Shown one piece after another: positions 1 to 64,000 of a stretch of 64,000 nt of DNA. The notes under the pieces were generated by a model, which saw nothing but the letters and a program-made list of their open reading frames with translations, had not been told where the DNA came from and searched no databases. Origin of the DNA: Candidatus Tectomicrobia bacterium (GTDB taxonomy: Bacteria > UBA8248). Within the stretch, counting starts at the first letter, position 1. Each line of letters opens with the position of its first letter. The stretch covers positions 62,001 to 126,000 of the forward strand of contig JACPUR010000041.1 in NCBI GenBank assembly GCA_016192135.1, read 5' to 3'. A program made the translations under genes and the position numbers.

Positions 1-2
1 CC

Positions 3-641
3 TCAACCGGCATTCATGTCCTCCTTCGAGGCCACCTCGGCCAACGCCCATTCGTAATCCTGCTGCGTATTCAGATTCCGGAACGAGAGGCCCTCCGGGT
101 CCCACGCCCTCCATTCCGCCTCCTCCACCCGAAGCACGCGCATTTCCTCGTGAAAACCGATCATCTTCAGACGCCCCTCCGCGATCCGGCGCCGGATCGC
201 GGGCTCGCAGGCCTGGCCATAGACCGCGCACAGCGGTTCGGGAAATCCCTCCAGGATGGGGATTACCACGTCCGCCTCGCCCGCCCGGGCCGCCAGGCCC
301 CGAAGGAGCTGAGGCTGGAGAAAGGGCATATCGCAACCGGCGACGAAGACGTGGGGCGCCCCGGCGCAGGAGATCGCCGCATGGAGGCCGCCGAGGGAAT
401 CGTTCCCCGGCAGCACGTCCCCGACCACTGGAAGGCCGAAGGGCTCGAGCGAGGGTGCATCCCCCCCCACGGCGAACACCCGCGAGAAGATGCTTTCCAG
501 GATGCGCGCCACCCGGCGGATCACCGGCTCGGAACCCAGCGGGAGAAGGAACTTATTGCGCCCCATCCGCCGGCTCCGGCCGCCGGTCAGGATGGCCGCC
601 GGGAACGCGAATCGCTCCTCCGCCTGTGACGGTTCCATCAT
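3..641 (-). CDS. mobA: Molybdenum cofactor guanylyltransferase (MobA-like)
   Basis: Attaches GMP to molybdopterin to form the bis-MGD form of the molybdenum cofactor (MobA family, cytoplasmic). The N-terminus has the nucleotidyltransferase signature LTGGRSRRMG followed by NK, and further on VAGCDMPFL, the metal-binding aspartate region of this fold. About 212 residues, normal for MobA. The reading frame stays open upstream to 842, but the start at 641 is preferred: it overlaps the moeA stop codon as ATGA, it is followed at once by a second ATG, and the family signature begins about 15 residues later. The two genes are therefore translationally coupled. Function is inferred from motifs and from the moeA neighbour. 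Confidence 0.88.
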   Translation of the reverse strand: MMEPSQAEERFAFPAAILTGGRSRRMGRNKFLLPLGSEPVIRRVARILESIFSRVFAVGGDAPSLEPFGLPVVGDVLPGNDSLGGLHAAISCAGAPHVFVAGCDMPFLQPQLLRGLAARAGEADVVIPILEGFPEPLCAVYGQACEPAIRRRIAEGRLKMIGFHEEMRVLRVEEAEWRAWDPEGLSFRNLNTQQDYEWALAEVASKEDMNAG

Positions 642-1912
642 CCGGCCGAAACCAGGGCCCCCGCTCCCGTCACCTGCTCGGGCTCGTCCGCGAGGGCAGA
701 GCTCTCTTCGATCAGGAGCGTCTGAACCTTGGAACCGGCCGCAAGGTCGGTCTCGAACTCCCGGAAAACGACCAATGCGTTCGCCCGCACCATCGAGTGG
801 AGGATGTTGGATCCCTGGGCCTCGACCGCCTGGACCGTCCACTCCTCCTCCGTTCGCGTGGCCACGGCCCGGACGTAATGACGCCGCTCGGGCGTCTTGC
901 TCAGCGGATGGAGCAGCCGGGCTTCCACCCGCGGCCGGAAAAGCCGCCGGTGGCCCTGCATCTTGAGGAGGGAGGGACGGACGAACAACTCGAAGCTCAC
1001 CATGGTGGAGACGGGGTTGCCCGGGAGGCCGAAGACGGGCTTCCCCTGGAGGGTACCGAACGCCATCGGCTTCCCAGGCTTCATCCGCACCCGCCAGAAA
1101 TGCATTTCGCTGCCGAGGCCCCCGAGGATGCCCTTCACAAGATCGAAATCCCCCACCGACACCCCACCGCTCGTCAGCACCAGGTCGGCGCCCAGGCCGT
1201 CCCGCAGGTGGCGCTCGAGGTCCGCCGCAGTGTCTCGGGCGATGCCGAGCTGAATCGGCTCCCCCCCCGCCTCCAGCACCTGGGCGGCCAGCGCGTAGGA
1301 ATTCGAGTTGAAGATCTGTCCCGCCGCCGGGACCTCCCCCAGGTCCAGCAGCTCATCCCCGGTCGAGAGGATGGCCACGCGGGGCTTCTGATAGACATAG
1401 ACGGCCGGCCGCCCCAGGTTCGCCAGCATGCCGACCGCCGCGGCGTTGACGCGGACGCCCGCGGAAAAGACTTTCGTCCCCCTCTTCACGTCCTCGCCCG
1501 CCACGCGGACGGCCTCGCCCGAAGGCACCGCGAGGAAAATCCGCACTTCGTCCTTTCCCGCCTTCTCGGTCTCCTCGACCAGGACGACGGCGTCGGCCCC
1601 CCGGGGGATGGGCGCCCCGGTCATGATGCGGATGGCCTCGCCCGGGCCAAGGGTGCGGGTGGACTCAATCCCCGCCCGCACCTCGTCCACCACCCGGAGA
1701 GTCTCCGGGCGCTCCCTCGAGGCCTGCGCCACGTCCTGGGAGCGGACGGCGTAGCCGTCCATCGCGGAGTTCGGCCAGGGGGGGATGTCCCGGGGCGAAT
1801 GGACGTCCTCCGCCAGAACGCGCCCCAGCGCCTCCAGGATCGGCACGCGCGCCCGGCCCAGGGGCTGGATTCGGAAAAGGATGGCCTGCTGTGCTTCCTC
1901 GACGCTGATCAT
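638..1912 (-). CDS. moeA: Molybdopterin molybdenumtransferase MoeA
   Basis: Inserts molybdate into adenylylated molybdopterin, the last common step of molybdenum cofactor synthesis. Recognisable stretches are PPWPNSAMDGYAV near the N-terminus, the MTGAPIPRGADAVV block, STGDEL and TSGGVSVGDFD of the MoCF-binding domain, and FGLPGNPVS. About 424 residues, standard for MoeA. An upstream ATG exists at 1945, but the ATG at 1912 is preferred because it follows GAGAGG at good spacing and gives the usual MISVEEA start. It overlaps mobA by four bases, so the pair forms a cofactor operon. No molybdoenzyme is visible in the window, so the consumer of the cofactor lies elsewhere. Confidence 0.93.
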   Translation of the reverse strand: MISVEEAQQAILFRIQPLGRARVPILEALGRVLAEDVHSPRDIPPWPNSAMDGYAVRSQDVAQASRERPETLRVVDEVRAGIESTRTLGPGEAIRIMTGAPIPRGADAVVLVEETEKAGKDEVRIFLAVPSGEAVRVAGEDVKRGTKVFSAGVRVNAAAVGMLANLGRPAVYVYQKPRVAILSTGDELLDLGEVPAAGQIFNSNSYALAAQVLEAGGEPIQLGIARDTAADLERHLRDGLGADLVLTSGGVSVGDFDLVKGILGGLGSEMHFWRVRMKPGKPMAFGTLQGKPVFGLPGNPVSTMVSFELFVRPSLLKMQGHRRLFRPRVEARLLHPLSKTPERRHYVRAVATRTEEEWTVQAVEAQGSNILHSMVRANALVVFREFETDLAAGSKVQTLLIEESSALADEPEQVTGAGALVSAG

Positions 1913-2022
1913 GCAGGGCCTCTCGCTGGCGGCCGATTCGGCCATGGATTTGCACCCAGTCCTTTTGGCATTATAACGGACCCCTTGGCGAGGGAAAAAC
2001 CACGCTCACCGGGAGGCCTCCC

Positions 2023-2466
2023 GTGCCCCGCGAAGAATTCCGCTACAAGGCCGAGTTCCGCGTCCGCTTCGGTGAGACGGACCTCCAGGGAGTGGTCTTT
2101 AACGCCAACTATCTGCTCTACGTGGACACCGCGCAGATGGACTACTTGCGCGATGTGGGCGTCCCCTATTCCCTCATGCGGAGCGAAGGGCACGATATCG
2201 TGATCGTGGAGGCCAACCTCCAGTTCAAATCACCGGCCCGCTTCGATGAGATCATCGACGCCTACGTCCGCGTCCCGGAGATCGGGAACACGAGCGTTCG
2301 CATGGAATTCGAGCTCTACGAGCGGGGGAGCGGCCGCCTCGTGGCCTCGGCCCGCACCATCTACGTCATTGTCCAGGAGAAGACCGGCGAGCCGGTCCGC
2401 GTGCCGTCCTACCTTCGCCGGGCCGTGCGGGAGTTCGAGGGAAACAGCTCGATCGCGCCGGAGTGA
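2023..2466 (+). CDS. Acyl-CoA thioesterase, 4HBT/YbgC hotdog family
   Basis: A 147-residue single-hotdog protein of the 4-hydroxybenzoyl-CoA thioesterase/YbgC family, expected to hydrolyse acyl-CoA or acyl-ACP thioesters in the cytoplasm. The signature RVRFGETDLQGVVFNANYL contains the catalytic aspartate region of the family (the usual form is D-x-x-G-x-x-x-x-x-x-Y). The start is a GTG at 2023 preceded by GGGAGG seven bases upstream. It runs divergently from moeA with about 110 bases between and converges on the permease gene with only three bases between. The physiological substrate cannot be told from sequence. Confidence 0.85.
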   Translation: MPREEFRYKAEFRVRFGETDLQGVVFNANYLLYVDTAQMDYLRDVGVPYSLMRSEGHDIVIVEANLQFKSPARFDEIIDAYVRVPEIGNTSVRMEFELYERGSGRLVASARTIYVIVQEKTGEPVRVPSYLRRAVREFEGNSSIAPE

Positions 2467-2469
2467 CGC

Positions 2470-4068
2470 CTACTGCGCCAGCCACCAGGCGAGCGCCCCG
2501 ACGATGAGCACCTGGACGGCACAATAGCCCGCCACACGCTTGAACACCTCCGCTTCCCGCCCGCTCAGCCCCGCCGTCGCGCATCCCACAAGCACCTTCG
2601 CCGGGGCGATCATGCTGCCCAGCGAGCCTCCCGCGCTCTGCGCCGCCGCGAGAATGACGGGCTGCACCCCGGTGAGCTCCCCCACCTCGACCTGAAAAGC
2701 CCCGAACAGGATGTTGGAGTTGGTGTTGCTTCCCGTCACGAAGCACCCCAGGAGCCCCACGAGCGGCGAGACGAGGGGGAAGAGCCGCCCCGTCGCCTCC
2801 GCGGCGCCGTCCGCGAGGACGACCACCATGCCCGATGCGGTCATCACCGAGGCGAGGGCGACCATGGAAACGATGCCAACCGCGGTCGGATAGGCGTCCT
2901 TGAACGTCCGGCGGAACAGGGCGGCCTGGCGGCCCGGCCAGCGGCCGTTCATCCGGTAGAACGCCCATCCCAGGAACGACGTGTAGAGCAGGAGCGCCCC
3001 CGGATGGCCGAAGGGAGCGATGCTCCACATCTGCCGGGCCGTCACCACGCCCAGGTCCGTGATCGTCTCGTCGATGGGCACCCTGAACTTCCAGGCGTGG
3101 AGGGCGTCGTGGAAGGCGGGGACGAAGGTCACCAGGCTCACCACCGCGATCAGCGAATAGTAAGGGGCGAAGGCGAGATGGAAGCTCATCCGGCGGGCTC
3201 CCTCGGGGGGGAGCACGGAGCGCACCCGCCGCGCCTCGGGCTTGGGCACCATGGACGGAGGACGCGAGGGGCCCTGGTAGCGCGGCAGGCGCGCCATCCC
3301 GAAGCCCACGAGCAGGCAGAGCATGCCCGCCCCGAAGGAAGCGATGATCCACAGGTCCAGCCAGGCGAGGAGGACCTGGGCGCCCGTGGCCACGGCCGCC
3401 AGGGCGGTCACCACGGCCGGCCAGCGCCTCACGGCGCTCCACCCGGCGTGCTGGTGGGCGATGGAGACGGCGGCGGCCAAACCCGCCGAGGCGAGCAGCA
3501 GGGCGATGTGCACCCCGAGCTCGTGGGGCGGCAGGCGGGTCACCGAGAGCAGGGCCTGAAAGCTGCTGGCCATGTCCCCCATGCTCACCGACCAGGCATG
3601 GCCGATGAGCGCCGCCGCCACCGCCTCGACCGGGGGATACCCGATGCCCACAAGCAACGGGGCCACCACGGCCACGGGCACCCCGAAACCGGCCACCCCT
3701 TGCAGGAAGGTCGTGAAGCCGAAGGCCAGGATCATGAGCTGGAGGATGTGGTTCTTCGTCATGTCCGACACGCTCCAGCCGATGTTGCGGATGCCTCCCG
3801 CGGCGTCGGCCACGTGATAGAGAATGAGCGCCGGGATGATGATGTACAGGACGGGGATGCTGAGGAGGAAGCCCCGGAGGAGAGCGACAGCCAGCACGTC
3901 GGGCCCGGCGCCGAAACGGGCCCAGGCGGCGAGGAGCCCCACCGCCAGGCCGAAGGGCCCGGCTTTCTTCCCGCCCCACCGGAGGACGAGCATCGCGAGC
4001 ATGAGGGCGAGAATCGGAAGGAAGGCCAGCAGCCAGTTCAGGCCGGAGAATTTGAGGGCCGAGCCCAT
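2470..4068 (-). CDS. L-lactate permease family transporter (LldP/GlcA type)
   Basis: A polytopic inner-membrane carboxylate permease of about 532 residues, matching the length of LldP/GlcA. Many hydrophobic helices are visible, and the conserved block TFLQGVAGFGVPVAVVAPLL is typical of the lactate/glycolate permease family. The start at 4068 is chosen because AAGGA precedes it and the first transmembrane helix begins about ten residues later; the frame is open further upstream but that stretch is low-complexity and unlike a protein. Known members import lactate or glycolate with protons. Because an oxalate-type oxidoreductase and a FadR/LldR-type regulator lie nearby, uptake of a small C2 or C3 acid is a reasonable inference, but terminators separate it from that operon. 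Confidence 0.85.
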   Translation of the reverse strand: MGSALKFSGLNWLLAFLPILALMLAMLVLRWGGKKAGPFGLAVGLLAAWARFGAGPDVLAVALLRGFLLSIPVLYIIIPALILYHVADAAGGIRNIGWSVSDMTKNHILQLMILAFGFTTFLQGVAGFGVPVAVVAPLLVGIGYPPVEAVAAALIGHAWSVSMGDMASSFQALLSVTRLPPHELGVHIALLLASAGLAAAVSIAHQHAGWSAVRRWPAVVTALAAVATGAQVLLAWLDLWIIASFGAGMLCLLVGFGMARLPRYQGPSRPPSMVPKPEARRVRSVLPPEGARRMSFHLAFAPYYSLIAVVSLVTFVPAFHDALHAWKFRVPIDETITDLGVVTARQMWSIAPFGHPGALLLYTSFLGWAFYRMNGRWPGRQAALFRRTFKDAYPTAVGIVSMVALASVMTASGMVVVLADGAAEATGRLFPLVSPLVGLLGCFVTGSNTNSNILFGAFQVEVGELTGVQPVILAAAQSAGGSLGSMIAPAKVLVGCATAGLSGREAEVFKRVAGYCAVQVLIVGALAWWLAQ

Positions 4069-4234
4069 TTTTACAGGTCCTTCCCGCTTTCCGCCTCCCG
4101 CATCACCGCTTCCGGGCGAGCGAATGGTCACCGAATCAGGATCAATATGCAATCTGCGGATGCGGCCGGATTCCTTGGCGCGGCGTTCGAGGAGCCGAGC
4201 CCAGGCAGGGGGCCGGAACGACCCGAAGCGGACG

Positions 4235-4264
4235 AAAAAAGCGCGGCGCCCGGGGGCGCCGCGC
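4235..4264 (-). terminator. Rho-independent terminator after the FGE-like gene
   Basis: Perfect 10-bp stem (4241-4250 with 4255-4264), four-base loop, and six T residues on the minus strand at 4240-4235. It lies 21 bases after the stop codon of the FGE-like gene and would end that transcript before the permease gene. Confidence 0.85.
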
Positions 4265-4285
4265 CTCGGCGAACTCGCCCGCCGG

Positions 4286-5194
4286 TCAGGCGCCGGCCGC
4301 GCAGCGGAAGCCCAAGTTGAAGTTCTTGTACCAGGGCTCGAAGCCCTCCCGCGCGGAGCACCGGAGGTTGTCCTCGATGTAGTCCCAGCCGCAGCCCCGC
4401 ACGGCGCGGGCCGTCCAGGCGTAGCCCGACTTCCGCGGGAGCCATCCCTCGCCGCCCCCGAACCGGATCTTGTAGACATCCTTTTCGCGCCCCAGAATCT
4501 CGAACCGCTCGCCCTTCTTCGCCTCCCCCAGGGTCAGGCTGCCCCCGCCGGGAACCGCGAACACCGCGATGAGGGGGACGGCCACCTCGAACGCGGGGAA
4601 CTCGGGCCCCTTCGGATCACTCGCCGGGGCATAGCGGTAGTAGAAGGCGTCGAACCAGTCCGCCGTCCACTCGAAGACGTTGCCGGCCATCTGGACGCAG
4701 CCGAAGGGCGAGGCCGCCCCCGCGTGGGCGTCCACATCGAGCGGGCACTGGAGCTCCGCTCCGGCGTAGTGGGCAATCTCATGCGTGGGGAGCGCGTCTC
4801 CCCAGGGATAGGCCCGGCCGTCGGCCCCCCGGGCGGCCTTCTCCCACTCCGCCTCGGTCGGGAGGCGCTTTCCGGCCCAGCGGGCATAGGCCGAGGCGTC
4901 CTCCCAGCTCACGCTGACGACGGGCTGCCTGGGCCCCACATAGTCGTCCCGGGAGAAGGACGGAGGCGGCTTCACCGCGCCCTCCATCTCCTCCAGGAAG
5001 CGGCGGTACTGCTCGTTGGTGACGCAATACTTGTCGATCCAGAAGGCGGGCAGCCTGACTTCGCGCTGGGGGCGCTCGTCCTGGTTGCCCGCGTCCGAGC
5101 CCATGAGGAACACGCCGGCCGGGACGAGCACCATCGCCGCGCCGTCGCGCCCCCGCCGCTCTTCCTTAATTTGTCCGCTCATCGCCTCTTCCAT
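4286..5194 (-). CDS. FGE-sulfatase (SUMF1) family protein with an inserted SH3-like segment
   Basis: 302 residues of the formylglycine-generating-enzyme fold. Visible family motifs are VPAGVFLMGSD (24-34), the RLPTEAEWEKAAR block (110-122), YPWGD (129-133), GNVFEWTADW (171-180) and the C-terminal FNLGFRC (292-298). Between residues about 203 and 258, where the family normally continues straight to its RGGSW motif, there is an extra segment (PGGGSLTLGEAKKGERFEIL and onward to GWLPRKSG) that reads like a bacterial SH3 domain. The canonical active-site cysteine pair is not obvious, so this is probably a scaffold or substrate-binding variant rather than a sulfatase activator. Transcribed alone between two terminators. 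An ATG at 5182 is an alternative start. Confidence 0.8.
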   Translation of the reverse strand: MEEAMSGQIKEERRGRDGAAMVLVPAGVFLMGSDAGNQDERPQREVRLPAFWIDKYCVTNEQYRRFLEEMEGAVKPPPSFSRDDYVGPRQPVVSVSWEDASAYARWAGKRLPTEAEWEKAARGADGRAYPWGDALPTHEIAHYAGAELQCPLDVDAHAGAASPFGCVQMAGNVFEWTADWFDAFYYRYAPASDPKGPEFPAFEVAVPLIAVFAVPGGGSLTLGEAKKGERFEILGREKDVYKIRFGGGEGWLPRKSGYAWTARAVRGCGWDYIEDNLRCSAREGFEPWYKNFNLGFRCAAGA

Positions 5195-5220
5195 GTCCTC
5201 TCATCCTTCGCGGCGTCACG

Positions 5221-5250
5221 AAAAAAGACGGGGCCCTTCCGGGCCCCGTC
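5221..5250 (-). terminator. Rho-independent terminator of the oxidoreductase operon
   Basis: Perfect 10-bp stem (5227-5236 with 5241-5250), TTCC loop on the plus strand, six T residues following on the minus strand. It sits 27 bases past the stop codon of the beta-subunit gene and separates that operon from the FGE-like gene. Confidence 0.88.
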
Positions 5251-5277
5251 CTTGCGCCGTCAGGAGGGACGCCGCAC

Positions 5278-6309
5278 TTACTTCTTCTTGGCCGGATCCT
5301 CGCCCAGCTTGAAGGGGATGACGCCGGGCATGGCCCAGTCGTTCCACATCTTGTCCACTTCCGCCTGGAAGTAGGCGTAATCCTCTTCGATGAAGTGGTG
5401 GAAGCGGCCCTGCGCCTCGAGATACTCGCGCACGGGGCGGCGCTTGCGGTTGCCGTACACCTGGCGCGCGGAGATGCCGGTGTAGGTCAGCCTGCCGTTC
5501 GTCATCTCCCACAGCGGGAAGATGCCCGTCTCGACCGCCAGCTCCCCCAGCTTGTGGGAATAGAAGGGGTCGTAGTCCCAGCCCTTCGGGCAGGGGTCGA
5601 GGGTGTGGACGAACGCCGGCCCGGACGTGGCCAAGCCCTTGCGGACCTTGTCGATGAGGTCGGCCGGATAGGAAGCGTCGCCCGTGGCCACGTAGTTGCA
5701 CTTCGTATGGCCCACCGCGTAGAGGGCGGCGGCGTTCTTCTTCCACCGGGTGTGCATGATGCGGAACTTCTTGCCCGGAGGGGTGAAGGTGGTGTTCGCG
5801 CCCCAGGGCGAGGCCCCGGAGATCTGGATGTCGGTGTTCGCGTACGACTCGTTGTCGTAGCAGATGATCAGGTGGTTGTACTCGGCGTGCATGAGCGAGG
5901 CCGAGATGCCCGCCACGCCCATGTCGATGCCCCCGCCGTCCCCGCAGAAGGAGATGACGTTGATGGGCTCCTGCTTCATCTTGCCCTTGCGCATGAGCGC
6001 CCGGAGCGCCGCCGCGGTCCCCGTGGCCGCCGGACCGCAGGAGCCGAGCTGGGTGTGCATCCAGGGCACCACCCAGGGAGTGCTGTAGTAGGTGGTGTTG
6101 GCCACGTACATGCACCCGGTGCTGCCCAGGATGATGGTGCGCGGCCCGGCCGCCTTGGCCATGAGGCGCATGATGAGGGCGCTCTCGCAGCCCTGGCAGG
6201 TGCGATGGCCGCTGGTGTAGTACTCTTCGACCGCCTTCTGGGGAATCGCGTTCACCTTCCCCATGAGGGGAAGCTGCTGCGTGCCGATCTGATACAGGGT
6301 CTCACTCAT
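5278..6309 (-). CDS. 2-oxoacid:ferredoxin oxidoreductase beta subunit (oxalate oxidoreductase type)
   Basis: Thiamine-diphosphate-binding subunit of a CoA- or ferredoxin-linked 2-oxoacid oxidoreductase, 343 residues. CQGC at 38-41 supplies cluster ligands, GDGGG (123-127) followed by the YDNESYANTD stretch (151-160) is the TPP/Mg-binding motif. Last gene of a gamma-delta, alpha, beta operon; only six bases separate it from the alpha gene and a strong terminator follows. The beta chain alone would be called a pyruvate oxidoreductase subunit. The oxalate assignment rests on the alpha-subunit residues and on the operon order. Confidence 0.85.
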   Translation of the reverse strand: MSETLYQIGTQQLPLMGKVNAIPQKAVEEYYTSGHRTCQGCESALIMRLMAKAAGPRTIILGSTGCMYVANTTYYSTPWVVPWMHTQLGSCGPAATGTAAALRALMRKGKMKQEPINVISFCGDGGGIDMGVAGISASLMHAEYNHLIICYDNESYANTDIQISGASPWGANTTFTPPGKKFRIMHTRWKKNAAALYAVGHTKCNYVATGDASYPADLIDKVRKGLATSGPAFVHTLDPCPKGWDYDPFYSHKLGELAVETGIFPLWEMTNGRLTYTGISARQVYGNRKRRPVREYLEAQGRFHHFIEEDYAYFQAEVDKMWNDWAMPGVIPFKLGEDPAKKK

Positions 6310-6315
6310 GTCTGA

Positions 6316-7530
6316 TCACCCCCTCACGCCGATCCACTCGACCTGGTTGTCCGCCTTGCCGCTCTTGGCGATGGCGAACATCTGATCGGCCATGTGTTTG
6401 ACGTTCTCGAGCAGAACCTCGCGGCCGCCCAGGCCGCAGACGAAGCCTTTCATCAGGGGCTGCTTCGGCGAGCCGTAAAGAGCCGCCTTCACCTCGTTGA
6501 ACAGGATGCCGCCGTGGAACGGCGAGCCGAAGGAGTAGTCGCGGTCCACCACGCCCACCGCCTTGAAGCGCGAGAGCGAGGCCCGGAGCTCCTCGGTCGG
6601 GAAGGGGCGGAACCACTTCAGGCGCACGAGACCGACCTTCTTGCCCTCCTTGCGCATCTCGCGGATGGCCACCTTCACGGGAAGGCTGAGGGTACCCAGG
6701 CCGCACAGCACGACGTCGGCGTCCTCGGTCATGTACTCGTCGAGGAAGGGGTTGGTGCTCTCGCCGAAGATCCTGCAGAAGTCCTTGTGCGCATCCTTGA
6801 GCACGGTGTAGGCGCGCTTGGCCGCCTCGCTGCTCTGGCGGCGGACCTCCATCAGCCAGTCCTCGTTCGCCTGGGGGGCGATGGTGACGGGGTTGTCCGG
6901 GTGGAGCAGCAGGTCCCCGCGGTCGTAGGCGGGGAGGAATTTGTTGACCTGCTCCTGGGTCGGCAGCTTCACCGTGGCCTGGCTGTGGGTGAGGAAGGCG
7001 CCGTCCATGGCGATGGCGCAGGGGAGGAACACCTTCGGATCCTCCGCCACGCGGTAAGCCAGCAGGCCCAGCTCGACGACTTCCTGGGCGTTGTCGGGGA
7101 ACGTGATGAGCCAGCCCAGGTCGCGGACGAGCATGGCGTCGTTGTGCTCAGTGCCGAAGGCGCCCGGGTCGTCCAGCGCCCGGCAGCCCACCAGGGCCAC
7201 CATCGGCAGCCGGAGCCCCGCGGTCACGGCCAAGGGCTCCATGGCGTAGAGCCAGCCCACGCCGCTCGAGCCGGTGAACACGCGGGCGCCGCAGGCGCTG
7301 GCGTGCTTGACGATCTCGAACTGCCCGTGCTCGCTCTCGGCCGGGATGTAGTCGGCGTCGAACTCCCCGTTCGCGATGAACCGGGAGACGTACTGCATGA
7401 CGGTGTCGTACGGCCGGATCGGATAGGCCGTGATGACGTCCACGTCCGCGAGGCGGACGATGTTCGCCATCACCTCGCTTCCGGTGAGCAGCTGTATGCC
7501 CGCCCCTTTTTCCTGCGCTACCGTTGCCAT
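6316..7530 (-). CDS. 2-oxoacid:ferredoxin oxidoreductase alpha subunit, probable oxalate oxidoreductase
   Basis: 404-residue pyrimidine-binding subunit. In pyruvate enzymes the substrate motif reads YPITPS; here it is AYPIRPYD (35-42), placing Arg39 where Thr is usual. Further on, CRALDDPGAFG gives Arg117, Asp120 and Phe125. From memory of the Moorella thermoacetica oxalate oxidoreductase structure, its key residues are Arg31, Arg109, Asp112 and Phe117; all four align here with one constant offset of eight. That agreement, together with the fused gamma-delta gene and the same gene order, makes oxalate the likely substrate (oxalate plus oxidised ferredoxin to two CO2). Pyruvate or another 2-oxoacid remains possible. 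Confidence 0.75.
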   Translation of the reverse strand: MATVAQEKGAGIQLLTGSEVMANIVRLADVDVITAYPIRPYDTVMQYVSRFIANGEFDADYIPAESEHGQFEIVKHASACGARVFTGSSGVGWLYAMEPLAVTAGLRLPMVALVGCRALDDPGAFGTEHNDAMLVRDLGWLITFPDNAQEVVELGLLAYRVAEDPKVFLPCAIAMDGAFLTHSQATVKLPTQEQVNKFLPAYDRGDLLLHPDNPVTIAPQANEDWLMEVRRQSSEAAKRAYTVLKDAHKDFCRIFGESTNPFLDEYMTEDADVVLCGLGTLSLPVKVAIREMRKEGKKVGLVRLKWFRPFPTEELRASLSRFKAVGVVDRDYSFGSPFHGGILFNEVKAALYGSPKQPLMKGFVCGLGGREVLLENVKHMADQMFAIAKSGKADNQVEWIGVRG

Positions 7531-7540
7531 CTGTGGGCTC

Positions 7541-8731
7541 CTATTTGAAATCCTTCACGGACTTGGCCTTTGCGTTCGCCTGGTTGTGGCCGCCATCGAG
7601 ACCGACGCCGGAGAAAGCCGCCGCCAAGCCGGTGATGGGGAAGCGATGCTCGACTTTTCCCGCCTTCCGCTTCTCTGTCACGTAGCCCTGGTAATTCTTG
7701 GCGTCCTTCTTCCACATGAGATACTGGCTGTCGCGGTCCTCGAAGATCACCTCGTTCACCATGGTGATGCAGTCGGCGACGGGGCAGATGGCCTCGCACA
7801 CGCCGCAGCCGCAGCAGGCCTCCATATTGGCGTCGAAGTAGCCGTCAGGCGTGACGTCGAAGACCGTGTCCGGGCAGGCGATCCAGCAGAGGGTGCACTT
7901 GGTGCACTTGTCGAAGGCCACCACCGGCCGCATCGTCCGGGTGGACCACTTCTTGAAGTACTCGTTCCGGCCAGGCTGGTAGCCGCCGTCCATGTCGCGG
8001 TAGTCGTTGTGCCCGCCGACGCCGTCGATGACGACGCCCTCGCGCATCTCGGTCCACTTGAGGAGCTGGAAGGTGAAGGGCACCTCGGTGTTGCCCTCGC
8101 CCGGCTTGATCTCGTCGGGGCGGGTGTCCTCGAAGCTCGCCCGCGCGGCCTCCACGTGAGCGTCGCCGCCGATGTTCTCGCGGATGGCCTGCTCCAGGGA
8201 GGCCATCGAGCAGATGCCCGGCTCCGCCTTGAGTGCCGCGCCCAGGCAGCGGGCGTCGGTGCCGTCGTTCTTGTACACCCACAGCCCGGCCATGCTGGCC
8301 CCGCCGGGGACGATGGCGATCTTGTAGGGCGTGTCGCGGCGGTGGATGTGCTTGACCAGCGCGGCCGTCTTTTGATTCGAGGTGACAATGAGGGTGCCGC
8401 CCGGCTTGGTGACGGCGTTGATGGGCTGGAGCCCGTACCATGCCCAGGACTCGACGCCTTTGCACAGGGTGTCGTCCACGCAGATGGAGACGTCCACCTG
8501 CTTCGGCTCGTACTTCGCGGCGACCGCCTGCAGCTCCTCGCTGTTGTCCGCGATGTAGCCGAAGAGCTTCGCCGGTATCCCGTTCCGCTCGGGCGAGTCG
8601 CTGTAGCGGCCGAAGGAGATGCCCTGCTTCCCCTCCTTCACCGCCGCCAGCACGAGCGTGCGCGATATCTTGTTGGCCAGCGTCTTCTGGTAAATGCCGC
8701 GGTAGACGATCTCGAAAGATATGACGCTCAC
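7541..8731 (-). CDS. 2-oxoacid:ferredoxin oxidoreductase fused gamma-delta subunit
   Basis: 396 residues. The N-terminal half (about 1-200) is the gamma domain: VYRGIYQ near the start and the TPYKIAIVPGGASMAGL region. The C-terminal half is a delta-type ferredoxin with two [4Fe-4S] motifs, CTKCTLCWIACP (Cys276, 279, 282, 286) and CCGCGVCEAICP (Cys306, 309, 312, 316), which pass electrons to an external ferredoxin. First gene of the operon, ten bases before the alpha gene. A gamma-delta fusion with three genes instead of four is the arrangement I recall for the Moorella oxalate enzyme. About 147 bases separate it from the regulator gene upstream. Confidence 0.87.
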   Translation of the reverse strand: MSVISFEIVYRGIYQKTLANKISRTLVLAAVKEGKQGISFGRYSDSPERNGIPAKLFGYIADNSEELQAVAAKYEPKQVDVSICVDDTLCKGVESWAWYGLQPINAVTKPGGTLIVTSNQKTAALVKHIHRRDTPYKIAIVPGGASMAGLWVYKNDGTDARCLGAALKAEPGICSMASLEQAIRENIGGDAHVEAARASFEDTRPDEIKPGEGNTEVPFTFQLLKWTEMREGVVIDGVGGHNDYRDMDGGYQPGRNEYFKKWSTRTMRPVVAFDKCTKCTLCWIACPDTVFDVTPDGYFDANMEACCGCGVCEAICPVADCITMVNEVIFEDRDSQYLMWKKDAKNYQGYVTEKRKAGKVEHRFPITGLAAAFSGVGLDGGHNQANAKAKSVKDFK

Positions 8732-8878
8732 ATCCGCTGCCTCCCAAATGGGGTTTCAGTCCATGGGGACGGGGAACAGTGCCCCTGCCCCATCCTTCAC
8801 CACAGTTCCCTCCGAGCTCGCCCGGGCACGCAGCCGCGGGCGCGGAATCCGCTCGATGGTGCCGGTTGAGCCTCCCTT

Positions 8879-9697
8879 TTAGGGCTGGACGCCCAAGCCG
8901 TCCGCCGCGCTCTGTGCGGCGGATATTTTTTCAGGAGGCGCGCCGGCCACTCCGGCCGGCTCCGCCGTCTCGGCGTCCTCCGTCTCCTCCGCGAAAATAC
9001 CGCCCATCTCCCGCCCTTCGATCTCAAGGAGATGGCTGAGCATCCGGGAAACCGCCTTTTTGCTCTCGCGGGCCCTCACCGCCTCGAATATCTCCTCGTG
9101 GCCCTGCAGGGAGCGAAGTCGTCCGACCTTCTCCCGGATGGAGCGCTCGCGCAGCTCCTTCAGCGAATGGAGCAGCATGCCGACCAGCCGGAGCAGGAAT
9201 TCGTTCTTGGCCGCCTCGGCCAGCCCCAGATGAAACGCCGTATCCTCGTCCATCCCGGATCCGCCCTGCTGAATCTCAGCCCGCTGGCGCTCCAGGATGT
9301 CCGTCAGCTTGTCCAATTCGGCGGAGGTGGCGCGGTCGGCCGCGAGGGCCGCGATCTGGGGCTCCAGCAGCCGGCGCGCCTCGAAGATCTGGCGCAGGCC
9401 GGATTCGCCCTCGGAGGACGTTTTTTCCAAAAGGACCGGAATGAGGGACTCCGGGCTCGCCACCACGAAGGTGCCGTCGCCGTGACGCGTCGCGACGAGG
9501 TTCGCCGACTCGAGCGCCCGCACCGCCTCGCGCACGGAATTGCGCCCGACACCGAAGCGCTCGCAGAGCTCGCGCTCCGAGGGAAGCCGGTCGCCCATCT
9601 GAAGGTTTCCCTCGATGATGAGCGTGGTGATCTGCGAGACGATTCCCTCGTAGAGCCGCGTCTTCTTGACCGTCTGGAGCCGATCCCGGATTGTCAT
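8879..9697 (-). CDS. FadR-subfamily GntR transcriptional regulator
   Basis: 272 residues. An N-terminal winged helix is seen in IEGNLQMGDRLPSERELCER and GVGRNSVREAVRAL (about 28-65), the GntR DNA-binding signature. An all-helical FCD ligand-binding domain follows (about 85-230, with DTAFHLGLAEAA). The last 40 residues are Ala/Pro/Glu-rich and probably disordered. The start at 9697 follows GGAGGAG. LldR, GlcC and PdhR, which sense lactate, glycolate and pyruvate, belong to this subfamily. The gene stands directly upstream of, and on the same strand as, the oxalate-type oxidoreductase operon, so control of that operon by a small carboxylate is the natural inference. Confidence 0.88.
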   Translation of the reverse strand: MTIRDRLQTVKKTRLYEGIVSQITTLIIEGNLQMGDRLPSERELCERFGVGRNSVREAVRALESANLVATRHGDGTFVVASPESLIPVLLEKTSSEGESGLRQIFEARRLLEPQIAALAADRATSAELDKLTDILERQRAEIQQGGSGMDEDTAFHLGLAEAAKNEFLLRLVGMLLHSLKELRERSIREKVGRLRSLQGHEEIFEAVRARESKKAVSRMLSHLLEIEGREMGGIFAEETEDAETAEPAGVAGAPPEKISAAQSAADGLGVQP

Positions 9698-9777
9698 CCC
9701 GCTCTCCTCCAGAGAGGATTGTCGGCTTATAGGCTTATCCTACCAGTTGAGTGAGTGCAAAATCAACCAGGATTCGC

Positions 9778-9809
9778 CTGAAAATACGACTGAATTTACC
9801 TGAATGTAA
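9778..9809. repeat. Three CTGAA-headed direct repeats upstream of the MFS gene
   Basis: CTGAA occurs at 9778, 9790 and 9800, each followed by an A/T-rich tail (units such as CTGAATTTAC and CTGAATGTAA). They lie between the divergent FadR-type regulator and MFS genes. They resemble the 10-bp-phased units at 22541-22586. Possible operator; function unknown. The rest of the 9698-9951 gap also holds two copies of GCTTATCC (9733 and 9820). Confidence 0.4.
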
Positions 9810-9951
9810 GCCATTGGACGCTTATCCGAGGTAGAATTATTGATATTATTTGGGGGCACTTTCCGCATTTTCAGCCCTTTGTGCTGGCATGGTAGGATTG
9901 GCGTTCCCCTCCCCAAGCCTGGGAAGCGGCTGTCACGAGGAGACCCGAAAA

Positions 9952-11181
9952 GTGAAGCGCGGCGGGGTCCTGGCCCTCCTGACGACAGGTCACGCTCTCG
10001 AGCATTGGTACCTGGGCCTCATGGGCCCGCTCATGCCTTTCGTGGCGCAGGACCTGAATTTCAACCTGACCCAGGTGGGCATCCTAGTGACCGGGCGCGC
10101 CTTCTTCGGCGCTTTCAGCAGCGCCGCCTCGGGCTGGGCCGCCGACCGCCTCGGCAGCGGCCGCGGGATGCTCGTCTTCTGTCTCGTCGCCACCGCCCTC
10201 CTCTACTGCGGGATCGCCATGGCTCCCGGATTCGCCATCCTCGCCCTCATCTTCTGGGCGAGCGGGCTCTCGGGCCAGACTTGGCATCCCCCGGCGATGG
10301 GCCTACTGGGGGAGCAGTTCCGGGAGCGCAAGGGATTCGCCTTCGGAATCCACGGCACCGGAGCCACCGTGGGCCAATCCATCGCCCCCCTCGTGGCCGG
10401 GTACATGCTGCTCCTGGTGGACTGGCGCCAGGTGATTCTCTGGAACACGCTTCCCATGTTCGCGGTCGCCGCCATGCTCGCCGCCTGGCTCCCCCCCTTC
10501 CAGCCGGCGGCGGAAAAAGGCGCGTCCGGCGCCTCGTTCGGGGGCTGGCTGGGCCAGGTACGCCAGTCGCTCATCCAGAATCCCCGCTTTGTGGCCATCT
10601 GCTGCGCCTCCGGGGTCCGGACGCTCTCCCAGCATGCCGTCAGCACATTCCTCCCCTTCCTCCTGGTCCGCGAATTCGGGGCCGAGGCCAGCTGGGTCGG
10701 GTTCGCGCTGTCCGTCTTCATCGCGGCGTGCATCCTGCCGGAGACGCTGATGGGCTATCTCTCCGACCGGATCCCGCGCCAGAACATCCTCTTCTCGGGA
10801 ATGGGGGTGGGCGCCCTGCTGCTCTTCCTCATCCCCGCCTGGGGCGGCAGTCCGGTTCTTCCCGTCCTCCTGGCTCTCCTCGGGGGACTGTTCATCTCCA
10901 TGAGATCGGTCATCTTCGCGGCGGGAATCGAAATTTCCCCGCCCAACCTCGGCGGCAGCGTGGTCGGCATCATCTTCATGACCAACCAGATATTCGTCGG
11001 GGCGGGCGCCTTGGCCGGGGGCATCCTGGCGGACCTGTTCGGCCCGAAGGCCATCTTCTGGTTCATCGGCGGCCTGATCCTCCTCTTCATGCCCGTCAAC
11101 CTCCTGCTCTGGAAAATCCCGCCCGAGGTGGCCGTGGGCCCCGCCGCCCCCGAGGCCGGCCCCGCAGCCCCCTCGCCTTAA
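9952..11181 (+). CDS. Major facilitator superfamily transporter
   Basis: About 409 residues with roughly twelve hydrophobic helices, the normal size for an MFS permease of the inner membrane. The loop between helices 2 and 3 (GWAADRLGSGRGM) is the MFS motif A, and its relative GYLSDRIPRQNIL occurs in the second half. FGIHGTGATVGQSIAPLVAG lies in helix 5. The frame is open from 9850, but the GTG at 9952, preceded by GAGGAG ten bases upstream, fits the family N-terminus better. The substrate is unknown. It stands 15 bases before glnE, so the two may be co-transcribed. Confidence 0.85.
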   Translation: MKRGGVLALLTTGHALEHWYLGLMGPLMPFVAQDLNFNLTQVGILVTGRAFFGAFSSAASGWAADRLGSGRGMLVFCLVATALLYCGIAMAPGFAILALIFWASGLSGQTWHPPAMGLLGEQFRERKGFAFGIHGTGATVGQSIAPLVAGYMLLLVDWRQVILWNTLPMFAVAAMLAAWLPPFQPAAEKGASGASFGGWLGQVRQSLIQNPRFVAICCASGVRTLSQHAVSTFLPFLLVREFGAEASWVGFALSVFIAACILPETLMGYLSDRIPRQNILFSGMGVGALLLFLIPAWGGSPVLPVLLALLGGLFISMRSVIFAAGIEISPPNLGGSVVGIIFMTNQIFVGAGALAGGILADLFGPKAIFWFIGGLILLFMPVNLLLWKIPPEVAVGPAAPEAGPAAPSP

Positions 11182-11196
11182 CGCTCCGGAGCCGTC

Positions 11197-14100
11197 ATGA
11201 CCGTGGCCATCCAGGACCACCCCGGCGTCGAGCACATCGAGAGGCTGCTCGCTGGGGGGGCGCCGTCTCCGATGGCCGCCGATCTCCTGGACTCCATCGG
11301 CGTAATCGATCCGGCCCGTGCCTGCCGTAACCTCCAGTCGCTGGCGCTTCACCCGGCCTTCCCGCGCAATGATCGGGACTTCCTCGTCCAGCTTCTCGCG
11401 GCCCTGAGCGAAACCTTCGAGCCGGAACGAGCGCTCTCCAACTTCGAGCGGATCATGGCGACCCGGGAGGACCCGGACGCCCTCCTCCGCCTGCTCCGCC
11501 GCTATCCCGAGCGCCGCGCCGCCCTCTTCACCCTCGCGGGAGGGAGCCAGTTCCTCACCGATACGGTCCTGCGGCATCCGGAATTCCTCGACTGGCTCCT
11601 CCGCCCCTCCGCCCTCCAGGGGGAGCGGAGCGAATCGCGCATGGAGGCCGAGCTTTGGCGCTGGGTCCAGCGGCTGCGGACCCAGCCGAACGGCCCCTCG
11701 AACGCCCTCCGGCGCTTCCGGCAGCGGGAGTACCTGCGGATCGGCCTGCGGGACCTGATGCGGCTGGCGGACATGCCGCAGACGGTGCTCGCGCTCTCTC
11801 ACTTGGCCGACGCCACCCTGGAGGCGGCGGTCCGCGTCGCCCGGGCCGAGCTCGAGGCCCGCTACGGGAAGCCTCTCTACCGGAGCAAGGAGGGACGTTC
11901 GCTCCCGTGCGAGTTCGCCGTCATCGCGCTCGGCAAGCTGGGCGGCCTCGAGCTCAATTTCAGCTCCGACATCGACCTCATCTTCATCTACTCGTCCGAC
12001 GAAGGGGGCACCCGCGGCGCAACCGGCCGGGACCACATCTCGAACCATGAGTTCCACGCCCGCCTCGCGCGCCGGGTGATCGCCCTCATGGCCGAGAATA
12101 CGGAGGAGGGGCACGTCTTCCGCGTGGATACCCGCCTCCGCCCCGAGGGCGATCAGGGAGCCCTGGCCTATTCCTTGCGAAGCTGCGAGGTTTACTACGA
12201 ATCCTGGGGGGAGACATGGGAGCGCCAGGCCCTCATCAAGGCGCGCCTGGCCGCCGGCTCCGCCGCCCTCGGCAAGGCCTTCCTCGACATGATCCGGCCC
12301 TTCATCTACCGCCGGACCCTGGACCTCAGCGCCCTCGACGAGATCGGCCACATCAAGGATCGCATCAACGCCCAGATCGCCGCCAGCGGCCGGAAAGCCT
12401 CCAACATCAAGCTCGGCGAGGGCGGCATCCGGGAGATTGAGTTCATCGTCCAGTCCTTCCAACTCATCTACGGCGGCAAGGAGAAGTTCCTGCGCACCCC
12501 CAGCACGCTGGAGGCCCTGTCGGTCATCCAGGCCCTGGGCCTCCTTCCGATGGACGACTGCGCCGCCCTCTCCTCGGCCTACATTTTCCTGCGGGACATT
12601 GAGCATCGCGTCCAGATGACCCAAGGGCTCCAGACACACGACCTGCCCGCCGACGCCCATGCCCTCACCGTGCTCGCCCGCAAGATGGGATTCCACCGGA
12701 CCGGCGGCATGAGCGAGCGCACTGGTTTCCTCGCCGCCCTCCAGAACCATCAGGATCAGGTCTCCCGCGTCTTCCAGAACCTCTTCCGCAAGGGCGACTC
12801 CGAGGAAGCCGGACGGCCGGCGGAGGAGGAGGCCCCCGCCGCCGCCGAGACCCTGGAGGATTCCCTCGCGCCCGCAGACCTGGCCCCCTACAATTTCGCC
12901 GATCCGGAGAGTGCCAGCGCCCGCCTGCGCCTCCTGCGGAACGGCGAGCCGTTCGAGCGCGTGAGCGCCCGGGCGAAGCGCCTCTTCGACAACCTCCTGC
13001 CCCGCCTCCTCTTCCTGACCCTCGATCTCCCGGATCCGGACCAGGCGGTGGTGAACCTCAGCCGTTTCGTGGAGCGAAGCGGCGGACGCGAAGGCGCCTT
13101 CACGCTGCTGAGCGAGCAAGAGAACGTCCTCGAGGCGCTTCTCCGGCTGTTCGGCTCGAGCGATTATCTCTCCGAGAGCCTCCTCTCCCAGCCGGGCCTC
13201 CTCGACTCCCTCTTCCAGGCCGAGGCGCTCACCTCCTCGAAGGCTGCCGGGACCCTCCAGAAAGAGCTTTCCGCGGAGGCGCTCAAGGGCTCGGACGCCG
13301 CCCAGCGCTTCGCCCGCCTCTGCGCGGCCAAGCGCGGCGAAGAGCTGGCCATCGGCCTGCGGAGCATCCTGGGGGAAGCAGATATCTTCCAGACCATGAG
13401 CGACCTGACCTCGCTGGCCGAGGCCGTCCTCGCGGTGGGGCTCCGAGTCGCCGAGGAGGAGGTGCGGGGCCTCCACGGAAGCCCCATCGAGGCGGAAACG
13501 GGCCAGCCGGCCGGCTTCTCCATCATCGGGCTGGGGAAGCTGGGCAGCCGGGAGATGAACTTCGGCTCCGACCTCGATCTCGTCTTCGTCTACAGCGGAC
13601 CGGGCGGAACGGACGGAAAAATCAACGGAAAGGGCGCGGCCTGGGGGAGCGCCTCCAACCACCAGTTCTTCCTGCGGCTCGCCACCGCCCTGCGCGACGG
13701 GCTTTCGGCGCCGGCCTCGGGGGAGCGGGCCTACGAAATCGATTTGCGGCTCCGCCCCGAGGGCCAGAAAGGCGCCATCGCCGTTCCCCTCCAGACCTTC
13801 GAGGACTATTTTCGCGATCGCGCGGAGCTCTGGGAGCGGCAGGCGCTCTGCCGCGCCCGGCCCGTCGCCGGCTCCCCCGCCCTCTCCCGCCGCTTCATGG
13901 GGCTGGCGGCCGAATTCGTGTACGAGCGGCCTCTCCCGCCCAACCTCGCGGCCGGGATAGACCACGTGCGGCTCCGCATGGAGCGGGAGCTGACCCACGA
14001 GGCCGAAGGCGAGATCGACCTCAAGCTGGGCCACGGCGGGCTGACGGACATCGAGTTCCTCGTCCAGTACCTGTTGATCTCCCACGGCCGGGAAAAGCCC

Positions 14101-14421
14101 GCCATCCGCCGTCCCGAGACCGCCGAGGCCTTGCGCGCCCTGCGGGCCGCGGGCCTGCTGAACGAGGAGGACGCGGACACCCTGCTGGACACATACCGCT
14201 TCCTCCGGCAGGTGGAGAACCGGCTGCGCATCGCCCGGGCCCAGCCCCTGCACACTTTCCCCGCCACCCCGGAGGGAATGGAGATGCTCGCCCGCCGGCT
14301 GGGCTACTCCGACGACGAGGAGGGAAGCTCCCGCGCCAAGCTCCTCGCCGACTACGAGCGGCACACCCAGCGCGTGCGGGCCATCTACCGGGAGCGGCTC
14401 GGCTTGAAGAAGCGCGCCTGA
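11197..14421 (+). CDS. glnE: Bifunctional glutamine synthetase adenylyltransferase/deadenylase GlnE
   Basis: Adds and removes AMP on glutamine synthetase in response to nitrogen status. 1074 residues, slightly longer than the usual 950-1000. Two nucleotidyltransferase domains are evident: ALGKLGGLELNFSSDIDLIF around residue 245 (deadenylylating half) and GLGKLGSREMNFGSDLDLVF around residue 779 (adenylylating half). Each is followed by an R-L-R-P-E-G motif (DTRLRPEGDQG and DLRLRPEGQKG) and a GGIREIEF or GGLTDIEF block, the family pattern. An Ala/Glu-rich linker (EEAGRPAEEEAPAAAETLED) joins the halves. Glutamine synthetase and PII are not in the window. Confidence 0.95.
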   Translation: MTVAIQDHPGVEHIERLLAGGAPSPMAADLLDSIGVIDPARACRNLQSLALHPAFPRNDRDFLVQLLAALSETFEPERALSNFERIMATREDPDALLRLLRRYPERRAALFTLAGGSQFLTDTVLRHPEFLDWLLRPSALQGERSESRMEAELWRWVQRLRTQPNGPSNALRRFRQREYLRIGLRDLMRLADMPQTVLALSHLADATLEAAVRVARAELEARYGKPLYRSKEGRSLPCEFAVIALGKLGGLELNFSSDIDLIFIYSSDEGGTRGATGRDHISNHEFHARLARRVIALMAENTEEGHVFRVDTRLRPEGDQGALAYSLRSCEVYYESWGETWERQALIKARLAAGSAALGKAFLDMIRPFIYRRTLDLSALDEIGHIKDRINAQIAASGRKASNIKLGEGGIREIEFIVQSFQLIYGGKEKFLRTPSTLEALSVIQALGLLPMDDCAALSSAYIFLRDIEHRVQMTQGLQTHDLPADAHALTVLARKMGFHRTGGMSERTGFLAALQNHQDQVSRVFQNLFRKGDSEEAGRPAEEEAPAAAETLEDSLAPADLAPYNFADPESASARLRLLRNGEPFERVSARAKRLFDNLLPRLLFLTLDLPDPDQAVVNLSRFVERSGGREGAFTLLSEQENVLEALLRLFGSSDYLSESLLSQPGLLDSLFQAEALTSSKAAGTLQKELSAEALKGSDAAQRFARLCAAKRGEELAIGLRSILGEADIFQTMSDLTSLAEAVLAVGLRVAEEEVRGLHGSPIEAETGQPAGFSIIGLGKLGSREMNFGSDLDLVFVYSGPGGTDGKINGKGAAWGSASNHQFFLRLATALRDGLSAPASGERAYEIDLRLRPEGQKGAIAVPLQTFEDYFRDRAELWERQALCRARPVAGSPALSRRFMGLAAEFVYERPLPPNLAAGIDHVRLRMERELTHEAEGEIDLKLGHGGLTDIEFLVQYLLISHGREKPAIRRPETAEALRALRAAGLLNEEDADTLLDTYRFLRQVENRLRIARAQPLHTFPATPEGMEMLARRLGYSDDEEGSSRAKLLADYERHTQRVRAIYRERLGLKKRA

Positions 14422-14502
14422 ATCGGCCTCTTTTCCTTGACTCGGGCGCGGTCCCGGGCTACCAATGGCCGCGCAATCATCGCGAAAAAAGGAGCCATCC
14501 CC

Positions 14503-15732
14503 TTGATCATCGACCCCGGCCGTCTCCGGCGGAGCCTTGAGGAGATGGCCCGCATCGGCGCCACCCCCGGCGGCGGGGTCCACCGCCCGACCCTCACCGA
14601 CGCGGACCGCGAGGCGCGCGATCTTTTCGCGGCCTGGTGCCGCGAGGCGGGACTCGCGGTGACGGTGGACGAGATGGGCAACATGTTCGCCCGCCGCCCC
14701 GGCGCGGACGATTCCGCCCCGCCCGCCATGATGGGGAGCCACCTGGATTCCGTCCCCTACGGGGGCCGCTTCGACGGCTCGCTCGGCGTCCTCGCCGCCC
14801 TGGAGGTGGTGCGCAGCCTCAGCGACAGGGGCATCCGCACGCGCCGGCCGGTGGAAGTGGTGAACTGGACCAACGAGGAAGGCCCTCGCTTCCCGCCCTC
14901 GATGCTGGGCAGCGGCGCGTTCTGCGGGAAGTACGGCGTCGAGTGGGCCTACGGCCTCCGGGACGGCGAAGGCAAGCGCTTCGGCGAGGAGCTGGCGCGC
15001 ATCGGCTACCGGGGACCGGCGCCCTGCCGGCCCCGCCCGGTGGGGTGCTACCTGGAGCTCCACATCGAGCAGGGCCCCGTTCTGGAGAAGGAAGGCGTCC
15101 AGATAGGGGCGGTGGAGGGGATTGTCGGGATCACCTGGCTGCGCGCCGCGATGAAAGGCGAGCGCGACCACGCCGGGCCCACGCCCATGTCCATGCGGCG
15201 GGACGCCCTCGTGGGGGCGGCCCGCGCCGTCGCGGCCATCCGGGAGGTCCCCGGCAAGCTCCATCCCGACATGGTGGCCACGGTCGGGGAGATGTCCGTC
15301 TCCCCCAACGCCATCAACGTCATTCCCGAGCGCGCCGCCTTCTCGGTGGACTTCCGCCACAGCGACGAGGTTCTCGTCCAGCGTGCCCGGGAGATGGTGA
15401 TCGAGGCCATCGAGGCCGCCGCGCGGGGGGAGGGCCTGGAGGTCTCGGTGGAGGAGGTGAGCCGCTCCACCGCCTTGCCCTTCCATCCCGAGGCGGTGGG
15501 GGCGGTGGCGGGCGCCTGCCGCGAGGCGGGCTACACCTGCCGCCGCATGTGGAGCGCGGCCGGCCACGACGCGCGCTACCTGGCGGAGCTGGGGCCGGCG
15601 GCCATGATCTTCATCCCCTGCGCGGGCGGGAAGAGCCATACGGAGCTCGAGGATGCATCGTGGGAGGACGTGGCGCGGGGGGGCGACGTCCTCGCCCGCG
15701 CGCTCATCACACTGGCCGGGAGGGCCGCATAG
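14503..15732 (+). CDS. M20-family N-carbamoyl-L-amino acid hydrolase / allantoate amidohydrolase
   Basis: Zn-dependent amidase of the hydantoinase/carbamoylase branch of M20 (HyuC/AmaB/AllC). Motifs: MGSHLDSVPYGGRFDGSLGV with the metal-binding His and Asp, WTNEEGPRFPPSMLGSGAF with the Glu pair, LELHIEQGPVLE, and ERDHAGPTPMSMRRDA. About 409 residues, the standard length. The frame opens at 14437, but the TTG at 14503 is preferred because GGAG lies eight bases upstream and the family N-terminus (DPGRLRRSLEEMARIG) follows at once. Precise substrate unresolved. The next gene is a PuuE-like deacetylase 25 bases downstream, and together they suggest breakdown of ureides or cyclic amides. Confidence 0.85.
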   Translation: MIIDPGRLRRSLEEMARIGATPGGGVHRPTLTDADREARDLFAAWCREAGLAVTVDEMGNMFARRPGADDSAPPAMMGSHLDSVPYGGRFDGSLGVLAALEVVRSLSDRGIRTRRPVEVVNWTNEEGPRFPPSMLGSGAFCGKYGVEWAYGLRDGEGKRFGEELARIGYRGPAPCRPRPVGCYLELHIEQGPVLEKEGVQIGAVEGIVGITWLRAAMKGERDHAGPTPMSMRRDALVGAARAVAAIREVPGKLHPDMVATVGEMSVSPNAINVIPERAAFSVDFRHSDEVLVQRAREMVIEAIEAAARGEGLEVSVEEVSRSTALPFHPEAVGAVAGACREAGYTCRRMWSAAGHDARYLAELGPAAMIFIPCAGGKSHTELEDASWEDVARGGDVLARALITLAGRAA

Positions 15733-15757
15733 GGCCGGCCGGACCGAGAGGAGAACC

Positions 15758-16618
15758 ATGCAAAAGATCCGCTGGAAGAACGGGGCCCGGTGCGCCGTGT
15801 GCCTCACCTTCGACGTGGACGGCGAGAGCCTCTGGATCGCGCGCGACCCCTCCCTGGCGCACCGCCCGATCCACGCCTCGATGGGGGCGTACGGGCCCAA
15901 GGTAGGGGTGCCCCGCATCCTCGCCCTGCTGAAGAAATACGGCCTCCCCGGCACCTTCTACGTGCCGAGCTGGACGGCGGAGCGCTGGCCGAAGATGACG
16001 GAGTCCATCCTCCGCGCCGATCACGAGATCGGCCACCACGGCCACCTGCACGAGAAGCCCTACCTCCTCGCCGACCGGGAGCGGGAAGAGGAGCTGCTGG
16101 TGAAGGCCCTGGAGATCCTTGAGCGCTTCATGGGCCGCAGGCCCGTGGGCTCGCGCACCCCCTCCTGCGACCCCAGCGCCCACACCATGGAGCTGCTCAA
16201 GAAGCACGGCCTCATGTACCACTCGAACCTGATGGACGACGACTGGCCCTATTACCATCCTTGCGGCCTCATCGAGCTTCCCACCAAATGGTCCCTCGAC
16301 GACTTCATCTTCTTCGGCTACAGCGGCAACCCGCCCTTCGGGCACGGCATCCGGGACGCCGAGTCGGTCTATTCCATCTGGGTGGAGGAGTTCGAGGGGA
16401 CCTACGAGGAGGGCGGCTACATCAACTTCATGTGCCATCCCCAGGCCATCGGGCAGCGCCACCGGATGCGGATGCTGGAGCGCCTCGTGCGCCACATGCT
16501 GGACAAGGGGGACGTCTGGTTCGCCTCCCAGGCCGAGGTGGCGCGGCACTGGGCGGGCCAGTCCAAGCCGGCCGCCCGGCCCGCGGCGAAGCCCGGAAAA
16601 CCGCGCAAGAAACGGTAG
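15758..16618 (+). CDS. Polysaccharide deacetylase (NodB fold, PuuE-like)
   Basis: 286 residues of carbohydrate esterase family 4 fold. LTFDVDGES supplies the catalytic Asp of motif 1, IGHHGHLHEKP contains the two zinc histidines of motif 2, and GSRTPSCDPS is motif 3. The overall form (short N-terminus, GTFYVPSW, FMCHPQAIGQRHR) resembles the allantoinase-like PuuE group more than peptidoglycan deacetylases, and no signal peptide is seen. The start at 15758 follows GAGAGGAG. The C-terminus is a Lys/Pro/Ala-rich tail. Paired with the upstream amidohydrolase in a probable two-gene operon. Confidence 0.82.
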   Translation: MQKIRWKNGARCAVCLTFDVDGESLWIARDPSLAHRPIHASMGAYGPKVGVPRILALLKKYGLPGTFYVPSWTAERWPKMTESILRADHEIGHHGHLHEKPYLLADREREEELLVKALEILERFMGRRPVGSRTPSCDPSAHTMELLKKHGLMYHSNLMDDDWPYYHPCGLIELPTKWSLDDFIFFGYSGNPPFGHGIRDAESVYSIWVEEFEGTYEEGGYINFMCHPQAIGQRHRMRMLERLVRHMLDKGDVWFASQAEVARHWAGQSKPAARPAAKPGKPRKKR

Positions 16619-16834
16619 CCGGGGGCCGCCTCCGGCCGATTTGACGGGACCGGGCGCCGGGTATACTGTCATCCAATCTCATCCAGTTCCTGGGAGGCCG
16701 CCGGACCAAGTCTTGTTTCCGGACGCAGCGGCGGGACACCCGCCTCCGCTCCGCGAAGAGGATGTAACGCCTGCGCCGCGGCCTTCGGCCCAAGGCGGAA
16801 CAGGCGAGGCAACGGGGAAAAAGGAGGGATTCCG

Positions 16835-18178
16835 ATGGCAAGCCGAAATGTCAGCAGGCGGCAGTTGCTCAAGGCGGCGGGCGCCGCGGCGGCCGCGACC
16901 GGCATCGGGGCGAACATCATCATCCCGGGGCGGGCGCGTGCGGCGTCGAAGAAGCTCCGGATCCTGCAGTGGGTCCACTTCGTGCCCCCCTACGACACAT
17001 GGTTCAACAAGAAGTTCGCCGTGGAGTGGGGGAAGAAGAACGACACCGAGGTGACGGTGGACAACATCGGCGTCGCGGGCATCAACGCCCGGGCCGCCGC
17101 CGAGGTCTCGGCCCAGAAGGGCCACGACCTGTTCCTCTTCAACTGGCCGCCCCCGACCTTCGAGGAGCAGACCGTCGACCTCAAGGACGTCTACACCGAG
17201 CTCGAGGGGAAGGCCGGGAAACCCATCGACCTGGCGGTCAAGAGCACCTACAACCCCAAGACCAAGAAGTACTTCGCTTTCTCGCCGTCCTTCACCCCCG
17301 ACCCGGTGAACTACCGGCAGGACCTGTTCGGGAAGGTCGGCATGCCCAACGGCCCCAAGACCTGGGACGACGTTCGCAAGGCCGGCGCCCGGCTCAAGAA
17401 GGAGCACAACAACCCGATCGGCATCGGCCTCGCCAACGAGATCGACACCGGCATGGCCATGCGCACCATCATGTACGCCTTCGGCGCCCACGAGCAGGAC
17501 GCGAACGGCAACCTCACCCTCAACTCCAAGAACACGCTCGAAGCCCTCAAGTTCGTCAAGGCGCTCTACCAGGAGGCCATGACGGCCGAGGTGTTCACCT
17601 GGGACGCCGCCTCCAACAACCGGGCCATGATCGCGGGCAAGGTTTCGCTGGCCCTCAACGCCATCTCCATCACCCGGACGGCGGAGAAAGACCGCCCCGA
17701 GATCTCGAAGCTCATCCAGCTCACCAAGGCCCTCCAGGGGCCGACGCGGGCCATCGGGCTCGAGCACGTCATGCAGTGCTACGTCGTGTGGAAGTTCGCC
17801 CAGAACATCGACGGCGCCAAGAAGTTCCTCGTCGACTACACGACCGGCTTCCGGGACGCCTTCGTGGCGGGCGAGTTCTACGACTTCCCCTGCTTCCCCA
17901 AGACGGTGCCCGACCTCACGAAGCTCATCTCGAACGATCCCAAGGCCCACCCGCCCGACAAGTACAAGGTGCTCGACGACGTGCTCAACTGGGCCACGAA
18001 CGTGGGCTACCCGGGCTACTCCACCGCCGCCATCGACGAGCTCTTCGGCACCTGGGTCCTCAACGTCATGTTCGCGAAGACCGCCGCCGGCAAGGCCACG
18101 CCCGAGCAGGCGCTCAAGGAGGCGGACGCCGCCGCCAAGCGAATCTTCGCCAAGTGGAAGCAGAAGGGTCTCATCTGA
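16835..18178 (+). CDS. ABC transporter extracellular solute-binding protein, Tat-exported (family 1)
   Basis: 447 residues. The N-terminus has a twin-arginine signal (SRRQLLKAAGAAAAATGIG, then a cleavage region ending ARA), so the folded protein is sent to the periplasm by Tat. The mature part is a family 1 (sugar/polyol/glycerol-phosphate type) binding protein, with blocks such as NYRQDLFGKVGMPNGPKTWDD. It begins the importer operon that continues with an ATPase and two permeases. A long perfect hairpin after its stop probably protects the mRNA and keeps expression of the binding protein above that of the membrane parts. The ligand is unknown. Confidence 0.87.
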   Translation: MASRNVSRRQLLKAAGAAAAATGIGANIIIPGRARAASKKLRILQWVHFVPPYDTWFNKKFAVEWGKKNDTEVTVDNIGVAGINARAAAEVSAQKGHDLFLFNWPPPTFEEQTVDLKDVYTELEGKAGKPIDLAVKSTYNPKTKKYFAFSPSFTPDPVNYRQDLFGKVGMPNGPKTWDDVRKAGARLKKEHNNPIGIGLANEIDTGMAMRTIMYAFGAHEQDANGNLTLNSKNTLEALKFVKALYQEAMTAEVFTWDAASNNRAMIAGKVSLALNAISITRTAEKDRPEISKLIQLTKALQGPTRAIGLEHVMQCYVVWKFAQNIDGAKKFLVDYTTGFRDAFVAGEFYDFPCFPKTVPDLTKLISNDPKAHPPDKYKVLDDVLNWATNVGYPGYSTAAIDELFGTWVLNVMFAKTAAGKATPEQALKEADAAAKRIFAKWKQKGLI

Positions 18179-18215
18179 CGCGAAGCGCGACGCATCGGTC
18201 ACCGTAGCTCTCACC

Positions 18216-18249
18216 GCGGGGAGGCCCTGGGGCTCCAGGGCCTCCCCGC
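18216..18249 (+). terminator. Intergenic stem-loop after the binding-protein gene
   Basis: Perfect 15-bp GC-rich stem (18216-18230 with 18235-18249) and a GGCT loop, with no T tract. It lies between the solute-binding gene and the ATPase gene. Such structures commonly stabilise the upstream message or attenuate read-through in ABC importer operons. Confidence 0.7.
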
Positions 18250-18304
18250 CTGTTGAACGCCCGCCGGACGCGCCCATGCCGGCGCGGCCCACATCGGGAA
18301 CGAC

Positions 18305-19336
18305 ATGGCTATCGTTGAAACGCAGGACGTCATCAAACTTTTCGGCGACGTGAAAGCCGTGGACGGCGTGAGCCTCGCGACCCGCGAGAGCGAGTTCCTC
18401 GTCATGCTCGGCCCCTCGGGCTGCGGAAAGACGACTCTCCTCCGCATGATCGCCGGGCTCGAGCAGCCCAGCTCGGGCGACATCGTCATCGGAGGGCAGG
18501 TCGTCACCGCCCTCCCCCCCCGCGCCCGGAAGATCGCCATGGTCTTCCAGAGCTACGCGCTCTATCCCCACATGACCGTCGCCAAGAACATCGCCTTCCC
18601 CCTGAAGGCGCAGGGCATGGCGAGGGATGAGCGGCAGAAGCGCGTGGAGCGCTCCGCCTCGATGCTCGGCATCGGCCACCTGCTGCACCGCAAGCCCCGC
18701 GAGCTCTCGGGCGGGGAGCGCCAGCGGGTGGCCCTCGCCCGGGCCCTGGTCCGGGAGCCGGCCGTCTTCCTCCTGGACGAGCCGCTCTCCAACCTCGACG
18801 CCAAGCTCAGGACCTCGGCCCGCGACGAGCTGCAGCAGTTCCAGCGCCAGGTGGCCACCACCACCATCTACGTCACCCACGATCAGGTGGAAGCCATGGG
18901 GCTGGGCCACCGCATCGCCGTGATGAGCGGCGGCAAGGTGCGCCAGCTCGGCACCCCCCAGGAGGTCTACCACGACCCGGCCGACACCTTCGTGGCCGCC
19001 TTCCTGGGCTCGCCCCCCATGAACCTCATCGAGACGCCGGGCTACATCCTGGGCTTCCGGCCCGAGAATTTCCTGCCGAAGGAGGTCTTCGGCGCGAACG
19101 GGGCACTCCTGAACATCCCCTGCCGCGTCACGAGGCTCGAGTACCTGGGCTCGGACCGGCTGGTCTACGGCACGACGGAGGGGAAGTTCGAGGGTCACCG
19201 CGTCATCTCCAAGCTCCCCTCCAACATCTCGGCGCCCATCCAGACCGGCGAGCGGCACGAGTTCGCCACGCCCGAGGGAGACCTCAAGTTCTTCGATCCC
19301 CGCACCGGCCTGAAGGCCGCGCCGCGGGCCCTGTGA
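18305..19336 (+). CDS. ABC transporter ATP-binding protein (MalK/UgpC type)
   Basis: 343 residues. Walker A GPSGCGKTT (38-46), LSGGERQRVALARAL signature, Walker B VFLLDEPLSNLD and the H-loop TIYVTHDQVEA are intact. A C-terminal regulatory TOBE-like region follows (FRPENF onward). MalK/UgpC-type subunits energise carbohydrate-class importers. Followed directly by the two permease genes, with which it overlaps or nearly overlaps. Confidence 0.93.
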   Translation: MAIVETQDVIKLFGDVKAVDGVSLATRESEFLVMLGPSGCGKTTLLRMIAGLEQPSSGDIVIGGQVVTALPPRARKIAMVFQSYALYPHMTVAKNIAFPLKAQGMARDERQKRVERSASMLGIGHLLHRKPRELSGGERQRVALARALVREPAVFLLDEPLSNLDAKLRTSARDELQQFQRQVATTTIYVTHDQVEAMGLGHRIAVMSGGKVRQLGTPQEVYHDPADTFVAAFLGSPPMNLIETPGYILGFRPENFLPKEVFGANGALLNIPCRVTRLEYLGSDRLVYGTTEGKFEGHRVISKLPSNISAPIQTGERHEFATPEGDLKFFDPRTGLKAAPRAL

Positions 19337-19344
19337 GGCGGGCC

Positions 19345-20286
19345 ATGGCGACCCTGGAGCGCGGCCTGGAAACCCGCCAAGCCCCGCCCAGGCCGGCGGG
19401 GGGCTTCCTCGACCGGCCGGAATGGCTGGGGCCGCTGATGATCGGCCCGGCGGTGCTCTTCATCGTCCTGGTGGTGGGCATCCCCTTCCTCCTGGCCCTC
19501 TTCTACAGCGTCAGCGACATCTCGATGGGCGACCGCACGATGCGTTTCGTGGGGCTCCGCAACTTCATCGCCATCTGGGGCACCACGAACTTCCAGACGG
19601 CCATCTGGAACACCTTCGTCTTCGCCATCGTCTCCCAGATCCTCGTCATCGTGCTGGGCACCGCCCTGGCGCTGGCGCTGCTGCGCGACTTCCGGGGGAA
19701 GTGGCTCATCCGCTTCCTCCTCCTCCTCCCCTGGGTGGCCCCCATCTCGCTCGGCACCATCGGGTGGCTCTGGATCTTCGACTCGACCTACAGCGTCCTC
19801 AACTGGACCCTGGAGACCCTCCGCTTCATCTCCCCCAACGACTGGTACATGTGGCTCGGCATCCCCCACCTGGCCATGGGCTCGGTCATCGCCGTGCACG
19901 TCTGGCGCATCCTGCCCTTGGCCACCGTCATCCTCCTGGCCGGGCTGAGCTCCATCCCGCACGACATCCACGACGCCGCCCGGGTGGACGGGGCCGGCTA
20001 CTGGCGCCACCTGTTCGAGATCACCGTCCCCCTCATCCGGCCCATCATGCTGGTGGCTGGGCTCTTCGGGCTCGTGTTCGCCTTCACCGACATGATCGTG
20101 ATCTTCGTCCTGACCCGGGGCGGCCCCTACGACACCACCCAGGTGCTGGCGACCCTGGCCTTCTTCACCGGCATCCAGGGAGGGGACATCGCCGAGGGCG
20201 CCGCGATCGCGCTCTTCCTGTTCCCCATGCTGCTGGCCGTGGCCATCGGGTTCCTGCGGGTGGCGCGGCGCACGGAGGTGGTCTGA
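19345..20286 (+). CDS. ABC transporter permease, first subunit (UgpA/MalF type)
   Basis: About 313 residues with six predicted membrane helices. The EAA-type loop contacting the ATPase is AARVDGAGYWRHLFEITVPL followed by IRP. The ATG at 19345 has GAGG six bases upstream; a GTG at 19333 that overlaps the previous stop is the alternative. Together with the next gene it forms the membrane channel of the carbohydrate-type importer. Confidence 0.9.
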   Translation: MATLERGLETRQAPPRPAGGFLDRPEWLGPLMIGPAVLFIVLVVGIPFLLALFYSVSDISMGDRTMRFVGLRNFIAIWGTTNFQTAIWNTFVFAIVSQILVIVLGTALALALLRDFRGKWLIRFLLLLPWVAPISLGTIGWLWIFDSTYSVLNWTLETLRFISPNDWYMWLGIPHLAMGSVIAVHVWRILPLATVILLAGLSSIPHDIHDAARVDGAGYWRHLFEITVPLIRPIMLVAGLFGLVFAFTDMIVIFVLTRGGPYDTTQVLATLAFFTGIQGGDIAEGAAIALFLFPMLLAVAIGFLRVARRTEVV

Positions 20287-20287
20287 G

Positions 20288-21145
20288 ATGGCCGCGGCGG
20301 AGAAGACACTCAGGGGCCGGGCGGCGCGGGGGGGGCACTACGGCGTCATCGCCCTCTTCACCATTTTCAGCGCGTTCCCGTTCTACTGGATGCTGATCAC
20401 CACCTTCAAGAGCACCCCCGACCTCCTCAAGCGGGGGAACAATCCCTTCATCCTGAACGAGGCGCCCACCCTCGAGCACCTGAAGGTGCTCTTCTACGAC
20501 ACCCTCTACGGCCAGTGGCTGTGGAACACGTTCTTCGTGGGAGCGATCGTGGTGGCCATCACCCTGGTCCTGGCCGTCCCGGCCGGGTACGCCCTGGCGC
20601 GGATGATGGGCCCGGCCGGCGAGAAGCTGGGCATCGCGATCTTCCTGACCTATCTCGTGCCCCCCACCCTGCTCTTCATCCCGATGTCGCGAATCATCGG
20701 CGACCTGGGGCTCCAGGATTCGCTCTGGTCCCTGGTGCTGGTCTACCCCTCCTTCACCATCCCCTTCTCCACCTGGCTGCTGATGGGCTTCTTCAAGGCC
20801 ATCCCCAAGGACCTGGAAGAAGCCGCCATGATCGACGGCCTGAGCCGCTTCGGCGCCTTCGTGAAGGTGGTCATCCCCATCTCGGTGGCGGGCATCCTGA
20901 CGACCGTCATCTTCACCTTGACCCTCGTCATGCAGGAGTTCGTCTACGCCGTCACCTTCATCACCGCGGCCCGGAACTTCACCGTGAGCGTGGGGGTGCC
21001 CACCTTCCTGGTGCACGGGGACGTCTACTTCTGGGGCTCCCTGATGGCCGGGTGCTTCATCTCGAGCGTCCCCGTCGCCCTCCTCTACAACTTCTTCGTG
21101 GACCGCTTCATCGCCGGCTTCACCATGGGGGCGGTGAAGGGGTGA
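20288..21145 (+). CDS. ABC transporter permease, second subunit (UgpE/MalG type)
   Basis: 285 residues, six predicted helices, and the EAA loop EEAAMIDGLSRFGAFVKVVI followed by P. It starts one base after the stop of the preceding permease, so translation is probably coupled. Last gene of the importer operon. Confidence 0.9.
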   Translation: MAAAEKTLRGRAARGGHYGVIALFTIFSAFPFYWMLITTFKSTPDLLKRGNNPFILNEAPTLEHLKVLFYDTLYGQWLWNTFFVGAIVVAITLVLAVPAGYALARMMGPAGEKLGIAIFLTYLVPPTLLFIPMSRIIGDLGLQDSLWSLVLVYPSFTIPFSTWLLMGFFKAIPKDLEEAAMIDGLSRFGAFVKVVIPISVAGILTTVIFTLTLVMQEFVYAVTFITAARNFTVSVGVPTFLVHGDVYFWGSLMAGCFISSVPVALLYNFFVDRFIAGFTMGAVKG

Positions 21146-21176
21146 GGTGAAAACCCCCCGGCGGCCATTTGCGTCC

Positions 21177-21204
21177 GTAGGGGCGGGTGTCAAACCCGCC
21201 CTGC
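21177..21204. repeat. Dispersed palindromic repeat (GTAGGGGC family)
   Basis: Starts GTAGGGGCGGGT and ends ACCCGCCCTGC, an inverted repeat with a short loop. One of many related copies in the intergenic regions of this window outside the integrative element. It follows the ABC operon. Confidence 0.7.
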
Positions 21205-21256
21205 AGAATCGTCTGGCCAAACCCGCGAGGGGAGCTTTTTCCCCTCCATGTCCCCC

Positions 21257-22438
21257 CTACCCCCCGTACTCCAGGATGTGCATCCCGGCGCCGTTGCGGT
21301 CGATGAGGTAGAGGAGGCCCCGCTCGTCCTTGCCGATGTCGTTCGACTGGACCACGGCCTTGCCGAAGTTGCACTCCGGCACGTAATGCCCCACCTCCCG
21401 GGGGTGGAAGGGGTCCGACACGTCCACCGCCCTGAGCCCCGCGTTGAAGTAGGTGAGGAACACGAGGTTCGCCCAGGGGCCCTTGGCCGGGATGTCCTCC
21501 AGGATGTTGTGGGCGCCGTAGCGCTGGCCCCGGCTGAGGAAGCGCTCCCGGTCCGGCATGAAGGTCGCCACCGGCAGTGGCTTCGTCTCCTCCCGGATGT
21601 CCATCACCCACATGAACTGGCTGTCCGGGAAGTTCTGGCGGTCCCGGCCCTCGTCCGTCACCACGGCGTAGGGCATGTCCCCGATGGGCCACACCGTATG
21701 GGTCGAGCCCTGGAAGGGGGGCGCCCAGGTGAGCTGGCTCACGAACCTGGGGCGGGCGAGGTCCGTCACGTCCGAGATGACCATCCCGCCCCCCCAGTAG
21801 CCGCAGTACATCCGGTTCCCCCGGATGGCCGGGGGCCCGTGGGCCTGCCACGCCCGGTCCGGGTGGTCCGGCTCCTTCCAGGGGAGGTTTTGCTTCAGGT
21901 CCATGGCCGGGGGGCCCCAGATGCTCACCACCTCGGGCTTCAGGGGGTCGCGGATGTCCACCGTCCAGATCACCCGGTTGCGCCAGCCCTCGGCCGCGTT
22001 CGGAAAAAAGGCGAGCTTTTTCTCGTTGTCCACCCCGAAGCGGTGGGGGCCGTTCCCCGGCAGGGGATAGAAGCCCACCTCCTTGATGTCGGCGGGCTTG
22101 CGGATGTCGTAGATGTGGATGCCCGCCCGGGCCCGCTTCCCCTCCTCGGTCTTCAGGCACTCGGCGTTCACGTAGAGGAGGTCCTCCCCCACGATGCGCA
22201 CCTTGTGCATGTGCACCCCCGGGGGCGCCTTCACCTCCAGGATGGTGCGGGGCTTGCGGGGGTCCGACACGTCGTGCACCGTGAAGCCCTCCGGGCCATC
22301 GTAGCCCGAGGTCCCCACCGCCCCCACGTAGGCGAAGCCCTTTTTCACCTCGACCAGGCTCCCCCCGCCCCACGCCGCCTTGGGATCATGCCCCAGCAGC
22401 TTGAAATTCCTGGACTCCGCCGGATCGCCGACCGCCAT
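21257..22438 (-). CDS. LVIVD-repeat beta-propeller protein
   Basis: 393 residues built of repeated blades with the pattern of the LVIVD family: FTVHDVSDPRKPR, IHIYDIRKPADIKE, IWTVDIRDPLKPEV, MVISDVTDLARPRF, FMWVMDIREETKP and LRAVDVSDPFHPRE. Each blade ends in a V-x-D-[IV]-x-[DK]-P turn. No convincing signal peptide is seen, although the family is often extracytoplasmic. The biochemical role is unknown; relatives are often annotated as LVIVD repeat or selenium-binding-like proteins. It is a single gene. Confidence 0.8.
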   Translation of the reverse strand: MAVGDPAESRNFKLLGHDPKAAWGGGSLVEVKKGFAYVGAVGTSGYDGPEGFTVHDVSDPRKPRTILEVKAPPGVHMHKVRIVGEDLLYVNAECLKTEEGKRARAGIHIYDIRKPADIKEVGFYPLPGNGPHRFGVDNEKKLAFFPNAAEGWRNRVIWTVDIRDPLKPEVVSIWGPPAMDLKQNLPWKEPDHPDRAWQAHGPPAIRGNRMYCGYWGGGMVISDVTDLARPRFVSQLTWAPPFQGSTHTVWPIGDMPYAVVTDEGRDRQNFPDSQFMWVMDIREETKPLPVATFMPDRERFLSRGQRYGAHNILEDIPAKGPWANLVFLTYFNAGLRAVDVSDPFHPREVGHYVPECNFGKAVVQSNDIGKDERGLLYLIDRNGAGMHILEYGG

Positions 22439-22540
22439 GCCGCGCCCCTTTTCGATGGTGGATGGAATGAGGACCCGACGCTACCGGGCGGCCGCGGGGG
22501 TGTCAAGGAATGGGGGCCTCGCGCGCGCGTAAAAAAATGC

Positions 22541-22586
22541 CTGAATAAGCCTGAACATCCCTGAATATCCCGTAATATCCCTGAAG
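22541..22586. repeat. Five 10-bp-phased direct repeats (consensus CTGAATATCC)
   Basis: Units at 22541, 22551, 22561, 22571 and 22581 read CTGAATAAGC, CTGAACATCC, CTGAATATCC, CGTAATATCC and CTGAAG. The exact 10-bp spacing puts every unit on the same face of the helix. It lies about 100 bases upstream of the LVIVD gene start (22438) and inside a 590-base gap without a recognisable gene. Confidence 0.65.
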
Positions 22587-22653
22587 CCTCTCCTCCCTCC
22601 CGCACGCCCCGCATGGACCGGCCGTGACAACCCATCCCCCCTTTATCGGGGAA

Positions 22654-22702
22654 GTACCCGGTATTAGCGGCAACTATCCGGTATTCCCGCAACTATCCGG
22701 TA
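22654..22702. repeat. Near-tandem 19-20-bp repeats containing ACTATCCGGTA
   Basis: GCAACTATCCGGTA occurs at 22670-22683 and again at 22689-22702; a third partial copy (CCCGGTATTA) precedes them. The rest of the 22439-23028 gap contains paired TTCGTGCA words near 22840-22857 and no convincing gene on either strand. Confidence 0.5.
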
Positions 22703-23028
22703 CGCCTTCGCTGAGTGCCCGTGGGACACACCTTCCCCTTACGCCGGGCGCACCCGCCCGCCCAAGCCCCGGCCCCTGGGGCCGGATCGGGAATGTAGGG
22801 CTTGCCGGGGGAAAGCCGGTTACCGCAAATGACAGCAATTTCGTGCAGGTTCGTGCACAGAGCGGAAATCGGCGGAATTAGGAAAAAGGCCCTGTTTCTA
22901 CGGCATCATTCCGGGCGCCGTGCGCGCCACCTGGAATTCAAAACTGCGCTCGCGGGCGAGGGATTCACTCCCTGCTCAGGGCTCAGGCCGCCTCCTGGTC
23001 CTGAAGTCCGGTTCCATGTCCTCCAGGA

Positions 23029-23997
23029 TTACTTTAGCCGGCGCACAAGCGGCTGAAGCAGCAGGGGCGATAGATAGATGGGGAAGTAGGCAAAGGCGAA
23101 ATAGAGCCAAGCGAGGTCGGGCAAGGCCCCGCCGGCCGCCGCCAGCATCAGCCCCACGTTGCGCTGCGCGGCCATGAACCCGAGGGTAAGGGCGCGCTCC
23201 CCGCCCGTGGACGCGAAGAGGAGGGCGGTCAGGCAAAGCACCACAAAGAACACCGCGAAGGCGAGCGCGGCGATGCCGATTGTGAACATGGGCGCGCCGA
23301 GAAAGCGGGGGGCGACTCCTTCCATGACGGGTACGATGAAGACGAAAAGGACGAGAATGTTCAAGCCGTCGATCCCATCCTCATGCCGCTCGATGGCGGG
23401 GAGACCCGCGATCCGGCGCATGGTGAAGCCGACAAGAGCGGAGCCCGCGAGGATCGCGAACAACTTAAACCCGAGTGCCAATGGAGAGAGTGTGAGCGCG
23501 GGCCCCATGAAGACATGGGCGAACAAGATCGCCGTAAGAGGCAACAGCGCCGTGCTCGCTACCATGGCACAGAGCACAAGCGTGGCATCCAGCCCCATCA
23601 TGGCGGCGAACGCCGGGGCCGCCATCAGGGGCGGGGCAATCGCCTGCAGCACGAGGGCGAGGAAGAGATCGGGCGACCGATCTTTGAGGCCGAGCGCCAG
23701 ATAGCCGGTGCCAAACAAGATTGGGATCGCCAAGGATGTCCATGCCGTTGCCGCGAGCACGATCGCGGGGCGTCCTACGTAGATTCGAAACGCGGCGGCG
23801 TCCACGCGAAGGAAGGCAATGCACAACAGCGCGAAAACCGCCTCGGTGACGAACGGCTTGAGAAAGGAGCCGATCGATGGCGTGGCGATGCCGATGACGA
23901 CGAGCGCGGCGACGGCGCGCGTACCTTGCCGGCCGAGCCACGACAAAACCGCCACGGGCGCGGCAAGAACGAACCTGCCAAGGACTTCCATGGTCAT
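23029..23997 (-). CDS. BASS-type (bile acid:sodium symporter-like) membrane transporter
   Basis: 322 residues, almost entirely hydrophobic, with about nine or ten helices. The stretch GFMAAQRNVGLMLAAAGG corresponds to the conserved R-N-x-G-L region of the BASS fold, and an APPLMAAPAFAAMMGL segment lies near the middle. Located in the inner membrane. BASS proteins take up organic anions, often with sodium; the substrate here is unknown. The 3-hydroxyisobutyrate dehydrogenase-like gene lies upstream on the same strand, 30 bases away, so the two are probably co-transcribed. Confidence 0.72.
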   Translation of the reverse strand: MTMEVLGRFVLAAPVAVLSWLGRQGTRAVAALVVIGIATPSIGSFLKPFVTEAVFALLCIAFLRVDAAAFRIYVGRPAIVLAATAWTSLAIPILFGTGYLALGLKDRSPDLFLALVLQAIAPPLMAAPAFAAMMGLDATLVLCAMVASTALLPLTAILFAHVFMGPALTLSPLALGFKLFAILAGSALVGFTMRRIAGLPAIERHEDGIDGLNILVLFVFIVPVMEGVAPRFLGAPMFTIGIAALAFAVFFVVLCLTALLFASTGGERALTLGFMAAQRNVGLMLAAAGGALPDLAWLYFAFAYFPIYLSPLLLQPLVRRLK

Positions 23998-24027
23998 CTC
24001 TCGGTATTCGAAATCCGGGATGAACCC

Positions 24028-24903
24028 CTACCCCGCCTTCCCCTCGTACACCTCGACGACGCGGATGGCGTCGTCCTTGTCCCAGCCGGCGGCCTGGGCC
24101 TTGAGGAACATCTCGCGCGCGGCGGGCACCACCCGGAGCTCGAAGCCGCGCTCGCGGGCGAGCTCGATGGCCATGCCCATGTCCTTGACGAAGATCTCGA
24201 CCGCGCCCTGGGGGGCGAAGTCGCGCTTGAGGATGCGCGGCCCGGCCACCTCGAGGAGGTTCCCGCCCACGGTGCCCGCGCGGAGCACCTCCAGGATGAT
24301 CTCGTCGGGCACCCCCGAGCGCTGGGCGAGGAGCATGGACTCGGAGAGGAGGGCGATGCCGGCGTTCACGAAGAGGTTGGTGGCGAGCTTCATGGTGGCG
24401 CCGGTGCCGCTCGCCCCGGTGTAGACGGTCTTGCGCCCCAGGGGCTCGATGACGGGCCGCACCCGCTCGAAGACCTCGCGCCTGCCCCCCGCCATGAAGG
24501 CCAGGGTGCGCTGGTGCACCTGGTCCACCGAGCCCGAGACGGGGGCGTCCAGCATCTCGACGCCGCGCGCGGCGAGCTTCCCGGCCAGGCCCTCGGACCA
24601 GGTGGGGTACATGGTGCTCATCTCGACGTGGATGAGGCCGCGCTTGCCCGCGGCGGCGACCCCCTTGGGGCCTATCGTGTTCTCCTCGATGTGCCCGGGC
24701 TTGAGGAGCATGGTGAAGGTGATGTCGGAGCGCTCGGCCACCTCCCGGGCGGAGGCGCAGGGCGCGCCCCCCGCCTCCTCGAGCTGGCGCATCCTCTCCG
24801 GGTCGATGTCGTAGCCGCAGACGGTGTGGCCGTCCTGCATCAGGTTGCGGGTCAGGGGGGTGCCCATCTTGCCGAGGCCGATGAACCCGAGGCGCTCGCC
24901 CAT
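24028..24903 (-). CDS. NAD(P)-dependent beta-hydroxyacid dehydrogenase (3-hydroxyisobutyrate dehydrogenase family)
   Basis: 291 residues, the normal length. The N-terminal dinucleotide motif is GFIGLGKMGTPLTRNL, DAPVSGSV is the substrate-binding motif of the family, and GATMKLATNLFVN carries the catalytic lysine. The family covers 3-hydroxyisobutyrate, tartronate semialdehyde and related acids. GarR-like reduction of tartronate semialdehyde would fit a C2-acid metabolism, but the sequence does not settle the substrate. Confidence 0.87.
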   Translation of the reverse strand: MGERLGFIGLGKMGTPLTRNLMQDGHTVCGYDIDPERMRQLEEAGGAPCASAREVAERSDITFTMLLKPGHIEENTIGPKGVAAAGKRGLIHVEMSTMYPTWSEGLAGKLAARGVEMLDAPVSGSVDQVHQRTLAFMAGGRREVFERVRPVIEPLGRKTVYTGASGTGATMKLATNLFVNAGIALLSESMLLAQRSGVPDEIILEVLRAGTVGGNLLEVAGPRILKRDFAPQGAVEIFVKDMGMAIELARERGFELRVVPAAREMFLKAQAAGWDKDDAIRVVEVYEGKAG

Positions 24904-24956
24904 GCGTGGCTCCTTGTCGTGTTTCGCACCGATAGATGAACGATGCCTTCATGTAC

Positions 24957-25033
24957 GTAGGGGCAGGCCCCCGTGCCTGCCCCGCCCGCGCACCTGCCCT
25001 TCGGAAGGGCGGCCACGGGGGGCCGCCCCTACG
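24957..25033. repeat. Composite of two GTAGGGGC-family palindromes
   Basis: A GTAGGGGCAGGC...GCCTGCCCC hairpin is followed by GGGCGGCC...GGCCGCCCCTAC, that is, two inverted repeats back to back in the gap between divergent genes. Confidence 0.65.
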
Positions 25034-25125
25034 CGCGGTGTGCCCCTCCCCGCCCTTTCCGCCCGCGCCCGGAAGCCATAGAATGACGTGGCAAGCCCGC
25101 CCTCCGGCCACTGGAGGCTCTCTAC

Positions 25126-26199
25126 GTGCCCGAGACTCCTCTCCTTGCCCGACATGAAAAAGCCGGCGCCCGCCTCGCGGAGGAGGCCGGCTGGCGGATG
25201 CCCCGCGATTTCGGGGACCCTGAAGCCGAGCACCGCGCCTGCCGGGAAGGGGCCATTGTGATGGACCTCTCCCACTGGGGCAAGCTCGCCTTCTCGGGAC
25301 CGGACGCCGTCCCCTTCCTCCACGGGATGCTCACGAACGGCGTCCAGGACCTGAAGGCGGGCGAGGGGGTCTACGCCGCCTTCCTCACCCGGCAGGGCAA
25401 GTTCGTCTCGGACCTCCACCTCTACCGCCGGGCGGAGGACCTGCTGGCCCTCGTCCCGCCGGGGATGAGCGGTCCCCTCGCCGGGGCGCTCGACCACTTC
25501 ATCATCATGGATCAGGTGGAGGTGGCGGAGCGGACCGAGGCGCTCTGCGCCCTGGGCCTCTTCGGCCCCGGAGCGCCGGACATCGCGGCCCGGGCGGGGC
25601 TCCCCTGGCCCGAGGGAGGCGAGCACCGTCACGTGGTGAGGGACGAGATCATGGCCGCGCGGGAGCTCTGGACGGGGGAGGAGGGCTGCATCCTCCTCGT
25701 CCCCCGCGACCTGGCCGGGGGCGCCTGGGAGCGGCTCGCCTCGGCGGGGGCGCGCCCGGCGGGGCTCGGGGCCTTCGAGACGCTCACCCTGGAGGCGGGG
25801 GTGCCCCTGTTCGGAAAGGACATGGGCCCCGAGGTCAACCCCATGCAGGCGGGCCTCGAGACCCGCGCCCTCGACTTCCAGAAGGGCTGCTACATCGGCC
25901 AGGAGGTCATCGCCAAGATCAAGTACCTGGGCCAGGTGAACCGGGGGCTCGCGGGCATCCGCCTGGAGGGGGAAGAGGCGCCCCCCGCCGGGGCGGCCGT
26001 GCTCAAGGAGGGCGAGGAAGCGGGCGAGGTGACACGCGCCGCGCTCTCTCCCTCCCTCGGGAGGGGCATCGCCCTCGCCTATCTCCACCGCAAGGCGATG
26101 GAGCCGGGCACGGAGGTCCGGGTGCGCTGGGAGGGGGGCGAGGCGCGCGGCCGGGTGGCAGCCCTCCCCTTCTACCGGCGGGACGGCGGAAGGAGCTAG
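25126..26199 (+). CDS. Folate-binding YgfZ/GcvT-like protein
   Basis: 357 residues of the aminomethyltransferase/YgfZ fold. VMDLSHWGKLAFSGPDA lies near the N-terminus, and FQKGCYIGQEVIAKIKYLG contains the YgfZ signature K-G-C-Y-x-G-Q-E. YgfZ binds tetrahydrofolate and helps maintain Fe-S enzymes, which would suit an organism rich in Fe-S oxidoreductases. No glycine cleavage genes lie nearby, so YgfZ is preferred over GcvT. The GTG start at 25126 follows a GGAGG. The next gene begins two bases after its stop. Confidence 0.8.
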   Translation: MPETPLLARHEKAGARLAEEAGWRMPRDFGDPEAEHRACREGAIVMDLSHWGKLAFSGPDAVPFLHGMLTNGVQDLKAGEGVYAAFLTRQGKFVSDLHLYRRAEDLLALVPPGMSGPLAGALDHFIIMDQVEVAERTEALCALGLFGPGAPDIAARAGLPWPEGGEHRHVVRDEIMAARELWTGEEGCILLVPRDLAGGAWERLASAGARPAGLGAFETLTLEAGVPLFGKDMGPEVNPMQAGLETRALDFQKGCYIGQEVIAKIKYLGQVNRGLAGIRLEGEEAPPAGAAVLKEGEEAGEVTRAALSPSLGRGIALAYLHRKAMEPGTEVRVRWEGGEARGRVAALPFYRRDGGRS

Positions 26200-26201
26200 G
26201 G

Positions 26202-26615
26202 GTGGCCGCCCAGCGGGTCTTCACGCTGGAGGAGGCGCGGGCCCTCGTCCCCGCGCTCCGGCCCCGGCTCCAGGAGATGGCCCGCCTGCGGGAGCGCCTC
26301 CTCCCCTTCCGGGTGGAGATGAAGGCCCTCACCGAGGGCTCCCAGCGGGGCGGGGGCACGTTCCCGGGCGCGGGGGAGTATCTGCGCCACATTCAATCCC
26401 TTAACACCTATCTAGAGTTCCTTCGCCGGACGGGCGTAATTCTCAAGGACCTGTCCGCGGGGCTGGTGGACTTCCCTACCCTGCGGGAGGGCCGGCTCGT
26501 CTACCTCTGCTGGCGGATGGAGGAGGAAACCGTCGCCCACTGGCACGAGATCGAGACCGGTTTCGCGGGAAGGAAGCCCATCGAGGACCCGCTCGCGAGG
26601 CCCCCCGAAAGTTGA
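26202..26615 (+). CDS. DUF2203 family protein
   Basis: 137 residues matching the DUF2203 pattern: an N-terminal FTLEEARALVPALRPRLQEM helix, a central GVILKDLSAGLVDFPTLREG and the C-terminal YLCWRMEEETVAHWHEIETG FAGRKPI region. Function is unknown in the family. GTG start with AAGGAG upstream; probably co-transcribed with the YgfZ-like gene. Confidence 0.8.
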   Translation: MAAQRVFTLEEARALVPALRPRLQEMARLRERLLPFRVEMKALTEGSQRGGGTFPGAGEYLRHIQSLNTYLEFLRRTGVILKDLSAGLVDFPTLREGRLVYLCWRMEEETVAHWHEIETGFAGRKPIEDPLARPPES

Positions 26616-26748
26616 CCCCCGCATCCTCTTGGGGGCATATTGCTCCCGCTTCGGGGAACACTGTGCCCTCCCGGCGTCCCGGCGCATAATCCCGGCATGG
26701 CCTTCCCGCCGGGCGAAGCTCCGCTCGAACTTCAATGGAGGAACGCGA

Positions 26749-28374
<1,626 letters not shown>

Positions 28375-28407
28375 CGGGGGATTCTCCCCATCCCGAAGGA
28401 GAGCCCA

Positions 28408-28602
28408 ATGCCCGTCGTTCACATCAGCCTCATCAAGGGGCGCAGCAAGGAGGCGAAGAAGGCCATCGCGCAGGAGGTGACCGAATCCGTCCACAAGCAC
28501 TCGGGCGCCCCCAAGGAGGCCATCACCGTCGTCTTCCACGACATCGACGGCGACTCCTGGGCGTCCGCCGGGGTGCTCTTCTCGGACCGGGTGAAGAAGT
28601 AG
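28408..28602 (+). CDS. 4-oxalocrotonate tautomerase family protein
   Basis: 64 residues starting MPVVHISL; Pro2, exposed after removal of Met, is the catalytic base of this family. It forms homohexamers or similar oligomers of beta-alpha-beta units. It interconverts enol and keto forms of unsaturated 2-oxoacids; the actual substrate is unknown. AGGAG precedes the ATG. Confidence 0.85.
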   Translation: MPVVHISLIKGRSKEAKKAIAQEVTESVHKHSGAPKEAITVVFHDIDGDSWASAGVLFSDRVKK

Positions 28603-28653
28603 GAAGACGGCCCGTTGAGATTCCCTGCCGCGCCCGGTCCCTTACCCCCATCC

Positions 28654-28725
28654 GTAGGGGCGAACCTTGTGTTCGCCCAGGCGGGCGCTGGATCGGAGAG
28701 GGCGATGACAAGCATCGCCCCTACG
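28654..28725. repeat. Two GTAGGGGC-family palindromic repeats
   Basis: GTAGGGGCGAACCTTGTG...TTCGCCC at 28654-28679 and a second copy ending GCATCGCCCCTAC at about 28699-28725, in the gap between the tautomerase and hydrolase genes. Confidence 0.65.
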
Positions 28726-28790
28726 GAATCCCGCCCCCGCTGATGGACGGCGATCCAGCATTGTTGCAAGGCCGCTGAGGATTATTCGAG

Positions 28791-29642
28791 ATGCCCCAGA
28801 GCTTCCGCATCGCGCTCGTCCAGCCGATGAGCCACAGGCCGCCCGAGGATGAGAAGAACGTGGCGGACGCCGTCCGCTACGTCGAGCAGGCGGCCGCCCA
28901 GGGGGCGCAGTTCGTCGCCTTCCCGGAGAGCTACCCCGGCCCCTGGCGCATGCCCGCCCATTTCGACCCGACCGGGGCCCTGGTGGACGCGGCCAAGCGC
29001 TGCGGCGTCTACGTCCAGTACGGCACCCTCGAGCCCATCGACGAGAAGGCCCGGACGGCCCACAACCTGCTCATGCTCGCCCGCCCGGGCGGGGGCGCCC
29101 CCGGCAAGTACCGCCGCACCCATCCGCCCGGCCCCTGGATCTACACCGGCGGCGGCCTCTGGGAGTTCCAGTACGTCGCGGGCGACGAGTTCCCGGTCTT
29201 CGAGACCCCCTACGCCCAGGTGGGCCTCGCCATGTGCAGCGAGGTCTACATGCCCGAGGTGCCCCGCGCCCTCGCCCTGCGGGGGGCGGAGCTCATCTTC
29301 CTCCCGGGCGGGGCCGACAAGCGCAAGCTCTGGACGACCTGGCGCCAGCTCATCTGGGCCCGCGCCATCGAGAACCTGGCCATCGTGATCACCACCCAGA
29401 ACCTCTTCGACGCCTCCGAGCGGGGGCTCGCCATGGTGGCCACGCCCGAGGAGGTCATTTTCGAGAGCACCAAGCCCGGCCTCTTCGTCGTGGACGTGGA
29501 CCTCGATCGGGTGCGCGATCTGCGCGGCCAGCGCGACCAGGTGAGCTCCTCGCGGGAGAACGGCGCCAAGGCGGGCGTCCTGAGCCAGTGGCAGCGCCCC
29601 GAGATGTACGGGAAGTTCTTCCCCAGGGAGGCGGCGCGCTAG
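28791..29642 (+). CDS. Carbon-nitrogen hydrolase (nitrilase superfamily)
   Basis: 283 residues of the nitrilase/amidase fold with an intact Glu-Lys-Cys triad: Glu46 in FPES, Lys106 in GKYRRTHP and Cys149 in AMCSEVYMPE. Cytoplasmic amidase, nitrilase or carbamoylase; the exact branch is not clear from motifs. Stands alone between repeat-rich gaps. Confidence 0.88.
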   Translation: MPQSFRIALVQPMSHRPPEDEKNVADAVRYVEQAAAQGAQFVAFPESYPGPWRMPAHFDPTGALVDAAKRCGVYVQYGTLEPIDEKARTAHNLLMLARPGGGAPGKYRRTHPPGPWIYTGGGLWEFQYVAGDEFPVFETPYAQVGLAMCSEVYMPEVPRALALRGAELIFLPGGADKRKLWTTWRQLIWARAIENLAIVITTQNLFDASERGLAMVATPEEVIFESTKPGLFVVDVDLDRVRDLRGQRDQVSSSRENGAKAGVLSQWQRPEMYGKFFPREAAR

Positions 29643-29695
29643 GGGCGAAGCCCCACCAGGTTGCTCACGAGGAACATCGTTTCCCGTCAGGCCTT

Positions 29696-29770
29696 GCCCC
29701 CTCTCCCTTTGGGAGAGGGTTGGGGTGAGGGAAACCTCGCCGCCGAATTCACCCTCACCCGGGGGGAGAG
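29696..29770. repeat. Dispersed repeat of the CCCTCTCCCTTTGGGAGAGGG type
   Basis: A hairpin CCCTCTCCC-TTT-GGGAGAGGG is followed by TTGGGGTGAGGG and, after a spacer, its near-complement CCCTCACCC. Apparent translations of this repeat (PLPLGEGWGEG) are a familiar annotation artefact. It occupies most of the gap 29643-29899, which has no real gene. Confidence 0.7.
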
Positions 29771-29899
29771 GGCGCGGACGGGCTTCCCCATTGAGCCACC
29801 TGTTCGGATTTCCCAGCCACATCCCGCCCTCCGCGATCCGTCCCGTCCACGGCGACGCGGCGCCGCCGAGGGCCCGCTTCGCCCTCAGAAGGTGACCGG

Positions 29900-30403
29900 A
29901 TGTCTCGCGGCTACTTCTGGATTCTCTACGTCCACATCCTGGCCGCCAGCCTCTACACGGGGGCCGCGGCCTTCGTCTCGATCTTCCTGCCGATCCTGCG
30001 CCGGCGGCTGGAGCCCGGGGAGTTCGCGGGCGAGGTCGCGGCCATCATCCGCTTCTACCACCCCTTCATCCTGGTCTGCATGGGCGCCCTGATCCTCACC
30101 GGGGCCTGGTACCTGACCGGCCTCAAGACGGCCATGGGGGAGAGGTTTGTGCTCATCTTCGTCCCCCTGGGGCTCAAGCTCGCCACCGTGTTCCTCATGG
30201 TGATGGCCATGAGCTTCCAGTTCTTCGCCCTGGGGCTCCGCCTCACCCGGGGCACGGGCCCCGCCGGCAACGGCCGCCCCCTCGCGGCGGGGATCGAAGA
30301 GCGCCTGGCCGTCATCGGCGCCCTGGAGAAGACCAACCTCGTCAACCTCCTCCTCGGCCTCCTCGCCATCTTCTTCGGGCTCGTGCTGAACAAGGGGTTT
30401 TAG
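29900..30403 (+). CDS. Four-helix integral membrane protein (DUF2269/CopD-like)
   Basis: 167 residues with about four transmembrane helices. The N-terminal WILYVHILAASLYTGAAAF with a membrane histidine and the FYHPFILVCMGALILTGAWYL stretch resemble DUF2269/CopD-like proteins, some of which bind haem or copper. Function unknown. Confidence 0.6.
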   Translation: MSRGYFWILYVHILAASLYTGAAAFVSIFLPILRRRLEPGEFAGEVAAIIRFYHPFILVCMGALILTGAWYLTGLKTAMGERFVLIFVPLGLKLATVFLMVMAMSFQFFALGLRLTRGTGPAGNGRPLAAGIEERLAVIGALEKTNLVNLLLGLLAIFFGLVLNKGF

Positions 30404-30433
30404 CAAGGCAGGGTCCCATCGCCGCGGAAGTCT

Positions 30434-30558
30434 GTAGGGGCAAATCTCGTATTCGCCCCTTCGGATTCCGCGCCACGATGGGGGGCGAACACAAGGTTCG
30501 CCCCTACAAACCTATTCGACGGCCGCATCCGTAGGGGCGAGGCATGCCTCGCCCCTAC
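30434..30558. repeat. Cluster of three GTAGGGGC-family palindromes
   Basis: Copies at about 30434-30461, 30481-30507 and 30531-30558. The third is a perfect palindrome around GGCATGCC with arms GTAGGGGCGA/TCGCCCCTAC. They fill the gap between convergent genes. Confidence 0.75.
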
Positions 30559-30590
30559 GGACGGCTTTCGCCTTCCAGCTGACGTGCGGG

Positions 30591-31427
30591 CTAGTTCACC
30601 GCCTCGTCCGCCCGCGCGCACCTAAAGCCGATGTAGGCGTGGCCGGTGGCCTGGCGCGGAGGGAAGACCACCTCGCGGCTGGTGGAGGTCAAGCCCTCCT
30701 CGTCGCTCCCGGCCATCCCGCCCCGGATGACGCGGGGCGCGTCGGCGGAGAGATCCTCCCGGCCGTCCCGTGGGTTGTAGGGATAGGGCCTGGCGAGGGA
30801 GCGGGTCCACTCCCACACCTGCCCCGCCATGTCGAGGACGCCGTAGGGGCTCGCCCCCTTGGGATGGCGCCCGACGGGCCCCGTTTCCCCCCGGAAGCCC
30901 AGGAAGGCCAGCTCCTTCGTGGGCTTCTGGTTCCCCCAGGGATAGAGGCGCCCGTCCGTGCCCCGGGCGGCCTTCTCCCATTCGGCCTCGCTGGGGAGCT
31001 TCTTGCCCGCCCAGGCGCAGTAGGCCACGGCGCCGTGCCAGGCGAGCTCCCCCGCCGGGTGATCGGCGAAGGCGGGCTCGGCCGCCCACACCCCATCCCT
31101 GAGGTGGATGCGGTTGTCCGGGTCCTCCAGGTCCAGGTACATCTCCCCCTTGGGGCCGGCCGGGCCCTTGGCCTGGATGAAGCGGGCGTACTCGCGCCAG
31201 GTCACCAGGTTGCGGTCGATGTGGAAGGCCGGCAGGTGCACCTCGTGGGCCGGGGCCTCCTCCTGGGGGCCGCCGTTACGGCCCATGAGGAAGGAGCCGG
31301 CCGGGATGAGGATCATCCCGCCCCGGGCGCCCGCCGGGGGGGCCGCCCCCTCCGCCGGGCCGGAACCCGCCAGCCATGCCGCGAGAAGAAGACCGGCCGC
31401 CGCCAGGCGCCGGGCGAAGGGATTCAT
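30591..31427 (-). CDS. Secreted FGE-sulfatase (SUMF1) family protein
   Basis: 278 residues with a Sec-type signal peptide (RRLAAAGLLLAAWLAGSGPAEGA) followed by the SUMF1 fold: ILIPAGSFLMGRN, KLPSEAEWEKAARG, YPWGN, GQVWEWTRS, VIRGGMAGSDEEGL and the C-terminal YIGFRCAR. It is a canonical uninterrupted family member, unlike the copy at 4286-5194. Likely periplasmic. The two cysteines of true formylglycine-generating enzymes are not evident, so the enzymatic role is uncertain. The start at 31427 is the first ATG before the signal peptide. Confidence 0.83.
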   Translation of the reverse strand: MNPFARRLAAAGLLLAAWLAGSGPAEGAAPPAGARGGMILIPAGSFLMGRNGGPQEEAPAHEVHLPAFHIDRNLVTWREYARFIQAKGPAGPKGEMYLDLEDPDNRIHLRDGVWAAEPAFADHPAGELAWHGAVAYCAWAGKKLPSEAEWEKAARGTDGRLYPWGNQKPTKELAFLGFRGETGPVGRHPKGASPYGVLDMAGQVWEWTRSLARPYPYNPRDGREDLSADAPRVIRGGMAGSDEEGLTSTSREVVFPPRQATGHAYIGFRCARADEAVN

Positions 31428-31515
31428 GCGGAGCGTCCTCCCCAAGGGTTTGGGTCCACCGGCCGGACCGTGTAACATGGGCGGGAAACGCCGGACATTA
31501 TACCGGGAACGGGGG

Positions 31516-32052
31516 ATGGATCGGATGATCGAAAAGGGTACGGCCCCGCCGGTTCGGGCCCTCGGAGCGGCTCTCCTCGCCTTCTCCCTGGCGGGGTGCG
31601 GCGCCCTGATGGGCGAGCGCCCCGCGCTGGACGTCACCCTGGTGAACCTGGTGCCCCGGGAGATCTCCCCGCTCGAGCAGGTCATGGAGGTTTCGCTCCG
31701 CGTCCGCAACCCCAACAACTATCCCCTGGTCCTCACCGGCGCCCGCTTCGACCTCGACCTGAACGGCCGGCCCATCCTGCGCGGGCTGAGCAACCAGCGG
31801 GTGGAGGTGCCCCGCCTGGGGAGCGCCCTGATGCGGGCGGAGGGCTCGGCCTCCACCATCACCCTCCTCAACCAGATATTCGAGCTCAGCCCGGACCGCC
31901 CGATCCGCTACAAGCTGTCGGGCGTGGCCTTCACGGGCGGCGCGCTGGGGGCGGGCGCCATGCTGGGGGATTCCATCCCGTTCGAGAGCCTGGGCGAGCT
32001 CAACTTGCGCCCGCCGGCCGGCGGGCGCCCCCGCGAGAGCGGGAGGCCATGA
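31516..32052 (+). CDS. LEA type 2 domain lipoprotein
   Basis: 178 residues. A lipoprotein signal ends in the lipobox LAGC, so the mature protein is anchored by its N-terminal cysteine, probably in the periplasm. The rest fits the LEA_2 (water-stress hypersensitive response) fold: VMEVSLRVRNPNNYPLVLTG and ARFDLDLNGRPILRG are characteristic. Function unknown; in bacteria these are cell-envelope proteins. The NIPSNAP-like gene follows 12 bases downstream. Confidence 0.8.
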   Translation: MDRMIEKGTAPPVRALGAALLAFSLAGCGALMGERPALDVTLVNLVPREISPLEQVMEVSLRVRNPNNYPLVLTGARFDLDLNGRPILRGLSNQRVEVPRLGSALMRAEGSASTITLLNQIFELSPDRPIRYKLSGVAFTGGALGAGAMLGDSIPFESLGELNLRPPAGGRPRESGRP

Positions 32053-32064
32053 GGAGACGCCCGA

Positions 32065-32694
32065 GTGCTCTATGAGGTCCGCGCCTACACCATCACGCCG
32101 GGGCACGTGGAGGAGGCCGTCGAGGACTTCGGCCGCATCATCGAGAGGCGCGTCCGGCTCTCGCCGCTGGTGGGGTTCTTCCAGTGCGCCATGGGGGAGA
32201 TGAACCGCATCCTCCACATCTGGGAGTACGAGAGCACCGCCCACCGCGAGAGCGTGCGCGCCGAGACGCTGCGCCAGCCCTGGTGGCCCCCCCTCAAGCG
32301 CGAGCACATCCACAAGCAGGTCACCCGCCTCATGCGGCCCTCTTCCTGCCGGCCCCGGCCGCTGACGGGGGCGATGGGGGGCATCTATGTCATCCACAGC
32401 GATTTCCTCAAGACGGGCGCGTTCAAGGAGGCCGGGGAGGCCTGGAAGAAGCTCCTGCCGGAGCGCGAGCGGCTCTCGCCCCTGGCGGGGGCTTTCGGGA
32501 ACCCGGCCGGGGAGTTCGAATCCGGAATCCTGAACGAATTCGTCCACATCTGGCCCTACCGAGATCTGGCCCACTGGGCCGAGGTGCGCGAGAGGGAGGC
32601 GGCCCTGCCCGGCTGGAGGGAGAGCCTCCATCCTTTTATCGTGAGCCAGACCGCCGAGGCCTGGCTCCCGGCGCCCTACTCGCCCATGCACTGA
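32065..32694 (+). CDS. NIPSNAP family protein
   Basis: 209 residues with two ferredoxin-like alpha/beta repeats, each opening with a short strand (LYEVRAYTITPGHVEEA, then GGIYVIHSDFLKTGAFKEA) and ending in HIWEYES or HIWPYRD, the typical NIPSNAP/dimeric alpha-beta barrel pattern. GTG start. Function unknown; often associated with degradative pathways. Confidence 0.8.
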   Translation: MLYEVRAYTITPGHVEEAVEDFGRIIERRVRLSPLVGFFQCAMGEMNRILHIWEYESTAHRESVRAETLRQPWWPPLKREHIHKQVTRLMRPSSCRPRPLTGAMGGIYVIHSDFLKTGAFKEAGEAWKKLLPERERLSPLAGAFGNPAGEFESGILNEFVHIWPYRDLAHWAEVREREAALPGWRESLHPFIVSQTAEAWLPAPYSPMH

Positions 32695-32881
32695 AAAATG
32701 CCTCAGAATGCGCGCAAAGCGCCCAAAAGAGAGTTCTTTCATTATTTTTCGGATGGCCGCTATTCCCAATTTTTCAAAATCGGAATAAATTGGGATGAAA
32801 TTCGGACAATACTTGATTGAATAGAAAAACGCGGAAATACCGGTTTTTTTTGGTGGCCATGGCTCGGGGGCCCGCAACCCG

Positions 32882-34120
32882 ATGGCGGTTTCGCCCAAAC
32901 GAATCCTGCTGGTGGATGACGAGCCGGAGATCCTCCAGGTCCTGGGGGAAATCCTCTCCTCCATGGGTTACCAGGCCGAAACCGCGTCGAGCGGCGACGA
33001 GGCCCTGGCCAAGCTCACCTCCCAGATCGACCTCGTGCTCCTCGACGTGAGAATGCCGGGCATGGACGGCTACCAGGTGGTCCAGCGCATCCGGAAGACG
33101 CCCGCCACGCGCGACATCCCCATCATCATGGTGACCGCCCTGGGCAGCCGCGACGACCGCCTGAAGGCCGTGAAGGCGGGCGCCAACGACTTCATCCACA
33201 AGCCCGTGGACGCCATCGAGCTGAGGGTCCGGGCCGAGAGCCAGCTCCGGCTCAAGGAGTCCCTGGACGAGATCAAGCGCCAGCGGGCCGAGCTGCAGCG
33301 CTCCTACGCGGCCGAGAAGGAGCTGCTGGAGAAGACCCTCCAGGGCAGCGTCCGCGCCCTGGTGGACATCCTTGGTCTGGTGAGCCCCCTCGTGTTCAGC
33401 CGCGTCGGGCGCATCCGCCGGCTGGTGCGCCAGCTCTGCATGAACCTCGACCTCCCCAACGCCTGGCAGTACGAGTTCGCGGCCATGCTCTCCCAAGTGG
33501 GCTGGGTGGCGATTCCTCTCGAGGTGACCGAGAAGCATTTCACCGGCAAGCCCCTCTCCCCCGACGAGCAGAAGATGGTGGAGGGCCACACCGAGACCGC
33601 GGCGGTCCTCCTGGCCAAGATCCCCCGCCTGGGCTTCGCCGCGGAGATGATCCGCAACCAGCCCAAGTCCCACCTAAGGGAGTTCTACTCGGGCGACCTC
33701 AGGCTGCGGGACCCCGCGACCATCGGCTCGCTCATCCTGCGCGCCGTGGTGCATTACGACCTGCTCCTCTCCCAGGGCCTCGGCCACCGCGACGCCCTGA
33801 CGGCGCTCCGGAGGGCCGAGGAGCGCAACGACCCGGCCATCCTGTCCGCCCTCCAGAGCATCATCGTGGACGAATCCGGGAACCCCATCGACCTGGAGCC
33901 CCGCAGGGTCAAGCTGTCCGACCTGGCGCCGGAGATGATCCTGGGCGAGGACCTCCTCTCGCGGGGGGAGCGCGGCATCCTCCTCGCCCGCAAGGGCCAG
34001 GAGGTCAGCCGCGCCCTGCTGGAGAAGCTGAAGAACGCCGTGGTCGCGGGCGACCAGCAGCGCCAGATCATGGTCCTCATCCCCCGTCCCGCCGAGGGGA
34101 CACAGGCGGGCGGACAATGA
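32882..34120 (+). CDS. Response regulator with a degenerate HD-GYP-like output domain
   Basis: 412 residues. The receiver domain (6-125) has VDDE, phosphoacceptor Asp55 in LLDVRMPG, and Lys107 in HKPVD. A coiled coil (about 125-152) leads to a region (155-260) that follows the outline of an HD-GYP domain, but the metal-binding His-Asp pair is replaced by Ser204-Gln205 (AMLSQVGWVAIP in place of ..HDIGK.AIP) and no HHE..DG.GYP motif occurs. It is therefore unlikely to hydrolyse c-di-GMP. The next gene, which overlaps by four bases, encodes the intact version. Inference: a partner or regulatory pseudo-enzyme. Confidence 0.82.
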   Translation: MAVSPKRILLVDDEPEILQVLGEILSSMGYQAETASSGDEALAKLTSQIDLVLLDVRMPGMDGYQVVQRIRKTPATRDIPIIMVTALGSRDDRLKAVKAGANDFIHKPVDAIELRVRAESQLRLKESLDEIKRQRAELQRSYAAEKELLEKTLQGSVRALVDILGLVSPLVFSRVGRIRRLVRQLCMNLDLPNAWQYEFAAMLSQVGWVAIPLEVTEKHFTGKPLSPDEQKMVEGHTETAAVLLAKIPRLGFAAEMIRNQPKSHLREFYSGDLRLRDPATIGSLILRAVVHYDLLLSQGLGHRDALTALRRAEERNDPAILSALQSIIVDESGNPIDLEPRRVKLSDLAPEMILGEDLLSRGERGILLARKGQEVSRALLEKLKNAVVAGDQQRQIMVLIPRPAEGTQAGGQ

Positions 34121-35232
34121 TCCCCCCCGGCGCCCCGCCCGTGGAATCCCCCAAGCGCATCCTCATCGTCGACGACGAGCTCGAGCACGTCCAGTTCCTG
34201 GAGCGCCACCTCCACGGCATGGGCCACCACATCGAGACCGCCCAGGACGGGTTCGAGGCGATGGCCCGGGTGAAGCTCGGGGTGGACCTCGTCCTCCTCG
34301 ACGTGCGGATGCCGCGGATGGACGGCTTCGAGGTGGCCCGGCAGATCCGCGCGGACCCCGCCTTCCTGGACCTGCCCATCATCATGGTCACCGTCCTCGG
34401 CAACAAGGACGACCGCCTGCGCGCCGTCGAGGCCGGAGCCAACGACTTCATCTCGAAGCCCGTGGACCTGGTCGAGCTCCACGTCCGCACCCGCTCCCTC
34501 CTCAAGCTCAAGGAGGCGCGGGACCAGTTGCGCAGGCGCCATGACGAGCTCGAGATCGCCGTGACGGACCGCACCCGGAGCCTGCGGAGCGCGCTCGATG
34601 AGGTGGCCACGGCCCAGCGCGACACCTACGAGGCCCACCTCGAAACCATCCGCCGCCTGGCCGTGGTGGCCGAGTACAAGGACCCGGACACCGCCCAGCA
34701 CATCCAGCGGGTGCGGGAATACGCCTTCCTCCTCGCGCAGGGCATGGGGCTTCCGCCCGGCGAGGTGGAGATGATCCAGCACGCCGCCCCCATGCACGAC
34801 GTGGGCAAGATCATCGTCCCCGAGACCATCCTCCTCAAGCCCGAGAAGCTGACGCACGAGGAGTGGAAAGTCATGCAACAGCATACGGTGGCGGGGGGCA
34901 GCATCCTGGGCGGCTCGAGCTCGAAGCTCCTCCAGATGGGGGAGATCATCGCCCTCTCCCACCACGAGAAGTGGGACGGCAGCGGCTACCCCAAGGGCAT
35001 CTCCGAGAGGGACATACCGGCGGCGGGCCGCATCATCGCCGTGGCCGACGTCTTCGACGCCCTCACCAGCGAGCGGCCCTACAAGAAGGCGTACTCGTTC
35101 CAGGAGACCCTGGACATCATGCAGGCCGAGGCGGACGTGCACTTCGACCCGGCCGTCCTGGGGATATTCGTGCGCCACAGGCACACGGTGAAGGGAATGC
35201 TGAACCAGTACCGGAGCACGAGCGGGAGCTGA
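34117..35232 (+). CDS. REC-HD-GYP response regulator (c-di-GMP phosphodiesterase)
   Basis: 371 residues. Receiver domain 12-130 with phosphoacceptor Asp62. A coiled coil then links to an intact HD-GYP domain (about 175-360): His195 in DTAQHIQRV, His227-Asp228 in MHDVGK, and HHEKWDGSGYPKG at 282-294. The family hydrolyses cyclic di-GMP. The start overlaps the previous stop (ATGA), indicating translational coupling with the pseudo-HD protein. The histidine kinase follows ten bases downstream and is the obvious phosphodonor. Confidence 0.93.
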   Translation: MIPPGAPPVESPKRILIVDDELEHVQFLERHLHGMGHHIETAQDGFEAMARVKLGVDLVLLDVRMPRMDGFEVARQIRADPAFLDLPIIMVTVLGNKDDRLRAVEAGANDFISKPVDLVELHVRTRSLLKLKEARDQLRRRHDELEIAVTDRTRSLRSALDEVATAQRDTYEAHLETIRRLAVVAEYKDPDTAQHIQRVREYAFLLAQGMGLPPGEVEMIQHAAPMHDVGKIIVPETILLKPEKLTHEEWKVMQQHTVAGGSILGGSSSKLLQMGEIIALSHHEKWDGSGYPKGISERDIPAAGRIIAVADVFDALTSERPYKKAYSFQETLDIMQAEADVHFDPAVLGIFVRHRHTVKGMLNQYRSTSGS

Positions 35233-35241
35233 CCCTCCCAA

Positions 35242-39468
<4,227 letters not shown>

Positions 39469-39847
39469 CGAGAAGGACATCGTCGAGTTCCTGGCCATGG
39501 AGCTGTCCAGGCGGGATTTCGAGGTGGATACCGCCCTCTCCGGCGAGGAGGCCATCGAAAAGATCAAGGAGAACCGCCCCCACCTCATGCTGCTCGACGT
39601 CCGCATGCCGGGCATGGGCGGCATCGAGACCCTCCGCCAGGCCAAGCAGCTCGATCCCAGGATCGGCGTCATCATGGTGACGGCGGTGCACGAGGAGGAG
39701 ATCGCCCGGAGCGCCATCGCCCTCGGCGCCCACGACTACATCACCAAGCCCATCGACTTCACCTACCTGAACATGGTGGTGATGACCAAGATCATCGACA
39801 TGCTCGGCTAGGCCCCCGGCTGGGCTCCCCTCCTTCATCGGCGTGTG

Positions 39848-39973
39848 CAGGGGCGAGGCATGCCTCGCCCCTGTGGACGCGTTCGGAGACGATGTGACAT
39901 CCGCCGTGGCGGATTTCAAACCCGCCCCGTGTTGTCGGGGTTCCGTAGGGGCGGTTCGCGAACCGCCCCTACG
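39848..39973. repeat. Two GTAGGGGC-family palindromes in a 330-base gap
   Basis: 39848-39874 is GCAGGGGCGAGGCATGCC with its complement, and 39945-39973 is GTAGGGGCGGTTCGCGAACC with its complement. The gap 39812-40140 contains these repeats and no convincing gene. Confidence 0.72.
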
Positions 39974-40140
39974 CAAGGCCTTTGGCCGCCGGGCGCCCTT
40001 CGGAAAACCCGCCGCGGTTTCGACCCCAAGGGACGTATGCGATACGCCCCATGTCCCCCGGTCCGGCGCGCAGCCTGACCATCTTCTGATATTGTAGCCT
40101 TCACCTGAACTGGTCCGGCATCTTGAATTGGGAGGCGAGG

Positions 40141-40872
40141 ATGGAGCCCCTGGAAGGAAGGACCGCCCTGGTGACGGGGGCCAGCCGGGGCATCGGCCGG
40201 GCCTGCGCCCTCGCGCTGGCGCGGGCGGGCTGCCCCGTCGCGGTGAACTACCGGAGCCGGGACGCGGAGGCTGAGGAAACCTGCGCGCTGATCGCCGGGC
40301 TGGGCGGACAAGCCCTCCCCTTCCGGGCGGACGTCTCCCGCTCCGGCGAGGTCCGGGGGCTCGTGGAGGCCGTGCGCTCGCGGCTCGGCCCCGTCTCGAT
40401 CCTCGTCAACAACGCCGGCGTCGCGCGCAAGCGCGCCCCGCTCGAAATCACCGAGGAGGATTGGGACGAGGCCATGACGGTCAACCTCAAGTCCGCCTTC
40501 CTGGCCAGCCGGGAGGTGCTGCCCGGCATGCGCGAGATGCGCTGGGGGCGGATCGTCAACGTCTCCTCGAACGCCGCCTACACCACCGGCATCGTGGGGC
40601 CCCACTACGTGGCCTCCAAGGCCGGGATGCTTGGCCTCTCCCGCGCCTACGCCATGGCCTTCGCGCGGGAGGGCATCACCGTGAACGCGGTCGCCCCGGG
40701 CGCCATCGAGACCGAGATGCTCATGAAGGACCTCGGCGTGACCGCCGCCCGCTCGCCGGTGGGGCGCTTCGGGACTTCCGAGGAGGTGGCCGACGCCGTG
40801 ATGATGCTTGTCCGCAACGGCTACATCACCGGCCAGACCCTGATCATCAGCGGGGGAAGCAACCTGACGTGA
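40141..40872 (+). CDS. Short-chain dehydrogenase/reductase (FabG-like)
   Basis: 243 residues of classical SDR fold. Cofactor motif TGASRGIG, NNAG, catalytic Ser in VNVSSNA, and YVASK with catalytic Tyr and Lys. The N-terminus favours NADPH, as in 3-oxoacyl-ACP reductase, but SDR substrates are hard to predict. The ATG at 40141 has GGGAGG upstream and is preferred over an earlier TTG at 40123. Single gene between repeat-rich gaps. Confidence 0.87.
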   Translation: MEPLEGRTALVTGASRGIGRACALALARAGCPVAVNYRSRDAEAEETCALIAGLGGQALPFRADVSRSGEVRGLVEAVRSRLGPVSILVNNAGVARKRAPLEITEEDWDEAMTVNLKSAFLASREVLPGMREMRWGRIVNVSSNAAYTTGIVGPHYVASKAGMLGLSRAYAMAFAREGITVNAVAPGAIETEMLMKDLGVTAARSPVGRFGTSEEVADAVMMLVRNGYITGQTLIISGGSNLT

Positions 40873-41068
40873 GGAATTTCGCGCCCCTCCCCTGTGTTCC
40901 CTCGCCTCCGAAATCCACCCGCCAAGAAGATTCCCGCCATGGACCGCGATTTCGCCCCGCCGTCTCAAAATGATAAAATTTCATACATAGGGGATTCCGA
41001 ATTATAAAATACGTTACAATTCCGCGGACGCGATTCTCTCTCGTCAGCCAGATGGGAAGGACGGCCTC

Positions 41069-41467
41069 ATGAATCCTCCGGTTCAGCAGCGGCACTTCAC
41101 GCGGTACGAGTTCGTGGAGTCGCCCATCCTGATCGAGATCCCGGACCTGTCCCTCGTCATGCTGGAGCCGGGGAACCTCAGCTGGGGCGGTTATGAAACT
41201 CCCGAGAGGGCCGTGGACCAGCTGGGCGTGAAGCTCAGCCTGCCCGACCCCATCCGCTCTCCCCAGGCGGGTATGAGCGTGATGTGCGACCTGGAGGTCA
41301 TGAGCCACCCCTTCCCGGGATGCGCGGCGGAGATCCCCTGGGCGGCCGGGGGCAAGGGCGAGGCGCCCTGGACCCTCGGGCTGCGCATCTCCATTCCCGA
41401 GGGGCTGCTCAGTCGCTTCCGGGGCGCGATGCGGGACTCTTTCCACCTCCTGCGCCCCGAGGAATAA
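41069..41467 (+). CDS. PilZ-like domain protein (putative c-di-GMP effector)
   Basis: 132 residues. Arg8 and Arg12 (QRHFTRYEF) and the later NLSWGG (Asn36, Ser38, Gly41) match the two-part PilZ ligand motif R-x-x-x-R and [DN]-x-S-x-x-G. The rest is beta-rich and weakly conserved. If the match is real, it would bind cyclic di-GMP, fitting the HD-GYP phosphodiesterase encoded 6 kb upstream. Alone in its transcription unit. Confidence 0.65.
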   Translation: MNPPVQQRHFTRYEFVESPILIEIPDLSLVMLEPGNLSWGGYETPERAVDQLGVKLSLPDPIRSPQAGMSVMCDLEVMSHPFPGCAAEIPWAAGGKGEAPWTLGLRISIPEGLLSRFRGAMRDSFHLLRPEE

Positions 41468-41717
41468 ACGCGGGCGGCGCCCGCGCGGCATGACCCGGCG
41501 GGCCGCCAGCCTTCACAGTTCAGCCCTCGCGATGCCCCCGGCCTTACCGGACCCTGCCCCCCGGTTAAATCGGAGGCCTGTCCTCATGGAATTCCGGTAT
41601 TTCCTGCGCGCATTCTCCTAAGCTGGCCCTATGGTCCAGCGCCTTTCCCCCAGGTAAATTCTGTCTGTCTTTTTTGTACCATTTGCATTTACTCGTATTT
41701 CGTCCCGCGGAGTGGTC

Positions 41718-42905
41718 ATGGCGATAATCCTGGAGCTTCCGGAAAAAAAATCCCGCCCGTCCGGTCCGGTTTCGCATGACGCCAAGGCGTCCGAATGGAA
41801 GGTGGAAACCGTGACCGATTACGAAGCCTTGCTCTGGCTGCAACCGGCCTGGGACCGGCTGGCGGAGGGGCTGGATGCGAGCCTTCCATTCCTGAGCCAT
41901 GCGTGGACGCGCACGTGGTGGGAGAGCTTCGGGGCGGGGAAAGAACTCCATGTCCTGCTCGTGAAGCAAGGGGAGGAACTGAAAGCCATCGTGCCGCTGA
42001 TGCTGAGCTGGGAGAAAATACATGGCATGCGGGTGCGGCGCCTCGGCTTTCTCTACAATTATCATACCCCCCGGTGCGATTTTCTCACGGCTCGGGACGC
42101 GAAGGAAGCCTGCCGGCCGATCTGGAAATACCTCAAGGAGAACATGACCCTCTGGGACTTTCTCGACTTCTGCCAGATGCCGGCCGATTCAGAGAGCCTT
42201 CAAGCGATTCGGGTGCTCGCGTATGACGACGGATTCTGTCCGGAAATTCGAGAGTCACGGCCGTCGCCTTATGTACGAATCGGGGCCTGGGACGACTATC
42301 ACGGCGGCCTGTCCAGAAAGCACCGGGGAAACCTGAAGAGCAGCCATAACCGTCTCGCCGGACTCGGCCGGGTCCGCTTCGAGGAAATCTCGGCCGAAGG
42401 CGAGATCGGGCAGGCACTTCATGACGGATTCCAGCTCGAGGCGGCATCGTGGAAGGGAAAGAACGGAACGGCCATCACCAGCGACGAAGCGACCCGGCGG
42501 TTCTACATGGGCTTCGCGGCGCGGGCCGCGAGGCGGGGCTGGCTCCGCCTCCACTTCCTCGCCTCGAACCAGCGCCGGATCGCCTTCGACTATTCCATCC
42601 GATACGGCAACAAGCAGTACGGGCTCAAGCTGGGCTACGACCCGGCCTACTCCGCCTATTCGCCGGGCCATCTCCTCTGCCTTTATACTCTGAAGGAAGC
42701 GTTCGAGCGGGGGCTGAGCGAATTCGATTTCGCCGGCGTAGACGACAAATGGAAGCTCCGGTGGACGCGTCTGAGCCGGCCGCACTCATGGCTTTACGTG
42801 TTTTCAAAATCGCTCCGCGGCAGGATGCTCCACCAGATCAAATTCCGGATCCTCTCCTGCCTGAGAGGCCGATGCCGGAGGCCCGCCGCCCCAGCGGGGA
42901 CATGA
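41718..42905 (+). CDS. GNAT-family acetyltransferase (CelD/BcsL-like)
   Basis: About 395 residues. The layout follows the CelD/BcsL family: W..L......PFLSHAWTRTWWESFG near the N-terminus, a middle DFLDFCQMP region, and a C-terminal GNAT-like half (RKHRGNLKSSHNRLAGLG, FYMGFAARAARRGWLRLHFL, GVDDKWKLRWT). The family is linked to exopolysaccharide and cellulose modification. Codon usage is less GC-biased than neighbouring genes. The ATG at 41718 with GGAG five bases upstream is preferred over a GTG at 41712. Confidence 0.8.
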   Translation: MAIILELPEKKSRPSGPVSHDAKASEWKVETVTDYEALLWLQPAWDRLAEGLDASLPFLSHAWTRTWWESFGAGKELHVLLVKQGEELKAIVPLMLSWEKIHGMRVRRLGFLYNYHTPRCDFLTARDAKEACRPIWKYLKENMTLWDFLDFCQMPADSESLQAIRVLAYDDGFCPEIRESRPSPYVRIGAWDDYHGGLSRKHRGNLKSSHNRLAGLGRVRFEEISAEGEIGQALHDGFQLEAASWKGKNGTAITSDEATRRFYMGFAARAARRGWLRLHFLASNQRRIAFDYSIRYGNKQYGLKLGYDPAYSAYSPGHLLCLYTLKEAFERGLSEFDFAGVDDKWKLRWTRLSRPHSWLYVFSKSLRGRMLHQIKFRILSCLRGRCRRPAAPAGT

Positions 42906-43059
42906 GACGGGGTTTCACAGCCGCCGACGCTTAGGCTTGAGCCCGCGATCTCATGGCCGATAAAGGCACGGCAAAGCGATGGGCTCTCGCCAATCCCCTG
43001 TTTTTTTCTTGGAGCGGGAAGGGGCGGCCAAGCCGCCTCAGAGAGCGCAGCTTGGCGCC

Positions 43060-43448
43060 TCAGCCGGCCCGGGCGACGTCGGTCTGTGCGAAATCTCCGC
43101 CCTTGAACAGAAGAGGCTCGCCGGTCGCCTTGGCCAGGGCGTAGGCGAAAGCGTCGCCGAGATTGAGACCCGCCGGGTGGCGGCCCCTGCCGTAGCGGCG
43201 GAAGCCCTCGCAGGCGAGCTCGGCCTGCCCCGCCGTCAGGGGGGCGATTTCGATCTCCGCCACGGCCAGGAGCGCTCCAGGGCCGTCCGGCCCGCCGCCC
43301 CCTTGCGCGCTTCGACCACGATGGCCACCTCGACGCGGTTCGCCGCCGAAAGGAGGCGCACCGGATCGGCCGCGACCAGGCGGCTAAACGCGTGGCGCTC
43401 GGGTTCATCGAACAAGATGGTGAGAATCGCCGATGTGTCGATCACCAT
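43060..43448 (-). pseudogene. vapC: VapC-type PIN-domain toxin, frameshifted
   Basis: Read in two frames, this encodes a complete VapC RNase of about 130 residues: MVIDTSAILTILFDEPER with the first catalytic Asp, NRVEVAIVVEARKG with the Glu, then after a single-base frame change near 43263-43275 the remainder LAVAEIEIAPLTAGQAELA, HPAGLNLGDAFAYALAKA (Asp) and FKGGDFAQTD (Asp). All catalytic residues survive across the break. The first frame runs into unrelated residues and a stop about 13 codons after the break. Either the toxin is inactivated by a one-base deletion or the assembly has an error. Its start overlaps vapB as ATGA. Confidence 0.82.
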
Positions 43449-43702
43449 CAGCGGGGCAGGCCGGATTCGCCGTAGCCGATGATCTCGTCGGGCGTACGGG
43501 TGTCCTGGTCCGGCAGGGCCGCGCAGCGCCGGGCGATCTCATCGAGCTGCTCGGCGAGCCCGGCGGCGGCGCACTTTCGCCGCTCGCGCTCGAGGCGCTC
43601 GGCGAGGGCCTTGCGGACGGCCTCGCCCGGGCTCTCCCCGGTGAGCTGCGCCACTTCACGCGCAAGCCGATCGGTTTCGGGGTCCTTGGAGTCGAGGGCC
43701 AT
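43448..43702 (-). CDS. vapB: VapB-type antitoxin
   Basis: 84 residues of the Rv0623/PSK-type antitoxin family: MALDSKDPETDRLAREVAQL with a GESPGEAVRKALAERLER RHH-like region, and the C-terminal toxin-binding part RRCAALPDQDTRTPDEIIGY. The antitoxin represses its own operon and blocks the VapC RNase. Here the toxin downstream appears frameshifted. The operon lies just outside the integrative element. Confidence 0.87.
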   Translation of the reverse strand: MALDSKDPETDRLAREVAQLTGESPGEAVRKALAERLERERRKCAAAGLAEQLDEIARRCAALPDQDTRTPDEIIGYGESGLPR

Positions 43703-43822
43703 GACCCGCCTCCCATCCTGCCCTGATCTCTGCCGGCGTCCTCACAGGGCGGCTCCGGAAAATCACCTCAACGGGCGGAATGATGCCGGAACGGGAAGGG
43801 GCGGGCAAGCGGTGGCTCAGGG

Positions 43823-43851
43823 AAAAAGGGCCCCGGCTTCCGCCGGAGCCC
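43823..43851 (-). terminator. Probable original terminator of the tRNA-Gly gene
   Basis: Stem 43828-43837 with 43842-43851 (10 pairs, one G-U), four-base loop and five T residues on the minus strand. It lies 11 bases beyond the 25-bp tRNA 3'-end copy at 43862-43886, where a tRNA terminator would stand before insertion of the element. Confidence 0.75.
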
Positions 43852-43861
43852 CTGAGATTCA

Positions 43862-43886
43862 TGGAGCGGGAAACGGGATTTGAACC
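43862..43886 (-). repeat. att site: distal 25-bp copy of the tRNA-Gly 3' end
   Basis: Identical over 25 bases to 59155-59179, the 3' end of the intact tRNA-Gly gene, including the encoded CCA. Flanking bases differ on both sides. This is the far attachment site of the integrative element. The rest of the 43703-44060 gap holds the displaced terminator on one side and no gene on the other. Confidence 0.93.
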
Positions 43887-44060
43887 GTAGAGCCCGCCAA
43901 CCCAAAAACCCAAGCGGGGCGTGGTCTTTTCCTCAACTATCAACCGCTTAGGGAATGGCTTCATCCGGTCCTGTCGGTCCGCGTCGTCTCTTATCCGGCT
44001 TCATCGTGCAGAGTTGCGGCACGATAGCGGCACGGGAGCCATGCGTGGGATTGAACTGAA

Positions 44061-44540
44061 ATGCCCCGCCCGAAAATTGCCAAACAGCTTGCCAAACCTG
44101 ACCTCCCCCCTTACTCCCTCCAAGGGGTCATCTCCCTTCTACTCAAGGGCTGGACGCACCAGAAGGTCGCGGACCTTTACGGCGTCTCCAGACAGGCCAT
44201 CACGCAGAAAGTCAAGGGGCTTTGGGAACTTCTCGATCCGGAGCGCCTGGAGGCGTATGAGGCGAACCGGGCCAAGCTCCTGAGCGGCGTGGAGGCGGAC
44301 CTGCTGGAGCTTTTTGGCAACCGGTCGAAGCGCGAAAAAGCCACCCTCGGCAACGTGGCCTACGCCTTCACCCAAATCCACCAAGCCCGGCGGCTGGAGG
44401 GCGGGGAGTCCACCGCCAATTTCTCGCTCCGGGCCGTGGTGGAGGCGGTCAACCGGGAGAATATGGCGAAGAGAGAGCCAGAAAAGGCAAGGGAGGCCAC
44501 CGGCGCGGGAGAGCGGGCGCGGGACGAGGCGGGGGCCTAG
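44061..44540 (+). CDS. Phage-type helix-turn-helix protein (possible small-terminase-like)
   Basis: 159 residues. A helix-turn-helix is clear in LLKGWTHQKVADLYGVSRQAITQKVKGL. A middle YEANRAKLLSGVEADLLELF helix is followed by ATLGNVAYAFTQIHQARRLEGGES and a charged C-terminus. The form resembles small DNA-binding proteins, including terminase small subunits, of phages and their satellites, but no packaging partner is present. It is the first gene at the distal end of the element, 39 bases before the CRISPR array and on the same strand, so read-through could enter the array. Confidence 0.55.
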   Translation: MPRPKIAKQLAKPDLPPYSLQGVISLLLKGWTHQKVADLYGVSRQAITQKVKGLWELLDPERLEAYEANRAKLLSGVEADLLELFGNRSKREKATLGNVAYAFTQIHQARRLEGGESTANFSLRAVVEAVNRENMAKREPEKAREATGAGERARDEAGA

Positions 44541-44579
44541 CCCCTTCCCGGGATGCCCCGCAAGCCCATCATCCTCCAC

Positions 44580-45869
44580 ACTGTAGCTTGTCGAGAATCG
44601 CCGCTCAGGTACAATCGCCGCGCAGATCGACCGCCTCTGCAAGACACTGTAGCTTGTCGAGAATCACCGCTCAGGTACAATCAGGTCCGGTTTGGGTGTC
44701 TCATTGAGACGACTGTAGCTTGTCGAGAATCGCCGCTCAGGTACAATCTTCACCTTCGAGGATGACTTCTACCCGGGACTGTAGCTTGTCGAGAATCGCC
44801 GCTCAGGTACAATCCCACCCCTGGCGTCGGGCCTTGCGCGAGTACTGTAGCTTGTCGAGAATCGCCGCTCAGGTACAATAGGTCCTGATGCCGACTGACG
44901 AGGCCATGCACTGTAGCTTGTCGAGAATCGCCGCTCAGGTACAATCGACGCTGTGTGCACCCAATACCTCGAACCACTGTAGCTTGTCGAGAATCGCCGC
45001 TCAGGTACAATCCCGCTCCCCGATTTCCACGGCCAGGATGTACTGTAGCTTGTCGAGAATCGCCGCTCAGGTACAATAAACCTTCTGGCGGTGGCAGATA
45101 TCCAGCCACTGTAGCTTGTCGAGAATCGCCGCTCAGGTACAATGCGGGCTGTGCGCGTGATCGCTTCGCTCATACTGTAGCTTGTCGAGAATCGCCGCTC
45201 AGGTACAATCGATCCGCTGGATGGTGCGCAGGCTGGTGTACTGTAGCTTGTCGAGAATCGCCGCTCAGGTACAATCAAGGCTTGGCGTGCGAGTCGCATG
45301 GGGGAACTGTAGCTTGTCGAGAATCGCCGCTCAGGTACAATGGGGCGCCTCGTGGGCCCCCATCGCGTTCTACTGTAGCTTGTCGAGAATCGCCGCTCAG
45401 GTACAATGGCTGGCCCGGAAGATGCGCCTGGATATCAACTGTAGCTTGTCGAGAATCGCCGCTCAGGTACAATAACTGCCGCCTCGGCTACACCCTCATC
45501 AACACTGTAGCTTGTCGAGAATCGCCGCTCAGGTACAATATTTCGCGCATCCGTAAAGCAGCCGCATCGACTGTAGCTTGTCGAGAATCGCCGCTCAGGT
45601 ACAATCACCACATCTTGCGGCCCGCGTAGCAGGCGACTGTAGCTTGTCGAGAATCGCCGCTCAGGTACAATCCCCACGGGGGACGGCTCGGACACGCGTG
45701 TACTGTAGCTTGTCGAGAATCGCCGCTCAGGTACAATAGATCATCCGATGGAGTCCTTCTTCATAGGACTGTAGCTTGTCGAGAATCGCCGCTCAGGTAC
45801 AATCTAACGGCATGACTCACAACCACACCGCCTACTGTAGCTTGTCGAGAATCGCCGCTCAGGTACAAT
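44580..45869 (+). CRISPR. Type II-C CRISPR array, 20 repeats and 19 spacers
   Basis: Twenty 36-bp repeats on an exact 66-bp period, starting at 44580 + 66n, so all nineteen spacers are 30 nt. Repeats begin ACTGTAGCTTGTCGAG and end CTCAGGTACAAT. Repeat 2 has one substitution (G to A at repeat position 21, base 44666); the others look identical. The orientation is set by the tracrRNA anti-repeat and by similarity to Neisseria-type repeats, which end GCTACAAT. crRNA transcription is therefore rightward, toward cas2 and opposite to the cas operon, as is usual for type II-C. The variant repeat is at the cas-distal end, so new spacers probably enter at the cas2 side. All spacers differ. Confidence 0.98.
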
Positions 45870-45870
45870 T

Positions 45871-45903
45871 AACCCCCCGTAACCGACTGAGTTATGGGGG
45901 GTT
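45871..45903. other. 13-bp hairpin between the CRISPR array and cas2
   Basis: 45871-45883 pairs with 45891-45903 (13 pairs, one of them G-U) around a 7-base loop. It starts two bases after the last repeat and ends 15 bases before the cas2 stop codon. There is no T tract on either strand. It may block convergent read-through between array and cas operon or mark the spacer-acquisition end. Confidence 0.75.
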
Positions 45904-45918
45904 GATTCCATTTGAGGC

Positions 45919-46269
45919 CTAGAAAAGCATGAGTTGAGGGGGTGGTTCTTCGGCCCCTTTCCGCTTTTTCCCTTGGAAAACCTCCATCTTCCCGAACTGG
46001 CGGTCCGTGACGCCAAGGATCCGCACCTGCCCGCCCGGGGGGAGCGCCCCACGAACCCGCCGCCGGTAGGCGGCCGCGGCTTCCTCGCTCGCGCAGTAGC
46101 GGGCGTAGACCGAGAACTGGAGCATCGTGAACCCCTCGCCCAAGAGGGCGTTCCGGAAGCGGACGTACTCCCGCCGCGCCTCCTTGCTGTCCACGGGCAG
46201 GTCGAACATGGCGAAGAGCCAGATGGCGCGGTACTCCGAGAGATTGAGGCGCCCGCTGGGAATGGTCAC
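45919..46269 (-). CDS. cas2: CRISPR-associated endonuclease Cas2
   Basis: 116 residues with the ferredoxin-like Cas2 fold. AIWLFAMFDLPVDSKEARREY contains the conserved Asp23 at the end of the first strand, and GFTMLQFSVYARYC follows. It acts with Cas1 to integrate new spacers. The start overlaps cas1 by four bases (ATGA). Last gene of the cas9-cas1-cas2 operon; no cas4 or csn2 is present, which defines subtype II-C. Confidence 0.95.
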   Translation of the reverse strand: MTIPSGRLNLSEYRAIWLFAMFDLPVDSKEARREYVRFRNALLGEGFTMLQFSVYARYCASEEAAAAYRRRVRGALPPGGQVRILGVTDRQFGKMEVFQGKKRKGAEEPPPQLMLF

Positions 46270-47153
46270 ACCTCCGGCAGGACGAGGCTCTTCCGCTTTC
46301 CGGCGTACACGGCTGCGAGGCTCGCCGCCATGCGCGCCGCGATGTCGAAGAGGGTGCGCGACTCTCCCTCGGCTTCAAATCTCCCCGTCAGTGCCCCGAT
46401 GAGCGCCTTCTTGGCCTCCTTGTCGAGGGGCGCGTCTGCCCCTTCTTCCTCGCAGTTGCGCGCGACCGCCCGGTCCACGACGGGCCGGAAGGGCTCCATC
46501 AGGTCGTCGGCGAGCCGGAAGGCGTCGTAGCGGTTGTGGTGGTGGAGGCCAAAGGAGGGATGGAGACCAGCCCCGCAAATAGCCCGCGCCACGATGGCCC
46601 GGAGGACCGCATAGCCGTAGTTGAGAAACCGGTTTTGATCCTCCGCCTCCCGGTTTCTCCGGAAATCGGGATCTCCAAAGAGTTCGCGCCAATACCTCCG
46701 CGAGGCCTGAGCCTCGATGCTGGCCGCGTTGCCCGTGAGGACCCGCCCGGCCATTTGGAGGAGGCCTTCGTCGTTTCCCCGAAGCTCGGCCAGCACCTTT
46801 CCCTGAGCCCGTACTTTGGCCCGGACCAAATCCCGCCACAGGCGCTTTAGGACAGGCAGGGATACTCCCGCCTGAAGGGCGAAGCGCTCCCCCTGTGTCG
46901 AGTGGCCCTCCAGGGGGAGGAGCATGGCCGAGGGCATGTGGCGGCCGTCGCAGGCCACGAATATGCCTCCCGCCGCCGCAAGGCCGCTCAGTACCGCATG
47001 GGTGAAGGTCACGCCGGGGTTCGAGACGACCAGAGCAGCGACCTCGGCCAGAGGAATCGCGTTCTCCCCGCTCTCCAACTGGATGACCAGAAGGGAGTTC
47101 CGGACGCTTAAGCGCGCGGGCGCTTCGGATATGTCAATGACCCGCTCAATCAC
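46266..47153 (-). CDS. cas1: CRISPR-associated integrase Cas1
   Basis: About 295 residues. It begins VIERVIDISEAPARLSVRNS, the type II Cas1 N-terminus, from a GTG at 47153 that overlaps the cas9 stop by eight bases. An in-frame start at 47189 deeper in cas9 is possible but adds unconserved residues. Metal-binding residues are Glu147 in SIEAQASRRYW, the HHH cluster at 204-206 (GLHPSFGLHHHNRYD) and Glu220 in LADDLMEPFRP. With Cas2 it catalyses spacer acquisition. All catalytic positions look intact, so adaptation should be functional. Confidence 0.94.
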   Translation of the reverse strand: MIERVIDISEAPARLSVRNSLLVIQLESGENAIPLAEVAALVVSNPGVTFTHAVLSGLAAAGGIFVACDGRHMPSAMLLPLEGHSTQGERFALQAGVSLPVLKRLWRDLVRAKVRAQGKVLAELRGNDEGLLQMAGRVLTGNAASIEAQASRRYWRELFGDPDFRRNREAEDQNRFLNYGYAVLRAIVARAICGAGLHPSFGLHHHNRYDAFRLADDLMEPFRPVVDRAVARNCEEEGADAPLDKEAKKALIGALTGRFEAEGESRTLFDIAARMAASLAAVYAGKRKSLVLPEV

Positions 47154-50100
47154 TGGCCAGGCGCACCTCGCCCAAGGGTGTGACAACAACTTTTCTGCAA
47201 TTCATCTCCCGCAATTTATCTATCGGCGCTTCTTTCCGGTCGCCCGCTTTTTTAATGTCGGACACTTTCCGGGCGTCGTTGGTCCGCTGGTATTCGATTG
47301 TCTTCCGCCCATCTTTTCGATGAACGACTGTTTTGACGAGATACAGCCACATTGAACCATCACCATCTGTCAGCTGAATGGTCTCGCCAGGAGCCAGGGA
47401 GAACTTAAACTCACTCCCATCTCCACGGTCTTTCTTTACGATCGCTCCCCATACTGAGAACGACTTCCCACGCCCTCGCCTTAGCCCACTTCCATCCCCA
47501 CGAGCATTCCTGACAACTGCTCCTTCCGGGAGAGGCACCCCCTCCCGGAACCTGCGTATGGTCTCTTCTAGCCGCCGCATGGCTTCGTAGGTACTGACGA
47601 CCTCGCCCTCCCATCTCGGAAGCCCTTGGCCGTCCTGCGTCTCAAAAATTGCAACGTAATGGTTGGAACCCGGCATAACGTGGCGGGTCTCGTCCACCTG
47701 CATCACCCGTTCATACTTGCGGATGCGAACCTTGTGGATTGGGATCTCCCGGCCGTCCTTCGCCTTCAGGCAGGGATGATCCTTCGGATCCTTGAAGACT
47801 TTCTTCGGCTCCTCCCCGTTCAGCCTTTCCTTGACGATTCGCTTGATGGTCCGGTCCTGGATGTTCTCGACCTCGGAAGCGGAGAGGGCGCCAAGAGGCT
47901 TCCGGACGAGCGCGTATACCTTGCCTTTCTCATCCGTGCGCGGTCTGCTGTGGATGGTTGCGTTGTGGAGCGCCCCGCGCACCTTGCAGGAAACCCGGTG
48001 GGAGACCTTCAGGCACGCGATAACGCGCCGTACATCATCGAGGAATCCGGACCAGGGCGGCTCCACTTTTCCGAAGAGCCTCCGGCGCTCCCGGGTGGCC
48101 CGCTTCGCCGCGTCGCTGAGCGCCTTGACCGCCGCCGGGGTCGTGAGGGCGATGGCGACAGCGTCAACCGCGTGGTGGCGGTGATCCTCGCGTGATTTCT
48201 GCGGCCCGCCGTTGAGGATGCGGTTCAGCCCCCACTCGCCCCGCAGGAAATGGGTCACCTGGCCCCGTGTAGCCTGGACGCGGATTTTGCCCTCCGGATC
48301 GGCCCCATGTTCGTTCGCTCCATATAGGAGGCCCAGATACCTCCTCGCCAACCTCGCGGCGTAGCGCGTGTCGTTGAGCTGGCGGGCCGTGAAGTCTTCG
48401 ATGCTCTCCAGGTCCTTGAGTTGGAAGCGCTCCAGCTTGACGCGGGCGGCGTCTCCCTTGAACTGCTTGACGCGCTGGATGATTTCTTCCCATTCAGATG
48501 TACCGCCATAGGCTTCCCAGGGCGTCTGGTTCCGCTTCCGGTTGCGGTTCTCCTCGTGGTGGCAGAGGGTCTTGTTCATGAAGGAATTGTCGAGGGAGCG
48601 GTCGAGGGGGATGATGTGCTCCACGTCGAACTGGGGGCTCGGCCCGATGAGTGAGGCAGCGTTGATTGTCCGGTTGGTGTACGGGCACTTCCAGCCGCAT
48701 TCCTCGGCGAGGAGCCATTTCTCAATGTCATGACCCCGGGGCTCTGCCCCGGTCTCCTTGATAATTTTTTGAGCCTTGATAATTTTTTGAGCGGCATCTT
48801 CTCGCCTGAGGCGGTTTTCATAGTTGCGCCTTGAGATCGCCTTGCGGTCCTCGCGCGACTTCTTGAGATCGCGGGCCAGCTCGACCCGGACGAGGCTGGG
48901 CTTGCCGTATTCGCGCACGATGGCGTTGACGATCTTCCGCACTTCCGTGAGGGTCCGCTGGACGGCCGGGTTGCGGACCTCCAGCGCGTCCGCCAGGGGA
49001 GGCAGCGACTCCTCCGGCTCCGGGAGAGACAGGTCCCCATAGACCTGCTTCCGCGCCGTAGCGTAGGGGACGCCCCCTTCTATGAGGGGGAGGAGCCTGT
49101 TCACCGCATCGAGCGACAAGGAGAGGTGGCCCTCTTCCAATCCAATCTCGCCGAATTTCTTCGCCGCCTCCTCATCGAGCCCCCACTTGTCCCTTCCGAG
49201 TTTCCGGAGCGTCTCCTCCCTCCGGATGCTTCGGACGTACCAGACGATCCGATCCTTCTCCTCCGAGGAAAACCCTGCCCACCGTTCTTGGCCGAACACC
49301 TCGATGAGCTTGGCCGCCGTGCGGTTCCCGGCGAGCTTCTTCTCGGCCTCGGTCTCGAAGTTGAATCGGTGGCCCTTGAGCTTGAGGAGGGTACGAATTT
49401 TAGGGAATGTGAGATCCCCTTGAGACTCAAGAGCATCCAGTAGCTTTGTGCGCTCCTCGGGCTCCAGATTCCGGATTTCCCCATCCGGCGTGATCACTTT
49501 CAGGTCGTTCACCTTCTGGAGGAGGCGGAAACGTTGGGCGGGAAGGAGGGCGAGGGGGGCGCGCTTTTGGCCCGGCTCCAATTCGCACTCGCCGATCAGG
49601 TGCTTCGCGCTCTTGAGAGGCCGCTGGCGGAAGATGGCCCGGTGGACCTTTCGTTTGAGTTCCTCGGCCAGGGCGCCTGGATGGTAGGGAACCTGAGCGG
49701 CCCATATTTTCTCGAACTCCCCCTGATACATCTCCCTTGCCGTCCAGCGGGCGCGGATGCGCTCCTCCTCGGGGTCGAGGCGGGAGAAGTATTCGCCGAG
49801 CGTGCGCGTCCCTGAATTTTCGATGTTCTGCGCCAGTTCGCCGATCTTCTTCTTGACCTCGCCCTTCTTCTTCTTGACCTCGCCCTGATCTCCTTTTCCC
49901 TTCTCGGCTTTCCTGAGAGCCCTCCGGTTCGAAAGGAAGCCGCGCCGGTGGGCCAAGTGGTAGATGGCACGGCCCAGTTCGAAGGGTTCGAGCTTTTCAT
50001 CAAGGGCCCGTGCTCGGAGGCGGTAGGGGAGGACGTGGGGATGGGCCTTTCTCTCCTCGTCGGAAAAGAGGCCCCGGTCGAGCGCCTTGAAGAACGCATC

Positions 50101-50415
50101 CCGGGCCTCGGGCAAACTCAAATCGCCCGGCGGCAGGAGGCCGACCTCCTGAAGGATGAGGGCGAGGCCCTTGAGGCGGCGGGCGCGGCGGGCGAGCATC
50201 CGCCTCCGAAGGCGGGCCTCGCGGCGATCCTTGGCCCGCGATTCATCCCCTCCCGACTCGATGTCCCCCTCCACCCCGGCGGGGTAGACGCGCACCCCCG
50301 CGCGGAGGAAGCCTACTGGCTTGGCATTTCCAAGCTTGATGAGGGCCCAGCCGACCGAGTTGGCGCCGATGTCGAGGCCAAGGAGAGTTTCTGGAGCGGG
50401 CGTGGGCGGGTTCAT
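47146..50415 (-). CDS. cas9: CRISPR-associated endonuclease Cas9, type II-C
   Basis: 1089 residues, typical of compact II-C enzymes. RuvC-I GLDIGANSVGWAL with Asp15; arginine-rich bridge helix about 60-82; RuvC-II RVELARDLKKS with Glu512; HNH domain about 573-625 with DVEHIIPLDRS, His600 as general base and nearby Asn residues; RuvC-III HHAVDAVAIAL with Asp751. The C-terminal 300 residues form the WED/PAM-interacting part and cannot be assigned a PAM by eye. All nuclease residues are intact, so double-strand cutting is expected. Two in-frame tandem duplications occur (residues about 178-192 and 542-553). First gene of the cas operon, with GAGGAGAGG before the ATG. Confidence 0.97.
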   Translation of the reverse strand: MNPPTPAPETLLGLDIGANSVGWALIKLGNAKPVGFLRAGVRVYPAGVEGDIESGGDESRAKDRREARLRRRMLARRARRLKGLALILQEVGLLPPGDLSLPEARDAFFKALDRGLFSDEERKAHPHVLPYRLRARALDEKLEPFELGRAIYHLAHRRGFLSNRRALRKAEKGKGDQGEVKKKKGEVKKKIGELAQNIENSGTRTLGEYFSRLDPEEERIRARWTAREMYQGEFEKIWAAQVPYHPGALAEELKRKVHRAIFRQRPLKSAKHLIGECELEPGQKRAPLALLPAQRFRLLQKVNDLKVITPDGEIRNLEPEERTKLLDALESQGDLTFPKIRTLLKLKGHRFNFETEAEKKLAGNRTAAKLIEVFGQERWAGFSSEEKDRIVWYVRSIRREETLRKLGRDKWGLDEEAAKKFGEIGLEEGHLSLSLDAVNRLLPLIEGGVPYATARKQVYGDLSLPEPEESLPPLADALEVRNPAVQRTLTEVRKIVNAIVREYGKPSLVRVELARDLKKSREDRKAISRRNYENRLRREDAAQKIIKAQKIIKETGAEPRGHDIEKWLLAEECGWKCPYTNRTINAASLIGPSPQFDVEHIIPLDRSLDNSFMNKTLCHHEENRNRKRNQTPWEAYGGTSEWEEIIQRVKQFKGDAARVKLERFQLKDLESIEDFTARQLNDTRYAARLARRYLGLLYGANEHGADPEGKIRVQATRGQVTHFLRGEWGLNRILNGGPQKSREDHRHHAVDAVAIALTTPAAVKALSDAAKRATRERRRLFGKVEPPWSGFLDDVRRVIACLKVSHRVSCKVRGALHNATIHSRPRTDEKGKVYALVRKPLGALSASEVENIQDRTIKRIVKERLNGEEPKKVFKDPKDHPCLKAKDGREIPIHKVRIRKYERVMQVDETRHVMPGSNHYVAIFETQDGQGLPRWEGEVVSTYEAMRRLEETIRRFREGVPLPEGAVVRNARGDGSGLRRGRGKSFSVWGAIVKKDRGDGSEFKFSLAPGETIQLTDGDGSMWLYLVKTVVHRKDGRKTIEYQRTNDARKVSDIKKAGDRKEAPIDKLREMNCRKVVVTPLGEVRLASD

Positions 50416-50428
50416 CTCGCCTCTCCTC

Positions 50429-50456
50429 TTGACAAAATTTTCTGGAAGGATATTAT
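50429..50456 (+). promoter_or_regulatory. Promoter of the tracrRNA gene
   Basis: TTGACA at 50429-50434, 16 bases, then TATTAT at 50451-50456. Predicted start is about 50463, two bases before the anti-repeat. The promoter overlaps the cas9 leader region on the other strand, so tracrRNA and cas9 are divergent and share this 50-base segment. Confidence 0.85.
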
Positions 50457-50462
50457 TTCATG

Positions 50463-50570
50463 TGATTGTACCTGAGCGGCGATTGCTTGCAAGTTACAGC
50501 AAGGGCTTTCGTCCGCCGGGCTCTGCCCCGCGAGGGGCACCCCGAGGCGCCTCCTGAGGCGCCTTTTTTT
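50463..50570 (+). ncRNA. tracrRNA
   Basis: The anti-repeat at 50465-50500 is complementary to the CRISPR repeat at 29 of 36 positions plus G-U pairs: 20 contiguous pairs, a five-base internal bulge (GCTTG against the repeat's processed side), then CAAG and TACAG. After it come a nexus-like GGGCTTTCGTCCGCC, a hairpin GCTCTGCCCC-GCGA-GGGGCA strikingly like the Neisseria tracrRNA core, and a terminator hairpin at 50545-50564 (9-bp arms AGGCGCCTC/GAGGCGCCT) with seven T residues ending at 50570. Length about 108 nt. It pairs with pre-crRNA, directs RNase III processing and loads Cas9. Confidence 0.95.
50465..50492 (-). promoter_or_regulatory. Candidate cas9 promoter inside the anti-repeat
   Basis: On the minus strand, TTGCAA (50492-50487), 16 bases, then TACAAT (50470-50465). 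The geometry is identical to that in each array repeat (TTGTCG, 16 bases, TACAAT). The start would fall near 50458, giving a leader of about 43 nt before the cas9 ATG at 50415. Sequence-based suggestion only. Confidence 0.55.
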
Positions 50571-50626
50571 GCTCGTATTCCCCCAGTCCGGAGAAAAGAA
50601 ATTCTTCGTCCGCAGTGGCCTGTCAC

Positions 50627-51586
50627 CTACAGCAATCCCTCCCCCGCGTGGCCCTTGAAGGCGTCCGCCCGGCGGACGTAGGCCCGGACGGTCTGGACGC
50701 TCCGGTGGCGGGACACGTCCATGATGGCCCATACGTCCTTCCCCGCCTCGGCCGCCGCCGTGACGAAACCCGCGCGGAGGGAGTGCCCGCCGAAGTCCTC
50801 CGCCCGGAGGCCCGCCCGCTCCGCGTACCGCTTGACCGCCTTCCCGATGCTGTGGCCGCTCAAGGCCCCGGCCTGGACCTTGCCCCCCTTCCCCAGGCGC
50901 CGGAACACGGGGCCGCTCGCGATGCCCGCCCCGGCCAGCCAAGCCCGAAGCGCCCCGACCGGGCAGAAGAACCTCCCGCGCACGATGGGGACGCCCCGCC
51001 CCTGGCCCTCTTGGTCCGTCTTGGAGCGCCGAAGGTGGACCCAAAGGTTCCCGTCCTCCCGGAATTCCACGTCCCCGGCCTCAAGGCCCGCAAGCTCGGA
51101 GCGCCGGAAGGCCCCCGCGAAGCCCAGGAGCAAGAGCGCCCGGTCCCGGAGGCCCCGGAGGGTACTTGTATCGCACAGCCGGACCAACTCCCGGATCACG
51201 TCCGCATCGGCGGCCCGCTTCTGGCGGGGCGCGGCTCCCTTCTCCCGGCGGATGCCCTTCAAGGTGGTCCGCACGGCTTCATCCCGGGTGGGGGACTCCA
51301 AGCCCGCCGCTCGATGAGCCAGGGCGATGGCCGCCAAGCGGCGCTCGATGGTGGACACTTTCCGGCCCCGCTCCGCCTCGTGCGCCAGGAAGGCGCAGAC
51401 GGCCCCGGGGGAGGCCGGGAGGGGGGAGAGGCCCCGGGCCTCGGCCCAGGCCGCGAACGCGCGCCAGTCCGCCCGGTAGGCCCGCTTCGTGGACTCCGCG
51501 CGGGAGGCCTCCGCGTACCGCCGGGAGGACTCGGCATCGGCAAGCGCCAGGGCCTCGCCGGTTTCCACTTTCTGCAAGCCGTCCAT
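50627..51586 (-). CDS. Tyrosine recombinase/integrase (XerC/D-like)
   Basis: 319 residues. The N-terminal SAM-like core-binding domain spans about 20-110. Catalytic residues Arg161 (FAGAFRRSELAGL), Lys188 (RRSKTDQEG), His268 and Arg271 (GGHSLRAGFVT), His294 (SRHRSVQTV) and Tyr303 (RAYVRR) are all present. It lacks the Arg/Lys-rich arm-binding N-terminus of the integrase at the tRNA end, so it is closer to Xer-type resolvases or cassette integrases. It lies between the tracrRNA gene and ardC. It could resolve element dimers or have moved the CRISPR segment. Confidence 0.92.
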   Translation of the reverse strand: MDGLQKVETGEALALADAESSRRYAEASRAESTKRAYRADWRAFAAWAEARGLSPLPASPGAVCAFLAHEAERGRKVSTIERRLAAIALAHRAAGLESPTRDEAVRTTLKGIRREKGAAPRQKRAADADVIRELVRLCDTSTLRGLRDRALLLLGFAGAFRRSELAGLEAGDVEFREDGNLWVHLRRSKTDQEGQGRGVPIVRGRFFCPVGALRAWLAGAGIASGPVFRRLGKGGKVQAGALSGHSIGKAVKRYAERAGLRAEDFGGHSLRAGFVTAAAEAGKDVWAIMDVSRHRSVQTVRAYVRRADAFKGHAGEGLL

Positions 51587-51602
51587 CTTTCATCCCTCCC
51601 AT

Positions 51603-51629
51603 GCCCGGCCCCTCCGATGGGGGCCGGGC
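51603..51629 (-). terminator. Hairpin downstream of the ardC-like gene
   Basis: 10-bp perfect stem (51603-51612 with 51620-51629), 7-base loop, no T tract. It lies between the ardC-like gene and the recombinase gene on the same strand and may attenuate read-through. The rest of the 51587-51738 gap holds nothing recognisable. Confidence 0.45.
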
Positions 51630-51738
51630 GCGATGCCCCGCGTCCGGGGCGCCGACTCTGACCGCCGTTCAGCGCCGGGGTTTTACCCCCGTCCGGTTGC
51701 CGATGGCCCGGGTCCCGGTCGGCCTTTCGATGGTGGAA

Positions 51739-52605
51739 CTAGGCCGCTACCGCCTCCGCCGCCGCGAGGATTTCCCCGAGGATCGCCCGAATCCGCTTCA
51801 TGGCCCGGAAGATGGTGGGGACCACCGCCTTCTTGCCCCCGGCGTACTTCGCGATGTAGTCATAGGCCCGCCCCTCGTTCCCCAGCTGGACCCCGTACAG
51901 GCGCGAAAGGACCGCCGCCGCCATTTCCGCCGCTACCTCTTGATCGACGTGCTGGCCGGGCGTGAGGCGGCCCCGGAGCCGGGCGTCCGCCGCGTGGGCC
52001 AGTTCGTGGAAGAAAACGTCCTCATCTTGGGTCGCCAGCCGGATCTCCCGGCCGTCCACGGTGCAGGAACCCGCCGCGCCTTCCATGCAACCCAGGTAGG
52101 AAACCCGTACCCCCCAGGCTTCCGCGACTTCGGCCAGGGGAGGCGCAACGGGGGGCAGATAGGCGAGCGGTTCGCCTTCGGTATCCTCTAGACGGAACAC
52201 AGGGGCGGCGAAGAAGCGCCCCGCGAAGGCCTCCCGGTACTCCGCCGGTCCGGTTTCGATGAACTCGGCGTCATCGGCGGGGAAGCCGTCCGGGCCATCG
52301 TGGGAAAAATGCCCGCCGCTCTTGACCGGCACCTTCACCATGCGGGGGGCCAGGATGTGGAAGGCCTTGGCCCCTTTCTTGACGTGCCGCCCGGCCGCCT
52401 TCCATTGCCGGAAGCCCCGGGCGTCCTCCGTTCCCGCCAGGGCGCAGAGGATTTGATTGCAGAGGGACCACTTGGCGGAGGGGATGCCGGGGTCTTTGAT
52501 GAGGGTCCGGGCCAGGATGGCCGGGACCTCGCCCCGGGCGAACGCTGCGACGATTCCATTCAGGGCATCTTGCGCGTGAAGCTGAGACTTACTAGGCTGG
52601 GCCAT
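51739..52605 (-). CDS. ArdC-like antirestriction protein
   Basis: 288 residues. The N-terminal ArdC-type ssDNA-binding domain (about 8-110) has WSLCNQILCALAGTEDARGFRQW and VKKGAKAFHILAP. The C-terminal domain is a zincin with HELAH (200-204) and a downstream acidic DQEVAAEMAA that supplies the third ligand. ArdC proteins bind single-stranded DNA and protect incoming plasmids from restriction. Here it would defend the element on entering a host. The start at 52605 is chosen for GGAGG eight bases upstream; the frame is open to 52728 without family similarity. Confidence 0.85.
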   Translation of the reverse strand: MAQPSKSQLHAQDALNGIVAAFARGEVPAILARTLIKDPGIPSAKWSLCNQILCALAGTEDARGFRQWKAAGRHVKKGAKAFHILAPRMVKVPVKSGGHFSHDGPDGFPADDAEFIETGPAEYREAFAGRFFAAPVFRLEDTEGEPLAYLPPVAPPLAEVAEAWGVRVSYLGCMEGAAGSCTVDGREIRLATQDEDVFFHELAHAADARLRGRLTPGQHVDQEVAAEMAAAVLSRLYGVQLGNEGRAYDYIAKYAGGKKAVVPTIFRAMKRIRAILGEILAAAEAVAA

Positions 52606-52715
52606 TCTCGTTTCCCTCCTACCAGGGATTCGGGATAGGGCCTCTTTGGGGTTGGCGCCCCTCTGAGGCCCGCTTTTTTGGTTGCGGGAAGCAGGGATTA
52701 TCGCAACCAAAAATG

Positions 52716-52744
52716 AATCTAGGGCCATGCAATCATTTTGTCAA
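52716..52744 (-). promoter_or_regulatory. Candidate promoter of the ardC-like gene
   Basis: On the minus strand, TTGACA (52744-52739), 17 bases, TAGATT (52721-52716), in an AT-rich gap between divergent genes. It gives an untranslated leader of about 100 nt. Confidence 0.5.
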
Positions 52745-52788
52745 TCGAAAATATGGACATGCTATCAAAAAGTCTGTAGAGTGCTTTT

Positions 52789-53001
52789 ATGAATGCGCGC
52801 GGCGGGGCCAGGGAAGGGGCGGGGCGGAAGCCCAAGGGGCCGGAAAAACTCTCCAGCTTGCTCAAGGTGCTGATGGCCCCAAGTGACCGGGAGCGGCTGG
52901 AGAAGGCCGCCCGAAGCCGGGGCATCGGCGCAAGTGAACTCGCCCGCGCCTACATCCTCCGAGGGCTGGCCGGGGAGGAGAAGCGGAAGGGGAAGGGATA
53001 G
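52789..53001 (+). CDS. Small ribbon-helix-helix-like DNA-binding protein
   Basis: 70 residues. The N-terminus GGAREGAGRKPKGPEK is a basic motif frequent in small phage and plasmid proteins. The rest (LMAPSDRERLEKAARSRGIGASELARAYILRGL) fits an RHH-type strand-helix-helix. A likely transcriptional regulator of the element, divergent from ardC with the AT-rich intergenic region as probable operator. Possibly also a mobilisation accessory factor. Confidence 0.65.
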   Translation: MNARGGAREGAGRKPKGPEKLSSLLKVLMAPSDRERLEKAARSRGIGASELARAYILRGLAGEEKRKGKG

Positions 53002-53726
53002 GCGGCCCTGCCCTTCACCAAAGGGCATCCCCCAAAGCGCGCGCGCTTTCCTGGCGGGACTTTGGCCCGCACCCCTGCCCTCCCCCCCCGAGGGGCATGG
53101 GTCCAGGGCACCCCCCTCGCGAATGCTCTATCCCGTTTTTACCGGCGCGCCGTATAAAAGCGGCTTCAGGGCCTGCCAGGGGCGGTTATTGACGAAACGG
53201 AAAAGGGAGCCGGGTGATAGGAGAACGGAGAATGGAACCCGTTGCCCGCTCACTCTTGCTTGATATTGTCGCAAAGAATTACATTAACGGTGACACATAG
53301 ACCCGTTGGCCGCTCTCCCGCCCCCAAAAAAGACACCCCTGCCACAAACCATGAGCGAGGAGTTAGTTAGCGATAAGTCCCCTTCCCGCAAGCGATATAC
53401 TCCGGCCGGTCTGGCTATGCCGGAAGGCCAGGAGCGGGCCGATATCATCCCCCGGGGGCCTTGGCACACCCCCCGCCGGGGGCAATCGCGTAGGGGTCCC
53501 AACGTTTCACTTTAGGGGCAAATGCTTCCGCCGAATTGCCAGAGGGGCCAGGGGCAGCGAAATACGGTCCCTTCGCCAGCGGCCGGACATCAATGGGCGC
53601 CGATTTTTTGATGAGGGCTGGTTTTAGCGATATCGCTTCCGGCCGGGGCTAGGCTTCGCACTCCAAGATCCGCTCTCCCGAGCGGCCTGCCCCGCGCCTG
53701 ATTCTCGGGTGCCCCACGGAGGGGCT
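53002..53726. other. 725-base gap with related short motifs and no firm gene
   Basis: Two similar words, AGCGATATACTCCGGCCGG (53391) and AGCGATATCGCTTCCGGCCGG with a perfect 12-bp palindrome (53626-53637), lie about 235 bases apart. An unsupported open frame of 55 codons runs 53351-53515 and a 22-codon frame with a plausible ribosome site runs 53232-53300. I cannot assign either. Could be a control or replication region of the element. Confidence 0.35.
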
Positions 53727-54398
53727 ATGAATCCAATCTCTCAAGGCGACAATCCGGACGAACGAACGGGCGCACGTTACGACCCTTCGGATTGGACCCC
53801 TTCTAGAATCTACGACTACATATGCCGGTGCGAACGGAGGGAGCATGGCACTGTGTTGCTGTCCGAGGAAAAATATCAGGGTTGGCTGAAAGAATATGCC
53901 AGCCGAGCCGTTCAGGCTGGAATTAATCGTTTCTTACGTGCGGCCACTGCCCGGCCCTCAAAAACCCGTCGTTATGCGCGGTCGAGCCGCAAGAGCCTCT
54001 ATGACCGCGTCGGCGGCAGTCCGTGGGATCGCCCGCAAAGACTCCATCGCATGATTGCCGAGCACGAATTTCCGTGGGTTGTCCTGAAAGGTGAGTTCGA
54101 TACCATTATGGACAAGAATCTTAACAGAGAAGCGGCAATCACAATTCTACGGGAGCGATATCACTACCTCCCTCACGTGAGGAGAGAGAGGTTTCCAATG
54201 GACCTTTTGGAAAATCCTTCAACATTGGCGTATGCAGAAATTATCGAAGACCTAGAATTAGGAATTGAGCCAGAGTCTTTGCCATCTCTTCTTTCGAGGG
54301 CTCCTGTTCCTGATGAAATTAGACAGTGGGTCCAGCCTCGCACCCGCAAACTTTCTCCCACCATCAAAGGCACCCGGTCCAGGAAGCTTAGAAAGTAA
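53727..54398 (+). CDS. Hypothetical protein of the integrative element
   Basis: About 223 residues, not recognised. It is basic at both ends (the C-terminus ends in TRSRKLRK), has no membrane segment, and has a central LREDYHYLP-like helical part (EAAITILRERYHYLPHVRRE). Base composition is clearly lower in GC than the neighbours. The ATG at 53727 follows GGAGGGG. Its place between the regulator gene and the replication operon suggests an element-specific accessory function, perhaps DNA-binding. Confidence 0.6.
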   Translation: MNPISQGDNPDERTGARYDPSDWTPSRIYDYICRCERREHGTVLLSEEKYQGWLKEYASRAVQAGINRFLRAATARPSKTRRYARSSRKSLYDRVGGSPWDRPQRLHRMIAEHEFPWVVLKGEFDTIMDKNLNREAAITILRERYHYLPHVRRERFPMDLLENPSTLAYAEIIEDLELGIEPESLPSLLSRAPVPDEIRQWVQPRTRKLSPTIKGTRSRKLRK

Positions 54399-55115
54399 AT
54401 TCATCCCACTCACTCCTGCAATCCTTTGTTTTTATTCTTGATTAGGCACCGATTTCAGTTTTGGCGTCCCCTCGCCCCGAATCATTACATTGCATCCCGA
54501 CGGCGGGAGCGCATCGACGCCCTCCCGCACCAAAACCCCTGCCCCCGCCTCCTGCCCGGGAAAGCGACCGAAGGGTGCCAATAATAGTTCCCGTTCTAGA
54601 CCAAGGCCCTGGGAAATCCCCCCGTCCTATAACGCTGAGCCCGTCCCCCGCCTTCGGCCCCAGGGGGGACGGGTCAGAGGGGGAGCGAGTCGTGAGCGTG
54701 ATTCACTGCTCTGGACAGGAAGTCCGCAGTAGCTTGAACCAGATTCTTGTTGACATTTTGAAAAGCGCTTCCCTATATATGGGGAGAATACCGAAGCGGT
54801 TGAACCCAGCCGCGGAGACTTCGGTATCGCGGGGCCGGACTCCCGCGCGGGTAGCGGGTCCCAAAAACCCGGAATCACCCGGCGAGGGGGCAGCAACACG
54901 CGTCACTCCCCCCTCAAAACAAAAGCCGAACGGCGCGCTCATGACGAGAGCGGGTAGCCCTACGGGGCGGCCCCTTCGTTTTGGGCGCGCTTTTTTTGTT
55001 GTCCGAGGAGGAAGTTCCGCTCCGCCCGGGAGGCGCGAAGGGTGGTAACCGCGACTGAGATTTCCCGCAAGGGAACAGGAGACCTTCCGCCCCAGGGCGA
55101 GGAGGGCTCCAGTCA
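54399..55115. other. 717-base gap with a strong promoter and structured region
   Basis: TTGACA (54750-54755), 18 bases, TATATA (54774-54779) is a good promoter pointing right. Downstream an ACCGAAG...CTTCGGT inverted repeat (54790-54825) and a GC-rich region ending GGGCGCGC and seven T residues (54983-54998) could form a small RNA of about 220 nt, or a leader of the replication operon that starts at 55116. No convincing coding sequence. Confidence 0.45.
54750..54779 (+). promoter_or_regulatory. Promoter ahead of the replication/integration operon
   Basis: TTGACA, 18-base spacer, TATATA. It is the best sigma70-like match in the right half of the element. Its transcript would start near 54786, 330 bases before the first gene. 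Confidence 0.6.
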
Positions 55116-57335
55116 ATGACAACGACGGCGCCCGCTCTCCGATTCCACCATCCCACCCTCGGCAAGCCAGAGATGGTCTGCCCCTTCGTCCAGCCGGACG
55201 GGACGCTCATCGGCTACGAGGTCCGATTCCCTGGCAAGCGAATCCTTCCTCTTACCCCCACGGGCGAATGGCGCGCCTTTTGGCAGCCGGACAAGCGGCC
55301 CCTTGCCAACCTGGACCGCATATCGACTGAGCCCGACAAAACGATCATTGTCTGCGAAGGTCCCAAGGCCATGTTCGCGGCGCAGAGGCTTTTCCCGGGC
55401 TACATCTGCACTTGCTGGCCGGGTGGAACGAACAGCCGCGCCCAGGTGGACTTTGGCCCACTTTACAGGCGTCGGGTGATCTATTGGCCCGACGCAGACG
55501 GGCCGGGCATCGAGTGCATGAATGAAATCTACATGGAACACGCCCCCTTTTGCGAAAGGAGCTTCGTGCTGCCACCCGCTGACGCTCCGAAGGGATGGGA
55601 CGCGGCAGACCTGGAAGCTGAAAAACCTCCCGATCCCAACGCCTGGCTCAAGACCGCGTTGAAACTGCATGACGAATGGCGGGCCGCTGTTGATCCCATC
55701 ATGACCGCCTACCGAATGGAGCTTGAAACAAAGAGGGCGACGGTCCGGGAGAAGCGCCCGGCCCGGAACGGGTGGCCCGGGCCTCCCGCCGCCGACCCTA
55801 CCGACCCGGGGCCGGTGGACCTGGTTCCCGGCATCCCCGATGAGCCCTCCATCCTGTTTGAAGGCCCTCCTGTCCCGCTCGACGCGCCCGACCTCCCCCC
55901 TCTGTGCCCTGAGCTGTTCCCTGGCTTCCTTGGCGGAATGATCAAGGCAACGGCGCAGGCGACTGAAACGCCCCCCGAACTGGCCGGCCTTTTGGGCCTC
56001 GCCGCCGTCGCTGCCTGCGTGCAAGGCAAGGCCGTAGTCTGCCCCTCGCCCGACTATCGGGAGCCCCTGTGCCTCTACGTCGCGCCCGCCCTCGACTCGG
56101 GCAACCGGAAGACCTCGGTACTCATGGAAATGACTCGCCCCCTGCGCGAGTGGGAGCGCAAGCGCGCCGATGAAATCCAGCCCGAGGCGGACAAGGCCGC
56201 GAGTATGCGCAAGACGCTGGAGGCTCGCGCGGATTATCTGCGGAAGCAGGCGGCGAAAGCCGAGAGCCTGGAACTTGAAAACCTCACGGTCGAGATCGAG
56301 GAGGTGGAGCGCAAGATACCCGAGATTCCCGTCCTGCCCCGCCTCTGGGCACAAGACGTGACGCCCGAACGCCTGGGTGCCCTCATGGCCGAGAACCAAG
56401 AGCGGATTGCACTCATCAGCGACGAAGCCGGAATTTTTGAAATCCTGGAAGGTCGTTACAGCGGCGGAATCCCGAACCTGGATCTATTCCTGCAAGGGCA
56501 CGCCGGAGCGCCCGTCCGGGTGGACCGGGGGAGCCGCAAAGCCGTCTATCTCCAGAGCCCTTGCCTCACCCTCGCCCTCAGCCCCCAGCCCGAAGTGATT
56601 CGGGGGTTGGCGCTCAAGCCCGGCTTCCGGGGGCGGGGCCTCCTGGCCCGCTTCCTGTATGCCCTTCCACCTTCCCCTCTCGGCTGGCGAAAGCTCACCA
56701 GCAAGCCCACCCCCCAATCTGTGCGAGACGCCTACGCCCGGGGCCTCCGGGCGCTCCTGGACACCCCCTCTGTCATCGGCGAGGACGGGGAGCCCGTGCC
56801 GGTGGTTTTTGAGTTTTCTGATGATGCTTTCAGCGAGTGGCGGGAGTTCAGCGCGGCGACCGAGCGCGAACTGCGAGAGGATGGGGAGTACGCGCAGATC
56901 ACCGATTGGGCGGGGAAGCTCCCCGGCGCCGCCGCGAGAATTGCTGGCCTCCTTCACTGCGTCCAACACGCCGGGGCGGTTTCATTTCCGACCGCCATAT
57001 CCCGCGACACCGTGCAGAGCGCCCTGGAGATCGCCGCCATCCTCAGCAAACACGCCCTCGCCGCCTTCGGTCTTATGGGGGCGGACCCGGCCATCGAGGG
57101 GGCCAAACGAGTCTGGCGATGGATAAAGACAAGCCGGGTGAAGAGCTTCACGGCGCGCGAATGCTTCCAGGCGCTCAAGGGCACCTTCGGGCGGATGGGC
57201 GAACTACAGCCCGCCCTAGCCGTACTCGTGGAGCGGGCCTACATCGCCGAAGCCCCCCGAGAGAAGTGCAACGTCCCGGGGCGGCCGAGCAAAACCTACA
57301 CCGTCAACCCGGCCCTGACGGAGGAATGGGCATGA
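55116..57335 (+). CDS. Toprim/DUF3987 (YfjI-like) replication protein
   Basis: 739 residues. The N-terminal part (about 20-140) is Toprim-like: TIIVCEGPKAMFAAQRLFPG with Glu81 and VIYWPDADGPG with Asp126/Asp128. The large C-terminal part (about 265-650) matches the DUF3987/YfjI family found on phages, satellites and integrative elements (FLGGMIKATAQATETPPELA, LYVAPALDSGNRKTSVL, ALISDEAGIFEILEGRYSGG). A P-loop is not obvious. The last 80 residues look like a winged helix. It probably primes or helps replicate the excised element. First gene of a four-gene coupled operon with the integrase. Confidence 0.75.
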   Translation: MTTTAPALRFHHPTLGKPEMVCPFVQPDGTLIGYEVRFPGKRILPLTPTGEWRAFWQPDKRPLANLDRISTEPDKTIIVCEGPKAMFAAQRLFPGYICTCWPGGTNSRAQVDFGPLYRRRVIYWPDADGPGIECMNEIYMEHAPFCERSFVLPPADAPKGWDAADLEAEKPPDPNAWLKTALKLHDEWRAAVDPIMTAYRMELETKRATVREKRPARNGWPGPPAADPTDPGPVDLVPGIPDEPSILFEGPPVPLDAPDLPPLCPELFPGFLGGMIKATAQATETPPELAGLLGLAAVAACVQGKAVVCPSPDYREPLCLYVAPALDSGNRKTSVLMEMTRPLREWERKRADEIQPEADKAASMRKTLEARADYLRKQAAKAESLELENLTVEIEEVERKIPEIPVLPRLWAQDVTPERLGALMAENQERIALISDEAGIFEILEGRYSGGIPNLDLFLQGHAGAPVRVDRGSRKAVYLQSPCLTLALSPQPEVIRGLALKPGFRGRGLLARFLYALPPSPLGWRKLTSKPTPQSVRDAYARGLRALLDTPSVIGEDGEPVPVVFEFSDDAFSEWREFSAATERELREDGEYAQITDWAGKLPGAAARIAGLLHCVQHAGAVSFPTAISRDTVQSALEIAAILSKHALAAFGLMGADPAIEGAKRVWRWIKTSRVKSFTARECFQALKGTFGRMGELQPALAVLVERAYIAEAPREKCNVPGRPSKTYTVNPALTEEWA

Positions 57336-57769
57336 GCTGGCGGGACATCATCGGGACCCGCAATCGCGAAATCTCCCCTACACGCCAAAATCCTCAAAAT
57401 CCCCAAAACCCATCCGCAGACGGTGATTCTGAGGATTTTGAGGATTTTGGCCTAAAGGGGCATGTATGCGGATTCCAGCCCTCATCCGTCTCCCGCCTTT
57501 CCTGGCCGTCCGGGTTCGTCCTGGTAGTTCAGCCCTCCTGGTGGCCCGGCCCGCCCTTCTATGTCCTTCGTACGCACGAGGAAGCCGCCGACCTGGAAGG
57601 GGATGGGATCGCCCCCGGGATGATCTGGACCCTGGAGGAGGCCCGGAAACTGGCTGGATTGAAGCCGGAGGAGAAGCTGGACCTCGCCCGAGTCAAGGCG
57701 GAGTTCAACGGCCGGGTGGCCGAGGTGCAGCCCCTGGCGGCAAATGCCAAGCGGAGGCGGGCCGCATGA
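57332..57769 (+). CDS. Small protein of the integration operon, unknown function
   Basis: 145 residues. It starts MSWRDIIG from an ATG overlapping the previous stop (ATGA). The N-terminal third is Asn/Gln/Pro-rich (PTRQNPQNPQNPS); the C-terminus (TLEEARKLAGLKPEEKLDLARVKAEF) is helical. No known domain recognised. Coupled at both ends to its neighbours, so expression with the integrase is certain. Confidence 0.65.
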   Translation: MSWRDIIGTRNREISPTRQNPQNPQNPSADGDSEDFEDFGLKGHVCGFQPSSVSRLSWPSGFVLVVQPSWWPGPPFYVLRTHEEAADLEGDGIAPGMIWTLEEARKLAGLKPEEKLDLARVKAEFNGRVAEVQPLAANAKRRRAA

Positions 57770-58005
57770 ACGAAGCCCTGCCCCCCCAGGCCGATCCTCA
57801 CGGCGACCTTCCTGCCGTCCTGACCGTGGACGAACTGGCCGAATTTCTCCGTGTGGGTAGGGATACGGTATATCAGGCCATCGCAAAGGGAGAGATACCG
57901 GGCGCCTGCCGAATCGGCCGCACCATCCGAATCAGCCGGGACGCCATGCTAGACTGGGTCCGAGGGAAAGGCCACGCCCCGCGCTCCGAGAGGGGAAGAA
58001 AGTGA
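57766..58005 (+). CDS. Excisionase-like helix-turn-helix protein (HTH_17/AlpA type)
   Basis: 79 residues. LTVDELAEFLRVGRDTVYQAI followed by KGEIPGACRIGRTIRISRDAMLDWV is the excisionase/MerR-type winged helix of the HTH_17 family. In this position, directly before the integrase, it likely acts as recombination directionality factor or as regulator of int. Overlaps both neighbours by four bases. Confidence 0.82.
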   Translation: MNEALPPQADPHGDLPAVLTVDELAEFLRVGRDTVYQAIAKGEIPGACRIGRTIRISRDAMLDWVRGKGHAPRSERGRK

Positions 58006-59144
58006 GCGTGAGGCGGAGGCAGTACCGCGACCCGGCGACGGGCAGGGAAAGCATTGTGTGGATGGTGGACGTGGATTTCAGGCACCCGGAGGGCCGAAGA
58101 CAGCGCATCCGCAGGGTGTCCCCCGTACAGACGAAGCGGGGGGCCGAAAGCTACGAGCGGGAATTGCGGGGAGCGTTGCTTGCGGGCCGGTACGGGAGAG
58201 AGGAGGCGCCGGAGAAAAGGGAAAGCCCGAGATTCAGCGAGTTCTCAAAGGATTTTCTTACAACATACGCGGAAGCGAACAACAAACCGAGCGAAGTAGC
58301 AGGAAAAAAAACGACACTGGAGAAACACCTTGTCCCATTCTTCGACCAGGCGAGGCTAGACGGAATCGGGAGCCGGGACGTGGAGGCATACAAGGCCCTG
58401 AAGCTGAAAGAAGGCCTCTCCCCCAAGACGGTGAACAATCACCTCGCCGTCCTCGGGAGGATGCTCCGCATCGCCCGCCGCTGGGAACTGACGGAAAGGG
58501 TGCCGGACATTGCCCCTCTCAAGCTCCCCCCGCAGGAATTCAGGTTCCTGGACTCCGAGGAGGCCGACCGGCTAATCGAGGCAACCGATCCGGATTGGAA
58601 GCCGATGATCACGCTGGCTCTCCGGACGGGCCTCCGGCTGGGGGAACTCCGGGCGCTTAAGTGGGAGGACGTGGACCTCAAGGGCGGGCGGCTCATGGTG
58701 CGCCGGGCCGCATGGCGGAACACCATCGGCACCCCGAAGAGCGGCCATGCGCGGGAGGTCCCTCTCTGCGATCAGGCAATTGCAACACTGAGAGGGCACC
58801 GGCACTTGAAAGGCGAATTCGTTTTCTGCGCCCAAGACGGGGAAATGCGCTCCATCCCATCCTGCAAGCATCCCCTCTGGCGGGCAAGGCGGAGGGCCGG
58901 GCTTCCCCACCTTGGATGGCACACCCTCCGGCACAGCTTCGCCTCTCACCTTGTGATGAAGGGGGCAACCCTGAAGGCTGTGCAGGAACTCCTGGGCCAT
59001 GCGGACATCAAGATGACGATGCGCTACGCGCATCTGAGCCCCGATGCGCGGCGGGAAGCCGTGAAACTTTTGGATGGGAACGGCACGATAGCGGCACTTC
59101 TCCCCCAAGCTGAGGGAGAAGGCCGCCAAAACCTAATGAATTAG
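58002..59144 (+). CDS. int: Tyrosine integrase of the tRNA-Gly element
   Basis: 380 residues. An N-terminal arm-binding region (8-60) precedes the SAM-like core-binding domain (75-165) and the catalytic domain. Catalytic residues Arg212 (TGLRLGELRALKW), Lys246 (GTPKSGHAR), His307 and Arg310 (WHTLRHSFASHL), His333 (LGHADIKMT) and Tyr342 (RYAHL) are intact. The GTG start overlaps the excisionase stop. The gene ends 10 bases from the tRNA-Gly 3' end, the classic position for an integrase that uses the tRNA as attachment site. Confidence 0.95.
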   Translation: MSVRRRQYRDPATGRESIVWMVDVDFRHPEGRRQRIRRVSPVQTKRGAESYERELRGALLAGRYGREEAPEKRESPRFSEFSKDFLTTYAEANNKPSEVAGKKTTLEKHLVPFFDQARLDGIGSRDVEAYKALKLKEGLSPKTVNNHLAVLGRMLRIARRWELTERVPDIAPLKLPPQEFRFLDSEEADRLIEATDPDWKPMITLALRTGLRLGELRALKWEDVDLKGGRLMVRRAAWRNTIGTPKSGHAREVPLCDQAIATLRGHRHLKGEFVFCAQDGEMRSIPSCKHPLWRARRRAGLPHLGWHTLRHSFASHLVMKGATLKAVQELLGHADIKMTMRYAHLSPDARREAVKLLDGNGTIAALLPQAEGEGRQNLMN

Positions 59145-59145
59145 G
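59128..59145 (-). terminator. Element-supplied terminator for the restored tRNA-Gly gene
   Basis: On the minus strand, 10 bases after the tRNA, CCTAATTCATTAGG forms a small hairpin followed by four T residues. It overlaps the end of int. It would replace the original terminator now at 43823-43851. Confidence 0.5.
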
Positions 59146-59154
59146 GATTTTTTC

Positions 59155-59179
59155 TGGAGCGGGAAACGGGATTTGAACC
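59155..59179 (-). repeat. att site: tRNA-proximal 25-bp direct repeat
   Basis: The 3' end of the tRNA-Gly gene including CCA, identical to 43862-43886. Together they bound the integrative element. Confidence 0.93.
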
Positions 59180-59229
59180 CGCGACCCCTGCCTTGGCAAG
59201 GCAGTGCTCTACCGCTGAGCTATTCCCGC
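59155..59229 (-). tRNA. tRNA-Gly (GCC anticodon)
   Basis: 75-nt cloverleaf on the minus strand. Acceptor GCGGGAA pairs with TTCCCGC, discriminator U and encoded CCA. The D arm holds AGCTCAGCGGTAGAGC. Anticodon stem CTGCC/GGCAG with loop TTGCCAA gives anticodon GCC. T arm GCGGG/CCCGT (one G-U) around TTTGAAT. The gene is intact because the element restored its 3' end. Confidence 0.97.
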
Positions 59230-59305
59230 ATCTTTTGACCCCGAAGCCCCTGTCCGGCGGGCGCCCTTAAGATACCCGAGGGCGGCCGAGAGTCAAGCCG
59301 GGAAT

Positions 59306-60382
59306 CTACCTCAGCTTCTCCGCCAGCCAGTCGGCGGCCAGAGGGCGCCAGCGGAAGGGGATGTTGTTGCAGACGTGACCGCCCTCCGGAAAGATGACCA
59401 GATCCGCCGCCTTCCCCGCCTCCTCGGCCACGCGCCGCGAGTCCTCGGGCGGGCAGAGCCGGTCCTGTCCGCCTCCGATGACGAGGAGGGACCGGTCCAG
59501 GCCCGCCAGCTTGCCCCGCAGCGAGAGTGCCTTCGCCCGCTCGCCCGCCTCCTTCTCGGAGGAAACCTGGAAGGCGTGCTGGAGGCCCTGCCGGGTCAGG
59601 GCCGGGAGCGCCGCCCAGAAGCCCGCCATGTCGTAGAAGCCCCCGGCCGCCACCCCGGCCTTGAGCCGCTTCTCCGCCGCCAGGGCGCGCGGGCAGTAGT
59701 AGCCTCCCAGGCTCACCCCCAGGGCGCCCAGGCGGGAAGCGTCCACCCGGCCGTCCCTTACGACGAAATCCACCACGGCCGAGACAACGCGCTCGTAGTC
59801 GGGCCGCAGGGGCAAATCCGCCCGCTCTCCCTGGGCCGGGCCGTCGAAGGCGAGGGTGGCGAGCCCCCGGTCGTGCAAGACCTCCTCCAGGGTGAAGAAC
59901 TCCTCCTTGGTGGAGTCGAGGCCCGCGATCAGGAGGACGCAGGGAGGCTTCCCCTTCCCTCCCCCCGGGACCCGCAGGACGCCCGGCAGCGCGCCTCCCT
60001 CGTAGGGGATGGAGACCCGCTCGCCCGGCGGCCGTAGGTCCGGCAGGGCTTTCGTGTGGCAGGCGACTTTCTTCTCCTGGGCCTCGCGCTTGAGAGCCGC
60101 GTCCTCGTGATAGACGAACTGGGCGAAGTGGTAGGCCAGGGCCGCCCGGACGCAGGCCTCCGCGGCGCTCAGCCGGCGGCCCTCCCGGGCGATGGCCTCG
60201 GCCTCCTCCCGCCGCAGGTCGCCGCGCTCGATCCAGAGCCGGCACCACTCGCGCCAGGAGGTGACGCGGGGGATGACGTCGGAGGCGTCGTGGTAGGAGA
60301 TGCCGTTCGCGAGGAGGCGGACGTACCAGTGGGCCATGGCCTCCTGGGTCAGCCGGTCTCCACCCGCCGGGGCTGCGCTCAT
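59306..60382 (-). CDS. Alpha/beta hydrolase (FrsA/DUF1100-like esterase)
   Basis: 358 residues. A helical N-terminal part (1-110) precedes the alpha/beta hydrolase core: oxyanion region LLIAGLDSTKEEF, nucleophile elbow GVSLGGYY, acid in GGGQDRLCPP, and the C-terminal GGHVCNN histidine. The two-part form resembles 2,6-dihydroxypseudooxynicotine hydrolase and FrsA-like enzymes, which cleave C-C or ester bonds. Substrate unknown. Start at 60382 with GGAGGAG upstream. Confidence 0.82.
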   Translation of the reverse strand: MSAAPAGGDRLTQEAMAHWYVRLLANGISYHDASDVIPRVTSWREWCRLWIERGDLRREEAEAIAREGRRLSAAEACVRAALAYHFAQFVYHEDAALKREAQEKKVACHTKALPDLRPPGERVSIPYEGGALPGVLRVPGGGKGKPPCVLLIAGLDSTKEEFFTLEEVLHDRGLATLAFDGPAQGERADLPLRPDYERVVSAVVDFVVRDGRVDASRLGALGVSLGGYYCPRALAAEKRLKAGVAAGGFYDMAGFWAALPALTRQGLQHAFQVSSEKEAGERAKALSLRGKLAGLDRSLLVIGGGQDRLCPPEDSRRVAEEAGKAADLVIFPEGGHVCNNIPFRWRPLAADWLAEKLR

Positions 60383-60399
60383 CTCTCCTCCTTCCTGCG

Positions 60400-60436
60400 A
60401 AAAGCGCCCGCCGCGGGGCGGGGCCCCGCGGCGGGC
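60400..60436 (-). terminator. Rho-independent terminator of the NMT1-type ABC operon
   Basis: Perfect 14-bp GC-rich stem (60406-60419 with 60423-60436) and four T residues two bases beyond it on the minus strand. It lies about 48 bases past the binding-protein stop codon. Confidence 0.8.
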
Positions 60437-60483
60437 ATGTCTGTTTCGATCGCGGAGGCGGGAGCGGCGGGCGCCGCCCCTGC

Positions 60484-61509
60484 CTACTTCTCGTTGTTGG
60501 GCGCGGCCTCGCCCACCTTCTTGAGCGCGGCCTCCATCACGTCAAAGGCCATCATGTCCTCGTACTTTGGGGGAGCGCCCTTGTACTTCTTCAGCCGCAC
60601 GTTGAGTTCGTTCGTCGCCTCCATCACCTTCCGGGGCATGCCGTTGTTCACCGTCCAGAGGCGCTCCTTCACGAGGATGTCGTAGGTCTGGTCGAAGATC
60701 TCCGGGTTCTTCTTGAAGGCGGGGAAGGAGTGCTTGATGGCCGTCTGCCGGAGGCCCGCCTTGTCCTTGTAGATCGCCCGGGTCGCCTCCATCAGGCTCG
60801 CCGCGAAGGCGACGAACTCGTTCTTCCGGCTCTTCAGCTTCTCCTCGGAGGCCGTCATGGCGGCGTAGAGCTGCAGGGGATCGGCCTTCCACAGGTTGGC
60901 GATGACCTTGATATCCGGCTTCTTCTGCCGCGCCATGAAGACCTGTTCAACATGGATGACGACGGCGTCGGCCTTGCCTTCGACCAAGTAGGGCACCCGC
61001 GCGGGGGGCGCCGTCACAATGTACTTCACGTCCTCGTCCTTGAGCCCCGCCATCTCCAGCACCCGCAGGATGCCCAGGTGGCTGTAGCCGCCGCGGCCCT
61101 CGATGCCGATCATGCGGCCCTTGAGCTTGGCGGGCGTATCGATGTCCGGCGCGGTCGCCGCCTGCGCCTCGTTCAGGTGGGCGAAGGAGTGGAAGAACTT
61201 GTGACCGCTGCCCCCTGCGATGCCGCTCATGGCCAGCGCCCCCGGGATGTTCCCCGCGTCCACCCCGCTCTGGGCGCTCACCGCGGCGCGCTGCACGGCC
61301 ACGCCCCCGCGGAAGTACTTCACCTCCACCTCGATCCCGTGCTTCTTGTAGATGCCCTTGTCGATGGCATAGAGCACCGGCAGGTGGATCACGTTGGGCG
61401 GGCTGGTGGGCATCGCCACCACGATCTTGGCGGCCCAGGCGGGCTGGGAGGCCGGCCCGAGAAGTGCCGCCAGGAAGGCGGCCGCCATCCAGAATGCGCA
61501 CCGTTTCAT
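60484..61509 (-). CDS. ABC transporter substrate-binding protein, NMT1/SsuA/TauA type
   Basis: 341 residues. Sec signal peptide (MAAAFLAALLGPASQPAWA) and an NMT1/THI5-like fold: LPVLYAIDKGIYKKHGIEVEV near the N-terminus and GRMIGIEGRGGYSHLGILRVLE in the middle. Periplasmic. Family members bind sulfonates, nitrate, thiamine precursors or aromatic acids; the ligand here is unknown. Last gene of the ATPase-permease-binding protein operon. Confidence 0.87.
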   Translation of the reverse strand: MKRCAFWMAAAFLAALLGPASQPAWAAKIVVAMPTSPPNVIHLPVLYAIDKGIYKKHGIEVEVKYFRGGVAVQRAAVSAQSGVDAGNIPGALAMSGIAGGSGHKFFHSFAHLNEAQAATAPDIDTPAKLKGRMIGIEGRGGYSHLGILRVLEMAGLKDEDVKYIVTAPPARVPYLVEGKADAVVIHVEQVFMARQKKPDIKVIANLWKADPLQLYAAMTASEEKLKSRKNEFVAFAASLMEATRAIYKDKAGLRQTAIKHSFPAFKKNPEIFDQTYDILVKERLWTVNNGMPRKVMEATNELNVRLKKYKGAPPKYEDMMAFDVMEAALKKVGEAAPNNEK

Positions 61510-61546
61510 CGTTCAACCCTCCTTGCCATAGAGGAAATTCCGCCCG

Positions 61547-62380
61547 CTAGTGCCTGCTCCCCGTCCGCCATGACGCGAACCGGCCCTCGAAGAAGTTCAC
61601 CAGCTTCGTCAGGACGATGCCGACGATCATGAGAAAGACGACGGGCGCGAGGCCCTTGTCCATCTCGAGATTTCCGACGTAGTCCTGGCTCAGGGCGCCC
61701 AGCCCCGAGATGCTCATGAGGAACTCCGCCACCACCATCCCCACCAGCGCGCGCCCGGAGGCGAGCCCGAGGCCGGCCACCAGATAGGGCACCACCGAGG
61801 GGAAGATCAGATCGCGCCAGCGCTGCCACTCGCTCGAGCAGAAGGATCGCGTGACCTCCAGGAGCATGGGGTCCACGTTTCGCACCCCGTGATAGACGTT
61901 CACGATGACGGGCATGATGGCGAAGAAGACCACGATGGTCGTCTTCCCGGCGAAGTCCACCCCCAGCACCATGGCGATGGGAAACGCCAGCGCCACCACG
62001 GGCGTCGCGTAGAGGGCGTACACGAAGGTGTCCACCGCGTACTCGAAGTTCTTCGAGCGGCCCATGAGCACCCCGATCACGATGCCCGTGGGGATGGCCA
62101 TGGCCAGCCCCGCGCCCAGGATCTGGGAGCTCTCGTAGGCGGCCGTCAGCATCTCGCCGCTGAACAAGAGGGCGAAGAACGCGCTCACGATGGCGCTCGG
62201 GTAGCTGAACACGGAGGGCCGGATGACGCCGGTCCAGCCGAGCGCCTCCCAGCCCCCGACCACCGCGAGCAGCGAGAGTGCCCGGATGTAGATGCGGGGC
62301 TCCTGGATCCACAGCCCGGTGGATTCCGCCTCGGCCTCCTTCGCCTTCGCCGCCGCGAGGGGCTTCGTCTCGGTCGTCAT
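61547..62380 (-). CDS. ABC transporter permease, SsuC/TauC type
   Basis: 277 residues with about six helices. The ATPase-contact loop is RSFCSSEWQRWRDLIFPSVVPYL, and GLGALSQDYVGNLEMDK lies near the C-terminus, as usual for nitrate/sulfonate/bicarbonate permeases. The start at 62380 follows GGAGG and overlaps the ATPase gene by four bases. Confidence 0.9.
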   Translation of the reverse strand: MTTETKPLAAAKAKEAEAESTGLWIQEPRIYIRALSLLAVVGGWEALGWTGVIRPSVFSYPSAIVSAFFALLFSGEMLTAAYESSQILGAGLAMAIPTGIVIGVLMGRSKNFEYAVDTFVYALYATPVVALAFPIAMVLGVDFAGKTTIVVFFAIMPVIVNVYHGVRNVDPMLLEVTRSFCSSEWQRWRDLIFPSVVPYLVAGLGLASGRALVGMVVAEFLMSISGLGALSQDYVGNLEMDKGLAPVVFLMIVGIVLTKLVNFFEGRFASWRTGSRH

Positions 62381-63210
62381 GGCTTGGCCTCCATCCGGAG
62401 GGCCACCCCGTCGGGGAGCGGCCCGGGGTCCGCGTCTGGGCGCCGCAGGGCCTCCCACAGGTAGTGGCGCAGGGCCTGGAACCGGTCGCTCGCGCGCAGC
62501 GATTCGATCTCCCTGCCCCGGCCGAACCCGGTCTCCAGCTCGAAGCGGATGCGCCCCGGCCGCGGGCTCATCACCACCACACGGTCCCCCAGCAGGAGCG
62601 CCTCGTCGATGCTGTGCGTGATGAAGAGCATGGACTTGGGCTCCACGTCGATGATCCGGAGAAGCTCCTCCTGGAGCTGTTCGCGCGTCAGGGCGTCCAG
62701 GGCGCCGAAGGGCTCGTCCAGCAGGAGCACCGCCGCCTGGGTGGCCAGCGCGCGCGCCAGGCCGGCCCGCTGCTGCATCCCGCCGGAGAGCTCCGAGGGG
62801 TAGTGCTCCTCGAAGCCCTCCAGCCCCACCAGGCCGATGTAGCGGCGGACGAGCCGGTCCGTCTCCCCGGCCGGGCGGCCCTGGATGCGCAGGCCGTAGG
62901 AGATGTTCTGGTACAGGCGCTTCCAGGGGAAAAGTCCGAAATGCTGGAACACCATGGCCATCTCAGGCCGAGGGGCGGTCACGCGCTCGGAGCGGAAGAT
63001 GACCTCCCCCTCCTCGTGCGGGATCAGCCCGTTCACGATGCGCAGAAGGGTGGTCTTGCCGCACCCGCTGGGGCCCAGGATGGTCACGATCTCCTGGTGG
63101 CCCACGTCGAGATCGATGCCGTCGAGGACGTGCAGGCTGCCGTAGCGCTTGTGAAGACCCCGCAGGGAGAGGCTCACCCCGCGATCCCCCGCGGCTGGCG
63201 TCCGGTTCAA
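62377..63210 (-). CDS. ABC transporter ATP-binding protein, SsuB/TauB type
   Basis: About 277 residues. Walker A GPSGCGKTT, Q-loop VFQHFGLFPW, signature LSGGMQQRAGLARAL, Walker B VLLLDEPFGALD and H-loop THSIDEA. The frame is open to 63309. The TTG at 63210 is favoured because GGAG lies six bases upstream; a GTG at 63177 sits right at the domain start. First gene of the operon. Confidence 0.88.
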   Translation of the reverse strand: MNRTPAAGDRGVSLSLRGLHKRYGSLHVLDGIDLDVGHQEIVTILGPSGCGKTTLLRIVNGLIPHEEGEVIFRSERVTAPRPEMAMVFQHFGLFPWKRLYQNISYGLRIQGRPAGETDRLVRRYIGLVGLEGFEEHYPSELSGGMQQRAGLARALATQAAVLLLDEPFGALDALTREQLQEELLRIIDVEPKSMLFITHSIDEALLLGDRVVVMSPRPGRIRFELETGFGRGREIESLRASDRFQALRHYLWEALRRPDADPGPLPDGVALRMEAKP

Positions 63211-63548
63211 GAGATTCTCCGAAGCGGTGGCCAAGCCGGGCGGGAGGCGAGGCGAGGCGGGACCGCGAAACCATTGAACAACCGCCGCGGCGGGAGTATT
63301 CCGGCTCAAGCCCTTCCGGAGCCGCGGTCGTCACGGGACGAAGGCTTCATTATTCACCCGCCCCCGCCCGAAGGCAACCCCTGGATCAGGGGGTCTCGCG
63401 AAACGTCCCGCGGCCCTCCGCATCCTTTCCGCAGAGACGAACCCCGCCTTGGCGGGGCCAGGCCAGGGAGAAAGGGCCATGACGCGCACCGCCCCTGCAG
63501 ACATCTAACGGCAAGGCCGGGGCGAGGGGAAATTTCCGGCGGCTCCTC
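63211..63548. other. 338-base intergenic region
   Basis: Between two minus-strand transcription units; promoter for the ABC operon expected at its left end. I see no gene, clear hairpin with T tract or repeat in it. Confidence 0.4.
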
Positions 63549-63941
63549 CTACTCCTCCCCCACCACCGCGACCGCCTGGATCTCGATCATCATGTCGGGG
63601 TGTGCGAAGCCCGCGACGGTGATGAGGGCGCTCGCCGGGAACCCTCCCGGGAAATACTGCTTGCGCAGCTCGACGAAGCGGTCGCCGTGCCTCACGTCGA
63701 GGATGAAAACCGTCATCGTCACGATGTCCTGGAGCTTGCCGCCCGCCCGCTCGAGGGTCTTCCCGATGGCGCGGAAGGTGGCGTGGGCCTGGGCCTCGAA
63801 GTTCCCGGCGAGGGATTTGCCGTCCTCGTCCGCCCGCGCCCCCACCCCCGCCAGCCAGACGGCCTTCCCCCCGCGCGTGACGACGGCGGGCGAGAAGGCG
63901 CGGTTCTCCTGCCAGGTCCCCTTCAGGTATTCGCGGGCCAT
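63549..63941 (-). CDS. RidA/YjgF-family protein
   Basis: 130 residues of the Rid fold: GGKAVWLAGVGARADEDGKS, LERAGGKLQDIVTMTVFILD and the C-terminal MIEIQAVAVV. Its FPASALITVAGFAHPDMMIE has an Ala rather than the catalytic Arg (usually R-x-x-x-x-V) of true RidA deaminases, so it probably belongs to a Rid subgroup lacking imine deaminase activity. Trimeric and cytoplasmic in the family. Function unknown. Confidence 0.85.
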   Translation of the reverse strand: MAREYLKGTWQENRAFSPAVVTRGGKAVWLAGVGARADEDGKSLAGNFEAQAHATFRAIGKTLERAGGKLQDIVTMTVFILDVRHGDRFVELRKQYFPGGFPASALITVAGFAHPDMMIEIQAVAVVGEE

Positions 63942-64000
63942 GCGTCGTCCCTCCTTGTGGGTCCGTTTCCAGCTTGCCTTTGGGTTGTTTGCAGTCTCAC

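Follow-up and report, generated by a model that had tools for sequence, protein, structure and literature searches.

The window (the whole 64,000-nucleotide stretch of DNA that was analysed) contains a type II-C CRISPR-Cas9 locus, whose features are collected in Table 1. Between 44540 and 50627, the only genes identified are cas9, cas1 and cas2, and neither csn2 nor cas4 was found there. The assignment is also in agreement with the RuvC and HNH domains of the Cas9 protein, the tracrRNA with its anti-repeat and terminator, the 36-nt repeat and the convergence of the array with the cas genes, a layout described for II-C systems in PMC4607530 and PMC12080349. No Rfam family matched the tracrRNA. 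Beside the tracrRNA, at 50627-57335, there are a tyrosine recombinase, a weak ArdC-like match (below the Pfam cut-off) and a DUF3987 protein, and an integrated mobile element may contain the CRISPR locus or adjoin it. Genome-wide searches were made by pattern and family; by pattern, no copies of the repeat were found outside the array in the 3.9-Mb genome. Protospacers, sought for the PAM and the strand, were found neither in phages or plasmids nor when four 20-nt spacer ends were compared with viral contigs.

Table 1. Features of the CRISPR-Cas9 locus (positions are those of the window).
Feature	Position	Strand	Details
CRISPR array	44580..45869	+ (crRNA strand)	20 repeats x 36 nt, 19 spacers x 30 nt
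Putative promoter of repeat 1	44588..44615	+	-35 TTGTCG 44588-44593, 16 bp, -10 TACAAT 44610-44615
Strong hairpin directly 3' of the last repeat	45870..45904		TAACCCCCCGTAAC...GTTATGGGGGGTTG, -23.5 kcal/mol, z -3.9
Putative acquisition-side leader	45870..45918		49 bp, last repeat to cas2 stop
cas2	45919..46269	-	TIGR01573, E 2e-17
cas1, type II	46266..47189	-	TIGR03639, E 3e-72
cas9, 1089 aa, RuvC + HNH	47146..50415	-	TIGR01865, E 6e-202; HNH_4, RuvC_III
tracrRNA promoter	50429..50456	+	TTGACA-N16-TATTAT, 13.4 bits
tracrRNA anti-repeat	50465..50500	+	29/36 to the reverse complement of the repeat, distal 20 nt identical
Putative mirror promoter in the anti-repeat, facing cas9	50465..50492	-	TTGCAA-N16-TACAAT, 10.3 bits
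tracrRNA (anti-repeat, nexus, hairpins, terminator)	50465..50571	+	co-fold with repeat -95 kcal/mol
Intrinsic terminator of the tracrRNA	50544..50572	+	GAGGCGCCTCCTGAGGCGCC then run of seven T

The period of the array is exactly 66 throughout, and 19 repeats are identical; the sole variant is repeat 2 (G21A, outside both hexamers), the first and last repeats both being intact. Each of the 20 repeats has TTGTCG at positions 9-14 and TACAAT at positions 31-36, with 16 bases between them, and in this respect the earlier note was correct to the base. A -10 hexamer at the 3' end of the repeat, on the crRNA strand, is the mark of II-C arrays with embedded promoters, and here it is the TACAAT at 31-36. 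The TG of the extended -10, which is the Neisseria form and is not required of all such arrays, is missing, as had also been noted, since positions 28-29 are AG. TTGTCG matches TTGACA at four of six positions. The same putative promoter recurs every 66 bp, up to the last one at 45842-45869. Transcription is predicted to start some 7 nt inside each spacer (at 44622 in spacer 1), which leaves a 24-nt guide; the base at this position is a purine in only 5 of the 19 spacers, so that starts may shift by one or two bases or be weak. On a sigma-70 matrix of the E. coli type, the repeat site scores 9.15 bits. Outside the array, 9 of the 125,288 positions on the two strands of the window reach or exceed this value, or about 0.001 per 36-mer. 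As the repeats are copies of one another, the 20 sites count as one event, not twenty. When the region from 44 to 51 kb is scanned for promoters, 22 sites are found against 1.1 expected from shuffles, and these are the 20 array repeats, one site before the tracrRNA and one in the anti-repeat, directed toward cas9. The genome has an RpoD.

The tracrRNA is complementary to the plus-strand repeat, which shows that the crRNAs are read from the plus strand, toward cas2. This is the direction of the promoter motif, and it is convergent with the cas genes.

The motif was compared with the repeats found beside related Cas9 proteins in public genomes. Repeats that share fewer than 29 of 36 positions were assigned to different clusters, and the 44 loci with arrays give 32 of these repeat clusters; one locus (L124) was excluded, as its array is truncated and the register of its repeats uncertain. 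These repeats are nearly all 36 nt long, with a period of 66. When hexamer matches are averaged over the 32 clusters, at all 31 offsets and on both strands, the match to TATAAT is maximal at positions 31-36 (4.38 of 6) and the match to TTGACA is maximal at positions 9-14 (3.19 of 6), 16 bp from the -10 peak. TTG occurs at a spacing of 16 or 17 in 22 of the 32 clusters, compared with 1.8 +/- 1.3 in shuffled repeats, and the repeat of a Treponema-type relative (L013) reads TTGACA-N16-TATAAT, the consensus at every position of both hexamers. Within the hexamers, conservation is highest at 31, 32 and 36 and at 9 and 11, where promoters are most rigid. On a tree of the Cas9 proteins, which includes a Neisseria-like (L089) and a Campylobacter-like (L035) member and was built from the relatives without named reference Cas9 proteins or a II-A/II-B outgroup, the TTG state changes at least seven times, so that a single inherited accident does not explain the pattern. 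On this tree, L089 and L035 group together, with TG and without TTG. The proposal of the earlier note that a better -35 replaces the TG has the expected sign among the clusters, but the trade-off is not significant across species (Fisher p 0.44; tree-based pairs p 0.5).

Pairing with the tracrRNA was considered as the source of the motifs and rejected. An anti-repeat was clearly recognisable in 23 clusters, and at positions 15-32 it agrees with its repeat to 83-100%, whereas the motifs are largely lost from the anti-repeats, TTG falling from 14 clusters to 3 and TA...T from 21 to 8. It is also conceivable that TACAAT is kept for Cas1-Cas2 at the leader side of the repeat, its likeness to a -10 being coincidental. 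The insertion side is the 3' end of the last repeat and the ends of the repeat are partly inverted repeats, as this explanation would have it, but the mirrored 5' hexamer is far less like TATAAT (2.66 vs 4.38 of 6, p 2e-6), and an origin of TACAAT from inverted symmetry of the repeat ends is rejected on this ground. The tolerance at each position follows the rules for a -10, with 31, 32 and 36 rigid and 33 and 35 free, the -35-like peak is exactly 16 bp away, and type II-A repeats are without this 3' end, according to PMC4607530. This explanation is therefore considered improbable, although Cas1-Cas2 could account for some of the conservation at the 3' end.

The TTG at positions 9-11 allows a further reading, which is compatible with promoters embedded in the repeats: it may be kept for contacts of Cas9 or the tracrRNA at the bulge of the duplex, where these positions lie, and not as a -35, the promoters then consisting of a -10 only. 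This would suit the 10 of 32 clusters, several of them among the nearer relatives, in which TTG at the right spacing is missing, and the several decayed first repeats (described below) that have lost it. However, TTG is unpaired in most tracrRNAs, is absent beside some Cas9 proteins of the same branch, lies at the canonical spacing and is extended to TTGAC in several lineages; moreover, in the tracrRNA promoters identified near these loci, the -35 is mostly of the TTGA type. Contacts at the bulge as the whole explanation of the TTG are possible but rather unlikely; part of its conservation could be due to Cas9 or to the crRNA:tracrRNA bulge.

A different origin of the crRNAs would be a single promoter upstream of 44580, or read-through from the upstream gene, with maturation by RNase III and the tracrRNA and with the hexamers idle. 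Pairing of the whole repeat with the tracrRNA would suit RNase III, and an ORF on the same strand (44061-44540) ends 39 bp 5' of repeat 1; this ORF has weak matches to HTH_23 and KORA, both below the cut-off. Yet the promoter scan finds no promoter-like site on the plus strand at 44000-44580, and the flank is GC-rich, with 69% GC in the 39 bp between ORF and array and 70.5% in the 200 bp upstream. Further evidence comes from the array ends of the relatives. The first repeat is decayed at 12 of 32 array 5' ends, and in these 12 repeats the mismatch is 61% at positions 1-8, 29% at 9-14, 11% at 15-30 and only 1.4% at 31-36. The sole task of the first repeat would be to start the transcript of spacer 1; it provides no crRNA handle, and loss of the handle with a preserved -10 is therefore what embedded promoters predict. 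A similar argument from decayed first repeats is made in PMC12080349. The first repeat of the window array is intact, and this decay pattern is thus known from the relatives only. Transcription from upstream, with idle hexamers, is considered very improbable in view of these data.

At the 3' ends, the last repeat is intact in 46 of the 47 array ends examined. The decayed last repeat of the sole exception (L035) is an artefact, the array call having been extended into the tracrRNA of that locus. With first repeats decayed and last repeats intact, the relatives point to insertion at the 3' end, beside cas2, and from them we infer the same for the window array; insertion at this end has been reported for II-C systems (PMC8092290, PMC12638026). 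The 49 bp that follow the last repeat most likely represent the leader. The statement that an AT-rich leader is lacking consequently needs to be divided: it is right for the GC-rich 5' flank, but it does not apply to the leader as such, which is most likely at the other end. Many relatives likewise have some 50 bp between the last repeat and the cas2 stop, and their Cas2 proteins end in a similar sequence (in the window QLxLF-stop, in the region 45919-45940), so that the leader may extend into cas2. The hairpin directly after the last repeat is a putative terminator for the array, and perhaps for the cas operon; it could keep transcripts from the promoter of the last repeat from running into cas2. 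The acquisition-side leader may also act as terminator of the array. In 14 of 31 clusters, the last repeat is followed by a hairpin with z below -2, and some post-array hairpins (L032, L017, L034) have a T run in the crRNA direction.

It is concluded, with a probability of about 0.86, that each repeat of this Cas9-type array functions as a sigma-70 promoter from which every guide RNA would be made separately. The per-repeat transcription that the earlier note had suggested by analogy with Neisseria is supported by the comparison: the crRNA strand agrees with the direction of the motif, both hexamers are position-specific maxima in the 32 clusters that tracrRNA pairing does not preserve, and decayed first repeats keep the -10. 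The hexamers, their spacing, the crRNA strand, the lack of a promoter-like site upstream and the conservation among relatives are observed directly; from these we infer that the hexamers are used, where transcription starts, at which end this array acquires spacers and that the 5' ends require no processing. In the proposed mechanism, polymerase with RpoD would bind the -35 TTGTCG and the -10 TACAAT inside the repeat and initiate about 7 bases into the next spacer, giving a primary transcript with a guide of about 24 nt followed by the next repeat. The tracrRNA would pair with the 5' part of that repeat, and Cas9 would load the duplex. New spacers would enter at the 3' end beside cas2, where the copied repeat would bring its own promoter. 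The term processing-independent, used in the earlier note, can apply to the 5' ends only.

Being the repeat in inverted form, the anti-repeat carries a putative mirror promoter, which scores above the repeat's own site (10.3 vs 9.15 bits). Its predicted start is near 50458, about 42 nt before the cas9 ATG. Only about 5 bp separate it from the predicted start of the tracrRNA, and the footprints of the two polymerases would overlap. The mirror promoter has a strong score and a preserved -10 in the window and in two relatives (L010, L070), and it looks complete, by eye, in the anti-repeats of two others (L078, L120). As a cas9 promoter in general, the anti-repeat was rejected, because the site is weak or lost in most other relatives. 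A two-hexamer promoter without TG appears to be common among the repeats of the relatives. It is a doubtful extension of this observation that, in most II-C lineages outside the Neisseria/Campylobacter branch, the repeat contains a promoter complete with both hexamers and that, in the lineage of the window, the anti-repeat copy also drives cas9 in the opposite direction. If this holds, polymerase would serve either the tracrRNA or cas9, one at a time, and a single sequence would be crRNA handle, crRNA promoter, anti-repeat and cas9 promoter.

Promoters in each repeat, shown by transcript mapping in a few genera, would by these results extend to an uncultured lineage and, judged by sequence, to several phyla, and the constraint due to the promoter can be separated from that due to the guide RNA within the same 36 bases. 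The crRNA strand, the expected guide length (24 nt) and the acquisition end can now be assigned, as is needed for PAM searches and for the use of this Cas9.

The locus is similar to the II-C system of Neisseria meningitidis in having cas9-cas1-cas2, a convergent array, a -10 at the 3' end of a 36-nt repeat and guides of about 24 nt. The crRNAs of that system were described as processing-independent by Zhang et al. 2013 (as cited in PMC8616872 and PMC10309648). Neisseria-like repeats (compare L089) have the TG of the extended -10 and no TTG at positions 9-11, whereas the window repeat has no TG and a -35-like TTGTCG. In Campylobacter jejuni II-C, the -10 from which each crRNA starts likewise lies toward the 3' end of the preceding repeat, with starts in each spacer observed by dRNA-seq (PMC3656092) and 5'-RACE (PMC4607530). 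The Campylobacter repeat differs in having no TTG at 9-11, and its tracrRNA is downstream of the array, whereas that of the window is beyond cas9. In Flavobacterium II-C, a TTG located 33-35 bp ahead of each spacer has been suggested to be a -33 element (PMC8092290, PMC10309648), which is also an element of the -33/-35 type inside the repeat, but at another repeat position and belonging to the Bacteroidetes type of promoter. Per-repeat promoters were also noted in C. cellulolyticum (PMC7038990). Two surveys, one of 58 II-C species with a 3' gnTAnaaT in the repeat (PMC4607530) and one of more than 650 II-C arrays (PMC12080349), describe, in their accessible text, the same -10 at the repeat end, convergent array, decayed first repeat and insertion at the last repeat; that text marks only the -10, and neither a -35 at positions 9-14 nor a comparison of how anti-repeats lose the motif is given in it. 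A literature search, mostly covering papers outside subscription, found no paper that marks a -35 at positions 9-14. Repeat-embedded promoters of II-C systems have thus been known since 2013 and their -10 was surveyed in 2015; what appears to be new here is the putative -35 half of the repeat promoter, together with its predicted mirror copy in the anti-repeat, aimed at cas9.

Follow-up and report, generated by a model that had tools for sequence, protein, structure and literature searches.

At positions 50463-50570 of the window, the 64,000-nucleotide stretch of Candidatus Tectomicrobia DNA analysed here, we recognise what is almost certainly the gene for the tracrRNA of a type II-C CRISPR-Cas9 system that is complete. 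The preliminary description of the locus had proposed a type II-C tracrRNA divergent from cas9, and the locus content, the pairing with the array and the same anatomy at 55 other cas9 loci bear this out. The layout is ordinary: dozens of related systems are alike, and the window supplies a further tracrRNA gene of known type.

As judged from its sequence, the locus (Table 1) is an intact type II-C system. The operon comprises cas9, cas1 and cas2 only, with csn2 and cas4 absent, and the contiguous cas genes end at the array. The best PDB matches of the Cas9 protein are Cas9 structures, to which the RuvC and HNH catalytic motifs align, the match to known structures being significant but distant. 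The array shares its direction with the tracrRNA and runs against the cas genes, the latter being usual for type II-C (PMC3936727). Each of the 20 repeats contains TTGTCG-N16-TACAAT, at the level of sequence a promoter-like element pointing into the next spacer; crRNA transcription from promoters within repeats is common in type II-C. In the working model, each crRNA would start from the promoter within the preceding repeat and pair through its repeat with the tracrRNA anti-repeat; RNase III would trim the resulting duplex, and Cas9 would hold the tracrRNA hairpins and cut DNA matching the spacer.

Table 1. Features of the CRISPR-Cas9 locus and of the surrounding element (window coordinates)
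Feature	Position	Strand	Basis
Left attachment copy, identical to the 3'-terminal 25 bp of tRNA-Gly	43862..43886	+	repeat search
CRISPR array with 20 repeats (36 bp) and 19 spacers (30 bp)	44580..45869	+	repeat count
cas2	45919..46269	-	model match
cas1, type II, NMENI model	46266..47189	-	model match
cas9, 1089 aa, RuvC and HNH motifs intact	47146..50415	-	model matches, PDB alignment
tracrRNA promoter, TTGACA (50429-50434), 16-bp spacer, TATTAT (50451-50456)	50429..50456	+	promoter scan
Predicted tracrRNA, ~108 nt	50463..50570	+	start from -10 box, end from T run
Anti-repeat	50465..50499	+	complementarity to repeats, duplex prediction
Promoter-like TTGCAA-N16-TACAAT aimed at cas9, expected start ~50458	50465..50492	-	scan; function inferred
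Stem-loop 1, GGGC-UUUC-GUCC	50503..50514	+	fold
Stem-loop 2, outer stem CGGG/CCCG, inner stem UGCCCC-GCGA-GGGGCA	50517..50544	+	fold, covariation
Intrinsic terminator, stem 50545-50552/50557-50564, then T's to 50570	about 50545..50570	+	scan and fold
Excisionase-like HTH (57466-58005) and tyrosine integrase (58002-59144), abutting tRNA	57466..59144	+	model matches
tRNA-Gly (gcc), right attachment site 59155-59179	59155..59229	-	tRNA call

Anatomy of the tracrRNA gene

The gene can be delimited from promoter to terminator. Its TTGACA-N16-TATTAT promoter, present as the preliminary description had it, agrees with the consensus in 11 of 12 bases and is the top site of a scan that returned 22 sites against 0.9 expected; these scores, like all promoter scores given here, use the sigma-70 consensus, which is assumed and may not be the preference of the host. 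All of the promoter falls in the 5' untranslated region of cas9, where the -35 element adjoins the Shine-Dalgarno sequence, and 8 bases separate the promoter from the anti-repeat. Transcription is expected to start at ~50463, about 7 bases past the -10 box and two bases before the anti-repeat, which matches the start proposed earlier. In relatives the promoter takes the same position relative to the anti-repeat. Across 27 loci, promoters placed just before the anti-repeat outscore shuffled sequences with a combined p of ~1e-13, a value that serves as a guide only, the loci being related; in several relatives the promoter is weak by the sigma-70 consensus. The terminator claimed for the other end was likewise found, a stem followed by T's ending at ~50570, which the scan placed at 50544-50570.

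The anti-repeat and the array repeat are predicted to form a duplex of 34 pairs, arranged as an upper stem of 20 bp (50465-50484), a 4-bp helix (within 50485-50489) and a lower stem of 10 bp including one G-U (50490-50499). The proposed pairing thus stands in its 20 contiguous pairs and in its distal pairs, whereas the "five-base bulge" placed between them is, in the prediction, the 4-bp helix, flanked by a single-base bulge on either side. The upper stem is the exact complement of 19 of the 20 repeats and has one mismatch to the remaining one, and shuffled sequences gave no such match. The duplex is predicted at -56.9 kcal/mol, where the mean is -22.1 (sd 4.1); among other, non-overlapping sites of the window the strongest reaches -38.4 kcal/mol. 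When the 19-mer core was searched with up to 3 mismatches through the 3.92-Mb genome (41 contigs, 97% complete), only the 20 repeats and one reverse copy, this anti-repeat, were recovered. A better anti-repeat elsewhere in the genome, named beforehand as an outcome that would speak against the gene, was therefore not encountered in the 3.92 Mb. Folded alone, the tracrRNA is predicted to pair part of the anti-repeat with the sequence that immediately follows on the 3' side, and pairing with crRNA would have to displace this structure.

The hairpin with the GGGGCA strand was found as described, at 50524-50539, and is the inner stem of stem-loop 2. Two features had been overlooked: stem-loop 1 and the pairing of 50517-50520 with 50541-50544, which makes up the outer stem of stem-loop 2. 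With GCTCTGCCCC...GGGGCA as its strands, the inner hairpin presumably resembles the Neisseria type. A long tracrRNA that carries its own guide, as tracr-L of Streptococcus pyogenes does, was also considered and rejected, since the predicted start lies at the anti-repeat. Rfam gave the tracrRNA no match up to E = 5, the sole exception being a chance riboswitch match elsewhere. The statement that such an RNA can rarely be predicted end to end by eye did not hold up: this is routine, and the tracrRNAs of Pasteurella multocida and of EHCas9 were predicted likewise from promoter, anti-repeat and terminator (PMC3936727, PMC10281378).

Related systems and conserved hairpins

Cas9 searches over about 1,070 genomes, together with one genome-contig scan, yielded many relatives; on viral contigs no Cas9 relatives were found. 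At all 56 loci examined, the window included, a tracrRNA-like anti-repeat adjoins cas9 upstream on the opposite strand, in divergent orientation. In the Cas9 tree the window falls into clade A (23 rows, support 100), which derives mostly from genomes of the phylum of a Planctomycetota record. The one long Cas9 of G016, another genome of the window's family, branches outside clade A. Since the window's Cas9 groups with clade A and that of G016 elsewhere, the tree topology suggests horizontal transfer of the system. Cas9 proteins of clade A are up to ~57% identical to that of the window. Their loci (G257, G442, G379, G255 and others of the Planctomycetota-record phylum, L003 of the Krumholzibacteriota, and G105 and G106) share the tracrRNA anatomy and have near-identical anti-repeats (AGTGTACCTGAGCGGCGATTG...); the variant in the window is set apart by a C-rich second hairpin and by its loop lengths.

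The 3' part of the tracrRNA is structured and conserved among these related systems. Stem-loop 1 stands at its place after the anti-repeat in 19 of 23 clade A relatives, against a mean of 5.8 and a maximum of 11 when the first 30 bases were shuffled. For stem-loop 2, covariation was assessed on 23 clade A tracrRNAs aligned without reference to structure (alignment A1). In the inner stem 89% of cells are paired (63% in shuffles), two-sided changes number 24 (6.4 in shuffles) and the covariation score is 0.78 (0.28 in shuffles), none of 500 shuffles being as good. The shuffle ignores kinship of the loci; the control of sliding the partner strand allows for it and destroys the signal.

Among characterized systems, those of Neisseria meningitidis and Campylobacter jejuni likewise have cas9, cas1 and cas2 only and an array opposite to the cas genes; to the promoter-like site in each repeat of the window corresponds their promoter inside each repeat, which in Campylobacter jejuni was shown experimentally to drive each crRNA separately (PMC3656092). 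They differ from the window in tracrRNA sequence, in stem-loop 1 and in the separate terminator hairpin, and the window's Cas9 matches the known structures at a distance. In the EHCas9 system of the El Hondo metagenome (PMC10281378) a ~100-bp tracrRNA gene lies upstream of cas9 and, like that of the window, has a promoter, an anti-repeat and a terminator; cas9-cas1-cas2 and an array inferred to run in the tracrRNA direction are also present. The likeness is one of layout; a mobile element and an antisense cas9 promoter are not described in the excerpts consulted. The Clostridium cellulolyticum system (PMC7038990) comes from a different host and resembles the window in having the tracrRNA upstream of the cas genes, the array opposite to them, a repeat end like an extended -10 and a tracrRNA of 70-107 nt, with promoter overlap not described in the excerpts.

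A candidate cas9 promoter opposite the anti-repeat

The strand opposite the anti-repeat carries TTGCAA-N16-TACAAT aimed at cas9, with a -10 complementary to bases one to six of the anti-repeat. The site scores 9/12, equal to the repeat promoters, with which it shares an identical run of 20 bases through the -10. Measured from the cas9 ATG, the tracrRNA -35 begins at a distance of 14 bases and the anti-repeat at one of 49 bases, so that any cas9 promoter with standard spacing and a leader able to accommodate the ribosome site must extend into the anti-repeat. On this evidence we tentatively propose, as a possibility that falls well short of probable, that the ~35-bp stretch does double duty, rightwards as anti-repeat and on the opposite strand as a cas9 promoter derived from the repeat promoter, with Cas9 and tracrRNA synthesis mutually exclusive at any moment and thereby balanced. 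From expected starts at ~50463 (tracrRNA) and ~50458 (cas9), about 5 bp apart, the two promoters would face each other; transcription of cas9 might begin from this opposite-strand site, and the two promoters might compete for RNA polymerase. The literature searched contained no description of overlapping cas9 and tracrRNA promoters.

Somewhat less likely than not is the alternative that cas9 is transcribed by read-through from the recombinase gene at 50627-51586 or from a non-consensus site. That gene has the same orientation as cas9 and lies about 210 bp upstream, and L002 and L130, relatives whose gap is longer, have a better cas9-ward promoter within it. Against this, the site opposite the anti-repeat is the sole minus-strand promoter-like site in 44400-51700, and at six clade A loci from several phyla (the window, L003, L064, L075, L127 and L129) the best cas9-ward -10 falls exactly at this place. 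In clade B the same holds for 1 of 33 loci. An antisense promoter as a trait of all relatives was rejected, for a site of at least 9/12 occurs at only 6 of 23 clade A loci (the window, L064, L075, L127, L129 and L130) and at none of the 33 in clade B. For the proposed shared promoter, moreover, the site is not separable from the pairing constraint, because its -10 and the TTG of its -35 lie in paired parts; repeat pairing by itself would preserve much of it. In the Treponema loci L005-L013 the repeats have a still stronger embedded promoter (e.g., TTGACT-N16-TATAAT), and the -10 is lost on the strand opposite the tracrRNA anti-repeat.

Activity of the locus and its mobile element

Two further readings were weighed. 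A decayed or silent tracrRNA in an inactive locus would agree with the source being a metagenome-assembled genome (MAG) and with the lack of spacer targets, for phages, plasmids and four exact-match scans of viral contigs all gave none. This reading is very unlikely, however: cas9, cas1 and cas2 are all open and motif-complete, 19 of the 20 repeats are identical, and the tracrRNA promoter, anti-repeat and terminator are all intact. Hardly credible is the reading in which the anti-repeat is no more than an isolated, inverted copy of the repeat acting as cas9 promoter, the plus-strand RNA being incidental, for although the opposite strand does hold the repeat-type promoter with its 20 identical bases, a plus-strand promoter and terminator delimit the tracrRNA unit and the hairpins 3' of the anti-repeat are conserved with covariation over 23 relatives. 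The reading as the tracrRNA gene of a complete system is retained. With no spacer target found among phages, plasmids or viral contigs, a PAM could not be derived. The repeat at 44646-44681, second from the left, has one base change (AATCACC), which suggests that the left end of the array is the older. Straight after the last repeat, at 45870-45910, lies a hairpin AACCCCCC...GGGGGGTT of about 13 pairs by eye, a possible transcription stop between the array and cas2, which converge here.

The complete CRISPR-Cas system is enclosed in a ~15.3-kb element (43862-59179), and on its sequence features we regard it as cargo of an element integrated at tRNA-Gly. The integrase lies beside the tRNA, the tRNA end is duplicated, and the site is uninterrupted in a relative, as seen in a 116-bp match. 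A DUF3987 helicase-like protein precedes the excisionase-like HTH and the integrase, and the G+C content is 63% within the element compared to 67-69% outside. Left of the left copy, in the tRNA reading direction, stand a hairpin and a T run, the arrangement predicted if the insertion has separated a terminator from its tRNA; in G002, of the same genus, tRNA-Gly runs directly into a similar hairpin, the joined flanks matching over 116 bp only, at 90%. Between the tracrRNA and the right half of the element are a second tyrosine recombinase (50627-51586, minus strand) and a protein with a weak ArdC/anti-restriction-like match (51739-52728, minus strand). The clade A stretches fetched were without a homologue of the element's integrase or of its DUF3987 protein. 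In the same-genus genome the tRNA-Gly end recurs twice more between flanks of a similar kind, at 5356-5419 and 10338-10405 of L175 (G002:C212), which suggests that tRNA-Gly is a repeated insertion site.

The window offers a ready set of crRNA, tracrRNA and Cas9 from a little-studied II-C clade, together with 23 aligned tracrRNAs. The greater interest lies in the surroundings, that is, in the hypothesis of a shared anti-repeat and cas9 promoter and in the mobile element. If the antisense promoter is real, the balance of tracrRNA and cas9 would be explained without a protein regulator, and the anti-repeat, as a former repeat, could have arisen with the promoter already present. Carriage by an element integrated at a tRNA would account for the scattered distribution of the system.
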